In this document: piece by piece, positions 1 to 64,000 of the stretch | Layout of the letters: every line of letters starts with the position of its first letter | Position numbering within the stretch: position 1 is the stretch's first letter | Assembly (NCBI GenBank): GCA_030549495.1 | Contig: JAUIRK010000196.1 | Span: 62,001 to 126,000, forward strand | Direction of reading: 5' to 3' | Source of the DNA: Nectonema munidae | Taxonomy: Eukaryota; Nematomorpha; Nectonematoida; Nectonematidae | DNA: 64,000 bases | Position numbers and translations under genes: made by a program | Notes under the pieces: model-generated | Database searches by the model: none | What the model was told of the DNA's origin: nothing | The model's input: the letters and a program-made list of their open reading frames with translations, nothing else

Positions 1-444
1 TTTATTTGGGTAAAAAGACGCACAGCAGGCACATTCTACAAAAATGAATTCATCTATCAAGATTTGTTAGAAATTATACTCAATAAATAGCGCTAAGCAA
101 AAATTTATTTCCTTTTTTTCTCTAAATTTTTCATTTAGTAGTTAGTTGATCGTGCAAAAATATGGCATTGATAAAATAGTTTGCTAATTATGTTATTTTA
201 GTTGCACATTTTTATCATAAGGAAGTTTTGTCCAAGTATTAATAAAAAAAATCAAATATGTTACAATTTTGATTTACAATAAGTAGGATTAGTCCTGATA
301 AAATCTTCTCCTGAATTTGACATCTGAGTCTTCCTCTAAAGTAAAACTTGAATAGCGAATAAACATATTCTTTACTGATTCCACGCAAAAATTTGTTTAC
401 AAATTTAAAAGTTGATAATGAAAAAAGTCATTGTAAAGCTAAAA

Positions 445-450
445 TTTATT
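445..450 (-). promoter_or_regulatory. poly(A) signal for the BORCS6-like gene
   Basis: AATAAA on the minus strand, about 85 nt downstream of the stop codon of the exon ending at 533. The spacing suits a 3' end of transcription, supporting the view that the exon is terminal. Confidence 0.45.
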
Positions 451-532
451 TATAATAAATCGAGAATTGCCAAGATGATCACTTTTACAGAATTCTATGT
501 AAGGAATGATAATGAGATGCACTAAGATTAGG

Positions 533-757
533 CTATGAAATAAAATGATTAAGGAACTGTTTGTCATAAATATCCAAAAGTCTTCTGATTTCTTTAACTT
601 GGTCTGCCAGATTTTCGATTGGCTGCATCATCTTTGTCAAGTCTTCGCATTTAGACATTAAACTGTACATACTCTTTATGCTCTCTTCTACAGAGCCGCA
701 CATTGAGTTCACACCTTCTAAGAAAACTTTTGAATTTTGTGCAGTAAGTGACGTTAT
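533..757 (-). CDS. BORCS6: BORCS6-like (lyspersin) last coding exon
   Basis: About 74 codons ending in a stop. The text pattern SVEESIKSMYSLMSKCEDL, then MQPIENLADQVKEIRRLLD, resembles the conserved C-terminal helical region of BORCS6 (DUF2365) as I remember it. BORCS6 is a subunit of BORC, which recruits Arl8 and kinesin to lysosomes on the cytosolic face of the membrane. The region is hydrophilic and heptad-like, consistent with a coiled coil. It is an exon rather than a whole gene: there is no in-frame ATG at its 5' edge, and a pyrimidine-rich stretch ending TTTTGAAG gives a plausible acceptor just before 757. Upstream exons would lie at higher coordinates and I did not identify them. The family call comes from recalled similarity and could be a related helical BORC/BLOC-1 subunit. 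Confidence 0.55.
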   Translation of the reverse strand: MTSLTAQNSKVFLEGVNSMCGSVEESIKSMYSLMSKCEDLTKMMQPIENLADQVKEIRRLLDIYDKQFLNHFIS

Positions 758-763
758 CTTCAA

Positions 764-2351
764 AATAAATAGCTTAAATAGTTTTATTGGTATAACACAA
801 CTTGCTCAACAAAAGCAATCTCAACTTGTATTCAAAAAATAATATGATAATTGATAACTGAATGTCTTTTAGCGCATAGGTTCCCAAATTATCAGTCGCT
901 AACTCTTTTTAAATCCTTTAAAACACATTACCCAAACACACATAAACTCTTTCTTAAATACAACTAGCATCAAGCATCTTAAAATATCTTATCCAATAAT
1001 AAAAACTTTTCGGTATACATGATACACACACATACCCAAAATAAGGGAAAAATGCGTTGGCATGAAAATAACTAAAGATTGCTTTATTATAGTTAAATCT
1101 TTTAAATAAATGTTTTCTGTCCGCATAAAATATTGGAATTCATGAAAAATGTGATATTACCAAAAAGGGGTCACATACTGGAAAAGTTTAGGAAACACTG
1201 TTAGGATTCTAGCATGTTATGCTTCATTCGACTCTTTCAAAGTACAATAAACAGGTTATTTTGAAACTCACTCAGATGATGCCATGAGAAGAAGAAGTTT
1301 ATTATTAATATTAAATTTAAAAAAAAAATGTCACAAAATAAAATAAAAGACTCTAGAGAATGACAAGAGATTTGAGGAAATCTATTGTAATTAGTGGTAA
1401 GACATTTTCAACTTGTTTATGACTATTGTAGATCTGAACAAACACACGAGAACTTATTTTATGGAGAGCTAACAAGCCTGTTAGCTGTGGTATAGCAAGA
1501 GGATGTCATAAATTAGTTTGTCTTCCTTATTCAGTTAAACTATTTTTCAACTTAGTGTAAATCTATTATTCATAATTTATTATATTATATTTTATAATCA
1601 AGCTCATAAAAATCTCTCTCAACTCTGAAACAACAGAACAAATCATGACATGATAAAACGTCTAAAAGAATATATCAACACAGCCTATGTATTCTAAATT
1701 CTTTTCCGCTGAGACTTTTTAAGCTTAGCTGGACGCTAAAAATAAAGGTTTGAGGAGGGCATCATCATCTTATTTTATAAATATGTAAGCATTGTCGTTG
1801 ATTCAATTGAAACCAGTAAGACTTTTATCAGCATCAACAGATGAATGATAAAAATAGGATATAAAACTGATCAGAATATAATTGAAATTTATCATAAAAT
1901 TTCTTTATAGAAATTTAATTTTTTTTAAAATGTTTATATTTTCCCTATTTATTTGTTTATATAATGAGTTATTCCATTTGTAAGTTTTAACTCGTTATGC
2001 CTTTCCTATAAATTAGCATGAATTGTGTCTTAGTAGGTAAATAAAAAAAGCTGCTTTTGTGTTAAATCGAAAGTTAGTTATTCGTTTTTGTATATATTAT
2101 GAGCAATGCATAGTCTGAATTAATTAGGACAAGTCATTTATTATCGTCATCAAGTGGAAATCCTTTTGCTCCTACGAACTTCATTTATGTCTATGATCTG
2201 AAATTTTTCAAAATGGCATGCCTCCTGGGATTTCACTAAACCTTGCAATTCAACATATGTAATGTTTTATCCCACTAATCATAATTCAGGCATATGCAAA
2301 AGTGGCTTATTTGGGCAAATGAATCAAAATTCAAATTAGGCAATCTCAAAA
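764..2351. other. AT-rich non-coding stretch
   Basis: No ORF, RNA gene or repeat structure that I can support. It probably includes intronic sequence of the BORCS6-like gene, whose earlier exons should lie upstream on the minus strand. Confidence 0.4.
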
Positions 2352-3600
2352 TCATTTACATCGACGGCAGTGATAATATTTACAGAATACTGAAAAAGGG
2401 AGATAACAACTGCATCTCGAAGTAAGACAGCGTGCATAATTGATCATTTTCAGTGCATGCAAATGTGCTGGTGATACATCTGAAGGTATGACAACAAGAG
2501 TACACATCTGTGCGTTAGCGTCCATAGTCCACCCATAATTAGTAGGATGGAGCTGTCGATGATCTTTATCCATGTAAGAAATCCAAATGGCAGTTTGAAG
2601 ATGTGCCCTGAATACGTGATTTTCAAAGCAATCAGGGGTTAGTGCAAGAGTTTGTAGTTCAGGTGGCGAATTCATCTCATGCTTTCCCATCTTGGGGGTA
2701 CAGACTTTATTCCTGACGCTGCCATGCTTATTTCTTTAGGAAATCCATAATAAGCAGTAATACACTTTGTCTCTTTATGAAAAGAAGAACGACACGACAT
2801 GAGCAATAGGTTCTTTTACACAACCCAATTTTCTCACAGTAAGTCTAGATTTTAGGGCATTCACTGCTGTAGCTTTTTCAATGCCAAACATCTACGACAC
2901 AGTTTCAAAACCGGTGAAGCGATAGGTTCCCAAAAATGTCGACAAGCTATTCTACAAAAACCTTTATGTTTGCAGAGCATCATGAGTGACTTGTCCCAAG
3001 CATTTCTAATTCACACAAAGGAGTGATTTTCATGATAGGCATGAAGTAGCAAAGCAAAAATATCTGTGTCATCTGCCAAAACAGTAAGTTGTGTCTTTCT
3101 AGTCTTTGGAAAATGGGTAACTTGTTGTGGGATAATGACATCTACCTTCTCATGCTTTGTTCGTAGGTGAGGCCTAGCCTGAATTGTTTCATTGCTCACA
3201 TCCAAGGGAACTCGGTCAGATCCAGTGACGACAAGTCTAGATGCGCTGGACAGTGGTCAACCAATAAACATTTGAGACCATATAACATTCCAGAATCAGA
3301 GTTGGATTATTTAGGACAGACTCTTGGAGCTTTGCCATAGATCGTAAATAATACAGTCCAAAAGAAGAAAAAAATACGGAATCATGTCTGCTGTAGCCAA
3401 TAGATGCAATGGCCACAATTTGCCTCTCGTTCTGCTCTAAGAAACCTCATCAAAACCATCGCTAGTTCTATCATTAGGTTAGCATAGCAGACAAGGCTCT
3501 CCTTGTTTAGCTCATCTCGTAGGGGCTCTTCAATAACAATCATAAAAGCCTTCCTATTCTAAGGATACTTTTTTCCTGGCAGCATTTTTGTATCTCCTCC
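2352..3600 (-). pseudogene. decayed multicopy transposon-type protein (DTD motif, RCSC cysteine tail)
   Basis: Read on the minus strand, the pieces occur in order but in shifting frames. Near 3400-3500 is NLMIELAMVLMRFLRAERE; at 3011-3205 is a segment ending LADDTDIFALLLHAYHENH; at 2352-2690 is a segment ending with the cysteine cluster CLTSRCSCYLPFSVFCKYYHC. I recognise this order (an AMVLxRFLRAERxGNW-type segment, then a DTDxFxLLLH motif, then RCSC-C-C) from a high-copy family of unnamed invertebrate proteins. The DTD motif suggests an acidic metal site as in PIN/FEN-like nucleases, but that function is inference. Several stops and frameshifts separate the blocks, so it is dead. No terminal repeats were found. 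Confidence 0.5.
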
Positions 3601-5084
3601 AAATGGCACTTGCATGATATTTTATTTATAGTGTTTTACATTATATGTCCATCACGTGATCAAACCATAAAGATACGCATATAGCCCAATGTAAAAATGC
3701 AATTTTTACTAAACCCGAATTTGAGATATATTTCATGCTTTCAGATGAATTCCTTGATCCTGAAAACCTATGTTTATACACCAAAATTAAGTCTCTATGT
3801 GAAATATGAAAACTAAGGTGAACACAGGATTTTCAAGGATTCACGTTGTCCATCTCGAATTGGCATGCCGTGGGTGATAAGTAGATCCTAATACGGCACG
3901 AAATGCAATAAAATATTGCATATGTATCAAAACAATAAACGCCTATTGAAATTTAGGGCTACAAAAACCTACAACCTAAACTAATTAAAAAACTGAAGTT
4001 TTTCAGATTGAAAATATTTTTGAATGAATAATCAAACACTAATTCTTATATCAAATTAAAAAATCATATGGTAAAAATATTTGGTTGAAATATTGTAAAA
4101 ACTTAACTAATGACCAAATATAAAATTAGTTAACTGATATAAAAATTCCATGTTTAACTTTAAAAATCATTGTTGTTTCATAATAAATTGATCTAATTTT
4201 TCCAGGCATAAAATGAATGAAACTATGGAATAAAATAGATTAAAAAAATGGATATAGCCAAAATTTAAAAAAATACATCAAGACTTTTTATTTTTAAGTT
4301 GCAGGGTAGATAAATGACTTATTGAGAAAAACCAATATCTAATTTTATTCATCCTATTAAAACTCTTTTAAACAGGGCGTTCCAAATAGGCCAATTATGC
4401 TTCAAAGCCTTTTAAATAGTATTTTACTTGAAAAAATTATTACTTTATCAATTTCAGTCTTTATTGTAAGGTTGAGATTTGCAACACTTTCAGAAACTTG
4501 TGTTGCTTCTTTCTCGATATCCTTTAAAAAAAATTCATCGACAAGAGGAATATGAGATTCAACATCTAAATCAATCAAGGGAAAACGTTTTCATTTGATT
4601 AATAGCAGTATCCACGTTAGTGTAAATCAGCTGATTTATGAATATAAGAATAGGAGATGAAGCCAACTATGAACCAAAAAGAGAACGTCTTTCAATATCA
4701 AATCTATTATAAAGCGTAGTGATAATGCTTCCAGAAAAATTTAAGATCTTTAAAGCAGGAAATCAAATGATGACATTTATTATTACCCACGAATTTTGAT
4801 CTTAACTTTTCGAAAAGCACTTGAAAGGATAATGAATAATAAGATGCATAGATTCACCAAAAGCAAATCTAATCACAAGGATTTTCATTTTGTTAACCAT
4901 GAGTTCTATTTATTTTAGCCATATAAACTAGCGTTTAATCATTTCCCGGCTGAAATTTAGCCGTAACCTTCTGCATGAGGCTCTTATGGATTTCTACTGC
5001 AGTTCAACTTTAGAAACGTAATTTACATAAGTATTCAAACTTTGAGAAATCCGATTTAAAATAAAAAAAATTGCACTTGCTAAT
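3601..5084. other. AT-rich non-coding stretch
   Basis: I see no convincing gene. Low-complexity A/T runs dominate, and nothing matches the element families elsewhere in the window. Confidence 0.4.
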
Positions 5085-5093
5085 GTTCAAATG

Positions 5094-5691
5094 GTGCCAG
5101 GTCAAAACGCCCAAAAACCAAAAGGCCCTATAAAAATAAATAGAATAAAATAATTCAGGCGTTACTATTTTTTGAAGTTTATTCTATTTGGACAGTTTTC
5201 AAAACGGTCGATTTGACACGAAATGATAGTGATCAATTTGACTTGAAAGATAAAAGTGATCATACAAAAATACATTATTTCTTTGGTTTGAAAAACAATT
5301 AAAGTACCAATTTAAACGGAAAATCAGTTTGAAACCAGAAAAGATGTGACTAATTTAAACAGGAAAACAAGAAAATAAATAATTTCTGATTTTGGTTCAA
5401 AATTTCAGGAGTAGTTGGATTCGATAAGATCGATAAATTAGGAATCTTGTATCTGTTTTTTATGCCTGTGAAACAAGAAAGTGTTAAATTTAACATATTC
5501 TTAGAAAAATATATGAGATGATAATAATTGGAAAAAAGCATAGATACAAGAAAAAATCTTAAATTTTTAAAGGTTTTTTTGTAGATTCAAGTTCCAGACG
5601 TTCTTGTATCGGGTGTTTTGGTTTCGGGCGTTTTGGTTTCTGGTGTTTTGGTTTCTGGCGTTTTGGTTTTCGGGAGTTTTGAGTCGAATTC
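5094..5691. mobile_element. foldback-type element with tandem-unit inverted arms (FB-a)
   Basis: The left arm near 5100-5130 reads TCAAAACGCCCAAAAACC. The right arm, 5600-5690, read in reverse complement gives five or six copies of an AAACCAAAACGCC-type unit about 15-17 bp long, so the arms are inverted copies made of a short tandem unit. The left arm is shorter. Candidate 9-bp flanks are GTTCAAATG (5085-5093) and GTTAAAATT (5692-5700), 7 of 9 matching, so weak. The interior has no credible protein. The architecture matches the MULE-type inverted repeats at 16139-18850, though with a different unit sequence. Confidence 0.5.
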
Positions 5692-5699
5692 GTTAAAAT

Positions 5700-6313
5700 T
5701 ACAGAGATTTAGAAATTAGAGATATAAAAATCTTTCATAAAAAAAGGAAAATTTTTTATCTTCTGTATGTTTGTATGTGTAACAATGTATATTTTTTATT
5801 TATTTATATATGTTTGTATGCATGGATATTTATATATACAGTCAGTCCAATAACTTGATATTTTACTACAATACTGAACTCTTATATATAAATGGGTACA
5901 CGTTCACGAGCTATCTTACTTCAAAATGATCACTTAGAATTTTATTTTTAGATGAAGCTTATAGTGATATCCTAGAGATTTTCTGTTTTACGTCAAGTGT
6001 GTGGTCTGTGTGTGTGTGCATGCGTATGTTTTTATTCGCATTGTGCTGGAGCATCTAAAGGTTCTATAAGGATTTAAAAATTTATTGAAATCGTGAATTA
6101 TCGAAGATTTGCATCGGTTATTCACAACTTGCTCGTGATCGGCAGAAAATATGGGACTGTTGCGTCACTTCTTCAAGGCTTATCTTCTTCTTTGTCTACA
6201 CCTTATCCCCAAGTTAGGGGTCGGTGACTTCAAGACTTATAAAAATAATTAATATATCTTATAAAACAAATCTAAAATTTTGCACATAGGCGAGGAACTT
6301 CGTGTTGAGTGTA
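5700..6313. other. non-coding, short GT/TA-rich tracts
   Basis: Contains TATG-rich and a short (GT)n-like tract around 5760-6030. No gene recognised. Confidence 0.4.
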
Positions 6314-6321
6314 CTCGAGAG

Positions 6322-6971
6322 CAGTGTTTCTCAACATGGTCCATGTGGACCCCCAACTGGTCCACAATATTTTTAAAAGGGTCCATATAGCAAATTGTTG
6401 AGGAAAAATTTGATATATTATGACAAAAAGTTATATGTGAATGCTTTGCCATTTTCATATCTTGTTGAATTAGGTTTAAAAGTAATCAAAATATCATTAT
6501 TTCAGTTTTTTTCTTTGTCTGTTGGTTGGTTGGAGATATCAACGCACTTTCAGCCGTAAGGCTATATGCACGCATTATGCTTAAGATGGTTAATCACAGT
6601 TTTTGCGAATTTGTTTTTAAGAGTTGGGAGCCTTGGGGATCGAACCCCTGACCTTCAACTTTTAGCTGAGAAGTACACCCTAACAACCATTGAGGCTCAT
6701 TCTTAAGGATTTTTAGTTCAAAAATGTTCACTTTTTCATTTAATAAAATTTAAAAAGTTTTAATAGATAAGCAGGGATAAAAATGTATACTATATAAAAT
6801 TAATCGAGTAAACAAATAAAAAATAGTGATTAAGAACGGCTTACATATTCTTATATTTTTTATAGATAAAATCACTTAACAAATAAAATTGGTTGGGATA
6901 AAAATAAGGGCTCCACAAAAAAATTCAAGTTTGAAAAGGGTCCATAAGAGAAAAAAGATCGCCAATCACTG
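6322..6971. mobile_element. hAT-type MITE (CAGTG...CACTG ends) carrying a nested SINE
   Basis: Ends are CAGTGTTTCTCAACATGG at 6322 and ...CAATCACTG at 6971. The CAGTG start with TTCTCAAC is typical of non-autonomous hAT elements. Flanking octamers are CTCGAGAG (6314-6321) and CTCTTGAG (6972-6979), 6 of 8 identical, so an eroded 8-bp target duplication is possible. The interior lacks a transposase and holds the SINE at 6521-6698. A similar terminus occurs near 39694-39733. Confidence 0.5.
6521..6698 (-). mobile_element. tRNA-derived SINE, family S1 copy 1
   Basis: On the minus strand it starts GAGCCTCAATGGTTG, continues with an internal B box GGTTCGATCCCC and closes the tRNA-like head with AAGGCTC, which pairs with the start. 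The unrelated tail ends in CCAACCAAC. The copy at 24903-25079 matches along the whole length, including the tail, which a plain tRNA would not. A and B boxes imply past RNA polymerase III transcription. Confidence 0.75.
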
Positions 6972-6979
6972 CTCTTGAG

Positions 6980-7812
6980 TTTTAGCTAACAAAATCACAA
7001 CCAATCTTCAATTGTATTCCTAAATTTTTTTAAGTTGGCTGAATTCGGTGTATGGAGGGAGATTACAGCATGAAATTTTTCAATTTTTATAATAAAAATA
7101 AATAAAATTTAATACCTTTTCCTTAAATTTATCATTTTAAAAAATTTTCATATAATTCAAATAAAAATGAATGGATTGAAAAAAATTAAACGTTGTCTCT
7201 CCCTGTATCCTATATAATCCTACTATGAAAATGTATACACTCTAATAAGGCTCACTATTTATTATGGAAAAACAAAACTAGAATGCAAGCTACACTATTT
7301 AATACGCGTAAAAGAAGGCTTTTTTTTCGAGAAAATTGTAGTAAATATGCTCATCAATTAATGAATTTCATTAGAGGACTTCACTTAAAGAGTGTGTTAG
7401 CAAATACTTGTGGGAAAATTTGAGCTATCAGAAGTAAGAATAATTATTATTATCAAAAACCTGAATCCTTCATTTCAGAGAGGAGATTTAGCTGTTGAGC
7501 TGAGATTCGGGCAAGGATCAATTAAATGAGCGCATTTGTTGATTTTAAGAGTTGGATCTAAATAGAGTAGATGCACTTTGTTTATTTGTAAGGATATATA
7601 TATAGCATAGCCCACAAAACTTGAGATGATGATTAAAAAAGGACTAGTTTATCAAATCTGCAAATTCTATACACGCCTAATTAGACGTATCTTAAATTAG
7701 CGAGCTACGAGCAAAGAAGCTTTGATGCCGGATTCATACACAGCGCGACATCTATAGGTGTTTTTTAAATTTTACTACGACTCACAGTGGGACTAGATTT
7801 TTGGGGAGTCAA
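6980..7812. other. AT-rich non-coding stretch
   Basis: No supported feature. Short ORFs only, without recognisable motifs. Confidence 0.4.
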
Positions 7813-7900
7813 TGGAAAAATCCACTAACTATTTCAAATTTACAAAGACAATTAATAGTCTGTTATTTATTTAATTAGTTAGTTAGTGGAATTTTTCTAA
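7813..7900. repeat. short imperfect inverted repeat
   Basis: GGAAAAATCCACTAACTA at 7814-7831 is mirrored by TAGTTAGTGGAATTTTTC at 7880-7897, with about 50 nt of loop. It may be the core of a small MITE; no target duplication was found. Confidence 0.5.
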
Positions 7901-8079
7901 GGCGCTTTTTTGGGGAACCAAGAGAGTTTTTCAAAGAAATTCAGAATTTGTTGGCTCCGCCAATTTAGTAAAAACAAAGAAGAGCTTTATTCGAATCCAC
8001 CAAATTTTTAACTTATTGCTAAATTTTGAAAATGCCGGAGTCAACAAAATTAAGCTTCCGTTTTTGAAAAGTATATATA

Positions 8080-8340
8080 AAAAATGACATTATCTAACCA
8101 TAAGCTTAAAAAATCTTAAATTCTTTTTGTAAATATGTTTTAAAAATGACATTATCTAACCCTAAAAATACGCCTAAAAATCTCTTATTCTTAACAGGGT
8201 TACAATAAAAGTAAAACATAATTGATTATAGTGAATAAAATTATGAGAGGTTATTGGATGTCTTCATCCTCTTGAGAGCTTGTAAGATAGTGACTAAAAA
8301 TATGAAGGGTTCTCTCCCGTGTCCAACCTCTTGAGGTTTT
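8080..8340. repeat. two short local tandem duplications
   Basis: AAAAATGACATTATCTAACC occurs near 8081 and again near 8143. A second pair near 8240 and 8290 shares TGTCTTCATCCTCTTGAG-like and GTGTCCAACCTCTTGAG-like text. No coding signal. Confidence 0.4.
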
Positions 8341-8589
8341 GGAAGATATCAAAACATGTGACAGATGAGTTTTCAAAACTCAATATAGGAAATTAATTGA
8401 CATTTTTTAAATCAGCCTACATATTTTTTCCATTAACAAAGTTTAAATGATATAATCAACGAATAAAATAAAAAATTTAATTAAGTTTTATATAATGCAT
8501 ACATTACGAAAGAATTATTTATATACTAAATATGTATTGTCCACTTATATTATTATCATGCAAATAAGAAATTACGATTGCAAAAAATC

Positions 8590-8836
8590 TGTGGTGGGCG
8601 GGTGCCAGCGAGGGAGGGGGGCAGCCCCTTCAAGATGCCCCCTCCCACTAAAATATTTCGATATCAAAAAGGGTTCAAAAAATGGTTTATTTTTAGACTA
8701 TATAAAATTTGGACTATCCCCCTTATTTTTCAGAAACTAAAAAATTTTTGGAAGGGGAGAGATAAAATACCAAAAATTTGAAAATATGCCCCCCCCATTA
8801 GCCCCCAATGAAAAGTCTGTAGCTACGGGCCTGAGC
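8590..8836. mobile_element. G/C-tract repeat with a GTAGCTACGGGCCTG end
   Basis: A locally GC-rich island in AT-rich sequence, with GGGG and CCCC tracts and a right end GTAGCTACGGGCCTG. That end resembles the GGCGTAGCCA-type ends of the element at 41222-41404. I could not find a matching left end, so boundaries are approximate. Confidence 0.35.
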
Positions 8837-8939
8837 TAGGGGAAAAAACGAACTCTAAGTTCGAAAATTGAGAGCATCAAAATTAGTTTAAAAAAGTTAT
8901 TAGATAAAAAGCATTACATTCTTTGTTGCAAAGTGAGTG

Positions 8940-9700
8940 CAATGAATGTTGAAATTAGTATTAACGTAAGAACTTGATTTGCTTAATATTTTCATGAATA
9001 AATATTGAAAAAATAGATTTCAAATTTAACATAAAACTTACAGTATTTTGATAGGTTACAAGACATGAACGGACTTAATTTGAAGGAAATAGTTGATTTC
9101 TACCTTTGGACCGCTGTATACTATACCCAACAATAATAATAATAGGTAAAAAGGTAGATAAAAGCAAGTTCTATTCTTTTTCATAAAGAGTCGTTTTAGC
9201 GAGGCGTCAATTATGAGTAAAATGTCAACAACGCAGTAGTTAATCAAAAGTACTATACCTTCAATGGAAAAGTCGTTTTTTGATTTTAAAATTTTTGAAA
9301 ACAAAGTTTTAATCAATAAATCGATGTTGGAATTAGTATAAAATAAAAGTAGATCAACTGAATTTTTAATGAATATTTATCAAAAAGGGCTGGATATTCA
9401 AACTCAGTATAAAATTTGCAAGCTTTTAACGTATCAGACGTCATAATTCGACTTTGGCTAAATTTAACCTTTGAATCATTGTATCCTATTACCCGATAAA
9501 AACTCGGTAAAAGGTAGATGAACGGAGGCTGTAATCTTTTTCAAAATGAAGTGTTTTTAGCGATGCGTCAATTAAACCTTGAACCCCAACAAGGCGCGAA
9601 CAAAGATTTATGCATGCATGCATGCATCGATGATACATCAATAAAAATACCAATTGTAAAGACGAGTTAGGATGTTGTAAAGAAACAAAGAGCATTTATT
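8940..9700. repeat. diverged tandem duplication, about 360-bp unit
   Basis: Two successive units share a landmark block: GGTAAAAAGGTAGAT...GCGAGGCGTCAATTA near 9150-9215 and GGTAAAAGGTAGAT...GCGATGCGTCAATTA near 9507-9573. Earlier landmarks (TGTTGGAATTAGTAT-like text, ATGAATATTTATCAAA-like text) keep the same order. No protein is conserved between units. A short GCAT run sits at about 9613-9628. Confidence 0.5.
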
Positions 9701-10469
9701 TAAAAACCTTTTAATGGATACGATGAGTGAACAGAAGGGAAGTTGAGATGACTGATGAGTTGCATAAAAATAGGTTATTTTTATAAAAAAATATGCTAAG
9801 GTCACCCTTAAAAATTTAGAAAGATTCGATCGGTGCTTAGTGATCGGATACTTTTATCATGCTATTAAAATAGTGTCATGCTATTCATTTACGTACTCTG
9901 ATGTTTTCTACACTATTATTTCTTTACTTGAAAAGCAGCACGCCAACATTGCCGATAAATTTAAAAAAAAATTTTACATTCTTTAAAGTAAAGCATGAAA
10001 TGAAACAAAATTTTTCGGTAAGCAAAAAAGCTCAGGGGAGAAAGAAGATCTTTTGTTTTTTGCCGTTTTTGTTAAAAAAAAGTTGTAAATTTCTTTTTCT
10101 GGGTAATTGGAATCAAAAATTGTCTTGCTCATTTTGGGTTTTCTGTAAAGAAAATTTTCGAAAATTGAGTTTAAAAAACGAAAGAAATTTTTTTGTAAGG
10201 AGGGAAATCTGAGAATATAATTTTGGTTATCTTCTGAATTTAAAAAAAAAATAAAATTTTTATTTGAAAAAACTTAAAATATTTATCTAAAAAAACTTTG
10301 TGTTTTTTGTAGCTAAAAAATTTTAGAACTGAAAAATTTTTATAGAATAAGAAATTTTAGATCTTATAAAGAATAATTTTGAAAAAAAGCTAAAATTGAA
10401 CATAAAATGTAAATCTGATGTGAAGTTGCATAAATTAAAGGAAAATAAAATAAAATTAAAAAGAATATA

Positions 10470-10620
10470 ATTTTTGGGGTAAAACGGGATCGACAGGCTT
10501 TCAAACCTATACTAATGAGAAAGAACTCTTCTTCGTATCCTTCCAATTTTCAACTTCTGCCTCTCATTAGTATAGTGGTTTGATAAAGCGATGTCGAAAA
10601 TTCTTTTAATCCTGTCAATA
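10470..10620. repeat. head-to-head tRNA-Asp-like remnants
   Basis: On the plus strand, 10561 onwards reads CTCTCATTAGTATAGTGGTT, close to the 5' half of an arthropod tRNA-Asp. On the minus strand, from about 10526, TTCTCATTAGTATAGGTTTG is followed by GCCTGTCGAT, resembling the tRNA-Asp anticodon region (GTC). The two are inverted with about 35 nt between. Neither folds into a complete cloverleaf, so these are tRNA-derived remnants, perhaps the ends of a MITE or SINE, not functional tRNAs. Confidence 0.4.
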
Positions 10621-11457
10621 AATTATATTATTTTTGAATTTTATTTTAATTGAACATAAAAAATTCAAAATATCAAAAAATATTTATAAACAATTTGAAA
10701 TTTATTTCATAAAATATCAAGGGTTATAAAAAAAATAAAGATTATAATTATATGTTGAACATGATAAAAAATTAGCAAAATCACAAATTAGAATGAAAAG
10801 AACAAATGGATAAGGTGTGTTTTGACATAAATTTTTACAATTTGAACACCTCCTTGTGCTCGTGTTCTAGTCTGCATTCTTGAATTGAACAGTTCCCTGC
10901 CAACTACTTTCCGGTGTCAATTTGGAGAAAAACATAGAAAAAGAAGGTTTTTGATGGGTCTTGAAATCTGACTATGTTCCCTAGTTCTCATAGAATTATA
11001 ACCTAAATTTTTTGATAAAATTTTTAAAAAAATTTTCTCCCTCCATGGGAATGGCAAATCGTTAGGGCAGTTGTGTTGTAGATAATCCATGTGTTGTAGG
11101 CAGCTATATCTAAATAATTAGAAAATGGAACTCCATCCCTACTTGTCTTATAACTAGAAAATCTCTATTCGATTAAAACATCCCCCCACTTTTGTATTTA
11201 TTATAGGAAATTAGGTTTCGGGTTTTCTTTTATTTGTGTGATAGTACCTTCTACTATGCTGAGATAAGACATAAACTTTAAAATTCTTTCTACATGTTTT
11301 CAGGTATATAAACAAAAGTGTGAAATATTGGAATATACAATTTTGCTCTCAGTTTCCTTAAATTTAACGTGGTAAAAATTTAGGTTTTAAAATATACAAC
11401 AAATCTACGTATAGGATTTACTGCCCAAAATTGTCAAATTTTTGGAAAGACCCTCCG
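10620..11457. other. non-coding stretch before a piggyBac remnant
   Basis: AT-rich with no clear gene. It may include the degraded 3' part and end of the piggyBac copy that follows on the minus strand, but I could not find a CCC...GGG terminus. Confidence 0.35.
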
Positions 11458-12489
11458 CTAAAGATGAGATGTAAAAAATCTGTCAAGATAAATACCACCC
11501 CTGATGGGAGATTGCCTTTCTACTAGACGCTTACAGATTTCTAGACTTGAAAAATATTCCCGATCAATTAATCCTGAAACATAAATTTCGGGCTTCATAA
11601 CATAAAATGTGTTAGAATCATTAAGATGGTAGAACTTTAAGCCATAATGCCCCTTTTTAGGGTCGTACACTTTAGAGAACACCAGAAATTTACTAATTGT
11701 CGTCTATAGTTACAGCATCAAGTGGTGTCCAAAATTTATGGCATTTTTCAAAAAAGTTATTATGAATACGCCTAATGGCTGCTAGTTTGTCTGAAGGCTC
11801 TCTAGTGGCGCATCTCAAAGCGTATAAAAATTTTGATGAATTGGAACATCCTTCTGCCGAGTGCAGCACGTAAGAAAGGATCTCCATCATTGGAAAAAGG
11901 GCTTTAGTCGCAATTCTTTGGTCTTTTGATTGTCCCAAAAAAATTAGACAACCAAAATAGGCAAGCAAATCGCTTATAACAAACTTTTCATGACACCTTT
12001 CAAATCCAACCACTTAGAGGGGACTCTTTCCTAGAATCATAGAGTTTCTTATATCTCACATAAAGATTTATAGAAAAATAAACTTACTTGTAATTATCAT
12101 CTGCTTTTTGTGAGTCATCTCGTATATATGAGAAACCAAAGGAGGGTCAAAAAACAAATCAAAAATTTTATCAATTTCCTTCAAGTTTTTGCATCATCAG
12201 AAGGTCCATATGGACGTGAAGAGATATCTCTACAGTTTCTAGCTTGAGATCTACCTCTTGAAGATTGTTGAGGCTCCCAGAAGAACTGTGTTCCATCTGG
12301 AGCTTTAAGAGAAATATCTTCGGCGTCAAATACTTCTTCTAATTCCACTGCTTCTAGATTACTCTCACCTGTATAAATATCAGATGCTTCAGAATCTGAA
12401 ATTGATGAAAATGATTCATTTTCTTCAGAAGAACTTGTTGTCAGAGGTGATGATGATGATGATAAAAATTCCATGCGAAATAAGAACAA
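11458..12489 (-). pseudogene. piggyBac transposase, decayed copy A
   Basis: Three minus-strand blocks in order. 12489-12181 is a Ser/Glu/Asp-rich N-terminus, typical of piggyBac, ending CRDISSRPYGPSDDA. 12013-11693 carries SDLLAYFGCLIFLGQSK and ends LDAVTIDDN, the region of the first catalytic Asp. 11682-11458 carries KKGHYGLKFYHLNDSNTFYV, then PEIYVSG and IYLDRFFTSHL, the DDE_Tnp_1_7 signature. A GTAAGT...TTCTAG segment between the first two blocks looks like a short intron, but stops and frameshifts remain, and the C-terminal part including the cysteine-rich tail is missing. Two further copies lie at 25483 and 59622. Nuclear cut-and-paste transposase, TTAA target. Confidence 0.7.
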
Positions 12490-12762
12490 TAGAGAAAATT
12501 ATTCAACAACAAATTGTTGGTAAAAGTTATGGATCAATGCATAGATAAGCTTTCATCAATAAATGATAAACATTGAATTCATGCGAAGATTACGGTCAGA
12601 AAATATCACAGATGAAGAAAAAAATCAATTATAAGAATGTGCACAGAATGAAGATGGAAAAAAGATAAACAACTTGCATTTATTGGTTTCGATATTTTAC
12701 TAACCTGATAGGAAAGTAGAGAAAGAGAGAAAAATATGGGATAACGTATTATAAAGAGAAAA

Positions 12763-12987
<225 letters not shown>

Positions 12988-13496
12988 CCGGCGCGCGCAT
13001 ACAAACTAGCTAAGCTAGTATATATATAATACACTGACACACATATAACATACATATTTTGAAACTATAAATTTGGAGCAAAAACTATTCTTTTGTTCAA
13101 GATTGAATTTTATAAATTTTTCAAATAAAATTTTTAAATTTTGATTTTGATAGGATATAAAAGTAATGAAGAAGAATAGTTTATTAAAAATTCTATAAAA
13201 ATGCTATTGTACATAACAAAACAAAAACAGAATGGATAGAAAAAGGTGCTGAAAGGTCATTGAACCATAAGAAATATTTATAAAAAAAAGGGGAGAGGTG
13301 AAACCCCCCCGTCAATAACCTACAATTTATAATAAAAATGTATCAAAAAAATTTCAAAAAAAAGTAAAGATACGCTTCTAGATGTTTCAGGAACAGTCAA
13401 GAAAATCAAGTGGAATAATGCAATGATTTGAATTTAATTTGAGTTATAGAACAAGAGGAGGTCTTGAAAACCCCCTACCCCTCGTAAATAATAGAG

Positions 13497-13760
13497 TTGA
13501 AATATGTCATAATTCATCATTCAAATGTTAATAGTTTTGTAAATAGTATATTCTATATGAAAAAGCGTATGGGCTTTTTTCTCCATTACTGTGTCCTTTG
13601 TGTAAGTAAAATGTGTCCTGCGAAGGTTAACAAACATAATTTTTTGGCACCCAGTCCAAAAGCTAATGCCAAAAATGTGAAAGATGCAATAAAATATTTT
13701 GGCCTTTTCTTCACGGAGAATATGGTTAGGTCATTTATGAATTCAATAGAGAAAGATTAA
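13497..13760 (+). pseudogene. possible transposase N-terminal fragment
   Basis: Short ORF ending with KDAIKYFGLFFTENMVRSF. The FFTENMV pattern is like the start of the piggyBac transposase domain (FFTxxM). The same nucleotide block, AATAAAATATTTTGGCC, recurs near 45780 followed by degraded codons. There is no surrounding transposase, so this is at best a relic. Confidence 0.3.
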
Positions 13761-14193
13761 AATTACAGGTAATATTCAACTTCGTTTCTACATTCAATCG
13801 AGCATTTCCTGGCTTCATTCGCTTGTCTTTTATATATCGGCAATCAAAAGTAAAATATCTCTTCAGAAAAGTGCGCAAGTCCATTTTTGAAAGCTGCAGT
13901 TAGTAGAGATGTGTTTATTATCATTCGTACTTTCATAGGATTTGATTCAAAGAAAGAAAGCGAAAATTCTGTTAGATAAATAAATTTCTGGAAAATTGTC
14001 ACCAATATTAGACTCCAACAAACTGTGTAACTATAGATGAGCTATAGAATTTTTATCTTTTTTCTTGTGAAATATTTCAAACTCGATTTTTAGATAACGA
14101 GTATTTTAAATTTGCTAATATTGTCAAGAGATTCGTTTTGTGCTTATCCGCTGCCTATAGATTTATGTTGACATATTTTTCATATGTCATTAA

Positions 14194-14201
14194 CTGTGTA
14201 T
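14194..14201. repeat. 8-bp target duplication, left (hAT)
   Basis: CTGTGTAT, repeated exactly at 19612-19619 on the other side of the hAT element. Confidence 0.8.
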
Positions 14202-14504
14202 TAGGGTGCTTTTTGCTGCTATGGTAAAAATTCAAGTTTTCAAATATAAACTTGCACAACCATTTAAATAATGAGGTTACATATAAAAATAAGATATTCT
14301 AAGTTTTATTGAGATAAAATAAAATTTAGTAGTTACGCGAGGCGCTCAAACACTCTTTATAAGGGTATTTTAGCTAAATTAAAATGAAAAACTCCTTTGA
14401 TAAAAACTATTTCAAGAAATACTCATCAAAAAGTATAAAAACAATTTTTAATGAAATGATGCTTTAGGATACATAATTTGCCTTTATAAAAGAGTTTTTT
14501 TTAG

Positions 14505-16129
14505 GCCTTTGGGTATTTCAATCTGTTTTCCTCCATTATTTCAACAAGATACTGAACTTGAGCCTCGTCCCTTGTTCTTCCAGCTTTTGTGAAATCTTAA
14601 ATCAGAGCGACACCTCTTTCTGCTGCATCATTTGCTACATTTAAAGAGTCAACTCTCTGTTTTGCTTTCACATATGAATCAAATGTTTTCCATTTTGATG
14701 GATCGTTTTCCTCAAGAAAGTCTTATGGGAGTTCAAAAAGAGAGAAAAGATTCTTAGTTTGGGTGGAGCAAAAATCAGACAGTTTCTTTCCCTCTGGGTT
14801 GGGAAGCCAGATTTTTCGAGGTGAATCCTCTGAGCCCTCTCTACATTATTCATGTTTCTCACAATGGAAATCTTTTCTGAAGAATTTAATCTGTCATCAA
14901 AGAGTGCAAGACCAACGTTGACTTCACTTAGGTACCACAAATGACAGCTCATTTTAATGTAAGCAGTTAGATTTGAGGACTTAAGGGTTTGAAGTAAAAC
15001 TTCATTGGATTCTTTGGAGCAGAAGCAGCATTTCGAGCGTCAAACCAAGCCCTAATATAGTGCTTAGCAACAAAAAGACAAACCTGCTTCATCCCTGTAG
15101 TTAGGCATTCTATGCAGCATGCATTTCTGCTTGATGACTCAAATTTTTTGAGAAAATTTAAGAACTGCTTTTGAAACATCCAGATCTTAAAACAATAAAT
15201 TGCACGGGCCATCCAGCGTGCTCGATGAGCAGCACCGGGCGTCATGAATCTGGGAACTTTATGGCCAGAAGGAACCTCTCCAAGAAATATGATCGTTAGT
15301 TGAAGAAGTTGTTTGTAGTCGTCTCGGGGATGGCTTTGTTTTAAGAGTTCTTGGGCATACTGAATAATAGAATCGGCTCATGGCTTGATATCGTTGACTG
15401 TGCTTCTGTCATCAGCTGCAGTGATGTACTCTGCTAAGAGGCCAGATGTTTGTTTCTTCCGCTTTTGAGGTTTTCAGCATTGAAATTGCAAGAATTTTTG
15501 AAATTCCATCTCCAGTGACCAAAATTGGCAGTCTGTCAATTCTAACTTTTCCAGTTAGATTCAGCATCAGCTTGGAATCCCTCAGGGGAGTGTCAATCTT
15601 AAAGCTTTGCTTTATTTCTTCAGTACGTTGCTTCCTATGCTTAAAACGAGTGGACCAAATGGCACTTGGACTAAGAGAAAGATTATTGATGTCTTGTCCA
15701 AATTGCTTGGCAAATATAATTAAAACACGACTTGCAGCACGATCGCTAATGAGAGTTCTATCCAAGGCCTAAGCTACTTCCGATGAAACTGAATGTGTCC
15801 CACGCTTTCTTTTCTGAGGCTGGGAATCAAAGGTAGATTGGTTAAGCGAAAAAGATGATTGTTTATTGGGGCTGGATTCAGTAGAGCTCGAAGAGCAGGA
15901 GGAAGAGAAAGATTTGAGGCTGGTTGTTTCTGAAACTGCGAGCATCTCCTGAATTGCTTTATGTTCCCTCTTCAACTCTCCTTCCTTGTTTTTTAATTTT
16001 TTGGGAAGTCCTGGCAGTTTTAAAGTCGAGGCTTCCTATCTTTCCTGGACGCCCCTTTTCACGTTGGAAAACAAGAAACTCTCTATGCTCGTCGATTGTT
16101 ATACGGTTCATAGCATTAGCGTGAGCTAT
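14505..16129 (-). pseudogene. hAT-like transposase, C-terminal part
   Basis: Minus-strand blocks in order: LFDIAHANAMNRITIDEHRE and QREKGRPGKIG (16129-15960); a Ser-rich linker (about 15930-15800); ISDRAASRVLIIFAKQFGQD then LTGKVRIDRLPILVTG (15765-15412); HPRDDYKQLLQLTIIFLGEV and PGAAHRARWMARAIYCFKIW (15340-15170); HLWYLSE (about 14945); NDAAERGVALI and EAQVQYLVEIMEENRLKYP (14640-14520). I recognise this order from a high-copy family of unnamed arthropod proteins. Compared with it, the stretch between ILVTG and DDYKQLLQL lacks about 150-200 residues that should hold the FDTT-SNTG and CRHH motifs, the presumed catalytic core. Stops and frameshifts are also present, so it is inactive. Confidence 0.65.
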
Positions 16130-16138
16130 GTCAAAAAG
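16130..16138. repeat. 9-bp target duplication, left (MULE)
   Basis: GTCAAAAAG, exactly repeated at 18851-18859. Nine bases is the usual size for Mutator-like elements. Confidence 0.85.
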
Positions 16139-16245
16139 CGTGCTACGACATTTCATCACACGACACTTCATCACACGACACTTTATCATAACGACACTTC
16201 ATCACGCGACATTTTATTATACACGACATATTATCACAACCAAAT
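16139..16245. repeat. MULE left inverted arm, tandem 15-bp units
   Basis: Units in order begin GACATTTCATCACAC, GACACTTCATCACAC, GACACTTTATCATAAC, GACACTTCATCACGC, then more diverged inwards. The outer units are best conserved. Confidence 0.85.
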
Positions 16246-16912
16246 ATAAAATAATTATTCGCCTACATTTACCACAACATCGTTGGTCTTATGATCCCTG
16301 CCACGAAAAATTTAACCTCCCTGTCGTACTCTGATACAGGGTATTAAGATATATTATTATAACTAACCCATTGAAGTTATGCTCATTTTATTAATATAAA
16401 TACTGTAGACTAAAAATATAGGGTAAATATTTAACTCAAAAATCAAAATTTAAATCTTCATTCAATTACATCTATTTTTATTTATAATTACTACGTTATG
16501 TCAAGTTAGGTTTGAAAAAGATCACTATAATACAAAGTATGCCTTACAACTGGTCCTTAATTTGTGTATAATATCGTTCATATTTTGTCAAAAATATAAT
16601 ATTTACAAATTCTTCAAAGAAAAATATATATTTCAAAGAAAAATATTTCAATTAAATGGAGTTTGCTTGCTTTATTAAAACTATTTGTCGATGTCAGATA
16701 CGAGCATTAAATCGAGGGATTCCCAAAGAACAAATCCTTTCTATATAATTTTACGGTAGTGTATGGGTTTGCGGTAAATTGAGGGACGGTAATGCGTCTG
16801 AAAACTATATATATATCGTTTGGAAAAAAATTACAAAATGAAAGTACTATAATTTGATTTATTTGTATAAGAAATAATTTACAATAAAAATTGCCATACT
16901 TATAAAAAAAAA

Positions 16913-18326
16913 CTACTTACACGCAGAATACTGAATAGCTCTAAGGTATGTCATGATATCAGTCTGTGCGAACAGACTAGCTATGCTTTTAATCTTCTCC
17001 TTAATAGAAAGATATTTTTTATTAGTCGGTAGAGGTGCACCTGTTATTCCTTGAGTTAAATTCAAACGTTGAAAAGCAATATCTTTGTAAATACCGTTTA
17101 GGAAATACCAAATTGTTGGGTGGCTGCATTGGAATAAATATTGCAAAGAGTAATGCCATCCCTCTACAGCATTTGTAGTTCGAGCCACACCTTCCACACA
17201 ATTTTCAAAATGATTCCACTTTGAAATAGGAAAAAGGGGATTCCTTGCTGCTCCATTTCTTCTGTATCCTCTTCTTATGTAGGTGTTTTCAAAGTATGTC
17301 AGAAGCTGAGTAACTTTATCATTTTCAGACATATGTTCCTTTAAAGTGTCAAATGCATTTTCAACAAAGTTTGTCGGGACTAAAGAAAATGCAGGTAAAC
17401 AAAGAATCAGTGTGCTTAATTAATTCATTATCACTTTCCATTTCGGATTTCATTCCCAACTGAACGGCTTTTTTATAAACATTCTGCGAAAGATGGAAAA
17501 AACAACCTTTGATTTCTGTGTTCGGAAAAGCATACTGAAATTCAGTCATTGCAGCTATTTCAAAATCTAGAAGAATTTGTTCAGGATTGGCACAAGAAAC
17601 AATATTCTTCATTGCGTTAATCATTTTTCTATAAGTATTTCTACTTTTGTTTTTCAGAAGAGCATACTTTCCTGCTGGATTACGCCCTTCTCCAAAATGA
17701 AAATGAAGAGTATACAACTGATAAAATAAACATGGTACAACTTTAAAAGTACCATCAGCAATCCATAGTCTGGCACGTGACAAACAAGACACAACTTCAT
17801 TATGTCCAAATATAATAATTCTTTCGGTATCGTCAATGCCAGAATCATACAATAAATTGTCTCTAAACTTACCTGTTATTTCAAAATTTGTTGAAGTTGG
17901 CAAAAGTGGTAATGTGTTAAATCTTCCTTTAGATCGTTGTAATGTTCGAATTAGGCTTGGCTTCTTTGGTATTCGCATCATGGATGAGGTTGATATATCT
18001 TGACAATATTCACTAGAGACAATCATTGGAGCTGCTCCCACTTTTTTCATTGCAATTTTCATTTTGTTCACTGCTAATTTTGCGCAGATTTTTTCTCTGT
18101 CCAAATAATGGGAATGTTCAGATTTGGGTGAGGAAATTACACGTTCTCCAAACGTTGTAATAAACGCATTACATTTCTTTTTTTGGTATTCTGAGCATCC
18201 CCAACGGATAGAATTATCTTTGTTTTTTCGATGTTTATAATATTCGCAATTATTGAATATTGCAGTTTCCTTTCCCTTGGAAGTTGTTCCAAACTTACAA
18301 AAATATTCAACATCATTTGTATCCAT
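16913..18326 (-). pseudogene. MULE transposase with N-terminal FLYWCH finger, one frameshift
   Basis: I take the start at the ATG at 18326 (MDTNDVEYFCKF); the reading frame runs 31 codons further upstream but that part is low-complexity hydrophobic. Residues about 15-75 form a FLYWCH-type zinc finger: aromatic FNNCEYYKHR, then RWGCSEYQKKKC, then HSH. The MULE core follows: LWIADGTFKVVP with a catalytic Asp, ILLDFEIAAM with the second, and IKGCFFHLSQNVYKK, the C-H pair. The frame breaks near 17400 and resumes to 16913 (LVPTNFVENAF, then NAVEGWH). One indel therefore separates a full-length protein of about 465 residues from this copy, which could be a recent loss or a sequencing error. Nuclear cut-and-paste transposase. 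Confidence 0.8.
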
Positions 18327-18734
18327 TTTAAATGTTAATAAGGCAAAAACTTTTATTTTGACATAAAAAAAATAGAAGGGAGTAAAAGTTAAAAGTAAAA
18401 GATTTGAAGATATTCTCAAGAAGAAAAAACTAACAAGGAAGTATTAGTGAGTAGAATGGGAAAATATTTAAAAGATTATCTATACAACAACCTGTAAAAA
18501 TGTATCATATATACTTCAAGTTGTACACTTTTCACTTCCTGTTTAGCTGTTAAAGTATCTCATATATAATTAGAAGATTATCAACAACATGCCCATGAAA
18601 AAGCTTATCATACCTAGGTAAAATTCTCCAGATAATATAATGCTCTAATACTTTTATCTTGACTATTTATCTATGCTGATGTTTTAATCTTTTACAACAT
18701 ATAGGAAATTTAAATGATAAAAAGCTTCTCTGAT

Positions 18735-18850
18735 TATGTGATGAAGTGTCGCTATGATGAAATGTCGTGTGATGAAGTGTCGTTATGATGAAATGTCGTG
18801 TGATGAAGTGTCGCGTGATGAAGTGTCGTGTGATGAAATGTCATGAGACC
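18735..18850. repeat. MULE right inverted arm, tandem 15-bp units
   Basis: Array of TGTGATGAAGTGTCG-type units, the reverse complement of the left arm, with variation among CGTGTGATG, CGCGTGATG and CGTTATGATG versions. Confidence 0.85.
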
Positions 18851-18859
18851 GTCAAAAAG
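18851..18859. repeat. 9-bp target duplication, right (MULE)
   Basis: GTCAAAAAG, identical to 16130-16138. Confidence 0.85.
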
Positions 18860-19190
18860 CTCTTCCAAGTCCGTTTTGAAATTTTGCTGTTTTTCTATAT
18901 TAGTAGCAGTCTTGCGATGAATGCTTTTTTTTAAAACTTTGCCAAGTTGTGTGTAATTTTCGCACATGGAATACCACTGCAGGAAGATGTTTTGTAGGAA
19001 TCCCCTCTGTAGACCAGATGTTCATTACATCTAGTGCTGTCTGATTCACACTTTTAGTTAAAGTCTCATTCATTTCCACGTGGAGAAACATCAAATATCG
19101 GAGAACTTCTCCCTTAGAAGGAAGCTTATGACCAGGGATTGTTGGATTAGGAGATCCAATAAGCCATAGAGCTTTTTTTTATCTAGTTAG
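18860..19190 (-). pseudogene. hAT-like transposase, N-terminal part
   Basis: Minus-strand text includes GSPNPTIPGHKLPSKGEVLR, MNETLTKSVNQTALDVMNIW, STEGIPTKH and KTDLEELF. It stops exactly at the MULE target duplication and continues on the far side at 16129. The PGHKLPSKG motif is the conserved N-terminal landmark of this family as I remember it. A frameshift lies near 18910-18965. Confidence 0.6.
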
Positions 19191-19611
19191 GCCATTAAAT
19201 TTTTTTTACAAATTTATGATCTAAAAAAAACAACGGAATTAATTGTACCAAATTTTTTACAAATCAAAATGTAATTTTTAAATATTTTTTTGCGTCATCC
19301 CATGAAAACAGTTGCAAAAAACTTACCGGTTAAAAAGTTATAAGTGGCTATAATGCAAGAATAAACCTAAATATACGATTTAAACGATCAAAACAAGGGC
19401 TCTGATGATTCAAACATAACTTTCAATAGATTTAAAGGAAGAACAAAAACAAAGTTTCTCGCAATTTTATGTCACTTTACAAAGCTTGCGCAAGTTCAAG
19501 AAATTGACCAAGATAAAAAAAATTTTAACACAATGATTTTGAACGGAAACCTCACTGATTGACAGGTTGTGCAAATGAAAATTTCAACATTCATTTTTCA
19601 TAAGCACCCTA

Positions 19612-19619
19612 CTGTGTAT
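19612..19619. repeat. 8-bp target duplication, right (hAT)
   Basis: CTGTGTAT, identical to 14194-14201. Confidence 0.8.
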
Positions 19620-21937
19620 ATTGCGGAAAAAATAAAAATTCTTCAATTTGTGGTACGGTTAGGAAGGATAAAGATTTTTAAAATCTAAAAATTTTTGGAG
19701 ATGTAATGGTACCCAGTGCGCTATTCATCGCGAAGCCTTAATAATGAAAACCATACCAAATGAGTTGAAAAATGTTCTCATTGAAATTAAGATTTCATTG
19801 AAGCAAATGTTTTTAACTCTTGTTTGTTTTCTGAGTTATGAAAAGAAAATTATTACGATTTGAAAAATCTTGCTACACCCAAAAGTGAGAAGCCTTTCCA
19901 AATTAAAAGTTTTGAAGCGATATTATGGAAAGAAATACAGAAATTTCAGCAAAGCAAACTATATATGAGTGTAAAATTTTCTAATGTCCTTTTTATATAT
20001 TCGAATCATTTTTAGTGAAGATATAAATCACACATTTTAAACGTTTTTTAGTACAGTAGTTTGTATCTTGATTTATTTTTTTAAATGCGACTCCAAGATA
20101 TTAAAAAATTATAAAGAGAAAGCACGCTGAAATTTTTTAGAAAGTTTGTGAACCACTGTTCTTGATCAACAAGAGAACAAAATCATTCAAATATGATAGA
20201 TCCCTACTCATCGGATGTAATTAAGTCTTTATCCCTCCTTATTACCAATTATTAAAACGGATGGTCACAGCCTATCTACATAGTCTATCGCTAGATATGC
20301 TATACTCTAACCAAGTGAAGGTTTTATACCATGACTAGATCATATCTTTTATAAATCTTTAGGACACAGAATCTTTGGTTGAGCTTGTATTTGATGTTCG
20401 AAGATTAAAAATCTTCTCAGTATGGAAAGAGTTGTATTAGAAGACTCATTGGTAATACAGTGAGACGTCATTTATGAGACATTAGATTATTCGACAATCA
20501 GCTACCTGATACAATAGTGATTAGGAGCTAAAAGATTTTTCTTAGACTCTCATCTCACTAATTGTCATCAAATGAATTGGTTAGGTGTATTGATTACTCT
20601 GTACTGAGATGCCTTGTTGTTTAAAATAAAGTTTTAAAATTTTTAGCAACGAAATGATACCAAACTTGATTAGTATCACAAAAAAACAAATTATCTTATA
20701 ATTTTCATATTCTACCTACACATATATCCAGATAGTAAAGTAAATTGTCTGAAAATACATTTAGGACTTGAACTATGCATATGCTAATTTTAATTCTTAA
20801 TATCATGTAGAGGTTAAATTATGTGAAAAATCCAGTTTTACATACAATACTTGCCATAAAAATAAATCATTAAACTAAAAATAAGTTTTCTCTCCAAAGA
20901 GAATTAATCTGGTATTATTTTCCGATAGTGCTTTTCCTAACTACAGCCTGTTCATTGCCAATAAATTGAGTTAGGGACGATACATAAATGACGTTTCCGA
21001 ACATTTTTAGGATTTTTAACAGCCCATCGTGATTTTTACCTCCTCCCCCGCTCTATTTTATAATTCAGAACATCTAGAATTAGTGTACACCCCCCTCCTG
21101 GTAGGGAACATTACATATGTATGATTCCTTAAGATATTTATTCTAACCGTTTAGTCTTGTCACAAAGAAGAGCACTAAATGCGACATAGAGCGATATTTC
21201 TTTGAAAGTTATAAGGTAGGAGGGCGGCTGAAAATATATATATAGTTAATAACATCAATTTAAGTATTAATTATACATAAGAGCCTCTTGAAAATTATTT
21301 AAAATTGCTATCGAATCTGAAAAAGTTTATAATTGAAAAGATATTAACCTACTTATAGTAAAATATCAAAAAATTGATTGTAATCTAAAATTTCTGATCC
21401 ATTTTGTAAGAATATTTAAAAATGTCCTCAATTATAAATCAACTGATCGCAGAGACTGAACAAAGCAGTTACACTATATAAGTGGCTGGGGCATTACAGA
21501 AGGTAAGGTCCTGTGATACACTGAAATTTCGACTTTGGTCGCCGTTTATGACAGACATGGTAGAAATACAGGAATATATGATAGCTTAAATTTAGCTTTT
21601 TATAAGGTTCCACAGATTTATAAAAGATTGTAACATCTTTCTAACAAGTTTATTTAATCCATTCACGTATTTTTACTATATTATTTTACGATTATTACAA
21701 TTTTACAAATGTATCCATTTTATTGACAGAATATAAAAAATAATAAAATTTTTAATTAAATCTTCCAATTTTACTTAATATCATTTTTGTTGCAATAATA
21801 AAATGTAAACATTTATTATTACAAATTCAATTTATTTTCTCCTATTTCTAGTTTTATCTGCAAATAAAGCAATTTTGAAAATAAACTTATTCTTTGTTTT
21901 GTTCTATATATTTAGAGGTTTGGTATATCTAAGTTAT
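19620..21937. other. long AT-rich non-coding stretch
   Basis: No credible gene. Near 20140-20160 GTTTGTGAACCACTG looks like one end of a CAGTGGTTC-type hAT MITE, without a partner I can define. Confidence 0.4.
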
Positions 21938-21945
21938 GTACCAAA

Positions 21946-22859
21946 TAGAGCCCTGCTCGGGTCGAAAAATTTTGTCCACACCCGTCCCAACCCGCATTTT
22001 GTGAATCTGCACCCGCATTTTATCAATTTGCGCCCGCAACTATTCAAACTGCGTTGCCCCGCCCCACCCCGCAAAAATAAAATATGCCTTATTAATTTTA
22101 GACCTGTACGCTGCATTAAAATCTTCGCACTCGTTCTGACTCACTTTTTTAAGTTTGCGGTTGCTCTAAGTTTCATTTAATGAATTTGCACCAGCTCTGC
22201 CAAGTATCTTATCAGTTTGTGTATACTCTGCTCCGCTCGGCATTTTATCTAGTTTTGTTTTCTGCAGGTATGTCTGCACCAATTCTCAAAATTAGCAATG
22301 TTTAAATCTTTACTAAATAGATGTTTAACCCTTTCAGGCACAATGGGACACCAGTGTCCAAAAATCGTCTGCTTAATTTATATAAAAACTCATTGAGAAA
22401 GAAAGCATACAATTTTTCTATGTTTCTTTATGCATTTAATTTTTTTTTGTTTCTTCTCTCACATTCTTATCTGGACAAGGCAATAACTCAAGCACTCGAC
22501 ATAAGAAGCTTTTATCTCTGTGACACAAGAAGCTTTTCTCTCTCTGTTCTGTCATACTCCATTCTTCTCTAACTCTGAAATCATTTGATCCATCATACAC
22601 ACATGCTTTTTTTTGTTTTGCAATTTTTGACATCGCACTTAGCTTTCTATTTTTTCATTTCATACTAATGTTCTTACTTCACAAATTCTCACTAACCCGC
22701 CTTTTTGATAAGGACAACCCGCATCCGCCCTGCCCCACACAAAATTTTCTTCAAATGAACCGCATCCGCCCCGCCCCACAAATAATATAATGTGAATAAC
22801 CCACATCCGCACCGCGAGTGGGGGTCCCGCATAATCCGTGTGGGTTACGCAGGGCTCTA
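21946..22859. mobile_element. non-autonomous hAT element, 914 bp
   Basis: Perfect 11-bp terminal inverted repeats, TAGAGCCCTGC (21946-21956) and GCAGGGCTCTA (22849-22859). Flanked by an exact 8-bp target duplication, GTACCAAA, at 21938-21945 and 22860-22867. The subterminal regions on both sides are rich in ACCCGCA / CCGCATCCGCCC motifs, far more GC-rich than the surroundings; such subterminal repeats are known transposase-binding sites in hAT elements. No transposase is encoded. Perfect ends suggest recent insertion. Confidence 0.9.
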
Positions 22860-22867
22860 GTACCAAA

Positions 22868-23470
22868 CAATATTTTCTGATTTAGACGATATTTTAAATT
22901 AAAAAAATATCTTAAATATGAGATTATTTTTCTTTAGAATATAGTAAAATTCAAATGTTTATATAAGACACCTTCCTGCAACAATAAAGATTCTGTAAAG
23001 TTACATTTTTCTATTTTTAGTATAGTTTTAGCTCAAAGACTATTCAAATATTATCTTTAATGTAAATCACGTTATTGACAATTACAATTTTTAAGAAATA
23101 TTTCATCAACTAAGTTTGCTGCTCCATTATTTTCACATCCTTATATAAGCGAAAAACGAATAAGGGACCGTCTATTTAGTATAATAAATAAGTACAAAGG
23201 CTGAATTCATAATAAAATTAAAAACTCTATCTATATTGTTTCTAATGAAAAACATGGAGACTTTGATTTTTTTTGGGAAATTGGAAAATAGATTGATATT
23301 TGCACTCGTTATTATACTCTAATTGCAAAATCTCAAATCGGAATTGTCGATGTAGTAGAAAAAAGATATTATATTTAAAATCCTAAAGCGTAACCTTATC
23401 AGAATCCTTTTTTAATTACTTCATCAGAAACAAATGGTACATGTAGAAAAATATTTAAGATAAAATTATA
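22868..23470. other. AT-rich non-coding stretch
   Basis: No supported feature. Confidence 0.4.
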
Positions 23471-23675
23471 ATTAAATTTTTACTACGCCAATAAAATTAT
23501 ATGTTATTGAAACAAGAAGACAGAAAGAATGCGTAGGTGAGATTAGCGCGAGTATATATAGTGGTGCGTGTCCTAATCCTGGAACATAAAGGGATTGGAA
23601 AGAAAAAAAATTTGGGTGGGGGATTTTTATAAAAAAAATTGGGGGGTGGTTCAAGAGCCTGCTGGCTCACCCGTC

Positions 23676-23935
23676 TTACTCTCTCATGTAACCTTCTAGC
23701 CATCTTGGAGATTTTCTGATTCGTTGGGGCCTAGTGTGGAATTCTGTTTCATCTTCACTATTTGGATGATCTTGCTGTCCTGTGTTTCCATCATCCAATA
23801 CACCATCCGTGTGCAGTTCGACTTTGTCTTTAGCTTTCCTCTGATCTTGTTGCTTAGTGCTTTTATCATCTGTGTGAACTTCCTCATCGCTAGATTCTTA
23901 CCCATTATCATCGACATTTTCTCTGTAATAAATAT
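23676..23935 (-). pseudogene. 3' end of an LTR-retrotransposon pol gene
   Basis: In one minus-strand frame an acidic, hydrophilic stretch (EEVHTDDKSTKQQDQ, DHPNSEDETEF) leads to TRPQRIRKSPRWLEGYM, then a stop at 23676. A basic R-x-R-K-x-P-x-W-L tail after an acidic linker is the usual C-terminus of Ty3/gypsy integrase polyproteins. One internal stop (near 23894) shows decay. The rest of the element is absent upstream. The sequence to 23470 may be the start of its LTR: it has a TATATATA box and a CAATAACA segment like those in the LTRs at 42059 and 43643. Confidence 0.55.
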
Positions 23936-24539
23936 TTGATATTGGTATTAATCTTACTTTTGAGACGTGATACGTTTTTGTGTTGATCTCATCCATAATC
24001 ATTTTAATTATGCATAATTTTTTTGCAGTTCCTAAATAATATATTTGTCTTTTACTTTATACTTTTTTTCTCCAGGTTTTAATTTTGATTCGTCGGAACG
24101 TTGCTAAAGTTTTGAACATCATGAAGACCTGTTTTTGCTGACTAAACATTATTGTTCTTCCAAAAATTTATCGTCTTCATAGTGTATCTGCTTGTTTGTA
24201 TGGTATCTTCTGAAGATAATTTCTTTTGCAGATAAATTTTGTCTTCGAATGAGGGGGTTGACATTTCTGACTGCAAGTCACTGACCAGTCACTGAAGTGT
24301 GCTTGCTTATATAGTTATGTATGTCTACTCACAAGCCAAACAAGTCTTTTAAATAATATTACAAAAGTGGGAGTTTCTAACTTCATCCAACAGATAAGAC
24401 CCAAAAAGGTCGTAATCAGTCTTGGAAACCCACAAACATATACCTTATATAATTCAATTCAAGCACTCAATCATGTATTCTTTAAATATGTATGAATATT
24501 TTTCGTGATAATATTCAGCCATACATAACTAATTTGCTT

Positions 24540-24790
24540 TGCATTTTCAGACATATTTATCCCTGATTGCAAAAACGGGACCAAGAAATAAATCTAGCAT
24601 TGTCGATTTGGTTTGAAAACAGATATTTTATTTAAAATTTGAAAAATATTTTTGTAGAAAGTTTTTATAGGTTTGATTGATACTTTCAGATAATGCAAAT
24701 TATGGGTCTAGAAATGAAACCAGTATGACTGATTTAGCAAAAAAGACATTTTATTTAAAATTTAATTGAATATTTTATTAAAACAATTGG
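24540..24790. repeat. diverged tandem pair of a dispersed repeat
   Basis: Two units of about 115 bp each end in a block like AACAGATATTTTATTTAAAA. A related block appears at 52750-52800 (TCGATTTGGAATAAAAACAG) and more weakly at 23330-23380. The family is unidentified. Confidence 0.45.
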
Positions 24791-24888
24791 AGGCTTTTTA
24801 CTCCATAGTGTTTTTGATTAAAATCGTTAAGAAAAATATGTACAACCCCCTCGAAAAAATCTGTAATTATTAATCTCTGTTTGAACTT

Positions 24889-24902
24889 ACATATAAGAAA
24901 AG
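24889..24902. repeat. 14-bp target duplication, left (SINE)
   Basis: ACATATAAGAAAAG, exactly repeated at 25080-25093. Confidence 0.85.
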
Positions 24903-25079
24903 AGCCTCAATGGTTGTTTGGGTGTACCTCTCAGCTTAACAGTTGAAGGTCAGGGGTTCTATCCCCAAGGCTCCCAATCTAAAAAAAATTCACAAAAATT
25001 GTGATTAACCATCTTAAGCATAATGCGAGCATATAGCCTTACGGCTGAAAGTGCTTTGATATCTCCAAACAACCAACCA
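24903..25079 (+). mobile_element. tRNA-derived SINE, family S1 copy 2, with target duplication
   Basis: Begins AGCCTCAATGGTTG, has B box GGTTCTATCCCC, closes with AAGGCTCCCA, and ends in a CCAAACAACCAACCAA tail. The exact 14-bp direct repeat on both sides is the mark of LINE-driven target-primed insertion. The whole length aligns to 6521-6698 in reverse. The shared tail (GCATAATGCG, TAGCCTTACGGCTGAAAGTG) is where the partner LINE's reverse transcriptase should bind; I did not find a LINE here with the same tail. Confidence 0.88.
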
Positions 25080-25093
25080 ACATATAAGAAAAG
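25080..25093. repeat. 14-bp target duplication, right (SINE)
   Basis: ACATATAAGAAAAG, identical to the left copy. Confidence 0.85.
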
Positions 25094-25482
25094 CTAAAAA
25101 AGGAGAAAGTAATAAAATTACATATTTTACTAGATAGCTTTTATCCAAAATACAATTAAATTTTTATAGCTAAAAAAAATTAGCTTAAAAAAGTACCAAT
25201 AAAATTTATAAATGTCCTAAAGTATTGAAAAACTCTATAATTGAGTAATTTATTCAAGAAATAAACTTCAACTCAAAATTAATAAATGATCAAAAATATA
25301 TTTTAGAAAGTTTCCAAGTAGTATAGTCAGCAAAAAATTGTTTTAGTATTTAAAAAATATATCAAATAAAAATACAGTATTGCCGTACGAGAATATATAA
25401 AAAGTACGTTCAAAATACAGTATTGTTAGACAAGAATATATACATCAAGAGTATAATTATTCAAAATTAAAGTCAAGGACAA

Positions 25483-26340
25483 TTATGGCATCGTAATTTT
25501 GTATGTTTTTTTCCAAATAAACCTTCTACATAAATCACATTTTCTGGTGCTCCAACTTCTTGTGTGGCAATTTTTATAATAACAGAAACCTCTGGAAGTG
25601 CCCGAAGAGTCACCTGATATAGAAGGTTGTTGAAATTCAAAATCATAAAACGATAAAATGTTTCGTATATTCAAAGGAGTCAATTTACATTTGGCTCTCA
25701 GCCTCATTAAAATTTCGCTAAGTCTTAGAGATAGAGTTCTAGAAAATCTAGTCGTTCAATTGCTTTTTAAAATTATCCAACTATTATGACGTGCTATGTG
25801 TCTAAGTAGTTATTAAAAATAGCAAATAGCCCCTTTTATGAAGTTCTATAGTATGTATATGCTCTCAGCATTTCATTTGTTTTGTCAACCCCTCCTTTAT
25901 TTTGATTGTATAATGTAAACTTCTCGGGTTCACGCTTAGCACCCTTTAATTTGATCTCGCACAAATGATGGCTAGACAATACATAAACCATGTATAAATT
26001 AGGAATCACACATTTTGTAGGTATTTAAGCTACCGAAGAGGCATATTGTGTGTACAAAAATCTAGATTCAGTTTCATTCAAACCTAATCCTTGTAAATGA
26101 TTTGATCTAAATATATGAGGAACAAATCTGCGGTTTGATCTTATACACAATGTTTGTACCCCCAAAATCACCTCGGTTGCTTAGTCCTGAAACATAGATT
26201 TCTGATATTAAAATGCATAACGTAGAAAAATGTTACATTTTGATTTCATAATGGCCAAGTTTAAAATGATCATGCATTTTGAAACGGCAATTACCTGTAA
26301 ATTTAACTAATTGCTCGTTTATCGTTACATATTTCATTAG
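25483..26340 (-). pseudogene. piggyBac transposase, decayed copy B (C-terminal half)
   Basis: Around 26290-26170 the minus strand gives FKLGHYEIKM and EIYVSGLSNRGDFGG, matching the KPGHYGIK...PEIYVTGLS region of copy C. At 25707-25483 follows a cysteine-rich end: CYYKNC, then STRKCDLCRRF, like the C-terminal zinc-binding tail of piggyBac transposases. The intervening catalytic region is unreadable. The N-terminal half is absent; the LINE at 26430 begins instead. Confidence 0.5.
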
Positions 26341-26429
26341 AACAAAAAATCTATAGCAATTCCGATAGAAAAATAATGTAAAAATCGTTTAGAGCTTCTA
26401 GAAGCAATTTTCTACAAGCTAGAAGCTTT

Positions 26430-28238
26430 TTTTATCATATACCCGAAAGAACGCTTCAGCCTGGGTTTGCATGAGCTCCCAAGCTTGGCATACATGTGAA
26501 CAATGCTTATGTGTCCTTAGTTTTTCAATTAACTTTTTATTTAATTTTTCAGTGAAAGGACTGCCATAAACAGTTCTAAAAAGGTTGTACACAATGTCGT
26601 CTATTTTGATGGTTCATGTTGAGGGAAGGCATCCCAAAATGGAGTTACCATAAGTCAATTTCAGGATTTTTAGGATTTTAATGACCTTGCCTACCGGGGT
26701 TGAATTGACCCCAAGGTCTTTAAGACATCCATTTAGCGCTAGATCCTTTTTGCTCTTCTTAATCTTTTCATGAGCTTCACGATGAAAACTAAATCCTGCA
26801 TCCCAATTTATTCCTAGATATTTTAGGTTACGAACTCGGGGAATATTCCCTATAGTTGGTTGGTTATTTTTGGAACAATTAGCGTTAAAGATGATGAGCT
26901 TGCATTTAGAGTAATTCACCTTGGTTCCATTCAGTGAAATACCTCCATAATATGGTATTTACGTCCGTAAGGTGTTTACAAATACGAGAGACACGCTTAG
27001 CGGCGTAATATACACTTATGTCGTCTGCGAAACTGATTATCCTAGCATAGATAGACTTGTTGAAAGAGTCACTAATGTCATATATTGAGGGCTTAGAGGT
27101 GAACCTTGGGGGACGCCGCGTCCTAGGCTTATTCTCCTGGTAAATTCTTTATTTATTCTGATCTGAAATGTGCGTCGAGAAAGGAAACTGTAAATTACCT
27201 TGAAGATGCATTATGGCACAAACATGCTACTGAGTTTGAACAGCGAACCATTATGCAAACTGTATCAATAGCTTTCTCCAGGTCGTAAGATATCATGCCG
27301 ACGTAGAGGCCATCATTCAAGCTTTTAGCAACATCATGATGCAAGGTAAGCATAGCATGATTTGTTGAGAGTCCTTTTTTAAAACCAAACAGTTCCTTTG
27401 CGATTATTGCATGTTCTTTGCATCAAGCATCGAGTACTCCAAAAATTAATTTGTCATACACTTTGCTCAGGCAATGGAGGAGCCTGATAGGGCGTAGGTA
27501 GTAAATTAGTGGGTTTGCCCCTTTTCTTGCCAGCCTTTGGCACACAAATAAGTATAGCCCTTTTATAGCAGTCTGAGTAGACCCCATCTTTTATAAAAGA
27601 GTTATACATTGCAAGCAAGACGTCCCTAAACCTAGGGAGAAGATTCTTGATGAATAGGTTACTAACTTCATCTCATCCGCCGCTTTCCTAGCTTTAAGCT
27701 TTTTAATGATTTGAACCAGGTCCTCTAAAATGAAGTTAGTGCCCTTCGTCGCATGTAAACACCTAAAAAACTCAATTTCAGAATTAAAATTTTTCGGACC
27801 TGAATTTGTCCTATACACATCTTCGTAATAATCAGCAAACAGTGCACATTTATCTTCCGCCGTAATGGCTGTTCGGTTAATCCAAGTAACCGACTTTGGA
27901 CCCTTGCAGCCAGGCTTCAGCCCACTAATTAGGTTCCAGAACTTCAAAGTGCCCTGTAGTGGATTAGAGGATTTTGTGATGTTTGTGACTTTCCTAGATG
28001 TGGTTTCGCCGAGCTTTTTCCTAATGAGGTTTTGTAATCGAATGATAAGATTCTTTGTTACGGCGTCCTTAGTGTGAATGTATTTTCTATAGAGAGCTCG
28101 TTTTTCCTTGATATAAGTAATAGGACATTTTTCGGAATGGGATTTTCGTATTTTATAACCACCTTCAAGGGAACTCCCTCTAGTGCCGTTGAGAAAATAG
28201 CATCGTTGACACTTCGCAAGTTCATCAGAGGATTTTAC
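26430..28238 (-). pseudogene. Jockey-like LINE ORF2, reverse transcriptase part
   Basis: Continuation of the endonuclease at 28239-28808. Minus-strand blocks: KFWNLISGLKPGCKGPKSV (about 27945), IIKKLKARKAADE (about 27700), GVPQGSPLSPQ (about 27110), ISFADD (about 27035, the YADD-type catalytic box), then KCKLIIFNAN, NLKYLGINWDAGFSFHREAH and KILKLTYGNSILGCLPS (26900-26620), the thumb. RTVYGSPFTEKLNKKL (about 26570) may be the C-terminus. Several frameshifts and stops make it inactive. Confidence 0.75.
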
Positions 28239-28828
28239 TCATATGCACCTCATGACCGGCGGGGCTGAATAACTTAGTAGCGACCTAAACCTATCCAAGT
28301 TGGCTTGGCTGAAGACCCACCTCTTCTCTAAACTTCCCTTGTCTGCCTTGAATTGGGTAACAAAGGAAACTGTGACCAACAAGGGCTTGTGATCATAAAG
28401 ATTGCAATCCCGGATAATCGCTATTGAGGCCATTAGTGGTCTTAGATTAAAAGACATGATTGCAACGTCTAACACATTCTTATCACGAGTCGGTGTTGGA
28501 TCGTTAACGATAAACGTGTACGATTCCTTTACCAACTTGAGTAAATCAGTGCCAGCCAAACTATTGGTTTCACTAAACAGTCTAGTGTGGTGATCGTTTA
28601 GGTCACCTAGTAGTAAGACCTTATCGGAAGAACGAAAATATCTTTCGATAAATTCGTAATCTAACAGAGGTTTACTAGGCGGGTTGTAACAACCCAACAC
28701 AACTAAATGTCCCCTACCAGCTCTACCAAGATCAAGCTTCACGGCCATTGAGTCCCCAGAGTCACTTATCGTGAAGCTAGAAACCTTTAACCCCTCTCGC
28801 ACACTCATCGCTATGCCTCGTGACTAGC
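28239..28828 (-). pseudogene. Jockey-like LINE ORF2, endonuclease part
   Basis: Apurinic-type endonuclease of a non-LTR retrotransposon. Visible motifs: MSVREGLKVSSF, LVVLGCYNPPSKP, VLLLGDLNDHHTRL (metal and DNA contact region), FIVNDPTPTRDKNVLDVAIM and LYDHKPLLVTV, the terminal D-H pair. The N-terminal endonuclease segment is separated by the foldback insertion at 28838-29759 and resumes at 29769. The enzyme nicks target DNA to prime reverse transcription. Confidence 0.8.
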
Positions 28829-28837
28829 TTTTACCCG
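28829..28837. repeat. 9-bp target duplication, left (FB-b)
   Basis: TTTTACCCG; the right copy TTGTACCCG at 29760-29768 differs at one base. Confidence 0.6.
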
Positions 28838-29045
28838 TGGCCGGATATTTGGCCGAAAGACAATTGGCCGACAGACATTTGGCCGACAGATATCTGACCA
28901 AATGGACATTTAGCGGACAGATATCTGACCGAATGGACATTTAGCCGACGTACATTTAGCCGAACAGACATTTGACCGAACCGACATTTCACCAAAGGGA
29001 CATTTGACCGAACAGATATTTGACCGAACGGACATTTGATCGAAT
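28838..29045. repeat. FB-b left inverted arm
   Basis: About eleven variants of (A)GACATTTGGCCGA(A/C), drifting to ACATTTGACCGAACGG inwards. Adjacent unit variants form a higher-order pattern (GATATCTGACC, GGACATTTAGC). Confidence 0.85.
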
Positions 29046-29051
29046 AAACAT

Positions 29052-29330
29052 AGTTTTAACGTTAGTGTTAGCATAGTTAGAATATTTTTAGTGTTAGTAT
29101 AGTTAGAATATTCTTAGTTTTAGAGTTAGTGTTAGCATAGTTAGAATATATATTGTTAGCCTTAGAGTTGGTGTTAGTATAGTTAGAATATTGTTAGTTT
29201 TAACGTTAGTGTTAGCATAGTTAGTATATTGTTAGTTTTAGTATAGTTAGAATATTGTTAGTCTTAGAGTTGGTGTTAGTATAGTTAGAATATTGTTAGA
29301 CTTAAAGTCAATGTTAGTATAGTATAGCAT
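29052..29330. repeat. internal GTTAG-type tandem array of FB-b
   Basis: Repeats of GTTAGCATAGTTAGAATATTG alternate with TTAGTTTTAG and TTAGAGTTGGTG segments, period about 40-50 bp. The core GTTAG is telomere-like (TTAGG) only superficially. FB-c has its own GGGTTA array in the same central place. Confidence 0.75.
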
Positions 29331-29594
29331 AGCATATTTTCAAATCTAACCATAAAATGGAAGATTGTGGGTCAGTAATTAGTTAGACCCTTATAACTTA
29401 CAAAAAAAAGCATATTAGTCATGAGTGAGCAAGAGTGATTGATTACATATATGCTTTTAATACACGATGAACGAAGGTCCGAATGCAGTTATAAGCGTAA
29501 AACGTGTGCTCTGTAGACGAATACATTTCATTGGTGGCACGTAAGGATATACAAAATTGTGTTATAAATAGCGTAAGATAACATACGCATCTTT

Positions 29595-29759
29595 ACTGTG
29601 TCCGGCCATTTGACCAAAAGATCAATTGTCTGTTCTGTTCTGTTCGGTCAATTGTCTGTTCTGTCAATTGTCCGTTCGGTAAAATGTCCGTTCCGCCAAA
29701 TGTACGTCGGCTAAATGTCCATTCGGTCAGATGTCTGTCGGCCAAATGTTCGGGTGCCC
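29595..29759. repeat. FB-b right inverted arm
   Basis: Reverse complement reads CACCCGAACATTTGGCCGAC, then CTGACCGAATGG and GACATTTAGCCGACG, matching the left arm. The inner part switches to ACAATTGACCGAACAGA units. Confidence 0.85.
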
Positions 29760-29768
29760 TTGTACCCG
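29760..29768. repeat. 9-bp target duplication, right (FB-b)
   Basis: TTGTACCCG; one mismatch to 28829-28837. Confidence 0.6.
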
Positions 29769-29945
29769 GATGCACAAATGTCCTCCGAGTCAATCCGAGG
29801 ATGCGAATGGAGTACTTGGCTTGAGTTTTACTTCGTTTAGAGAGAAGACGTCTATCCTGTGTTCGGCCAAAAGCTCAATTAGAGCACTACGTTTTTTAGC
29901 CAAGCCATTGATGTTGAAATGCAAAAATTTGAGCATGACAGATCG
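29769..29945 (-). pseudogene. Jockey-like LINE ORF2, endonuclease N-terminus
   Basis: Minus-strand text MLKFLHFNINGLAKKRSALI, LLAEHRIDVFSLNEVKLKPS: the N-terminal Asn-Ile-Asn-Gly and Glu motifs of the retrotransposon endonuclease. It starts just after the ORF1 stop and is cut at the foldback junction. Confidence 0.75.
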
Positions 29946-29949
29946 ACAC

Positions 29950-31085
29950 TACACTATCCTAATTACTGGCACTCTAGCAAAAGATCTGCAGCCACTGCGC
30001 TCACCATTTTTTCCAGATGTTCTTTGAATACTGGAGATTTAAAAATGGAGAGCGCTATTTTCATAATGGTTTCCTCAGAGAAGGAAGGCTCATTTGATAA
30101 TGGTGCGTTAGGTACGAAAGGGCTGGTCACTGCTTGGGAATAAGATGACCGAGTTAATACTGTCTTTAGAATTAATGGCTTGGGCTTGTTTACTTGCACA
30201 GGCTTAGCCTTAATATTTACCTCGGTAGTTTGTTGCTTTGGATTTACCTGCGATTTTTCTGGGGCTTCTTTCGCTTGAAGAGCTGCTAACCTTTTTTGGA
30301 CAAGTGTTAAAAGCAGCTCCGCAGAGATAGCATTTGCTTATCTTTTGAGTTGCATTCTTTATTTTGGCATGCTGCTGACACGTGTCCTAATTTTTGGCAC
30401 TTATAACATTGTAGAGCTTTGGCTCTCAGACGAAATTCATGGCAGCGAAATCTTAGGCCAATAATGTTGAGTCCCTTTTTTGTCAAATTATCGATATTTA
30501 CCTTGCTTACCTTTAAGCATGACCCCTTTTCCATGGATCTGAACGGAGGTTCCACAGTACAAGTGTACCCAAGGGATTTTATGACATCAGAGACATTTAA
30601 AGCTTCTTGCATCGTCAGCCCCTTGATCACTATGGCACACGCCTTCTCCTTTGGATCCCTTTACAAATGGACATTTGGCGAAGGGTTGGAGGAGAGTGTC
30701 CTTGAACTCAACATCCTTGACCAAGACTTTAATAAGATTGAGTTTCTCCAAATTAAACATATTTATGATTATCACCATGGGTTTTTGAGAAATAATTTCT
30801 TTGTAAGTGGCCAGCTTACTACCAAGATTGGGTATCTTTTAAAAAAAACAGTTATAAATTTGGGCCTACGCCTGACTGTGTCAGCAGCTATCTTAAAAAC
30901 TTAACGTTTGGGGTGTCTCCTTACTTTCGTGAACTCTCCATCAGATTTGGAGTAAGAGGGGTGGTCTGTTTTGCTCTGGGTTCTCCTGGTCGTAGACTCG
31001 CACTCAGAAGAGCTTGAGTCACACTTCACTGTGAGATTATTACGAATTTGCGTAATAATCTCTTCATTCCTAGATATTATGTTAT
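29950..31085 (-). pseudogene. Jockey-like LINE ORF1 (gag-like) with CCHC knuckle
   Basis: Blocks in order on the minus strand: a Ser-rich N-terminus (IITQIRNNLTVKCDSSSSE, about 31060); a degraded stretch; IKGLTMQEALNVSDVIKSLG and CLKVSKVNIDNLTKKGLNII (30630-30480), the RNA-recognition-like part; CYKCQKLGHVSAAC (about 30400), a CX2CX4HX4C knuckle; a Lys/Pro-rich linker; and SEETIMKIALSIF to the stop at 29963. RNA-binding coat protein of the LINE particle. Frameshifts near 30310 and 30640-30900. Confidence 0.7.
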
Positions 31086-31107
31086 TGTTATATATCTTAT
31101 GTTTATA

Positions 31108-31262
31108 TGCGTGAGTAGGGTTGGTTAGATAGTGGATTCGATAACTCAAGGTCTTGGGTTCGATTCCGCATCAAGCCTGCTTTCCTCATAGTTCGATACA
31201 AGCGGCGCAATTGTGCCTTCTCGATGAAAACACCCTGTGGTACGTTTACCCTTTACCGTTAC
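31108..31262 (+). mobile_element. tRNA-derived SINE, family S2 copy 1
   Basis: Head GTAGGGTTGGTTAGATAGTGG (A box) and GGGTTCGATTCCGCATC (B box), followed by a body with ATACAAGCGGCGCAATTGTG and CGATGAAAACACC, ending TTTACCCTTTACCGTTACC. The copy at 58823-58972 matches head and body in reverse, and 61712-61850 is a diverged third. It abuts the 5' edge of the LINE ORF1 remnant. Confidence 0.8.
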
Positions 31263-32255
31263 CTTATGTTCACTCTTAACTCCATCTGGATAATCTAAAA
31301 ATCTTATATATTTTTACAACTGGATATATTTTATATATAAATGCTTTATAAATTTAATTTTTTATTAATTTCGTTAAATATTTGTTTCTATCCATGAACA
31401 ATGATTAATTTTTCATGAATCTATTACGAAAATGATCAAGAAATTTACTTTTATGGATTATTATTTATTTGTGATTGGAAAGCGCATATAAATTTTTTAA
31501 CTGGAGTTTTTTGCAAATTAGCGGCACCCGATGTTATAAATTTTTAGTGCGCTTGCTGAGGTTAACATCAATCAGAATTTTGATTGAGATTTTCTAAGAA
31601 GCAGCTATGATTATTGATAAAATTAAAAATATATAAGTGTTATGCGTTCAAAACTGTATATGATTATAACTTTTCAAAGGAGTAATTTAAATAGACACTT
31701 AGCTATAAGGTTAACTACAGATAATATCAAAATTTCGCTAAAAAATATCAATTTTTGATTTTGATTGATAGTTTTTGACAAGAGAGGATCATTCAATTAC
31801 CATGAAAATGTTATCAAAAGATGTAACTAAAGATTTTAGAGAAAGTTACAAAATTGTAAGGGATATGGTTCACCCAATTTTGTGCAAAATCTTTTTTAGT
31901 TGAGAAAACTTTAACATGATTACTTTGCCTTCTTGACACGACATATCTCATTTCGTCACTGATTTTACGTATCAATGTCTAACCTTTATCATCATTTTCT
32001 TTCTGTAACTCTTTGACGTTTTTGGTATTCCCTACTCAATCCTGCTTTCCGTGCATTACACATATAACAAACTAATTTTTGATCGCTGTTTTCTAGCTCC
32101 TCCTTGCATCGATGTTAAGAAGGGGAACAATATGGGAGGTAACAAGATATTTTGTTTACAAAACAGCTTTCAACCTTTTTTATCGCAATTACATCAGGTT
32201 TTGTGTCATTGGAGCGCTTAACTGACTTTGAACCCCCAACTCGCAAACTTCGTCT
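31263..32255. other. AT-rich non-coding stretch between two LINEs
   Basis: No supported gene or repeat. Confidence 0.4.
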
Positions 32256-32263
32256 TATTTAAG

Positions 32264-32280
32264 AAGAAGAAGAAGAAGAA
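32264..32280 (-). repeat. LINE 3' tail, (TTC)n
   Basis: AAGAAGAAGAAGAAG on the plus strand, so TTC repeats in the sense of the LINE. CR1-like LINEs end in short tandem repeats rather than poly(A), so this probably marks the 3' terminus. Confidence 0.6.
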
Positions 32281-32677
32281 TTTATTTGAAATCGGGAAAA
32301 AAAAAATATTAGCGATGAATGAATATTGTTTGTAATAAAGAGCAACCATTAGGAATAAATAAATATTTATATAACAATTGCACCGAAGGCTAAAGCCGCT
32401 GTGTGATGTAAAGTTATATAACGTATATGAGGAAAATAAGGAGCGGAAAAAAAAAATAAATTAAACACATAAAAAAGGTTACAAAGACATCATTCTCAAG
32501 CACTCATTAATTAAAATATAATGAATCAATATAAAGAGGTGAAAGTAAGAATCGAAATTAAGCATGTAAAAAAAAAAATGATAAGAATAAACCTAAATTA
32601 GCACAGAATAAAAATAAATGAAAAAAAGACAAATATAAGAAGGAAGACACGCACGTTACTAAAAAAAAAAAATTAAA

Positions 32678-35644
32678 TTAAAGTTGATGGAAGTTTAGAC
32701 AAACATAGCAGTTCACATTAGAACATGTATAATCATAATATTGAATAAAAAACTTTCTAAGAAAATATTTACAAGACTGAATATGGGTAAATTGTTGAAA
32801 ATGAATACAAAGAAAGTGATTCCAGAACTTACAAGCCCTGAATCTTAGACAACCATGCGATTTATGGAAATTGTATCTCGGAACGAAAAGATGGTTACTA
32901 TTCCTCAAAGAAAAATTTTCTCTATCGGAATTAAATCGAAACCAGGATGAAAATAAGGGAGGTAGATTATCGTTCAAAGCATGAAAAAGAAAAATTGCTA
33001 AACGAAGTTTATACAAATCATTAAATTTCAAAAGATTATTTTGGAAAAAAAGCATGTTAGTATGAGAAAGGTAAGGCTTGTTAAAAACTATTCTAAGAAT
33101 TTTCTTTTGAGATAGATAAAAAGCATCATTAACAGCATGGCCCCAATTAATAACACTGTACAATAAATGAGGCAAAAATAACGCTTTATAGAGTAACAAT
33201 TTGGTATTAATAGGAATGAGAGTTTTATATTGGCGAATAACGCCAGTAACAGAGTTCAACTTAGCTAAAACGTATTTACAATGAGCTTTCCAATTAAGTC
33301 TTCTATCAATTAAAATGCCAAGAAAATTATATTCATTTACAAACTCAAAACCAATGTTAGATAGGTTGTAATTAAGCGATTGAGAAAAAGAGATTGCTTT
33401 GCATTTGTTGAGATTAATTTTAAAGCAGTTATATTCAAACCATTTACATAAAGCAGAGATATTATTACCTAAGTTAGGATCATCTAGAGAAACTAGTATG
33501 GAGATATCATCAGCATAAAGATACATGCTGGTAAACAAATTTATACGGAAGATATCATTAATATAAATTAAAAAGAGAAGGGGACCCAAGATAGAGCCTT
33601 GTGGAACACCACACAGAATTTTTAGCAAGCCTGAATAAGCATCATTAATAAAAGTACATTGAAATCTATTTGAAAAATAACTGGTAATTAGAGATATTGC
33701 AGTAGAAGAAAAGCCATATATTTTTAATTTTTCAGTGAGTATTGAATGCGATATTGAGTCAAAGGCTCTCGTTAAATCAATAAACAAGGCAGCAACATTT
33801 GTACCATTATCGATACAACTATAAATATCATTGAGGAAAACTGAATGCAAAAGTTGGGTGGAATGACTATGTCGAAAACCAAATTGATTTGAATCTATAA
33901 GGTTATTAGAGAGAAAATAACTATATATCTGTTTATATAGAAGCTTTTCAAACACTTTGCCAATAGAAGGTATTAAAGATATTGGCCTATAGTTATTCAC
34001 TAATAATCTATTACCTTTTTTAAAAATAGGTACAATTTTAGAAATTTTGAAGATATCAGGAAAAACGTTAAATTCCAAGCAGGCGTTAAAACCTATTAGA
34101 AGAACTCTGGAAATAAAAGGAAAGATAGATTTCAAAATATCGATTGAAATACCAAAAAAGTCCTTCGAATTATTACTTTTGAGTTCAAAAATAACATTAA
34201 AAATATCTTCAGCTGAAAATTTTGAAAAACTAAACGTACATTCAGTAGATCTTAAGTAAGTAAGAAAACTATTGGAAGAAACATCAGGTTCAGGAAGTGC
34301 AAAATGAGAATTAAAAGACTCAGCTATTAATTTATTGTTACTAACAATTTCATCACCAATTTTCAGAACAACAGAGTTGTTTATATTAGATTTAGAGAGC
34401 ATGTTTAATTTACACCAAGTATCCTTCGTGGATTTACAATTAAAATAACTACGAAAATATTCATTTTTCTTAAACTTAATTAATAGTTTGATTTTATTTC
34501 TGTAATAGAGAAACTTGTTTCTAATAGATGAATTACTTTTATCTTTAAGATAAAAAATGTAAAGCTTATCCCTGCGCTTAATCAAATCAAGTATGTAAGA
34601 GGACATCCAAGGTTTAGATGGAGTATTATACTTGTCTTTACGAAAAACAACTTTAGTATTAATGGTAATCTCATATTGCAGAATATTTAATAATTCATAA
34701 AAAAGAAAATTAGGAGAGTCAAAATAGGGTTTCAACAAGTTAAAAAAGTCATAATTACTAATACTAGCCTTAAACGTCGAACGATCAAAACTTTTGAGAG
34801 GATGTTTTACGTAATCATATTCAAGGGGTAAAGATAAAAAAATAGGAAAGTGATCAGATAACGAGGAATCCAAGACATAAGAATAATAAGAAACATTATG
34901 ACTAATTAAAAAATTATCAATGAGGGTATTGAACTGCAACCTAGTAGTAGAAGAGACAGTAAATTTCAGAGAAAAGGAAAAAATTAATTGAAGAAAATCA
35001 CTAACAACAGATGCGGTATTTAATTTAAAAAAATTAATATTAAAATCACCTGATAAAATGTGGACAAAGTTAGATTTAAGTTTGCTCGAATAAAGCTCAA
35101 AGTCAATCAAAAAACCAGATAGAGAAGTTTTACTATTATTAGGGGGTCTATAAATATTATGAATCATAATATTTTTATTATTTTTTACACAAATTACAAT
35201 AGAAAAATGTTCAAAGTAAATGGATGAAAAGTTATCAGTAACAAATGAATACACTACAGAATTGTGTACATAAAAGGATAATCCGCTGTGTGTAGAAAGA
35301 TAGCAAGGCTTAGCTATAGAACAATAACTACTTAAATTGAATGAACATGAATTAGGACACAACCAAGTTTCTTGTAGACACAACACAGAAAGTAGATGCT
35401 TATTATGATTATTTATATTAGAAACTAAAAAACATAGCTCATCAAATTTAGCATTCAGTGACTGACAGTTCAAACTAAGGATATTAAAATTGAAATGAAA
35501 CTCAGGAAGATCACCAGAAAGAACAGCTATGGAAGATTTTAAGTCAGAATGTTCTGAAAATTCACCTAGAGAAAACATATCAAAAAAATCCTTCGTATTT
35601 GACACTTCTAAACAATCATTAGTAGATGAGAACAAAGTATTCAT
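32678..35644 (-). CDS. LINE ORF2: endonuclease plus reverse transcriptase, 988 aa, intact
   Basis: Uninterrupted. Residues about 50-270 are the apurinic-type endonuclease: LSLNCQSL (56-63), LQETWL (90-95), IYRPPNN (164-170), SGDFNIN (198-204), LIDNFLIS (241-248) and SDHFPI (263-268). Residues about 535-800 are the reverse transcriptase: NYRPISLIPSIGKVFEKLL (551-569), QFGFRHSHST (587-596), ALFIDLTRAFDS (619-630, catalytic Asp), GVPQGSILGPLLF (679-691) and YADD (710-713, catalytic Asp pair). The thumb has YSVINWGHAV and QKKILRIVF. Nicks DNA and primes cDNA synthesis on the element RNA. All catalytic residues I can check are present, so this protein could be active. The start ATG overlaps the ORF1 stop as ATGA, implying termination-reinitiation. 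Clade within the CR1/Jockey group not decided. Confidence 0.95.
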   Translation of the reverse strand: MNTLFSSTNDCLEVSNTKDFFDMFSLGEFSEHSDLKSSIAVLSGDLPEFHFNFNILSLNCQSLNAKFDELCFLVSNINNHNKHLLSVLCLQETWLCPNSCSFNLSSYCSIAKPCYLSTHSGLSFYVHNSVVYSFVTDNFSSIYFEHFSIVICVKNNKNIMIHNIYRPPNNSKTSLSGFLIDFELYSSKLKSNFVHILSGDFNINFFKLNTASVVSDFLQLIFSFSLKFTVSSTTRLQFNTLIDNFLISHNVSYYSYVLDSSLSDHFPIFLSLPLEYDYVKHPLKSFDRSTFKASISNYDFFNLLKPYFDSPNFLFYELLNILQYEITINTKVVFRKDKYNTPSKPWMSSYILDLIKRRDKLYIFYLKDKSNSSIRNKFLYYRNKIKLLIKFKKNEYFRSYFNCKSTKDTWCKLNMLSKSNINNSVVLKIGDEIVSNNKLIAESFNSHFALPEPDVSSNSFLTYLRSTECTFSFSKFSAEDIFNVIFELKSNNSKDFFGISIDILKSIFPFISRVLLIGFNACLEFNVFPDIFKISKIVPIFKKGNRLLVNNYRPISLIPSIGKVFEKLLYKQIYSYFLSNNLIDSNQFGFRHSHSTQLLHSVFLNDIYSCIDNGTNVAALFIDLTRAFDSISHSILTEKLKIYGFSSTAISLITSYFSNRFQCTFINDAYSGLLKILCGVPQGSILGPLLFLIYINDIFRINLFTSMYLYADDISILVSLDDPNLGNNISALCKWFEYNCFKINLNKCKAISFSQSLNYNLSNIGFEFVNEYNFLGILIDRRLNWKAHCKYVLAKLNSVTGVIRQYKTLIPINTKLLLYKALFLPHLLYSVINWGHAVNDAFYLSQKKILRIVFNKPYLSHTNMLFFQNNLLKFNDLYKLRLAIFLFHALNDNLPPLFSSWFRFNSDRENFSLRNSNHLFVPRYNFHKSHGCLRFRACKFWNHFLCIHFQQFTHIQSCKYFLRKFFIQYYDYTCSNVNCYVCLNFHQL

Positions 35645-36823
35645 GAAGAACTATTAAGTAAATGCTTCAAGGCTAACTCATTATTGGCAGATCTTAGTGA
35701 CTTTAAATTATTTAAACTATGGCAATCTTTCGAATTGCAAATATGATTCGAATTTAAATTGTTAGACTCGCAAATATGACACAATTTAGTTTCTTTATTA
35801 TTACATTGACTAGAAAGATGGGACAAGCCACAAAACCTACATGTAGGATTTGATTGTTCGCAGTTAATTGCAATATGATCATGTTTATTACATTTATAAC
35901 AAACTTTTACGTAGCCACGCAGTAAAACTAATTCATAAACACTACAATTAAAATATACAAGCTTCCTTCTAAGGATATCTTTAACAATTTCCAGTTTAAA
36001 TTTAATACCTATATTACAATAATTTTTATCTTTACCTTTAAACTTAAATATACTTAAAACTGAATCACTGTCAATGTCATTTTGAACACAAATTGTTTCT
36101 TTTATATAATTAATATCAAAATTATTATTCATATAAAACTGAATCACTGTCAATGTCATTTTGAACACAAATTGTTTCTTTTATATAATTAATATCAAAA
36201 TTATTATTCATACCAACTAAACAAAAATAGGGAGACTTTGCAGGAAGATCTTGGTAGGTAAAATTATTGGAGGATAAATTCTTTTTCAAAATATCGAGCT
36301 TCTCTGTAGATGGGGACTCAAGAATTAGTGATTTATCTTTTAGTCTTCTGAATTTATTGAAACAGAGCTTGTTAGTTATAGGTTGAAGCTTCTCATTAAT
36401 TGTTTGAACAGTGTTAGGTTGTGATGCATCGAAGAAGTTACAAACTTGAACAGACAAGTCAGGATTGAAATTCCAAACATTCTTATTTTTTACGATTGAG
36501 GGTTCAAGATTTTTTTGAAGAGCAGCAGCATAAGTATTTTTGATATATGAACTTTGCAAGGAAATTTTCTTACTTTTTATATCACCAAGAGCATCAACAT
36601 TATTATTGGAGGCACACATACTATCAATTTTTTGATTCAAAACATCAATTTTGTTACTCACAGTTTTAATGTTGATACCATCAACAGAAGAAAATTCTTT
36701 GTTGAGAATATGAATCAAAGCTTTCGAAATACTCTTTTTGGAAACTTCGCGACTCAGTAAGGATTTCAATCCACCTGATCTAGCAATGTTAAGAACATTT
36801 AAAATTTCTTCAGTCATATTCAA
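35641..36823 (-). pseudogene. LINE ORF1 (CCHC gag-like), broken by a 79-bp tandem duplication
   Basis: The N-terminal part (36823 down) starts MNMTEEILNVLNIARSGG and is Ser/Lys-rich. The C-terminal part carries zinc knuckles CYKCNKHDHIAINC and CRFCGLSHLSSQC, then CHICESNNLNSNHIC. An exact 79-bp tandem repeat (36055-36133, 36134-36212) shifts the frame. Because 1183 minus 79 is 1104, a multiple of three, a single copy would give one 367-residue ORF; this arithmetic supports the duplication as the only defect. RNA-binding protein of the LINE ribonucleoprotein. The duplication may be real or an assembly error. Confidence 0.85.
36055..36212. repeat. exact 79-bp tandem duplication in LINE ORF1
   Basis: Two identical 79-bp units, 36055-36133 and 36134-36212, with mismatches immediately outside on either side. 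No divergence between units, so very recent or artefactual. Confidence 0.95.
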
Positions 36824-36870
36824 ACCACAAAAGGACTAATAAAAGGACTAAAACCTTTATTTAGTTGTAA

Positions 36871-37812
36871 TTTTCTTTGATAATTATATATATTTTTATA
36901 GATTAAAAAATCTCCATTTTAACTTGGATAAAAAAATCTTATTTAACATTTATGTTTAGTTTTTGCTTTCTTAATTGAATTTCTTCTGAACTTTACTATT
37001 GTGGGTATGTCTATAGCTTTTGGTATAACCTTTTTTACTGTCGTTCTCCATCTTAATAGTGAAATTTTTGCACTTGTAAACTCTTCCATCTCTTTTAAAA
37101 GTAACTTTTGATTCGTTACTTTAAGAATGTGTATTTTTTTTAATTTTATTTTTGAGGGGAAAAACAACTAACTAACAAACTAACAAAATGATTTTGACTT
37201 ACTGACTAATTAAATGATTATCTAACTTAATAAATTAACGAAAAAAGTAATTAATTAATTAAACCTTTAAGTTTAGTTTTAATTAACTAGCTATTTAGTT
37301 GGATATTAAGTTCATTAGCTCAGTATATAATTAGTTAGTTCAGCATAACTTTTCTGGTTCACCTTAAATTGATAAATTATACATTTTAGGTTGCAAAGAC
37401 TTGAATTTTTTTCATGGAAATTCGAGTCAAGTTTTTTTCGGCGCTTTCATGAAGTGACCTTCTCATGAAGACAGGATAGGAATCGGAGACTTATAGGTAA
37501 GTGTACTTTACTTCGTCCTTTATAAATAATGTTTAAAAGGGTATGTAAATAATAAATGCCCACTTGAAATACAATAAATGTATTTTTGACACATTTTCAC
37601 ACAAATCTTACTTGTATTTCATAGTGCAATTTAAATATTTATATCAAAACTATCAGTAAATAAAATTGCATATATCAAATTCTACTTAGAATTTTGAATT
37701 TCTGCGCCTCTTTCAAATTGGGTAATTTTATATTTATTCATGAATGTTTATCTTTCAGTCTTTTTTTACAGCGAAGTTGTTGCAAAAAGTGAGAAATTTG
37801 CGATGGAAGTAG
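36871..37812. other. AT-rich non-coding stretch
   Basis: Includes a run of TTAACTAACTAAC-like and TAATTAATTA-like text (37160-37350). No gene recognised. Confidence 0.4.
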
Positions 37813-38282
37813 AAAAATTCACCATCAACAAAAAAGAAAAATTCCAAAAGAACAGCAAGAGAATTTTTTAATTGTGATCAAAATGGTATGATAATAACTT
37901 TTCCTTGTTCTTCTGAAATTATATTTGTTTTTTAGAAGAATTTAGCGAATGTTCATTGAATGATGCGCAAGAAGTGTTGGATTCTTTTGAAAACTTTGAA
38001 AATAGAGATAAGGAAAATTTTTGTTCTGCTCTTAAAATAACTTTTCCAAGTAGGAGAAACGCAGTAGAAGCTATGATTGGAGAAAATGTATACTCTATAA
38101 ATAAAAAATATAAATTTTTAAGAAGTTTGAAAAACGTAAGCTTTTTTTGAAATTTTGTAATTTTATATATTTTTTCTATTTAGATTGAGGAAGAATTTTA
38201 CTTGTTGAAGCCTGAGTTGAAAAAAGAAGCAATAAAAGAAAACTGGAGTGTTTTGTTTCAAAGACTGAAAAATTGTTTATAA
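37813..38282 (+). CDS. unknown small protein, three-exon model with ~50-nt introns
   Basis: Exons 37813-37885, 37936-38135 and 38184-38282; introns 37886-37935 (GTATGA...TTTTTTAG) and 38136-38183 (GTAAGC...CTATTTAG). Phases match across both junctions and give one continuous reading of about 123 codons ending in TAA, followed at once by AATAAA (38282-38287). The start is unclear: the first exon opens after an in-frame stop at a GAAGTAG that could be an acceptor. The protein begins basic (STKKKNSKRTAREFF), then acidic (SLNDAQEVLDSFENFENRD), then ITFPSRRNAVEAM and INKKYKFLRSLKNIEEEFYL, ending WSVLFQRLKNCL. I do not recognise the family; similar short Pro-Ser-Arg-Arg...Phe-Leu proteins occur in transposon contexts. 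A possible further coding piece, DSFEELSEKTSNINSP, follows an acceptor at 38512. Confidence 0.4.
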
Positions 38283-38642
38283 ATAAATTCTGATGTAAGA
38301 GTTTTTTTGTTTCTTCAGAAATGTATATACATTAAGTATTTTTACAGGAGTTCCAAAGTTTAGAAGAATTCATGATTGAATATAAAATATTGAAAGTTTT
38401 AGAAAATAAGTTTAAAGTCAAGAAAAAATCAAAACAAAGTTTTTTTAATGGAAGAAATAAAAGTATATATTTTAATTTTTATAAGTATTCCATTATATTC
38501 TAGTATTTTAGGATTCTTTTGAAGAACTGTCAGAAAAAACTTCAAACATAAACTCGCCACCCAAAGCTCTTAATTTTTCTAGAAAGCAATCAAGTTTCAA
38601 AAATCAAAATAGTTGCCGATGGATTGATTTACACCTGTGATA

Positions 38643-39690
38643 ATGATATCAAGATGGCAATAACCTGGCTACTACAGATTTATTTTGTGTTTGACTTACA
38701 CTATCCAAAAAGTTTTCAACTTTTGGGTTTTCTGCAAAAAGAAATTTTGGAGGATTCGAGTCCGTTATATAAGTGATCAAACCTTATTTAATTTGAAAAA
38801 TGTTATAAAGAATTTTGATGTAAAAACCGATTTTTTTCTCTATATATTGAAAGTAGTTTGAATAAAGTTTTTAGACTCATTTTTTTATAACATTTTTAAG
38901 CTTAAATTTGTCCAAATAGTTTAGTAACAAATTATACGTATAAACGGTAAACATAAATCATATTTAAAATGATTACGTCAGAAGCGTTTAAATCTATACG
39001 CCTCAAATTATGTTTTAGTATAAACGCGTTATATGTAAACGCGTTTAAAAGACGAGACACATTTGACGTTTAGAATTGTGTTTAGATTCAAAACACATTA
39101 TTTATAGTGTACCCTTTCATTTTTTGTTTCGGTAAAAATACTTATGAATAATGTAAAAAATAAAATCAACTCCATAACGGTATCAAGAATTCGTTTTTAA
39201 AAAAAGTTTATTTTTATAATTTTATAAATTTTTAATTTAATAAAGTTTTATCGAAATATAATTAAACTAAAAAATTTTTAAATTTTTTAATCGTCTAAAT
39301 CTGGGGTGACCAAATTTTTCTTTTAAGCAGTCCAGATTTCCGAAAATTTAAAAAATTAGGCCCAGAATATTGAAAAGTTAAAAAACACTGGTATTATGAA
39401 ATTCCTATTAATACTTGTTTTAACAAAATAAAGCAAACTTTCCGAAGTTTTCCCTATGAATGTGACAAAGTTGATGCACTGAGAATAAATAAAAAGTTGA
39501 AATGAACACAATATATTTCAAAAAAACTTATTTTGTAACACCTATCAATAAAAAAAGTAAGCTTTCGGGCCAGGTAAACTTACTCCGCGGGCCTAAACAT
39601 TAAAATTTCATTTTAAATATGGGTCTTTGCAAAATTTGATGGACTTCAAATTTCAAATATTCTTATACCAACGCCTCTAAAAAGATTGTA
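38643..39690. other. AT-rich non-coding stretch
   Basis: Contains local AAACGCGTTTA-like repeats near 39000-39050. No gene. Confidence 0.35.
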
Positions 39691-39733
39691 AACCTTATGT
39701 GGGTTCACATGGACCATGTTGAAAAACTCTGAT
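39690..39733 (-). mobile_element. end of a hAT-type MITE
   Basis: Reverse complement reads AGAGTTTTTCAACATGGTCC then ATGTGAACCC, matching the start of the element at 6322 (CAGTGTTTCTCAACATGGTC, ATGTGGACCC). The opposite end was not defined. Confidence 0.4.
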
Positions 39734-40158
39734 CTATACTGAGGGCAATTTTAGTGTAGTGGGCAAAAATTCCAAATATCAAGATCCTCAGGACGATCAC
39801 AAATGCCAACACTTGAACCTGTGTTAATCTGTTCTATAACACCTAAACTAAACCAATCATGAAGGTTAACTTCGGTTTCATCATTAGAGATGTTTCCTAG
39901 TTAGAGAGACTACATATGATCTTATTTTTGTGTTTAAAACATAAAAAAAATTACATTTCAATGAAGCATTCTGACAAAAGGTTTAATTGTTAACTTGCTT
40001 TGTTATTTATTTTTTGTGCGTTATACACCATGCCTTTGAAAGTATTTATCATTATTTGCTAATATGCTAAATCATTAATAAAATAACTTCTAAGTTAAAA
40101 TGTTCTCTTTACAGCTAAAAAATGTGTAAATAAATAATAGGAAGAAACTTTATATATA

Positions 40159-40164
40159 TTTATT
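40159..40164 (-). promoter_or_regulatory. poly(A) signal of the neuropeptide-like gene
   Basis: AATAAA on the minus strand about 90 nt beyond the stop codon at 40253, well placed for a terminal exon. Confidence 0.5.
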
Positions 40165-40252
40165 TAATGCTTTTGAGACAAAAATAAAACATGGATACAA
40201 TAGTTAATAAGCACTGTAAAATTACATGAAAAAAGTGATGTGCTATTAAATT

Positions 40253-40316
40253 TTAGCGACCAAATCCAAATGCCATTCGGTTCACGTCCATCATCCTTCT
40301 CTTCTTTTCTTCAGCT
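40253..40316 (-). CDS. neuropeptide precursor-like gene, last exon
   Basis: A strong acceptor (CTTTTCTTTTTGAATTTTGTAG) precedes 40316, with a branch-like TTGCTCATAC upstream. With two bases carried over from a preceding exon, the frame reads R, AEEKKRR, then MMDVNRMAFGFGR and a stop. KKRR is a classic prohormone cleavage site and the terminal Gly-Arg a C-terminal amidation signal, predicting MMDVNRMAFGF-amide. The phase is exactly that left by the exon ending at 55787, and its last peptide, RYRMSFDF-amide, is clearly related. The exon is too short for an ORF scan to find. Joining the two needs a 15.5-kb intron and is inference; other exons may lie between. Confidence 0.55.
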
Positions 40317-41221
40317 CTACAAAATTCAAAAAGAAAAGTATGAGCAAATACGCCATTTTATTTTGGATAACATATCATCATAATAAACTGGTTGGCAAGA
40401 ATATATGGTAGGATAAAAATTTGAGATATTTCCAAAATTGGCTCTATATAACTTATAGATTGCAGTGTTTTATACAAATTTTGATACAGTGCCTTCACTT
40501 CATCGTAGAGCACTGAACGGTTATGGGTTTACTCTCTTTACGCAATCCCAATCCCGCCAATGGGCGAGTCTTAGTTTTACAAAATTTGCAGAGATGGTGA
40601 TAAAAAGATTTTATTTTCTGAAGAAAAGTGCACGACGAAAATGAGATGAACTTTGCATAGTCTGTTCTGTTTATAACGTTTTTTGAGTAAAATATGTATA
40701 TAAAGCTTCATTGTATTAAAAACATATACGCATGCAGTTAAACGTGTATTAAAATATTCTTATTCTTGATTTTAGTGGATAACGAATAATATTGCAATGG
40801 CATTAGTTAAAGTAATCAGTTAAAATGATTTAGAGAAATTGAATATGAGATATACAAATAAATATCAGCGCCAGGGCCCCTCTTGGTACTCTACTGAGAG
40901 AGGGGTGGGTCAGAGATGCACCCAAAGGTTAAGAGGGTGGGGGATACATCCACTCCAATGAGTCAAAAGATGAAAATGTGAAGTTCACAAAAAGATAAAA
41001 TCTACTGAATAATATTTTTAGTATTTATATTCAAGCACTTTTTGAAAAGGCTATTTTCAAATTATCTTATTTTTATTTATCTTTTGTAACACATTCCTCC
41101 ACAGCCAATTAGATGTCTAATTTAAAGTTATTGACATTATAATCGGCATCGGTAAGTAAGGACCCTTATATCATACAGCCATATAACGAATATAGATTGA
41201 TCGATTACTGTATATCTGAGT

Positions 41222-41404
41222 CAGGGGCGTAGCCAGAGGGGGGGGGTGGGCAAGGGGAGCAGTGCCCCCCCCCCCCCAAATACCTTTTCTGCCCCCCCCC
41301 CCCCCCAAATATAATTTTATTTCCAATATGCCTGCCCCCCTAAATTCCTTGCATGCCCCCCCCCCCCCCCCCCCCCCAACTTCCATTTTTTGGCTACGCC
41401 ACTG
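41222..41404. mobile_element. small MITE with GGCGTAGCCA ends and poly-C tracts
   Basis: Ends CAGGGGCGTAGCCAG (41222) and TGGCTACGCCACTG (41404) are inverted and resemble hAT termini seen in many animals. Between them lie runs of 12-20 C separated by AAATA-type spacers. No matching 8-bp flanks were found, so the insertion has decayed. Poly-C lengths are probably unreliable. Confidence 0.6.
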
Positions 41405-42058
41405 TTAGGACCCCCTACCACATATTTCTAGACAAGGGTTATATATCGATCTGAAGAATATGAGTGGGTATACATATGTTTTCAAAGATTTTTTAAAAAT
41501 GAGGCTTCAATAATATATAAAGAGTTATGTGTGTGCATACATGGGTGGAAAAAATAAACCCATGAAGTGCACTATAATTGCACACTACAACGATGCATCA
41601 CTTGACTGTGTTAATAAATTTAAAGAATAATATATATTCATTTAATGTATATTAATGAATATATATTTTTAAAGAATAATATATATTTTAATAAAATATT
41701 CAATCGTCCCTTATTTGGTTGCTGAATTATTGATTTTTGTTTAAAGAAGGAGAAGAAATTTTCATTGAACATTGAATATTTTGAATAAACTATAAATGCA
41801 CGTTAAATATAAAGCAAAAAAAATAAAACTGAAGTAATCACTGCTCTAAAGATCATAAGTGACCGCTTGGAAGGCAGAGATAAGAAATACAAGGTTACAA
41901 GTAGTGCAAATTATTGAAAATAAACAAGGCATGCTCTATTAGAAGTGAAATTGGAGAGTGTTTATGATTGTAGATAGTAATTAAATTAGATTCCATTATT
42001 TTTTTAGTTGTTGGCATCGCATCTAAGAGAAAAATATTCTTCCAGAACTCTACAAATT

Positions 42059-42216
42059 TCAAGTTTTTCCTCATTCTATTCTGATTTTTGTTGATTAATT
42101 TGAATGCTATTTTGTAAAAAAAAAGTGTATAAATATCATGACTTCTGCCTTTGTTTCAATAGTTTCTTTTTGCTAAATAAAGCTTAGTTAGGTTGTTCCC
42201 TTCCTTTTCTGACAAT
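42059..42216 (+). repeat. 5' LTR (partial) of a Ty3-like element
   Basis: AAGTTTTTCCTCATTCTATT...CTTTTCTGACA. It matches 43643-43808 throughout, about 85 percent by eye, and contains TGTATAAATA (TATA-like) and TTTGTTTCAATAG in both copies. Confidence 0.7.
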
Positions 42217-42253
42217 TTAAAATCAATTTATTTAGCAAAAACTCATTTCTTCT

Positions 42254-42960
42254 ATGGACAAAGTCATCCGTATGGAAAAATTTAAAACATCTTTTGCTGA
42301 TCCTCAGACGTCTAAACTTGGAAACTTTGGTACAGGAACTTTACGTATTATTTGTTTGTCATTGATTCACTCAGTCTTAACAAACTTGAAGTTCTTTACT
42401 TGTACCTTGGAACATTTGCTGCAGACATCATTGAAGGTTGTTCCAGTTTTGATTATGCAATTGACCTCCTAAAAGCATCTTAAGTATCGTTCACGCTAGA
42501 CATTTGCTTTCAACACACTTGCAGCAGAAAAATGAGTCTGTGGATCAATGCGTTAAAGTTTTAAGACGTTTTGTTGCCGTTCAAAGACATAAGTGCTGCA
42601 ATATACAGAGATGAGTCTGTTCGGGATTCTTTCATACGTGGACTTCGCTCTTCTGCAATACGTGCGAGACACTTTGAAAGTGGTGATTTGAGTCTTAAGG
42701 AAGTCACACAATGTGCTAGAGCTTCGGAACTAGCTCATCTTCGTGCTGAGGCCTACAACTTACAAATTACACCTGTAGCTGCTGTAACTACAACTACTGG
42801 TCTTCAAGAATTACTTACTAATTCTAATTTCTCTAAGAATATTCTGGCCGATTCTAACGATTCTCCAAAGTTGCCTGAATCAGTAAAACTTTCTGCTACA
42901 TTTCCAAAAACCTATTTTTCGAATTGCAAATGATTCATATGCGGAGGAAGTCGTCATCCA
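42254..42960 (+). pseudogene. gag remnant of a Ty3-like LTR element
   Basis: Starts MDKVIRMEKFKTSFADPQTS; after frameshifts continues NKLEVLYLY and then, at 42571, YRDESVRDSFIRGLRSSAIR and HFESGDLSLKEVTQCARASE. The RDESxRDxFIxGLxS block is a recurring gag motif of invertebrate Ty3/gypsy elements. About 42990-43045 holds VCLNCGKQGHFAKVC, a CX2CX4HX4C nucleocapsid knuckle. Structural protein of the element's particles; frame broken. Confidence 0.65.
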
Positions 42961-43036
42961 AAAGATAACCGTCGTTATTGTCTGCAAAAGATAAGGTATG
43001 TCTAAATTGTGGCAAACAGGGCCACTTTGCTAAAGT

Positions 43037-43333
43037 ATGTCCTTCTTCTTCATCAATTGCTCTTTTACTTCTGCTGTGACTCCAGCTCACGTTAGCCAAA
43101 GTCAAAGTTCTTTTCCCATTACCAACGTTGTTAAAGAAAAGAATAAAATTTTGACTGCTCTCATAGACACTGGAAGCTCCTATAATTTTATCGGTGAAAG
43201 TGTTGCAAAGAAACTGAAAATGCTTACCTCAAAGAGAGATTCTGTTATTTCCATGGCTTCTTCTGCTCTAGCTATTAAATTGTCTGAATATTGCACGCTA
43301 GATCTCGTGTGCTCTCACCAAAGTCAAGTATAA
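43037..43333 (+). pseudogene. aspartyl protease remnant of the Ty3-like element
   Basis: KILTALIDTGSSYNFIGESV carries the D-T-G-S active-site motif of retroelement proteases, followed by IKLSEYCTLDL. Directly after the knuckle, as expected for gag-pol order. Confidence 0.65.
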
Positions 43334-43640
43334 TCCTGTGAAATTGTTTCAAAATTTAACTCCTAAATGTATCCAAACGCCAGCAGATCTAGAACATAAC
43401 ATCCTAAAGATGCCTAAATTCATTGAAAAAGAGGTTCAAAAGATGCTCCAAGGAGGATGTAGTCGAGCTTAATCATTCTCCATGACGTGCTCAAGTTGTT
43501 GTGACATCTGGCTCTAATAACAAGAAAGGCTTAGTGGTTGGTTTTTCTCAAACCATTAATGGTTTAACTTGGCTCGATGCTTATCCTTTGCATCTTACGG
43601 ATTGAAGTGATTGTAAAGCGAGCTCTTGGCTTCTATTCTA
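43334..43640 (+). pseudogene. reverse transcriptase fragment of the Ty3-like element
   Basis: Frame-shifted text FIEKEVQKMLQGG, then AQVVVTSG, GLVVGFSQTINGLTWLDAYP and RALGFYSNSKFF. The TIN-x-L-T-x-L-D-A-Y-P string is the start of the Ty3/gypsy RT domain. The rest of RT, RNase H and integrase is deleted and the 3' LTR begins almost at once. Confidence 0.6.
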
Positions 43641-43642
43641 AC

Positions 43643-43808
43643 TCCAAGTTTTTCCTCATTCTATTCTGATTTTTGTAGATTAATTTCAATGCCATTTTGT
43701 GAATAAAAGTGTATAAATACTAAAACTTCTTTGTTTGTTTCAATAGTCTCTTTTTTCTGAATGATGCCTTGTTAGGTTTTTCCTTTCCTTTTCTGCCAAT
43801 TTTATATC
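43643..43808 (+). repeat. 3' LTR (partial) of the Ty3-like element
   Basis: AAGTTTTTCCTCATTCTATT...CTTTTCTGCCA, pairing with 42059-42216. The divergence between LTRs shows the insertion is not recent. Confidence 0.7.
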
Positions 43809-43809
43809 A

Positions 43810-45929
43810 CTGACTAATCCTAACTAACTTTAGGACAAAAGCCGTATCATAGTTAGAAAGGCTCACACTGAGAAACCTACACAAGTTTTATTAGACATTC
43901 TGATTTCCCAAATTTTTAGAACCGTGGATTATTGGAAACCTAAAATTTTTCGGGGGCGAAGGAAAATTTGTTTGTTTCAAATTTCAATCTCACTTGATGC
44001 TTTAGTAGACCAAATGATATTTTAAGATAATTTTTACTGGACCTTGAAGAACGAAATTTCTTTTGATGATCGGAATGGCCCGTGTTTTTCTTATGATATG
44101 TAAAGGCTATTATTTTGAATATATTTGTGCACTTTAAAAATATTCAATTATGGTAAACAATATTTGGGGCACATCGACTTCCAAAACTTTAAACATTTAC
44201 ATCTTTCTTTATAACGAGCTCTTGTATTTGTACTCTTCAACATTGGGAAAAGTGCTAAACATCTTTTGAAAAAATTAATTTTGATTTTTCATAATCTTAA
44301 TCCAGACATTTTAAATCCAATAGCAGGTGCAGGGTATATTTATACCCGTCTGAGTGAAAATTGAGAATTTTTTTCTAGATCTTCTTTATATATTGAAAAT
44401 TCTTTATGCATTATATAAAAAATGGAAAAGCAAAGTTTTGAATAAAACAAAAAAATTGGTTTATCAGAAATGAGCAAAATTATTTTGAAGTAAAAAAATC
44501 AAATAAATTTTTTTTGCTACCGATTGACTTCAAATTGTTAAAAATTTATCACATTAAAATTTCATCCTGTAACAAACGCTTTACATAAATTATTGCGTCT
44601 TAGGAAAAATTTTAGTATTTTATTATTTTTGTAAATTAATGTTTTAGAAATACTTTGAACAATAATAATAATATATCATTATTAATAAACTTTATTATAC
44701 AAAGGAAGCCTTTGTTCCTACCCATCTCTTTATATCCTCGAAGTGCTTTAAAGTCAAAAATCAAACCAAAATCCCAACTTTAAACAGCCACAAAAAATAA
44801 AAATCATCACTCTAAGAAGTTAAATATTTTCACCCAGCACAGAAATCACCAGTAAAATCCATATTGAAATAATTATTATTTTTCCGAATATAAAATTTTT
44901 GTATCTGACCCATTTTTGTTGGAGGAAACTATAATTTTTTAAGTAGAATGGACAAAATCTTTTTTAAAGATCACAGATAATAAAACTTGCTCTTATTATG
45001 ATCAAGTTAATATATCCATACGATATATCCATCGTAAATTCTGCTTCATGATGAGTTACGTTTCATTTATTGCGATGTCAAGCCGATTTGAATGCTTAAG
45101 AAAAATAAAGGTAAACTCTTGGACAAGTAAAGTTTTTGTTAATTGTATAGAAGAGAACTTTATTAAAACAGTGGTCAATAGCGCAATAACTTATGCTTTA
45201 AAACCAAGTCTACAAAATTTGCAGTGTAGAGATTTGTCCGTTTAAGAATTAATCACCCAACTAACTAACAAACTATTCATCTATTGACTAACTAAGTTAC
45301 TAACTAGCCACAGAATAACTAAGAAAAATGCATTTAAAATTTAGAAAGAAACTTTTATGGAAGGCCAATTTTTTACAAATATTAAGCTGAAGTGTTCACT
45401 CTGGAAACTTTCTTTCGGCAGATGCCTTAGATCCTACAGATCAACTTGCTACTAAAGGAGTAACATCATTTGCTGGTTTATTATTTTAATGGTTTTAACT
45501 TACCACATTTTTTTTAAGAAAAGCATATTTTATGAAAGTAATAATGAACAATTTTCAGATGAAATGTTTGTAGACGAAAATGATGTTTATGTTCAAAGAT
45601 ATTTTTAAAGCTCAAGTTTTTAAAGTAGATAAAAAAATTCGATATATAGCATAAAAATGAGTACAAAAAAGAAAAAAAAACTACAAATTTAATTAAAATT
45701 GTGGCCTTGCTTTTAACTTAAGAGTATATATAAAATATACATTAATATATTAATTTGTTCGTTTCTTCAGTAAAAACAATAAAATATTTTGGCCTGTACT
45801 ATTGAGGAGAAATGATTTAGGATAAATTGTATTGTGAATATAAGCCAAAGAAAAGCCAAAAATTTGATTATGTTCGTAATATTAATTATCGTAGTCGTGG
45901 ATAAAAAAACCAAATTTTATGGCAACAAG
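43810..45929. other. AT-rich non-coding stretch with relics
   Basis: A near-palindrome GGGTATATTTATACCC lies at about 44333. Near 45778-45815 AATAAAATATTTTGGCC repeats the block found at 13690 (piggyBac-like relic). No intact gene; presumably intron of the neuropeptide-like gene. Confidence 0.35.
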
Positions 45930-45938
45930 AAAATTTTG

Positions 45939-46695
45939 GTGACACGACATTTCAACAACGAACATTTCAACGAAGGGTCAAACCAATCAAAGACATTCCA
46001 ACCAATCGACAGTTCAACACTAAGACATTTTTAACCAAAGCATATTTCAGCAATAAAAATTTTAACTTGATAAAGAAAGTAGATTTATTCTTTCATTCAA
46101 AAATATTGCTCGACTTTTTTCGCTAAAATTCTCAAAATTTTAAATTGCTCAATGTATCGCCAAATTTGAACCTTTTTCAATAGATATGAAAGGGTTAGGG
46201 TTAAGGATTAGGGTTGATTTTGTCAATAAAAAAGTTTTCTATAAGCTTGACTCAAAAGATATACTTATAAATTGAAAAAAATTTATTTTTAGTTAAAATT
46301 TAAATATAAATGCTTAAGGTGAAATAACAGTAAATATTTTATTTAAATGGTATATATTAGAAATGCGCTTTTTAGACTTAAAAACAATTTAAAACACTTG
46401 TTATTTAAAATCACATCAGTGTAAAATTATAGAAAATTTTGTAAATTAAATCTATGTAAAAAATTCCAAAAAAGTTTACATAGAGATCAACAAAATCAAA
46501 ATTTAGTCCTGAAAATGTCACCATATGTGTAAATGAACATACAATGAAAATCTAATTGTTCAAAACTGATCATATATGCGTAACTAAGAGATATTTTTTA
46601 TCTAGTTAAAGAAATTTATTGTTGAAATATCCTTTGATTTAAATGTCGCATGGTTGAAATGTGCGTGCTTGAAATATTGGTGGTTGAAAAGAACT
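45939..46695. mobile_element. foldback-type element FB-c
   Basis: The left arm (45939-46065) has CGACATTTCAACAACGAACA, then CATTTCAACGAAGG and related units. The right arm (46617-46695), read in reverse, has AACCACCAATATTTCAAG, ACGCACATTTCAACCATGCG. Units are about 15-18 bp. Candidate flanks AAAATTTTG (45930-45938) and AAAATTTTT (46696-46704) match at 8 of 9 but are A/T-only, so weak. The centre has an AGGGTTAGGGTTAAGG run at about 46191-46217. No coding capacity. Confidence 0.6.
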
Positions 46696-46739
46696 AAAAT
46701 TTTTATTTTTGGTATAAAATAAATAATAAAATTTTTTTT

Positions 46740-46825
46740 AAGGTTTCTCCTTGATTAAATATTTATATTAAGTTAGATCAGTTCGAAAGATACAAATGAT
46801 TTAGTATAAGGCGTTTATATTATAA
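46740..46825 (+). repeat. 86-bp near-identical direct repeat, copy 1
   Basis: AAGGTTTCTCCTTGATTAAA...TATTATAA; two or three differences from 48714-48799. Unknown identity. Confidence 0.85.
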
Positions 46826-47308
46826 TAATATTTTTTTATATTATAATTTTTTTTTGTGTTTAGAATTGCAGAAAGACAATTTATAATTGGAAAGGAAAGA
46901 AATAGAAAATAAAATTAAAGAATAAAAGAAATAAATGTATATGCTCTACTTAAATTTTCGACTTTGCAGAAAGAATAAAAATATTCAAATTTTCAAGTAT
47001 CTCAGCCTTCATCAAGAATGATGTTGATAAGGGGTGATAAAAAGAGTATAAATTGAGTGTAAGGATGTGAGATTACTTAAACGGTGAATGTTTTTTTCTT
47101 GATAATATAAATATAAGATATAGTAATTATTTTTTGGAAACTTGAGATTGTTGAGAAAACACAAAATATATCGTTTTTACGCAAAAATCCGTTAAAATAT
47201 AAATTTTAAATCTATATTTGATACGAGTAAGAGTTATAAGCGAATGAAACACAGCCATGTTCTGCTGAAAGCTTTTTTAACGTCAAATTTTTTGAAAGGT
47301 GAACTTGC

Positions 47309-47445
47309 TTAACGTGTTAACGATCAGAGTCAACTATAGTCGACTATATAAAAATATGATCGTCTGCATTTATAAATTATTTTTAATACAAATCGTCTGC
47401 TTTACATCACATATCGTCTGATTATTCTGGTCGTTAACGGTCAAC
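47309..47445 (-). mobile_element. TTAA-flanked MITE, copy a
   Basis: In reverse orientation to copy b. Shares CGTTAACG ends, ATCGTCTGATTATTCTGGTC, and the TATAGTCGACT palindrome. See copy b. Confidence 0.65.
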
Positions 47446-47584
47446 ATTATTGAATAATGATTTTTCTTTGCTCTCTATTTACCATTATGGTTTCAAACAA
47501 ATATCAAATCAATTTAAAAACAAAGTTAAATATTTAAATGTTAAAGAAAGTGCTATAAATTAAATTTTTGATAAATTTAACCTA

Positions 47585-47720
47585 TTAACCGGATAACGAC
47601 CAGAATAATCAGACGATATCTAATGTAAAGCAGAAGATTTGTATTAAGAGCTTTGATAAACGCAGACGATTTTATTTTTGTAAAGTCGACTATAGTCGAC
47701 TCTAGGCGTTAACGGGTTAA
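47585..47720 (+). mobile_element. TTAA-flanked piggyBac-like MITE, copy b
   Basis: Bounded by TTAA at 47585-47588 and 47717-47720. Ends are CCGGATAACGACC and GGCGTTAACGGG, fitting the CCC...GGG termini and TTAA target of piggyBac elements. The interior has CAGACGATATCTAATGTAAA and an 18-bp perfect palindrome, AGTCGACTATAGTCGACT. About 135 bp, so mobilisation would need a transposase such as the piggyBac family seen three times in this window. Confidence 0.65.
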
Positions 47721-47836
47721 CTCGATAACGACCAGTTAATCACGGGATTTCTAATATAAAGTAGAAGATTTGTATTAAAAAGCATTTATAAAGTTTGTAG
47801 AGTAGACAATTGCCGACTCAGGTCGTTAGCAGGTTA
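47717..47836 (+). mobile_element. TTAA-flanked MITE, copy c (diverged)
   Basis: Abuts copy b: CTCGATAACGACCAGTTAAT, GTAGAAGATTTGTATTAAAA and TCGTTAGCAGG follow in the same order as in b, with losses including the palindrome. Confidence 0.55.
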
Positions 47837-47839
47837 CAC

Positions 47840-48713
47840 AATGGCTTCATTTTAGGGGGACAAGGAGACAAGTCCTATTCCTTCACTCTTTTTTTGTGTA
47901 AAGGAAGATAATACCTTTTGTCGCCTTCACTTTTTTGGGTAAGGGGCACATATTATCTTTCAGAATATAGAAAGAATATTTCGATTTCTTTTAGTTTCTC
48001 GAGCTACTTAGTGTCAATCTGATAGACATTTTAGCGCTCTTAGAAGCCTCAAAACGTAGCCGAGATCTCACATGATTCAACAGAGAGTAAATCATATTTT
48101 AGTATGTTATGTGCACAAAAATCTGTTAAAAACATTTACGAAGCAAAAGCAAAATTGGTCATTCATTGCAATGATTGGTTCAATTTATTTGGGAAGTTGG
48201 AAAACGTAAAATTAAACACTCATTTTCATTTTTATATTTTTTGATATAATCAAACATATAAAGAGAAAGCAGACAACTTTATTGAATTTCTTGTGATTTC
48301 AGCTAAAAACTAGAGACCCTCCAGTGTCCATTTTCGGATCATTGGTTTTATAAAGGGGTATAATCTTGTAATAATAAATTGATATAGGATGATATGCGAT
48401 AACGATGATAGTGATGATGTAACTGAACATAATGACGTTTCAGTTAAATAATGAAATTAAGGATGTTGATGAAATAGATTATGACAATGATATATAATAT
48501 ATATATATATAAGATAGTTTGGCTATGAATATATTATTATATCAAATTTTTTATGTTAGAGAAAATCAATACTTAATTTTAGCGAGATTTTTGTAAATCA
48601 TATTTATGTAGTTAATAAATATATAAATTTAATTAATATTGCTATATTTGTGAAATTAACTTTATTATACAAATATATACATATAATGGGTTGTTGTTTA
48701 ACGAATATTCAAT
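47840..48713. other. AT-rich non-coding stretch
   Basis: No supported feature other than a short (TA)n run near 48496-48510. Confidence 0.35.
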
Positions 48714-48799
48714 AAGGTTTCTCCTTGATTAAACATTTATATTAAGTTAGATCAGTTCGAAAGATACAAATGATTTAGTATAAGGCGTTTTTATTATAA
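48714..48799 (+). repeat. 86-bp near-identical direct repeat, copy 2
   Basis: Pair of 46740-46825, about 1.97 kb apart in the same orientation, enclosing MITE copies a to c. Confidence 0.85.
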
Positions 48800-49439
48800 A
48801 TACAAAGATATAGATGCGATGTCTTATGAACTATACATAATGTAAACACGTAATATTCATATTAAAAATCGTATTCATAAAATGTGTCATTTAACATTTA
48901 GATATCGTTGCTGTGTTAATAGAGTAAAAAGGAGTGATAAAATAAATGATTATTATTATTATATCAAATAAAATTCCATTATAAGAGTTAAAACTTTTAT
49001 ATAAAATTGCAAAATTCATAAGAAACTCATCCCAGACAGAGTGGAATAAGCATTTTTGTTTTAGGAAGGAAAAATTTTGCATTATTAGATTTTTGGTTGT
49101 CAAGTCAATTAAAAATAGGCATTCATTTTTTTAAAATAGGTTATTTTCATTTTTACGCTAAATGAGCAAAAATAAAGTCGTATTGAAAAGATACCACAAA
49201 AAGAGCATCATCATCAAAATGATAAAAAAAGTATATAGCATTATTATTTTTTTAAAGATATAGGAAGGAATAATGAGTATAAACAACAAAACTTAAATAA
49301 AGATTAGAAATGTATCCTAGATTTAACAGGGAAAGAAATAATTTTTCAACGCATGCTAGATTAAATAAGATTATACTCAAGATTACAAGAATATAACATC
49401 GGGTAGTGGCTAAACCAATAATATAAACTTCGTATTTCA

Positions 49440-49520
49440 ACAGATAGCCAAGTGGTAGGAGCGCAGAGTCTCGCGATCCAGTTGGCCTGGGTTCGATTAC
49501 GACCGTGACTCTTCTTACCA
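49440..49520 (+). mobile_element. tRNA-derived SINE-like sequence (S3)
   Basis: TAGCCAAGTGGTAGGAGCGC has the A box, and GGCCTGGGTTCGATTACGAC the B box, spaced as in a Leu/Ser-type tRNA. No good acceptor stem, so a SINE head or tRNA relic. The ORF that crosses it on the minus strand is not a gene. Confidence 0.55.
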
Positions 49521-50189
49521 TCTGTCTAGCTATGGAAGACCTTGCATGTGATAAAAACAATTAAAAAAAATTAAATTTTTTATTTTAAATCATCATATCA
49601 CTTTTTAGACATCTAATGACACAAATTCACTTCATTTATGTTGTATCGAGTATTTGATTGGTAGAAAGTTATCCAATAAATGAAAAGAAGAGCGATACAT
49701 GCATTCTTCAACATTGCCTTTCGATGATATGGGTTTTGTTGATATAACCTTTGTTCATAGTAATTAGATTATTCAAATAATTTTTTAACCAAAAAATTTA
49801 CCCCATAAGCAATAAAATGCACTTGTTAGCTTACATTTTTTGACAAATGTCAATTCGATTGATCTTTTCTGGTTATTACCACGAGTATCGTAAAAATATA
49901 CACGATCATTACAGAAACAGACTTAAGGTTTAAATAATCTAAATAGTTACTAACAGTATTTTATAATGATTAATTAACTATCCAGTTAATTACAAATATT
50001 TTATATAAAGGTCCTTTAATTTGTAAACTTGGAGAATTTTGTTCAAAGGAAAGAAAAAGAATTCAAATTAATTAATAAAATAATCATTATAGACGTTTTA
50101 ATGAGTATATAAATTGAATTTATTTTATTTTCAAAATGTTATGTTCAAGCAAAATAATAATTACAATGTTTCTATTGCATGTTTCTAAT

Positions 50190-50600
50190 ATTAGATCGAA
50201 AATTTTAGTTCTTATTCAATGTTATCTTTATAATTTTTTTTCCATGATGTATAGGTTTAAAGGAAGTGATATGATTACCGTTTACAACATTGCAAATGAA
50301 AAGTTGAAATTGTCTTCACAAATATTACCTGAGTTTTCTGAAAGACTATAAAGATTTCATTCCTTCAAGTTTAAAAAGCAACATTGCAAAAAGTTATATA
50401 TGAAAAGATTTTTTACTCAACGTATGATAAATGACTGGAATGCCTTCCCTGATTTTGTTATTAATGCCCCTTTGTTTTTAAAAACAGACTCGATGAGTTT
50501 TGGAAAGAAAAAATGTTTGAGCATGAATAAAGATCTGGACCTTCATAAATACGATGCGAATATTCTTCATAGGCTTTTTTGCCTCTTTTTTCGGTAATAA
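50190..50600 (+). pseudogene. LINE ORF2 C-terminal fragment (CR1/L2-like)
   Basis: MMYRFKGSDMITVYNI, then RFFTQRMINDWNAFPDFVIN. The string FxxRxxxxWNxxPxxVxxA is the typical last conserved block of CR1/L2-type reverse transcriptase proteins. Truncated at its 5' side as usual for LINE copies; frameshift near 50350-50400. Confidence 0.55.
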
Positions 50601-51546
50601 ATTATGTTATGTTAATTGATTTCAATTATTTAAAATTTTCTTACATTTAGACAAGTGGTTCTTAACTTTTTTTTTACAAATGGGCAAATTATGAACCAAC
50701 ATTGCGCTAGAGGTCCGCTCCAAGCTTAAAATCTGTTTTTATAAAAAGCCTTTTTTGATTAACTCTGAAATATTATTCTAGTTAGTTAAACTGAACACAA
50801 ATTGTTGCATATATATATCATAAAATTATCACATTATTCATAAATAATAAATCAATGAATTTGCGAAATTTTGATTCTTTTAATTTGATATTGTTAGCAT
50901 AATTTTCCTTCAACTTTGCTATGTGGGCCACAAAACAAGAAGTTGAGGGCAGAATGCAGTGAAATAAACGGAAACCTCTTTATATTCAACGCCCTAGAGA
51001 ATGATTTCAAAAAAAAAAAATTTCAGTATGCCACCTATAAAATAAAAAATTTCATGAACCTAAACCAGAAAAACTTAAGATTCAGGTGTTTAATTTGCCA
51101 GTAGAAAACAAGTTCCCAAATTTTTTCTTTTTCCTATAAATTTCAATCGTTTTATGCATAAATACTAACAGTCAAAAAATACTTGGGCTAATCAGTAGAA
51201 GTACAGATAACCGTAACCTTGTTTTTATCAACAAAGAGTGATCTTTGTGATTATGGATGAGTAAAACGTAGCATAATGAAATTAAATTTATTGGTAAAAA
51301 AGAACAAAGTAATAAAATAATTAGAAAGAATTGATTTACAACGATTTTATCTGATGTGCAAATTCAATACCTGGAGGTAGAAAAGAGCGCGAATTTAATT
51401 TAATTAAATTAGCCCATTAATTCTATTTCAAAATGGTGAAATTTTGATCTTAGTTCATCACAGTCACAAAGAAAGTTCCCATCACAAAGAAGCCATTGTT
51501 GATCTAGGAATAACACTACCATGATGTAAAGTAAATTAACAATGAT

Positions 51547-51603
51547 GGGCGCACGTTGCATGGTGAGACCTCTAAGGTCTCGGGTTCGATTCCTGATGTA
51601 CCC
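51547..51603 (+). repeat. D-armless tRNA-like fold, anticodon-position CTA
   Basis: 57 nt. GGGCGCA pairs imperfectly with TGTACCC (acceptor). GAGAC-CTCTAAG-GTCTC is a perfect 5-bp anticodon-type stem with a 7-nt loop, T at position 33 and CTA at 34-36. TCGGG-TTCGATT-CCTGA is a good T arm. Only 11 nt sit where a D arm should be. Downstream sequence to about 51700 (AGCACCACGGTCC) may be the SINE body, so this is probably a SINE head rather than a working tRNA. Confidence 0.5.
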
Positions 51604-51699
51604 AAAATAGAATCTCTTGTTGTAATCTGATGTTATTCGGTTAACGTCAGGAAGGTTTTCCGATCAAGAAAGCACCACGGTCCAATTAAAAAGTCGCAC

Positions 51700-52840
51700 A
51701 AGTTTGTAAGAACTTTTGTGGTTTTTTTTATTTTGGCTACAAATTCGTTGTCGGCTCGTTGTCTCTACGTCATATCTTCTATACTTTACAGTATGTAATC
51801 TTGCTATTCATTCTATGATGATCCTTTCTTGGTAGCCCTTTTTTCATTAGAAGTTTATTTTCTTCAATGTGTGTTTGAAAAAACTTTTTTAAGGCTTTAT
51901 TTTGAACAGATGTTTTCCTCTCTCAAAGCATTCTGATTAAAGAATCTCCTTGATGATCTTAGGATTTTTTTATCAGTATCGGGTATTTTATTATCAGGCC
52001 TGAATATTTGTCAACCAATCTCAGTTCAAAAGTTTTTTTCTGATGAATAATTCGTGATGTTCATTGTTCAATTAAAAAAAGTTGTCCACCTTCTTCATCT
52101 AAAAGATTCTATAAATTCTTTCACGCAAAAGGAAAAAGATGGACAAATTCAATTTAAATATAATATCTTGATAGTGACTAAATCCTCATCTATTGGCATA
52201 TGTGCTATTTTTAATAATTCTGACCTATTCTAAATTTTCAGATTTCCTACCCATCTTAGTTAAATGATAATTGTAATCCTGGATGATAAGCTATATAGAT
52301 TTAAACATTTTTCATTTGTAAAAGAGGAACTTCTTTTTTACAATCAAAATCTTTTTTAAAACATGTGATATTATATAATTAAACCACTTCCTAGTTCATT
52401 AGAACATTGTAGATCTTCCATTTAGTCAAGATACATATTTTTTTCAATAATTTCTTTTGATCACGCGTTCTCTTTTTAATTAGTTTTCAGGTTGCTTCCT
52501 TCTCTCATACAAATCTTCAAAAGATTTTATAATACGTTTTGTTTTTTAAAAATAAATATTTCATACTTAAGATGATTGAAGAAAGTATTATAAGCCAAAA
52601 TATACAACAAAAATATATTTTTACTATATAACTAATATATAACGATTTTTTGAAAAAAAATTTGGAAAACTGATTTTCAGGCATACATCACTAATTCAAT
52701 AGCCTCTTCAAGATATTTTTAACCGTATTAGCCAAAGTGGAGTACAGAAATAAAATAAGCATAGTCGATTTGGAATAAAAACAGATATTTTATTTAAAAG
52801 GCTTACGCCCCCTCCCATAGCACTAATAGGGTTAAGTTGC
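51700..52840. other. AT-rich non-coding stretch
   Basis: Only a relic of the dispersed repeat near 52750-52800 (see 24540-24790). Confidence 0.35.
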
Positions 52841-52844
52841 AATG

Positions 52845-53345
52845 ACACTTATCACAGAAGGAACCCCATCTGTAAACAGAACAGAGAAGGGTCACCAAAC
52901 AAAGGTCATGCTTAAGTAGAAAGGTTTCCAGTATTTTGTAAATATCTCATCGACAAGTTAATTTGATCAGTTCCTCAGAGAATAAGAGAAAAACTTCTTT
53001 GTCAATGTAGCAAACAAAAACATAGTAACTTTTCACGATAGTCGAAATCCCAATTGAAAATACTCACTCATGCCCAAGATCCGATATATGATCATATCAT
53101 TCAATAAGGGAATTGGCATCATTTGGTCTATCGCTGTCTCCAAGAATTATCTTGCTTGCTTCAACATTGCAAAGTTAAATGAGATCTTCACCAATGGTAT
53201 GAGGTTTCTTTGCCTGGCCAATTTTTAGAGCAATTCTATAGGTGGCCTCCATTGCTGTTTTGTTCTTACGAGCAAAAGGACCAGTAGAGACCATAATACT
53301 GATCTTTAGAGAAGCTACTTTTCGATTGAAGAAGCTTAAGCTTTT
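52845..53345 (-). pseudogene. hAT transposase fragment (Charlie/ZBED-like)
   Basis: At 53294-53175 the minus strand gives KTAMEATYRIALKIGQAKKP then HTIGEDLI, closely following the YRIAxxIxxxKKPHTIGExLIxPC block of Charlie/ZBED5-type hAT proteins as I remember it; then VEASKIILGD. Further on, YVFVCYIDKEVFLLFSEELI and DIYKILETFLLKHDLCL resemble the later catalytic-domain segment. In-frame stops and missing parts mark decay. A different hAT lineage from 14202-19611. Confidence 0.6.
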
Positions 53346-55537
53346 AGCCAGCAGTTAGCTGTGAAGATACTCAACATTTTTTCATGACTCCAAACGATAC
53401 AACAAGCGACATATTTCGGCATAATCACAGAGTTCTGAACGATACCCGTGAACCAATCTTGATAAAAGCATCATTGTATGTACGCATCTTGGAAAACATA
53501 TTGCGTACAGAAAACAAGAACATGAGCAAAGCGAATAGAATTTGCTTTCAGAAACTCACAGGAAATAAAGATAAAATACGAATTGATAGTTTATTAATAA
53601 AGGTTATTTAAAATGAATAATTGTGATCAAGGGAAGAAATAGATTTACAGCTTTTCAACAGGGTAGATATGTACCTTGTGTGTATTTTGATCTTAGTGTG
53701 TACATATGCCCCTCTTCCTCACATTTTTCATCCTTTCTTTCAGTGATTCGGATAAAAATCTTCGCTCGGATTTTTTCAGCCACGGCCTGTTTTCGACAGC
53801 AATCGGCATATATGCGGCGTTCTATATCGGTTTTAATTTTTTCACGGGCACATAATTGATATTTCAAAATTTCACTCGTTTATTTAGTGTGAGAGAGAGA
53901 GAGAGAAAATCCTTTATTTGAAGACACTTTACAAGAAAAAGTAAGCATAAAAATATGTATATATGTACCAGTTGGTGTTAACAAAATGATGATAAATTGT
54001 ATCTCAATTTGTAAAGCGTAAATTGCTGTTTGTAATGCCTTCTCTCTAGCTTATTATCCAAAAAGAATATACGATTTCTAAAGTCGCGTTAAATGACCGA
54101 AATCAAAGTATCTTATTTTCTTAAATAAACATGACGAAGAACATCGTATAAGTAAGGTCTTATAAATACTGTGAGATTCCCGTTGGTAAGTGACGGCAAA
54201 ACAGGAATATTCCCAGAAAACCGAGACATCTAACAACCCTATAATAGAATCATTGAAGACTAGAAAAGTTTGTGCGTAATTAAAGAGCACGATTTTATTA
54301 AAAAAAAACTATTTAAAAGAACTTCAAATTATTGACATTCAAACACTAAAAATGTTCAACTGAATTCATTGTTTCAAGCGCTTTAGTCACACTTGTGAAT
54401 GGCGAGTAGAGCATCTTTAACAATGTGATAATTGTATATCTTGATGTATGAACTATGTCTTCATTCTACCTACGAAATAATACTTGATCTTGAGAGAATG
54501 GCCTTTTTAATTACGAATTCAACAAAGTAAAGTTACCACTTGAAGGTCGTAACGTGTATTTTGTTTTAGTGGATGTTTTAGCCCATGCGCCTGAAATATT
54601 GTTTTCACGTTTACTCTAAATTTTAAAGCGATGTTTAAAAAAAGTTGCTAAGAAATATGTCAATTTGTGATTGATGGCAACGAAAGCCTCGTTCTCGAGC
54701 ATTTTTTAAGAAAGAGATCATTTTATCTTAAACCCACTCCCAATCATCCTTCTTATTTGTTTAAAAAGCATCCTTTTTTAATTGAAAAGAAATAAGAAAA
54801 TAGTTTTTTGATGGCAATGGTGTGAGAGAAGAAGTTTATTTGGTGGATATGAATATCATTTTTATGATTATATTATCCTTTGTTAAATAAAAATTTCGAT
54901 TCAAGAAACAATATCATTTTTTATAATAAAAGGCATTTTATGCTAAAAAAAACTTGATAGAAATGTGAAAAAAATGGAAAAGGTTAATTAAAACAAAGCA
55001 TAAAAATTTACTTAAATAAAACAAAAAAGGTATTTGCTGGGAAGGCTGTTTTACTAAAATACAATTTTACTTAAAAGAAAATCTAAGAGTCGTTATCAAA
55101 TGACTTCGTGTGAATCATTGAAAATAAGAAGTGGAAACTTTATAACTATATAGAAGTTAACAAAAAGTGGTAAAAATCAAGTTTTACCATTTTTATAGTA
55201 ATAGTACTTTCAGGATAAGTAAATTGGGAGCTTTTACTCAATTTTTTGAATAAATAAATATTTATAATATTTTTTTGTTATGTTAGCGATACCAATATTT
55301 GGATGATATGTCAATGATATAGAGAAATCTTTCGTTTAATATGATTTTTCAGTCAGATGTTTTAAAGTGAATTTACTACTACAATGGTATTTTAATTACC
55401 AAGAATAATAAAGTTATGCATGGTTACAGTAACCATTTAAAGTAGTTAGTGTAATCACATTTTGTTTTCAGACCAAGTTACTTGAAAGGCGAAAAGTTTT
55501 TTTTTTTAAATAAAATTCTTTGAAAGTTGACTCCTTC
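53345..55537. other. non-coding stretch, (GA)n tract
   Basis: A short (GA)n run at about 53889-53912 next to CCTTTATTTGAAGACAC, which resembles a LINE 3' region. Otherwise short meaningless ORFs; likely intron of the neuropeptide-like gene. Confidence 0.35.
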
Positions 55538-55786
55538 TTTATTTTATATTGAAAGTTTTAAAAGCGCCAAAACTATGCAATCTCATTTTATATTTTAGGA
55601 TATAAGCAAGTGATATGCATATTTTTCTAATCATCAAAATAATATTTTTCGTAAAAACACTCAAAAATAAATCCTGGTTGGATTGGGAATGTTCTTAAAT
55701 CACAAAAATTATTTACGCCTCCAAATTTTCAAACAAACGAAGCAGGCTCTCTGCATATAAGGGATAGGATTCATTTTAAATCTTAC

Positions 55787-56061
55787 CTTTTTCCAAAGTC
55801 AAAGCTCATTCTGTAGCGATCACGTAAAACTTTTTTACTTTTTTGATAGGGATAAACTGCGTCAGCCTTCTTCTCCTGACCCAATGCATCATCCATCAAA
55901 ATATCAAAGCCGAGAACATCGTCTTGAATGCCATTTTGATAATTATCGGGTTCGATTGGAGCGTAGAGATTAACTTCCCTGAGGTATTTTCTCATTTCTT
56001 TTGGAATCGTTGCAACGAACATCACAGATAGAACCAAAATTAACTTCGCCAAAAGTGTCAT
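55787..56061 (-). CDS. neuropeptide precursor-like gene, first coding exon
   Basis: ATG at 56061 opens a typical signal peptide (MTLLAKLILVLSVMFVATIP). An acidic spacer follows (IEPDNYQNGIQDDVLGFD, LMDDALGQ), then dibasic sites: KK before ADAVYPYQKS, KK before VLRDRYRMSFDF, and a final GKR. Gly-Lys-Arg predicts cleavage and C-terminal amidation (RYRMSFDF-amide). The codon for the last Arg is split by a consensus donor (AAAAG, then GTAAGA) at 55787; without splicing a stop follows immediately, so even the unspliced form is a complete 92-residue prohormone. The last exon at 40253-40316 fits in phase. Secreted peptide hormone or transmitter is inferred. No known family recognised: the core faintly resembles nematode NLP-1 FRMSF-amide, and Asp-Phe-amide is also seen in CCK. 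Confidence 0.65.
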
Positions 56062-56128
56062 TTCAAAGTCTGCTTTTTTCACTGTAATAATGTTCTGGTG
56101 TATCTTAATGAATTATATATATATAAGG

Positions 56129-56135
56129 GTTTATA
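56129..56135 (-). promoter_or_regulatory. TATA box of the neuropeptide-like gene
   Basis: TATAAAC on the minus strand, about 30 nt before a TTCATTA initiator-like site near 56100 and about 70 nt before the ATG at 56061. Confidence 0.45.
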
Positions 56136-56139
56136 TTTA

Positions 56140-57376
56140 TTTAGCTGACTGACTGCATGTTTCACAAATATTCAATCATGTTAACAATATTACTTAACCA
56201 ATGAGAAATGTGATAAGAAACTTTCGCAAGTGGCAAACTTTTATCAAATTATTATTATATATGCACACGTTTCCAAGTATACTCGTATGTGAACATTTAA
56301 TTGTAAAAATACGTCAAACTAAATTAAATTTATTGAAAACTTCAAAATTATTACATTTAAAAAAAGGAAGGCATCCAAGCTTCACACCAATGATAATAGA
56401 GTCAAACGAATAGAGGAAAGAAATGGTGAAATTGTGAGCACACCGTGCTAATTATATTTAACTATATTGATTAGGCAGAACTCAGATATACGCTCATCAA
56501 AGTAATATTCATTATATACATAAGCAGTGTATACAAACACACAATATTATATTATATTATATATACTTTTGAAAAGGAATGCTATAAAAATTTTGATGAC
56601 CATATTAATTTTATATCCATCTACGTATAGATGGAAGGAGTTGATACCTTTTTCTGATAACAATTAACATTTACGATGATAGGTTGTTGCTATATACTTT
56701 GCCATCCAGCGCACATCTTGGACTAAAATAATTCTCTGTACACATTGTTATATATATATATATATATGAAGTATTTTTCGGGACAAGATAATATTTCTCA
56801 CCAAGTGTCCTCTTTGGGCAAAGGCGATCTTTATTGGAAGAAAAGGGACCTGCTTTCCTATTTTGTTTTCGAAACTTTAATTCTTCAAATAGTACTATAA
56901 TAAGTTTGTCAGTCGCCATTTTCTCTTGTCGCTATTTATAACATGGAAATGTGCTAAACCCAAATAAGGTATAGCGTTGGTTTTTCAACTTTGTAAATTT
57001 TTGTCAATCTCCGAAGGACAACTACAATACGACGCTAACGGACCCTGAAATTTTGAAATGTAAACACAAAAAGCCATTTTTCACATACAACTTTTTGTAT
57101 AGTTTTCTTAAGTCAGAATAAAATGGGAAAAAGCAGCACAAAATAATAAAAAATAGAAGAAATTACTCATTAAGGATTTTTTAGCAGCTGAAATTGTTTT
57201 ACAAACACAAAATTAAATACATATCGAATCAACACAAATTGTCTTCAAGAGAAGATCATGTTGCTAAAAAATTAAAATAAAATAATTCTGAACGAAATAA
57301 AAAATTGGTCAACTAACAAATTAGATATTAGTCAAACTAATGTAAGTCAGGAATATTAATAAGTTTTTCGATAATT
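56140..57376. other. AT-rich non-coding stretch
   Basis: (TA)n microsatellite near 56750-56767. No gene supported. Confidence 0.35.
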
Positions 57377-57389
57377 TTAGATATATCTA

Positions 57390-58020
57390 TCATCATCATC
57401 ATCATCATCATCAAAGTGAGTAGTATCCATTTGGACGTGGGCAACCATGGAGCGCCAGAGTTGTCGATCTTTCATTTTCCTTCTCATCTCGGCTATCTTG
57501 TGATTGCATCCAATAACTTCTTTGAGTCCATCCGTGAATTTCTTCCGTGGTATTCCCCTTCCTCTTCTTCCTTCTATCATTTCGAATCAACCTTTCTAAT
57601 TCGACTTTTCTCTAGATGTGACCAGCAAAGTCTAACTGTCTCTTGTATATTGTAGTCAATAACATTCTTTTGGATTTAACTTTATTTAATATTTCTTCCT
57701 TCGTAAACCTTTGGATCCAAGATGTTCGTAGTACTGTTCTCCATATTTTCAGTTCAAACGCTTCAAATTTTCTTCTCGAGTATTTGTTTATAATCCACGC
57801 TTCACATCCATATAACAATGTAAACCATATATATAGCATTTAACTATTCTTTTTCTCATATTTATTGATAATTTTGTATTCCTAAGTATCTTTCAGAATT
57901 TTTTCACTTCACTGTTTTCTATTGATATTCTCCTTCTTATTTCCTTATCAGTTCTTCCGTCCCAGTTTATTAAACTTCTTCGGTATACAAACTGTTCCGC
58001 TTGATCAATTCTTCATTTCC
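57390..58020 (-). pseudogene. RTE/L1-type LINE reverse transcriptase C-terminus
   Basis: Minus-strand text in shifting frames: INWDGRTDKEIRRRISIEN (about 57960), LLYGCEAWIINKYSRRKFEA then WIQRFTKEEILNKVKSKRML and RQLDFAGHI (57839-57612), then RRGRGIPRKKFTDGLKEVIG and DRQLWRSMVAHVQ (57570-57420). The order LLYGxExW, R-L-x-x-x-GH, GRGxPRKxWxD, D-R-x-x-WR is the familiar C-terminal tail of these endonuclease/RT proteins. 5'-truncated and frame-broken. It ends at a (ATC)n run at 57390-57413, perhaps its 3' tail. Confidence 0.7.
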
Positions 58021-58339
58021 TACCGTTAATCTTAATCTAAAATACTATATATATCTAATATCTATATTCTTGCTGAAATACAAAATACATGGTTTTACAC
58101 ATAACTTTCAAACATCAACTTGTAAGGCAAATCTATGCTTTAAAAATATTTATATATCTAATTACTATCAGCAATTAATATTTTTAATTAGACAATGTTT
58201 TAAAAATATAATCGAAAAAATTCTCAATTTTTAATTAGTTTTATATATGATTTTTGCTATCTTATTCTTATGTAGTGTTTGAAATGTGGTGGTGAGTGTT
58301 TGGTGTGTGTTGGAGTATTTGCTACGCCATGTTTTCTGT

Positions 58340-58478
58340 TTAACCCATTAAGTACCATAGAAATCAGACGATATCTAAAAAAAACGCAGACGATTTATAT
58401 TCAAAGTCATTGAAAAAAGCAGACGAAGATGAAATTACTTATGTTCCCAAATGGGAGCATTGAGACTTAACGTGTTAA
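58340..58478 (+). mobile_element. TTAA-flanked piggyBac-like MITE, copy d
   Basis: TTAACCCATTAAGTACC at the left and ACTTAACGTGTTAA at the right. The interior ATCAGACGATATCTAAAAAA and ACGCAGACGATTTATATTCA match copies a to c about 10 kb away. Confidence 0.65.
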
Positions 58479-58822
58479 TTAAAAAACTTTCAGATTTATT
58501 CTTCCTATACAATTGGCAATAGATATAATAGGAAAGGATCTGGGGTAGCGCATGTATATGACAAACGCGTTAGTAAGCAAAAGATATTTAACTTAAAATG
58601 ACTTTTGGCTAATTATTATCATAGAAATCTTGCATTGTGGTGTTGATAGTGCCAACAAAGTTGTAAAAGAATAGATATAGCGTCTTCGTTTTATAATTTT
58701 GTGTGCTTGTCAACGCGAAGGCCGGTGGAATAGTCGATTATTACTTTGCTTGGATCACCTTGTGTTTGTCGTCAGCTGTTTCCAATTTTGAATTTCATCA
58801 AATTGGATAAAAACAGACTTAC

Positions 58823-58972
58823 AAAGGTAAAGGAACCGTGTGGTGTTTTCATCAAAAGGCACAATTGCGCCGCTTGTATCCAACTATGAAGAAAGGAAGC
58901 TAGATGCGGGATCGAACCCAATACCTTGAATTATCGAAGCCAGTATCCAACCAACCTTACTTAAGCCTCCAA
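58823..58972 (-). mobile_element. tRNA-derived SINE, family S2 copy 2
   Basis: Reverse complement gives GTAAGGTTGGTTGGATACTGG, TATTGGGTTCGATCCCGCAT, ATACAAGCGGCGCAATTGTG and TGATGAAAACACCA, the same order as 31108-31262. Confidence 0.8.
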
Positions 58973-58979
58973 ATGATAG

Positions 58980-59621
58980 GAGTGCCAAATGTGTAGTTGA
59001 ATTTAAGTTAACCCGATTTTAAAGACTAATTGTTCGGTTTCATTTTTAATGAAATTTCATATAAATCATTTTAAGTTCTAAATTGTCCTTTTTAAATTGA
59101 ATTGTCATAAAATTTACGCTTTTTATTGGAGGAAAAAATATGAACATTTAAATTTTGATCATTTTATTTTGAAAATTTAATATGCCTAAAATAATTGGTA
59201 AAAATGGCCATAGGCCACCTCCTACTTGGTCTATATGACGTATACTCTCTCAACATCTTATTCGCAGTATCGACGCCTCTTTGTACTTATTATACATAAT
59301 AATTGTTTCTGGTTTGTTATACTCTGTAGTAAATTTTATTTCATTTATGTGTTGACTCGACATAATATAAACAACCTTAACATTTTTTGGCATGTTTTCT
59401 TGGAATGTAGGCTGTAAGAGAGGCGTTAGAAGCATAAAGAAATCTGCTTTCACACTCATTCAGTCTCAGACCTTTCTTATGTTCAGGGCGAAAAAATGGG
59501 GCATGAAGGTTGTATTTGACCTAACTGTTCTCAATATAGTAATATCATTTTTTGAGCCAATTCACAATGTTCATAGGACATGAAAAACCTGTCAACTACT
59601 ATTCCTGTGCCATTGGGAACA
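58980..59621. other. AT-rich non-coding stretch
   Basis: Short overlapping ORFs only, none with recognisable motifs. Confidence 0.35.
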
Positions 59622-61190
59622 TCAATACTTTTTATAAGTCTTTACTATAGAATTACCCCTAAAATAAGCAGGTTCGCTGAGTCCTGTTACATAAATTTCA
59701 GGTTGTAACACGTAGAAAGATTTTGAGTCGTTACAATAATATACCTTTATCCCGTAATGACCAGGTTTAGACGCATCATAAATTTTGAGTAAACATCCAC
59801 CTCGGTCACCGAACTTGTCAGAAAAAAGATACTTAACATCGACACGTTGATTTCTTGAGTGTCCCATGTAAAGCATGCATCCTAAATATGCAAGGTAATG
59901 GTGAGTACTGAACTTTTCATAACAATACTTTAAATTTTGATGCCGAAAAGTTTCACCAGTACAAAGTAAACAATATAAGTAATGGAAAGCAGAAAAAGTC
60001 AAATATATTTTAAAACGACTCTCGAATAGTCCACTCTTTCAAATATACAACAACACATTTTGAGGTTATAATTTGTACAAACCAAAAATATGGTGATATA
60101 TGCACATACACAAAGTTACATACTTGTCACATAAACATTATCAAGTTACGTAGTCGGAGATTGTCACGAAACACAAAGGTAAGAAGAATATCAAGTACTT
60201 TTGATAGTTAACCTCTTCTCTTCCTTCTCTCATATTATATCTTGATATAGTTGATACAAGAATAAATACAATAGACATACCTATTACTTGATATATGTAT
60301 CGTCTAATCTCTTTGTCTTATTATGACAATCTTCTAGAACTCCAAGTTATATATTACATCTATTTATATCACAGAAAATATTTTTAACCTACGGAATTAT
60401 ACCCACGGAAACTATAAGAGCTAACGGAAATATTTCGGTCATCTTTATGTCACTAGATACACATATAATTTAATTTATAATGCATAAATACACATATAAC
60501 TTATATACTAATGTAGCATACTATAGAATTGTGCAATATTATTTCATAAGTGATTGTTTGTATGACAGATCGTCACAAAAAAACAAAGTTTTTCTAGGGA
60601 ACAAAACTTTTTCATGAATTCTCATTTATATAAGGCATTTGATTATAAAACCAATCATATACTGAAAAAGAAGATATTACGTTATCATTCAAAAAGTCAT
60701 TTCAATATATATTTGACATATAACATTGGAGAAAAAAGCTTACTTGAAGTTGAATTTCAAACTGTCAGTGAAAAAAAGCTTGAAAATAGAGAAAGGAGAA
60801 GTCAATAATTCCGCTCCGTTTCTAGGACCAGGAGGATGCGTTGTAATGTCTCTGATATTACGGCGTGAAGGTCGACCTTTGTTAGACCTCTTGGGTGTCC
60901 AGAAAGGTTGTAGGACATTCCTCGCCAAGAGACATTTCTCGCCATCCACATTAGGAGATGGATGAGATATAGTGATGAATTATACATTTTTCTTTCTTTT
61001 GATCGTGCCGCTTTCACACTACCACTCGATTTCTTGCCACATGATAGTATTATTTTACTCATCACTTTTGGTTCTAGGAGAAGCATTGAATGTCTGAAGT
61101 AATATCCCCTTGAATATTAGTAGAAGTAGTACTATAATCGGAAACATATGTAGAACTTTAAGTTAAGTCACTATCAGACGAGCTCATATT
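59622..61190 (-). pseudogene. piggyBac transposase, decayed copy C
   Basis: N-terminal relics around 61190-60740: SSSDSDL, then FWTPKRSNKGRPSRRNIRDI and THPPGPRNG, parallel to copy A. At 60002-59622: HHYLAYLGCMLYMGHSRNQR, KPGHYGIKVYYCNDSKSFYV and QPEIYVTGLSEPAYFRG. The segment holding the first catalytic Asp (after NQRVDVKYLF) has been deleted, joining to DKFGDRGGCLLKIYDASKPG. About 700 bp of unrelated sequence separates the blocks. Copies A, B and C all lie on the minus strand. Confidence 0.65.
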
Positions 61191-61711
61191 CGAAGAACCG
61201 AAGCAAAAATGGAAGAGAAGGAAACAAAGAATATAGAATGTAAGTTTTGAGAGTGTTTCAAGAATACGTCAGCAAATTTTTTATGTTATGATTTCTTCTC
61301 TTTAACAATATGTAAAACATTATTGGGATCCCAATAGCAATATAATGAAGTTTGTCATCTACGTCATACTAATGATCATCATGCGTTGTACTATGATGAT
61401 TCATAGAAAACATTTGTTTCATTTGTTTTACATTTAGTTGAAGAAAAGAATAATCACTGATACGTCAATCTTCAATACATACATATCACATCACACGTAT
61501 AATTCATTCACACTGTTTTCAATTTTACATTCAATATCCATTTATATGAAAGACGTCATTTTTTGAGAAACTAAAACTGATAGTATAAGATGAATATAAC
61601 ACAAGTTCAGAAGTTGAAGTTCATGCAACATAACTTCTGGATCTTGAAGTTTTTAAAATATGCCGTTTAGAAATTTTGTTTTGCACAAAAAATATCACAA
61701 GTTGCTGTCTA
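61190..61711. other. AT-rich non-coding stretch
   Basis: No supported feature. Confidence 0.35.
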
Positions 61712-61850
61712 GACTCTAGAGTTGGTTGAATCACAGCTTCGAAATTTCACCTGTTCGAATCACGATCTAACAATGCTTATGCATAGTTCAACACAAGCGC
61801 CATAAAAGTATTTTCTTGATGAAAACATGCTGTGTATCTTCATTAATTTG
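61712..61850 (+). mobile_element. tRNA-derived SINE, family S2 copy 3 (diverged)
   Basis: GAGTTGGTTGAATCACAGCT, CCTGTTCGAATC (B box) and TTGATGAAAACATGCTGTGT keep S2 order, with more substitutions than copies 1 and 2. Confidence 0.6.
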
Positions 61851-62527
61851 AACAAATCATGAATTGATAACTTTTAAAGTTCACTAAAAATACTTAAAGC
61901 CATCTGGAATAAAAATAAATTATGCAAAGAAAGAATTTGACTCCATCATTATCAAATTCATTAAATTAGCCTTCTAAAAACTCAAAAAGAGTTTTAAAAT
62001 AAAACAAACAGAAAGAATGGAAAACACGATAGAAAAAAATTGTAACAAATATCATAAAGATATAATAAAAGGATTTTTTCCGATTGCAAAAAAATTTGAA
62101 GACTGTTCTTATGGAATTTTTTACCAATAGATCGTACTACGCGTTTTGTGAAAATTGTCGTCCTGCGAGGGTTAACGAAAATAGATTTATTGGAAAATCA
62201 AAATGTTATGGGCCAATAAAAGAAAAGTTATAGAGATTAAGATGATAAGTGTAAAAGTTTGCGTATTTTCAAATCAAACCTCATTCATAATTTTGAAAAC
62301 GAATCAAAGAGGTTTTTTTTATGCTTAATTTCGTTTACGACAAAAAGGTGAAAAAACTTTTAACAAATATACTAAATTTCATATTCAAAAAGTGTTTTAT
62401 ACTTAAGATGTTTTAAATAAGTGGCATAACAGTTAATAGAGTATCGTTATGATTGGCAAAATTAAGCTAGCGGCTATTTATGAGATAGGGCAGATGGGTA
62501 AGCTTTGCCCCTTCCCAAATAGCGGTT
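61851..62527. other. AT-rich non-coding stretch
   Basis: No supported feature. Confidence 0.35.
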
Positions 62528-63078
62528 CTATAGATAATTGGTCTGACGAAGATTCATGTAATACCAATTGGGCCAATGCAAATTCGTCGAAAACCAGCTC
62601 ATTAAAAGATATGATTAGTCAAACGACAATTGGTCTAATACCTCCTTTATAACTTATTAAACCAACTTTTTTTTAACTTCGTTTTCCAAAAAAATAAATT
62701 TTTAATTGCATAAAAATCTTGTATAAAAAAGATTTTAGAAATAAATTTTTCTCATTTTTTTAAATAAAATGCGTGTAGAAAATAAGCCTGAAAAATATTA
62801 TGAAAAACTAGAATTTATAAAATAATAAGAAAAAATAGACTAGTAAATCTATTTATAGACAAAATTCTTATGTAATTAACGGAAAATAATATAAACTTTC
62901 GAAAAAATTATTCATAAGATAAAAAATAAGTTATGAAGTTATAAATTATAGTGAAAATATATTAAAAAATGGCAAAAATGAGTTGTAACGTGTCTTTGGA
63001 CGAATGGTCTATTAGACAAATTTGCATTGGACCAATTAGTTTTGGGCCGATCAGCGTTAGACCAATCATATAAAATCT
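62528..63078. mobile_element. foldback-type element FB-d
   Basis: The left arm (62535-62640) has ATTGGTCTGACGAAGATTC, ACCAATTGGGCCAATGCAAA, then GACAATTGGTCTAATA. The right arm (62990-63070), read in reverse, has GATTGGTCTAACGCTGATCG, ACTAATTGGTCCAATGCAAA, then TTTGTCTAATAGACC. Translating the arms gives near-mirror peptides (NWSDEDSCNTNWANANSS, DWSNADRPKTNWSNANLS), which explains the small ORFs here. Units about 17-19 bp. The target duplication is unclear. Confidence 0.65.
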
Positions 63079-63079
63079 C

Positions 63080-63587
63080 CTCTCCCCAAATGCATAAATA
63101 TATATTTGTTCCAAAACTATAAAGAAATAAAGTTTTATTTGCATAAAAATGTAAAAAATGTTCCCTTAGTAAATTTAAACAAGTCTTTCTTTGATTCATT
63201 TTTAGACATTACAGGCCCTTGACTTCCTTCTTGTTCATGAGAGTATACTGTGATTGCTGCTTTGGAAGCTTGTTTGTACACATCTTTCTGAATATTGACA
63301 ATGATAAGGCCATTCGGGTACTTTCATTGGTTCATTAATAATTTTTTTTTGAACAAATCATAAAGTGTATGTTAAAGGTGCGGTTCATATGTATTATTAC
63401 CATAACAATCAACTAGATCTAGCAAAGTATGACCCGTGTGATTGATCAAATGTGTTCTTCGAAAGCTAAGGTAATTATCACCGCACGTAGTTCAACATAA
63501 AGTTTTCTTTCAGCAATATTATTTGAACATGTATATATAAATGTCTAAATAATCATTTCACTAAAAGGATAGCATACTGATCGTTTT
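63080..63587. other. non-coding stretch
   Basis: No supported feature. Confidence 0.35.
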
Positions 63588-63660
63588 CGTGACCGGGCAT
63601 AAGCATTTGGATGAACACAACAGATATTTAGGAGAATGGACATTTCACTGAAAATGTACT
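63588..63660. mobile_element. possible left arm of a further foldback element, truncated by the window
   Basis: GTGACCGGGCATAAGCATTTGG, then ACAGATATTTAGGAGAATGG and ACATTTCACTG resemble the FB-b arm (GGCCGGATATTTGGCC, ACATTTGACCGAACGG). No inverted partner lies before the window ends. Confidence 0.35.
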
Positions 63661-64000
63661 TACAATTTGAAAATGATTGTAGACGTTGTTTTACTTTCAG
63701 TAAGCTTGTGTTCAATACAAATCTGCAGCCTAATTTTTTATTTTCTTTTTCTATCCTTAACTTCTATACACGAATTATGTGATTAAAATAACTTATCTAC
63801 TCGAAGAAACATTGCCAAAAGTGTTTTGATATGACTTGATTGATTGTGATTACAAATCTACAGCGTAGTTTTTGTATCTTTTATTATACTTAACTACTAT
63901 ACACAAATTATGTTATGAATAATTTTATCTACTATAGAAGTTACATGACAAAGGGTTCAGTGTCGGTTTTTTATCCTGGTTTTCTTCCTCTGAAGAATTC
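63661..64000. other. non-coding to window end
   Basis: No supported feature; may be the interior of the possible foldback element. Confidence 0.3.

Follow-up and report, generated by a model that had tools for sequence, protein, structure and literature searches.

Two short coding stretches on the minus strand of a DNA stretch of 64,000 nucleotides (the window) share the motif R-M-(S/A)-F-x-F followed by glycine, which raises the question of whether they belong to one neuropeptide gene and, if so, to which family. A preliminary description made from the sequence had assigned both to one precursor, as exons that each encode one of two related amidated peptides. That reading is supported by a phase match and a rare shared core, and we consider it quite probable that the locus is a single-copy, two-exon gene for a 112-residue secreted neuropeptide precursor that would yield both peptides.

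Structure of the predicted precursor gene

Both proposed coding exons were confirmed by the sequence (Table 1). For exon 1, this applies to the coordinates, the frame, the leader, the dibasic KK sites and the RYRMSFDF-GKR that ends at an AG/gtaaga donor in phase 2. The leader reaches a hydropathy peak of 3.1 over 11 residues, a value from a hydropathy profile and not from a signal-peptide predictor. The amidation glycine and KR of peptide 1 occupy 55794-55787 and are completed by the first base of exon 2. Exon 2 shows a good acceptor, a phase that fits the exon 1 donor, a KKRR site, MMDVNRMAFGF-G-R and a stop, with the amidation glycine of peptide 2 at 40261-40259 and the basic residue at 40258-40256 (minus strand). 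The downstream AATAAA was found 89 nt on, where 90 had been given, and this hexamer is frequent in the AT-rich window (n=307, both strands). A TATA box had been cited as further evidence and carries no weight, because the window contains 235 copies of TATAAA, counting both strands.

Table 1. Features of the predicted precursor locus, in positions of the window
Feature	Position	Strand	Basis
Exon 1, coding part: start codon, signal peptide, acidic spacer, peptide 1	55787..56061	minus	sequence; GC
Predicted signal peptide, approximately residues 1-21, cleavage site approximate	55999..56061	minus	hydropathy
Predicted peptide 1, VLRDRYRMSFDF-amide, after KK	55795..55830	minus	sequence; 10-place genome-wide pattern
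Predicted 15.5-kb GT-AG intron with retroelement remains	40317..55786	minus	sequence
Exon 2: completes R, then AEEKKRR-MMDVNRMAFGF-G-R-stop	40253..40316	minus	sequence; architecture scan
Predicted peptide 2, MMDVNRMAFGF-amide	40262..40294	minus	sequence
AATAAA polyadenylation signal, begins 89 nt past the stop codon	40159..40164	minus	sequence

When the exons are joined, they give a 112-residue reading that consists of the leader, KK sites, RYRMSFDF-GKR, AEE-KKRR, MMDVNRMAFGF-G-R and a stop. This reading has the features of amidated neuropeptide precursors: a signal peptide (from the hydropathy profile and the sequence), basic cleavage sites that flank the peptides together with an amidation glycine (KK...G-KR and KKRR...G-R-stop) and, provided that the splice is real, related peptides in one precursor (RMSFDF and RMAFGF).

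We infer the splice between exons 1 and 2 from consensus and phase. GC content is 38% and 44% in the exons versus 29% in the intron, which holds six further minus-strand G-basic motifs, none resembling peptide 1 or 2. Unspliced, the frame of exon 1 meets a TAA directly after GKR (55785-55783, minus strand) that overlaps the intron donor; with the intron retained, the protein would stop there, and a complete one-peptide precursor is possible. The gene might thus be a single-exon precursor ending RYRMSFDF-GKR-TAA, for which an AATAAA lies about 242 nt beyond the GKR codons, with the RMAFGF stretch arising by chance or from a separate gene; or both forms might exist, the short one through intron retention. 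However, the stop overlaps a consensus donor, and chance is an improbable source of another RM-F-F-G core 15.5 kb farther along that has the matching phase, an acceptor, KKRR, an amidation signal and a stop; we regard this alternative as decidedly unlikely.

Rarity of the shared core

The preliminary description had argued that a shared R-M-(S/A)-F-x-F-amide core would be unlikely for unrelated exons, and the counts bear this out. Both strands of the 211.6-Mb genome were searched for R-M-x-F-x-F-G plus one possible K or R codon, by means of a degenerate codon pattern. The pattern occurs at 10 places (17 for a backwards control pattern), eight of which truly read R-M-x-F-x-F-G, while one has Ser for Arg and one a stop. 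Exons 1 and 2 are two of these 10 places, on the same strand and 15.5 kb apart; arithmetic from the control density gives a chance expectation of about 6e-4 for a second place within that distance on the same strand. We also scanned 256 kb of the 263-kb contig, on both strands, for the architecture of exon 2 (acceptor, phase-2 frame, dibasic site, short peptide, G-basic and stop). Two candidates were returned, exon 2 itself and TIYNWK-GKK, against an order-3 Markov expectation of 0.25 per strand, with the rarity criteria of both tests having been chosen after the exons had been seen. Two extra RMTF-N-F-G-K places in the genome were rejected, one as a tandem repeat (L002) and one as a stop-broken frame (L003). 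A paralogue search of the genome gave three matches, two of which are these exons and the third of which (C210) has an E value of 0.26; with no paralogue among them, the gene appears to be single-copy. The best PDB match of the precursor had an E value of 0.15, and Rfam gave nothing over 38000-58000.

Some results fit a secreted protein of another role, or chance reading frames. A protein search, which demands three shared 5-residue words, found no homologue of the precursor; there was also no Pfam match. Codon usage supports neither exon, and exon 2 least: exon 1 scores 0.02 per codon, top among its frames yet well within the spread shown by 48 stop-free stretches from the window, and the frame of exon 2 scores -0.21, below the other two. 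Nevertheless, the two C-termini are related, both are G-basic and accompanied by dibasic sites, and a leader, a phase match and a stop are present; all this argues against such an origin, which we consider highly improbable.

Predicted processing

As a neuropeptide precursor, the protein would enter the secretory pathway by means of its signal peptide, and prohormone convertases would cut it at KK, KR and KKRR. A carboxypeptidase would remove the basic residues from the cut peptides, and PHM would convert the C-terminal glycines to amides. The expected products are (VLRD)RYRMSFDFamide and MMDVNRMAFGFamide, with the core R-M-(S/A)-F-x-F-amide, and both may act through a G-protein-coupled receptor; the splicing, expression and cleavage, like the amidation and any effect on a receptor, are predictions from sequence. 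A profile search found four Cu2_monoox_C matches in the genome, and two short ones on separate contigs (C619 and C561) fit peptidylglycine alpha-amidating monooxygenase PDB chains, with E values of 7.6e-4 and 5.1e-5. These matches point to PHM-like exons in the genome, as two pieces rather than a whole gene, and one matched stretch contains a stop codon. Because of the exon features, the rare shared core and the PHM-like exons, a two-peptide amidated precursor is well supported.

Relationship to known peptide families

Text searches for the peptide strings and the RM-(S/A)-F-x-F core gave no paper, and a chimeric query of known neuropeptides against the genome gave no candidate in a first pass, which is uninformative. 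The exact peptides look new, and the kind of gene is familiar. Both peptides were scored from the C-terminus, with shuffle P values, against a hand-picked panel of 13 known peptides. MAAPKQMVFGF, a peptide of C. elegans NLP-6, was top against peptide 2 (22, P 0.0001) and from the C-terminus also against peptide 1 (11, P 0.004). The two-exon gene might then represent, in this lineage, the nematode NLP-6 or allatostatin-A-like family, with MMDVNRMAFGFamide as its FGFamide peptide, an assignment compatible with the precursor described here that we hold as tentative and somewhat doubtful. No separate allatostatin A gene is in sight: the 56 exact FG(L/F)GK(R/S) codon places genome-wide are never spaced closer than about 85 kb on the same contig, none of the 14 that were read is precursor-like, and PF05953, an 11-position model with no animal positive control here, has no match in the genome. 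However, text searches for the NLP-6 strings gave no paper, the panel was hand-picked, and a mollusc allatotropin-related peptide is nearly equal against peptide 2 (19, P 0.0001). Moreover, the remaining two NLP-6 peptides reach scores of 1 and 2 against peptide 1, and a search without a positive control found no nematode cuticle collagen. C. elegans NLP-6 and NLP-5 (allatostatin-A-like, MGL/MGF/FGFamide) likewise carry several amidated peptides per precursor, and peptide 2 ends M-x-F-G-F-amide as MAAPKQMVFGFamide does, whereas the present precursor has only two peptides and peptide 1 ends FDFamide instead of MGF- or FGF-amide. Widened to no known family at all, the preliminary statement that no arthropod family is known with this core would be too strong, as peptide 2 shares its FGFamide ending with one peptide encoded by C. 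elegans nlp-6 (PMC3414713).

The preliminary description had also suggested a likeness to nematode NLP-1, which stands for the interior of peptide 1, where RYRMSF matches FRMSF, and gives way at the amidated end, where NLP-6 fits peptide 2 better. C. elegans NLP-1, a listed NPR-11 ligand, is MDANAFRMSFamide (PMC3527849); its 6-residue score of 22 at an internal offset is the panel's highest for peptide 1, and its M-D-x-N recurs near the start of peptide 2, which begins M-M-D-V-N. In NLP-1, however, the amide directly follows RMSF, whereas here a further pair of residues follows RM(S/A)F in both peptides, which end F-x-F-amide, and the scores from the C-terminus are 1 and 10, which makes membership in the FRMSFamide family very unlikely.

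Two further families resemble peptide 2 at its end. Like arthropod allatostatin A (Y-x-F-G-L-amide), it ends x-F-G-hydrophobic-amide, but with Met for Tyr and a final Phe for Leu; neither peptide has the FGL of a Y/F-x-F-G-L-amide ending, and two peptides contrast with the many copies in allatostatin A precursors. Allatotropins carry a GF(K/R) N-terminus immediately behind the signal peptide and finish in A-x-G-F/Y-amide. Peptide 2 shares the R-x-A-x-G-F/Y-amide ending of allatotropin and the mollusc allatotropin-related peptides, whereas the N-terminus and the position are absent and there are two peptides.

Phylogenetic setting

The preliminary description had assumed an arthropod setting, which finds no support: the mitochondrial RNA polymerase from the contig of the two exons, an extreme branch without a close relative, and COI, at 52-55% identity, are each about equally far from every one of the 120 best matches listed. 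In searches that carried no positive control, the SIFamide pattern occurred at two places with two mismatches, both in stop-broken frames, the Rebers-Riddiford cuticle domain had no match, none of 19 nematode cuticle collagen candidates passed, and the exact 22-mer of the nematode SL1 leader gave nothing usable; a family search of this type nonetheless detects an animal domain here (PF03712). Among six single sister placements in a polymerase tree, the hairworm Gordionus was the cheapest (2.8 log units, p 0.27), Centruroides (p 0.23), Hypsibius (0.16) and Tribolium (0.12) were also not rejected, and Petrolisthes (0.025) and Haliotis (0.011) were rejected as sole sisters. The tree excludes no phylum tried, because none of four whole groups was rejected (lophotrochozoans p 0.24, malacostracans 0.22, hexapods 0.17, chelicerates 0.11). 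The nulls and distances therefore do not prove a non-arthropod, and the tree keeps hexapods, chelicerates and malacostracans. Long inverted repeats are described for freshwater hairworms (PMC10380579 and PMC6649704); none appeared in COI here among 25 of 30 repeat pairs listed (L040:1-5000).

Significance

A speculative and rather unlikely extension is that the gene represents an R-M-(S/A)-F-x-F-amide family restricted to one lineage, in a phylum, possibly hairworms, whose neuropeptides are almost undocumented. Such a family would combine the RMSF core of NLP-1 with the FGF end of NLP-6 and allatostatin A in one precursor, and the donor-overlapping stop would let intron retention switch between one- and two-peptide products. 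The locus also illustrates that a short precursor split by a 15-kb intron can be readable from raw sequence. If expressed, it would provide a new peptide signal, with a core not found in print, for a seemingly poorly sampled animal lineage, and may help to test the relationship between allatostatin A and nematode peptides of the NLP-1 and NLP-6 types.

A two-exon locus encoding a predicted neuropeptide precursor

Judging from its sequence features, the two-exon locus is probably a real, working neuropeptide precursor gene that encodes two related amidated peptides, (VLRD)RYRMSFDF-amide (peptide 1, exon 1) and MMDVNRMAFGF-amide (peptide 2, exon 2). Both exons were found at the positions and on the strand assigned in the preliminary description. 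A pyrimidine-rich tract finishing in ttttgtag precedes exon 2, which completes the split arginine codon and is followed by AATAAA 89 nt past its stop, and joining the exons gives a 112-aa precursor. GC content is 38% and 44% in the exons compared with 29% in the putative intron. Using the mitochondrial polymerase gene on the same contig as reference, the codon usage of exon 1 fell within the range of 48 stop-free stretches, which provides no support, and exon 2 scored lower in its own frame than in both other frames. The TATA box that had been offered as support carries no weight, because TATAAA is common in the window (n = 235).

Features of the gene, its contig and other contigs
Feature	Location	Strand	Description
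Exon 1	window 56061-55787	minus	begins MTLLAKLILVLSVMFVATIP, finishes KSKKVLRDRYRMSFDFGK-AG/gtaaga
Exon 2	window 40316-40253	minus	encodes AEEKKRRMMDVNRMAFGFGR-stop
Mitochondrial RNA polymerase	contig C166:49615-53184 (extract L037:615-4184)		1190 aa, single-frame; same contig as gene
COI gene	extract L040:1917-3518, contig C107	minus	near end of 70.7-kb contig, 20 kb read
LINE-like frame	window 32678-35650	minus	downstream of gene; 990-aa open frame, endonuclease and reverse transcriptase (by eye)
Transposase frame	window 17361-18443	minus	FLYWCH and MULE transposase (Pfam)
Aspartyl protease remnant	window 43034-43333	plus	within predicted intron; retroelement type, E 1.3e-4, narrowly missing Pfam cut-off
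ENTH-like frames	C166:182200-182619 and 197208-197750		56-72 kb outside window; resembling fragments of an ENTH gene related to epsin (by eye)
FGFGKR match	extract L053 (contig C600:438200-439000)		LINE-type endonuclease motif GGFGFGKRNKEG (by eye)

Exon 1 can also be read without splicing. An in-frame TAA overlapping the donor (window 55783-55785, minus) turns GGA AAA AGG TAA into G-K-R-stop, so that a complete shorter precursor with one peptide is possible, either as the sole product or as an intron-retention form, and an AATAAA lies approximately 242 nt downstream. However, exon 2 contains a second copy of the R-M-(S/A)-F-x-F core, which makes the spliced form the more likely product.

We also considered whether the shared core could arise by chance, using a codon-pattern test and an architecture scan that were both designed after the exons had been seen. 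A degenerate pattern for R-M-x-F-x-F-G plus a possible K/R codon occurred at 10 places in the 211.6-Mb genome (eight actually encode R-M-x-F-x-F-G with no stop), compared with 17 for a backwards control, which indicates that the pattern by itself is at chance level. Two of the 10 places are exons 1 and 2, on the same strand and 15.5 kb apart; by our own arithmetic, approximately 6e-4 such pairings are expected at control density, and it is the pairing, rather than the pattern, that is improbable by chance. The architecture scan, which covered 256 kb of this contig on each strand, returned two exon-2-like candidates, exon 2 itself and TIYNWK-GKK, with a Markov expectation of 0.25 per strand.

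Phylogenetic setting of the contig

The preliminary description had assumed an arthropod origin. The best 120 matches listed for the polymerase are 39-46% identical to it and include insects, mites, spiders, a tardigrade, a hairworm, molluscs, a rotifer and snakes. In the tree, the polymerase has an exceptionally long end branch (approximately 4 changes per column), which is in keeping with the highly diverged COI. When each of six single sequences was constrained to be its sole sister, the hairworm Gordionus was cheapest (p 0.27), and Petrolisthes and Haliotis were rejected. None of four whole groups was rejected (lophotrochozoans, p 0.24; three arthropod groups), and thus no phylum tried is excluded. 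COI shows 52-55% identity to its best 120 matches listed, sponges and insects alike, and by eye reads sensibly if AGR encodes serine and ATA methionine. Repeats of approximately 265 and 780 bases, recurring approximately 3.5 kb apart, flank the gene, and past 5 kb the GC content drops from approximately 45% to approximately 28%. This looks like a junction between nuclear DNA and either a single-gene mitochondrial circle or a nuclear copy. Searches run without a positive control for the family concerned found no Rebers-Riddiford cuticle domain, nematode cuticle-collagen domain, usable SIFamide match or exact SL1 leader. Taken together, the polymerase, COI, cuticle-domain and SIFamide results leave an arthropod origin unsupported, though not disproved, and a hairworm origin is speculative.

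Relation to known peptide families

No precursor homologue was found among 5.8 billion proteins in a search needing three shared 5-residue words, no Pfam family matched, and the full-text literature searched held no paper with the peptide strings. We scored both peptides from the C-terminus against 13 hand-picked known peptides, some with presumed sequences. Peptide 2 scored highest with MAAPKQMVFGF, which we take to be an NLP-6 peptide (22), followed by a presumed mollusc allatotropin-related peptide (19), compared with 10 for NLP-1. Peptide 1 also scored highest with this presumed NLP-6 peptide (11), whereas its best internal match was to the NLP-1 core (22). According to a review, one peptide encoded by C. 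elegans nlp-6 ends in FGFamide (PMC3414713). In a search for canonical allatostatin A, the pattern FG(L/F)GK(R/S) occurred at 56 places, never closer than approximately 85 kb on the same contig; no precursor was seen by eye at the 14 places read, and PF05953 had no match in the genome. At least one FGFGKR match is a LINE-type endonuclease motif, which is a trap in motif searches for FGF/FGL-amides. We consider an NLP-6/allatostatin-A-type relation unlikely and rank it over membership in the NLP-1 family, which appears quite improbable.

Predicted processing

Four Cu2_monoox_C matches were found in the genome, two short (contigs C619 and C561) and two longer and single-frame. The short pieces matched peptidylglycine alpha-amidating monooxygenase chains in PDB (E 7.6e-4 and 5.1e-5, respectively), which suggests that the genome likely encodes a PHM-type amidating enzyme, seen as partial matches. 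The precursor sequence is new as far as searched, and the kind of gene is ordinary. By established neuropeptide biology, the precursor would release two amidated peptides that would act on a G-protein-coupled receptor.
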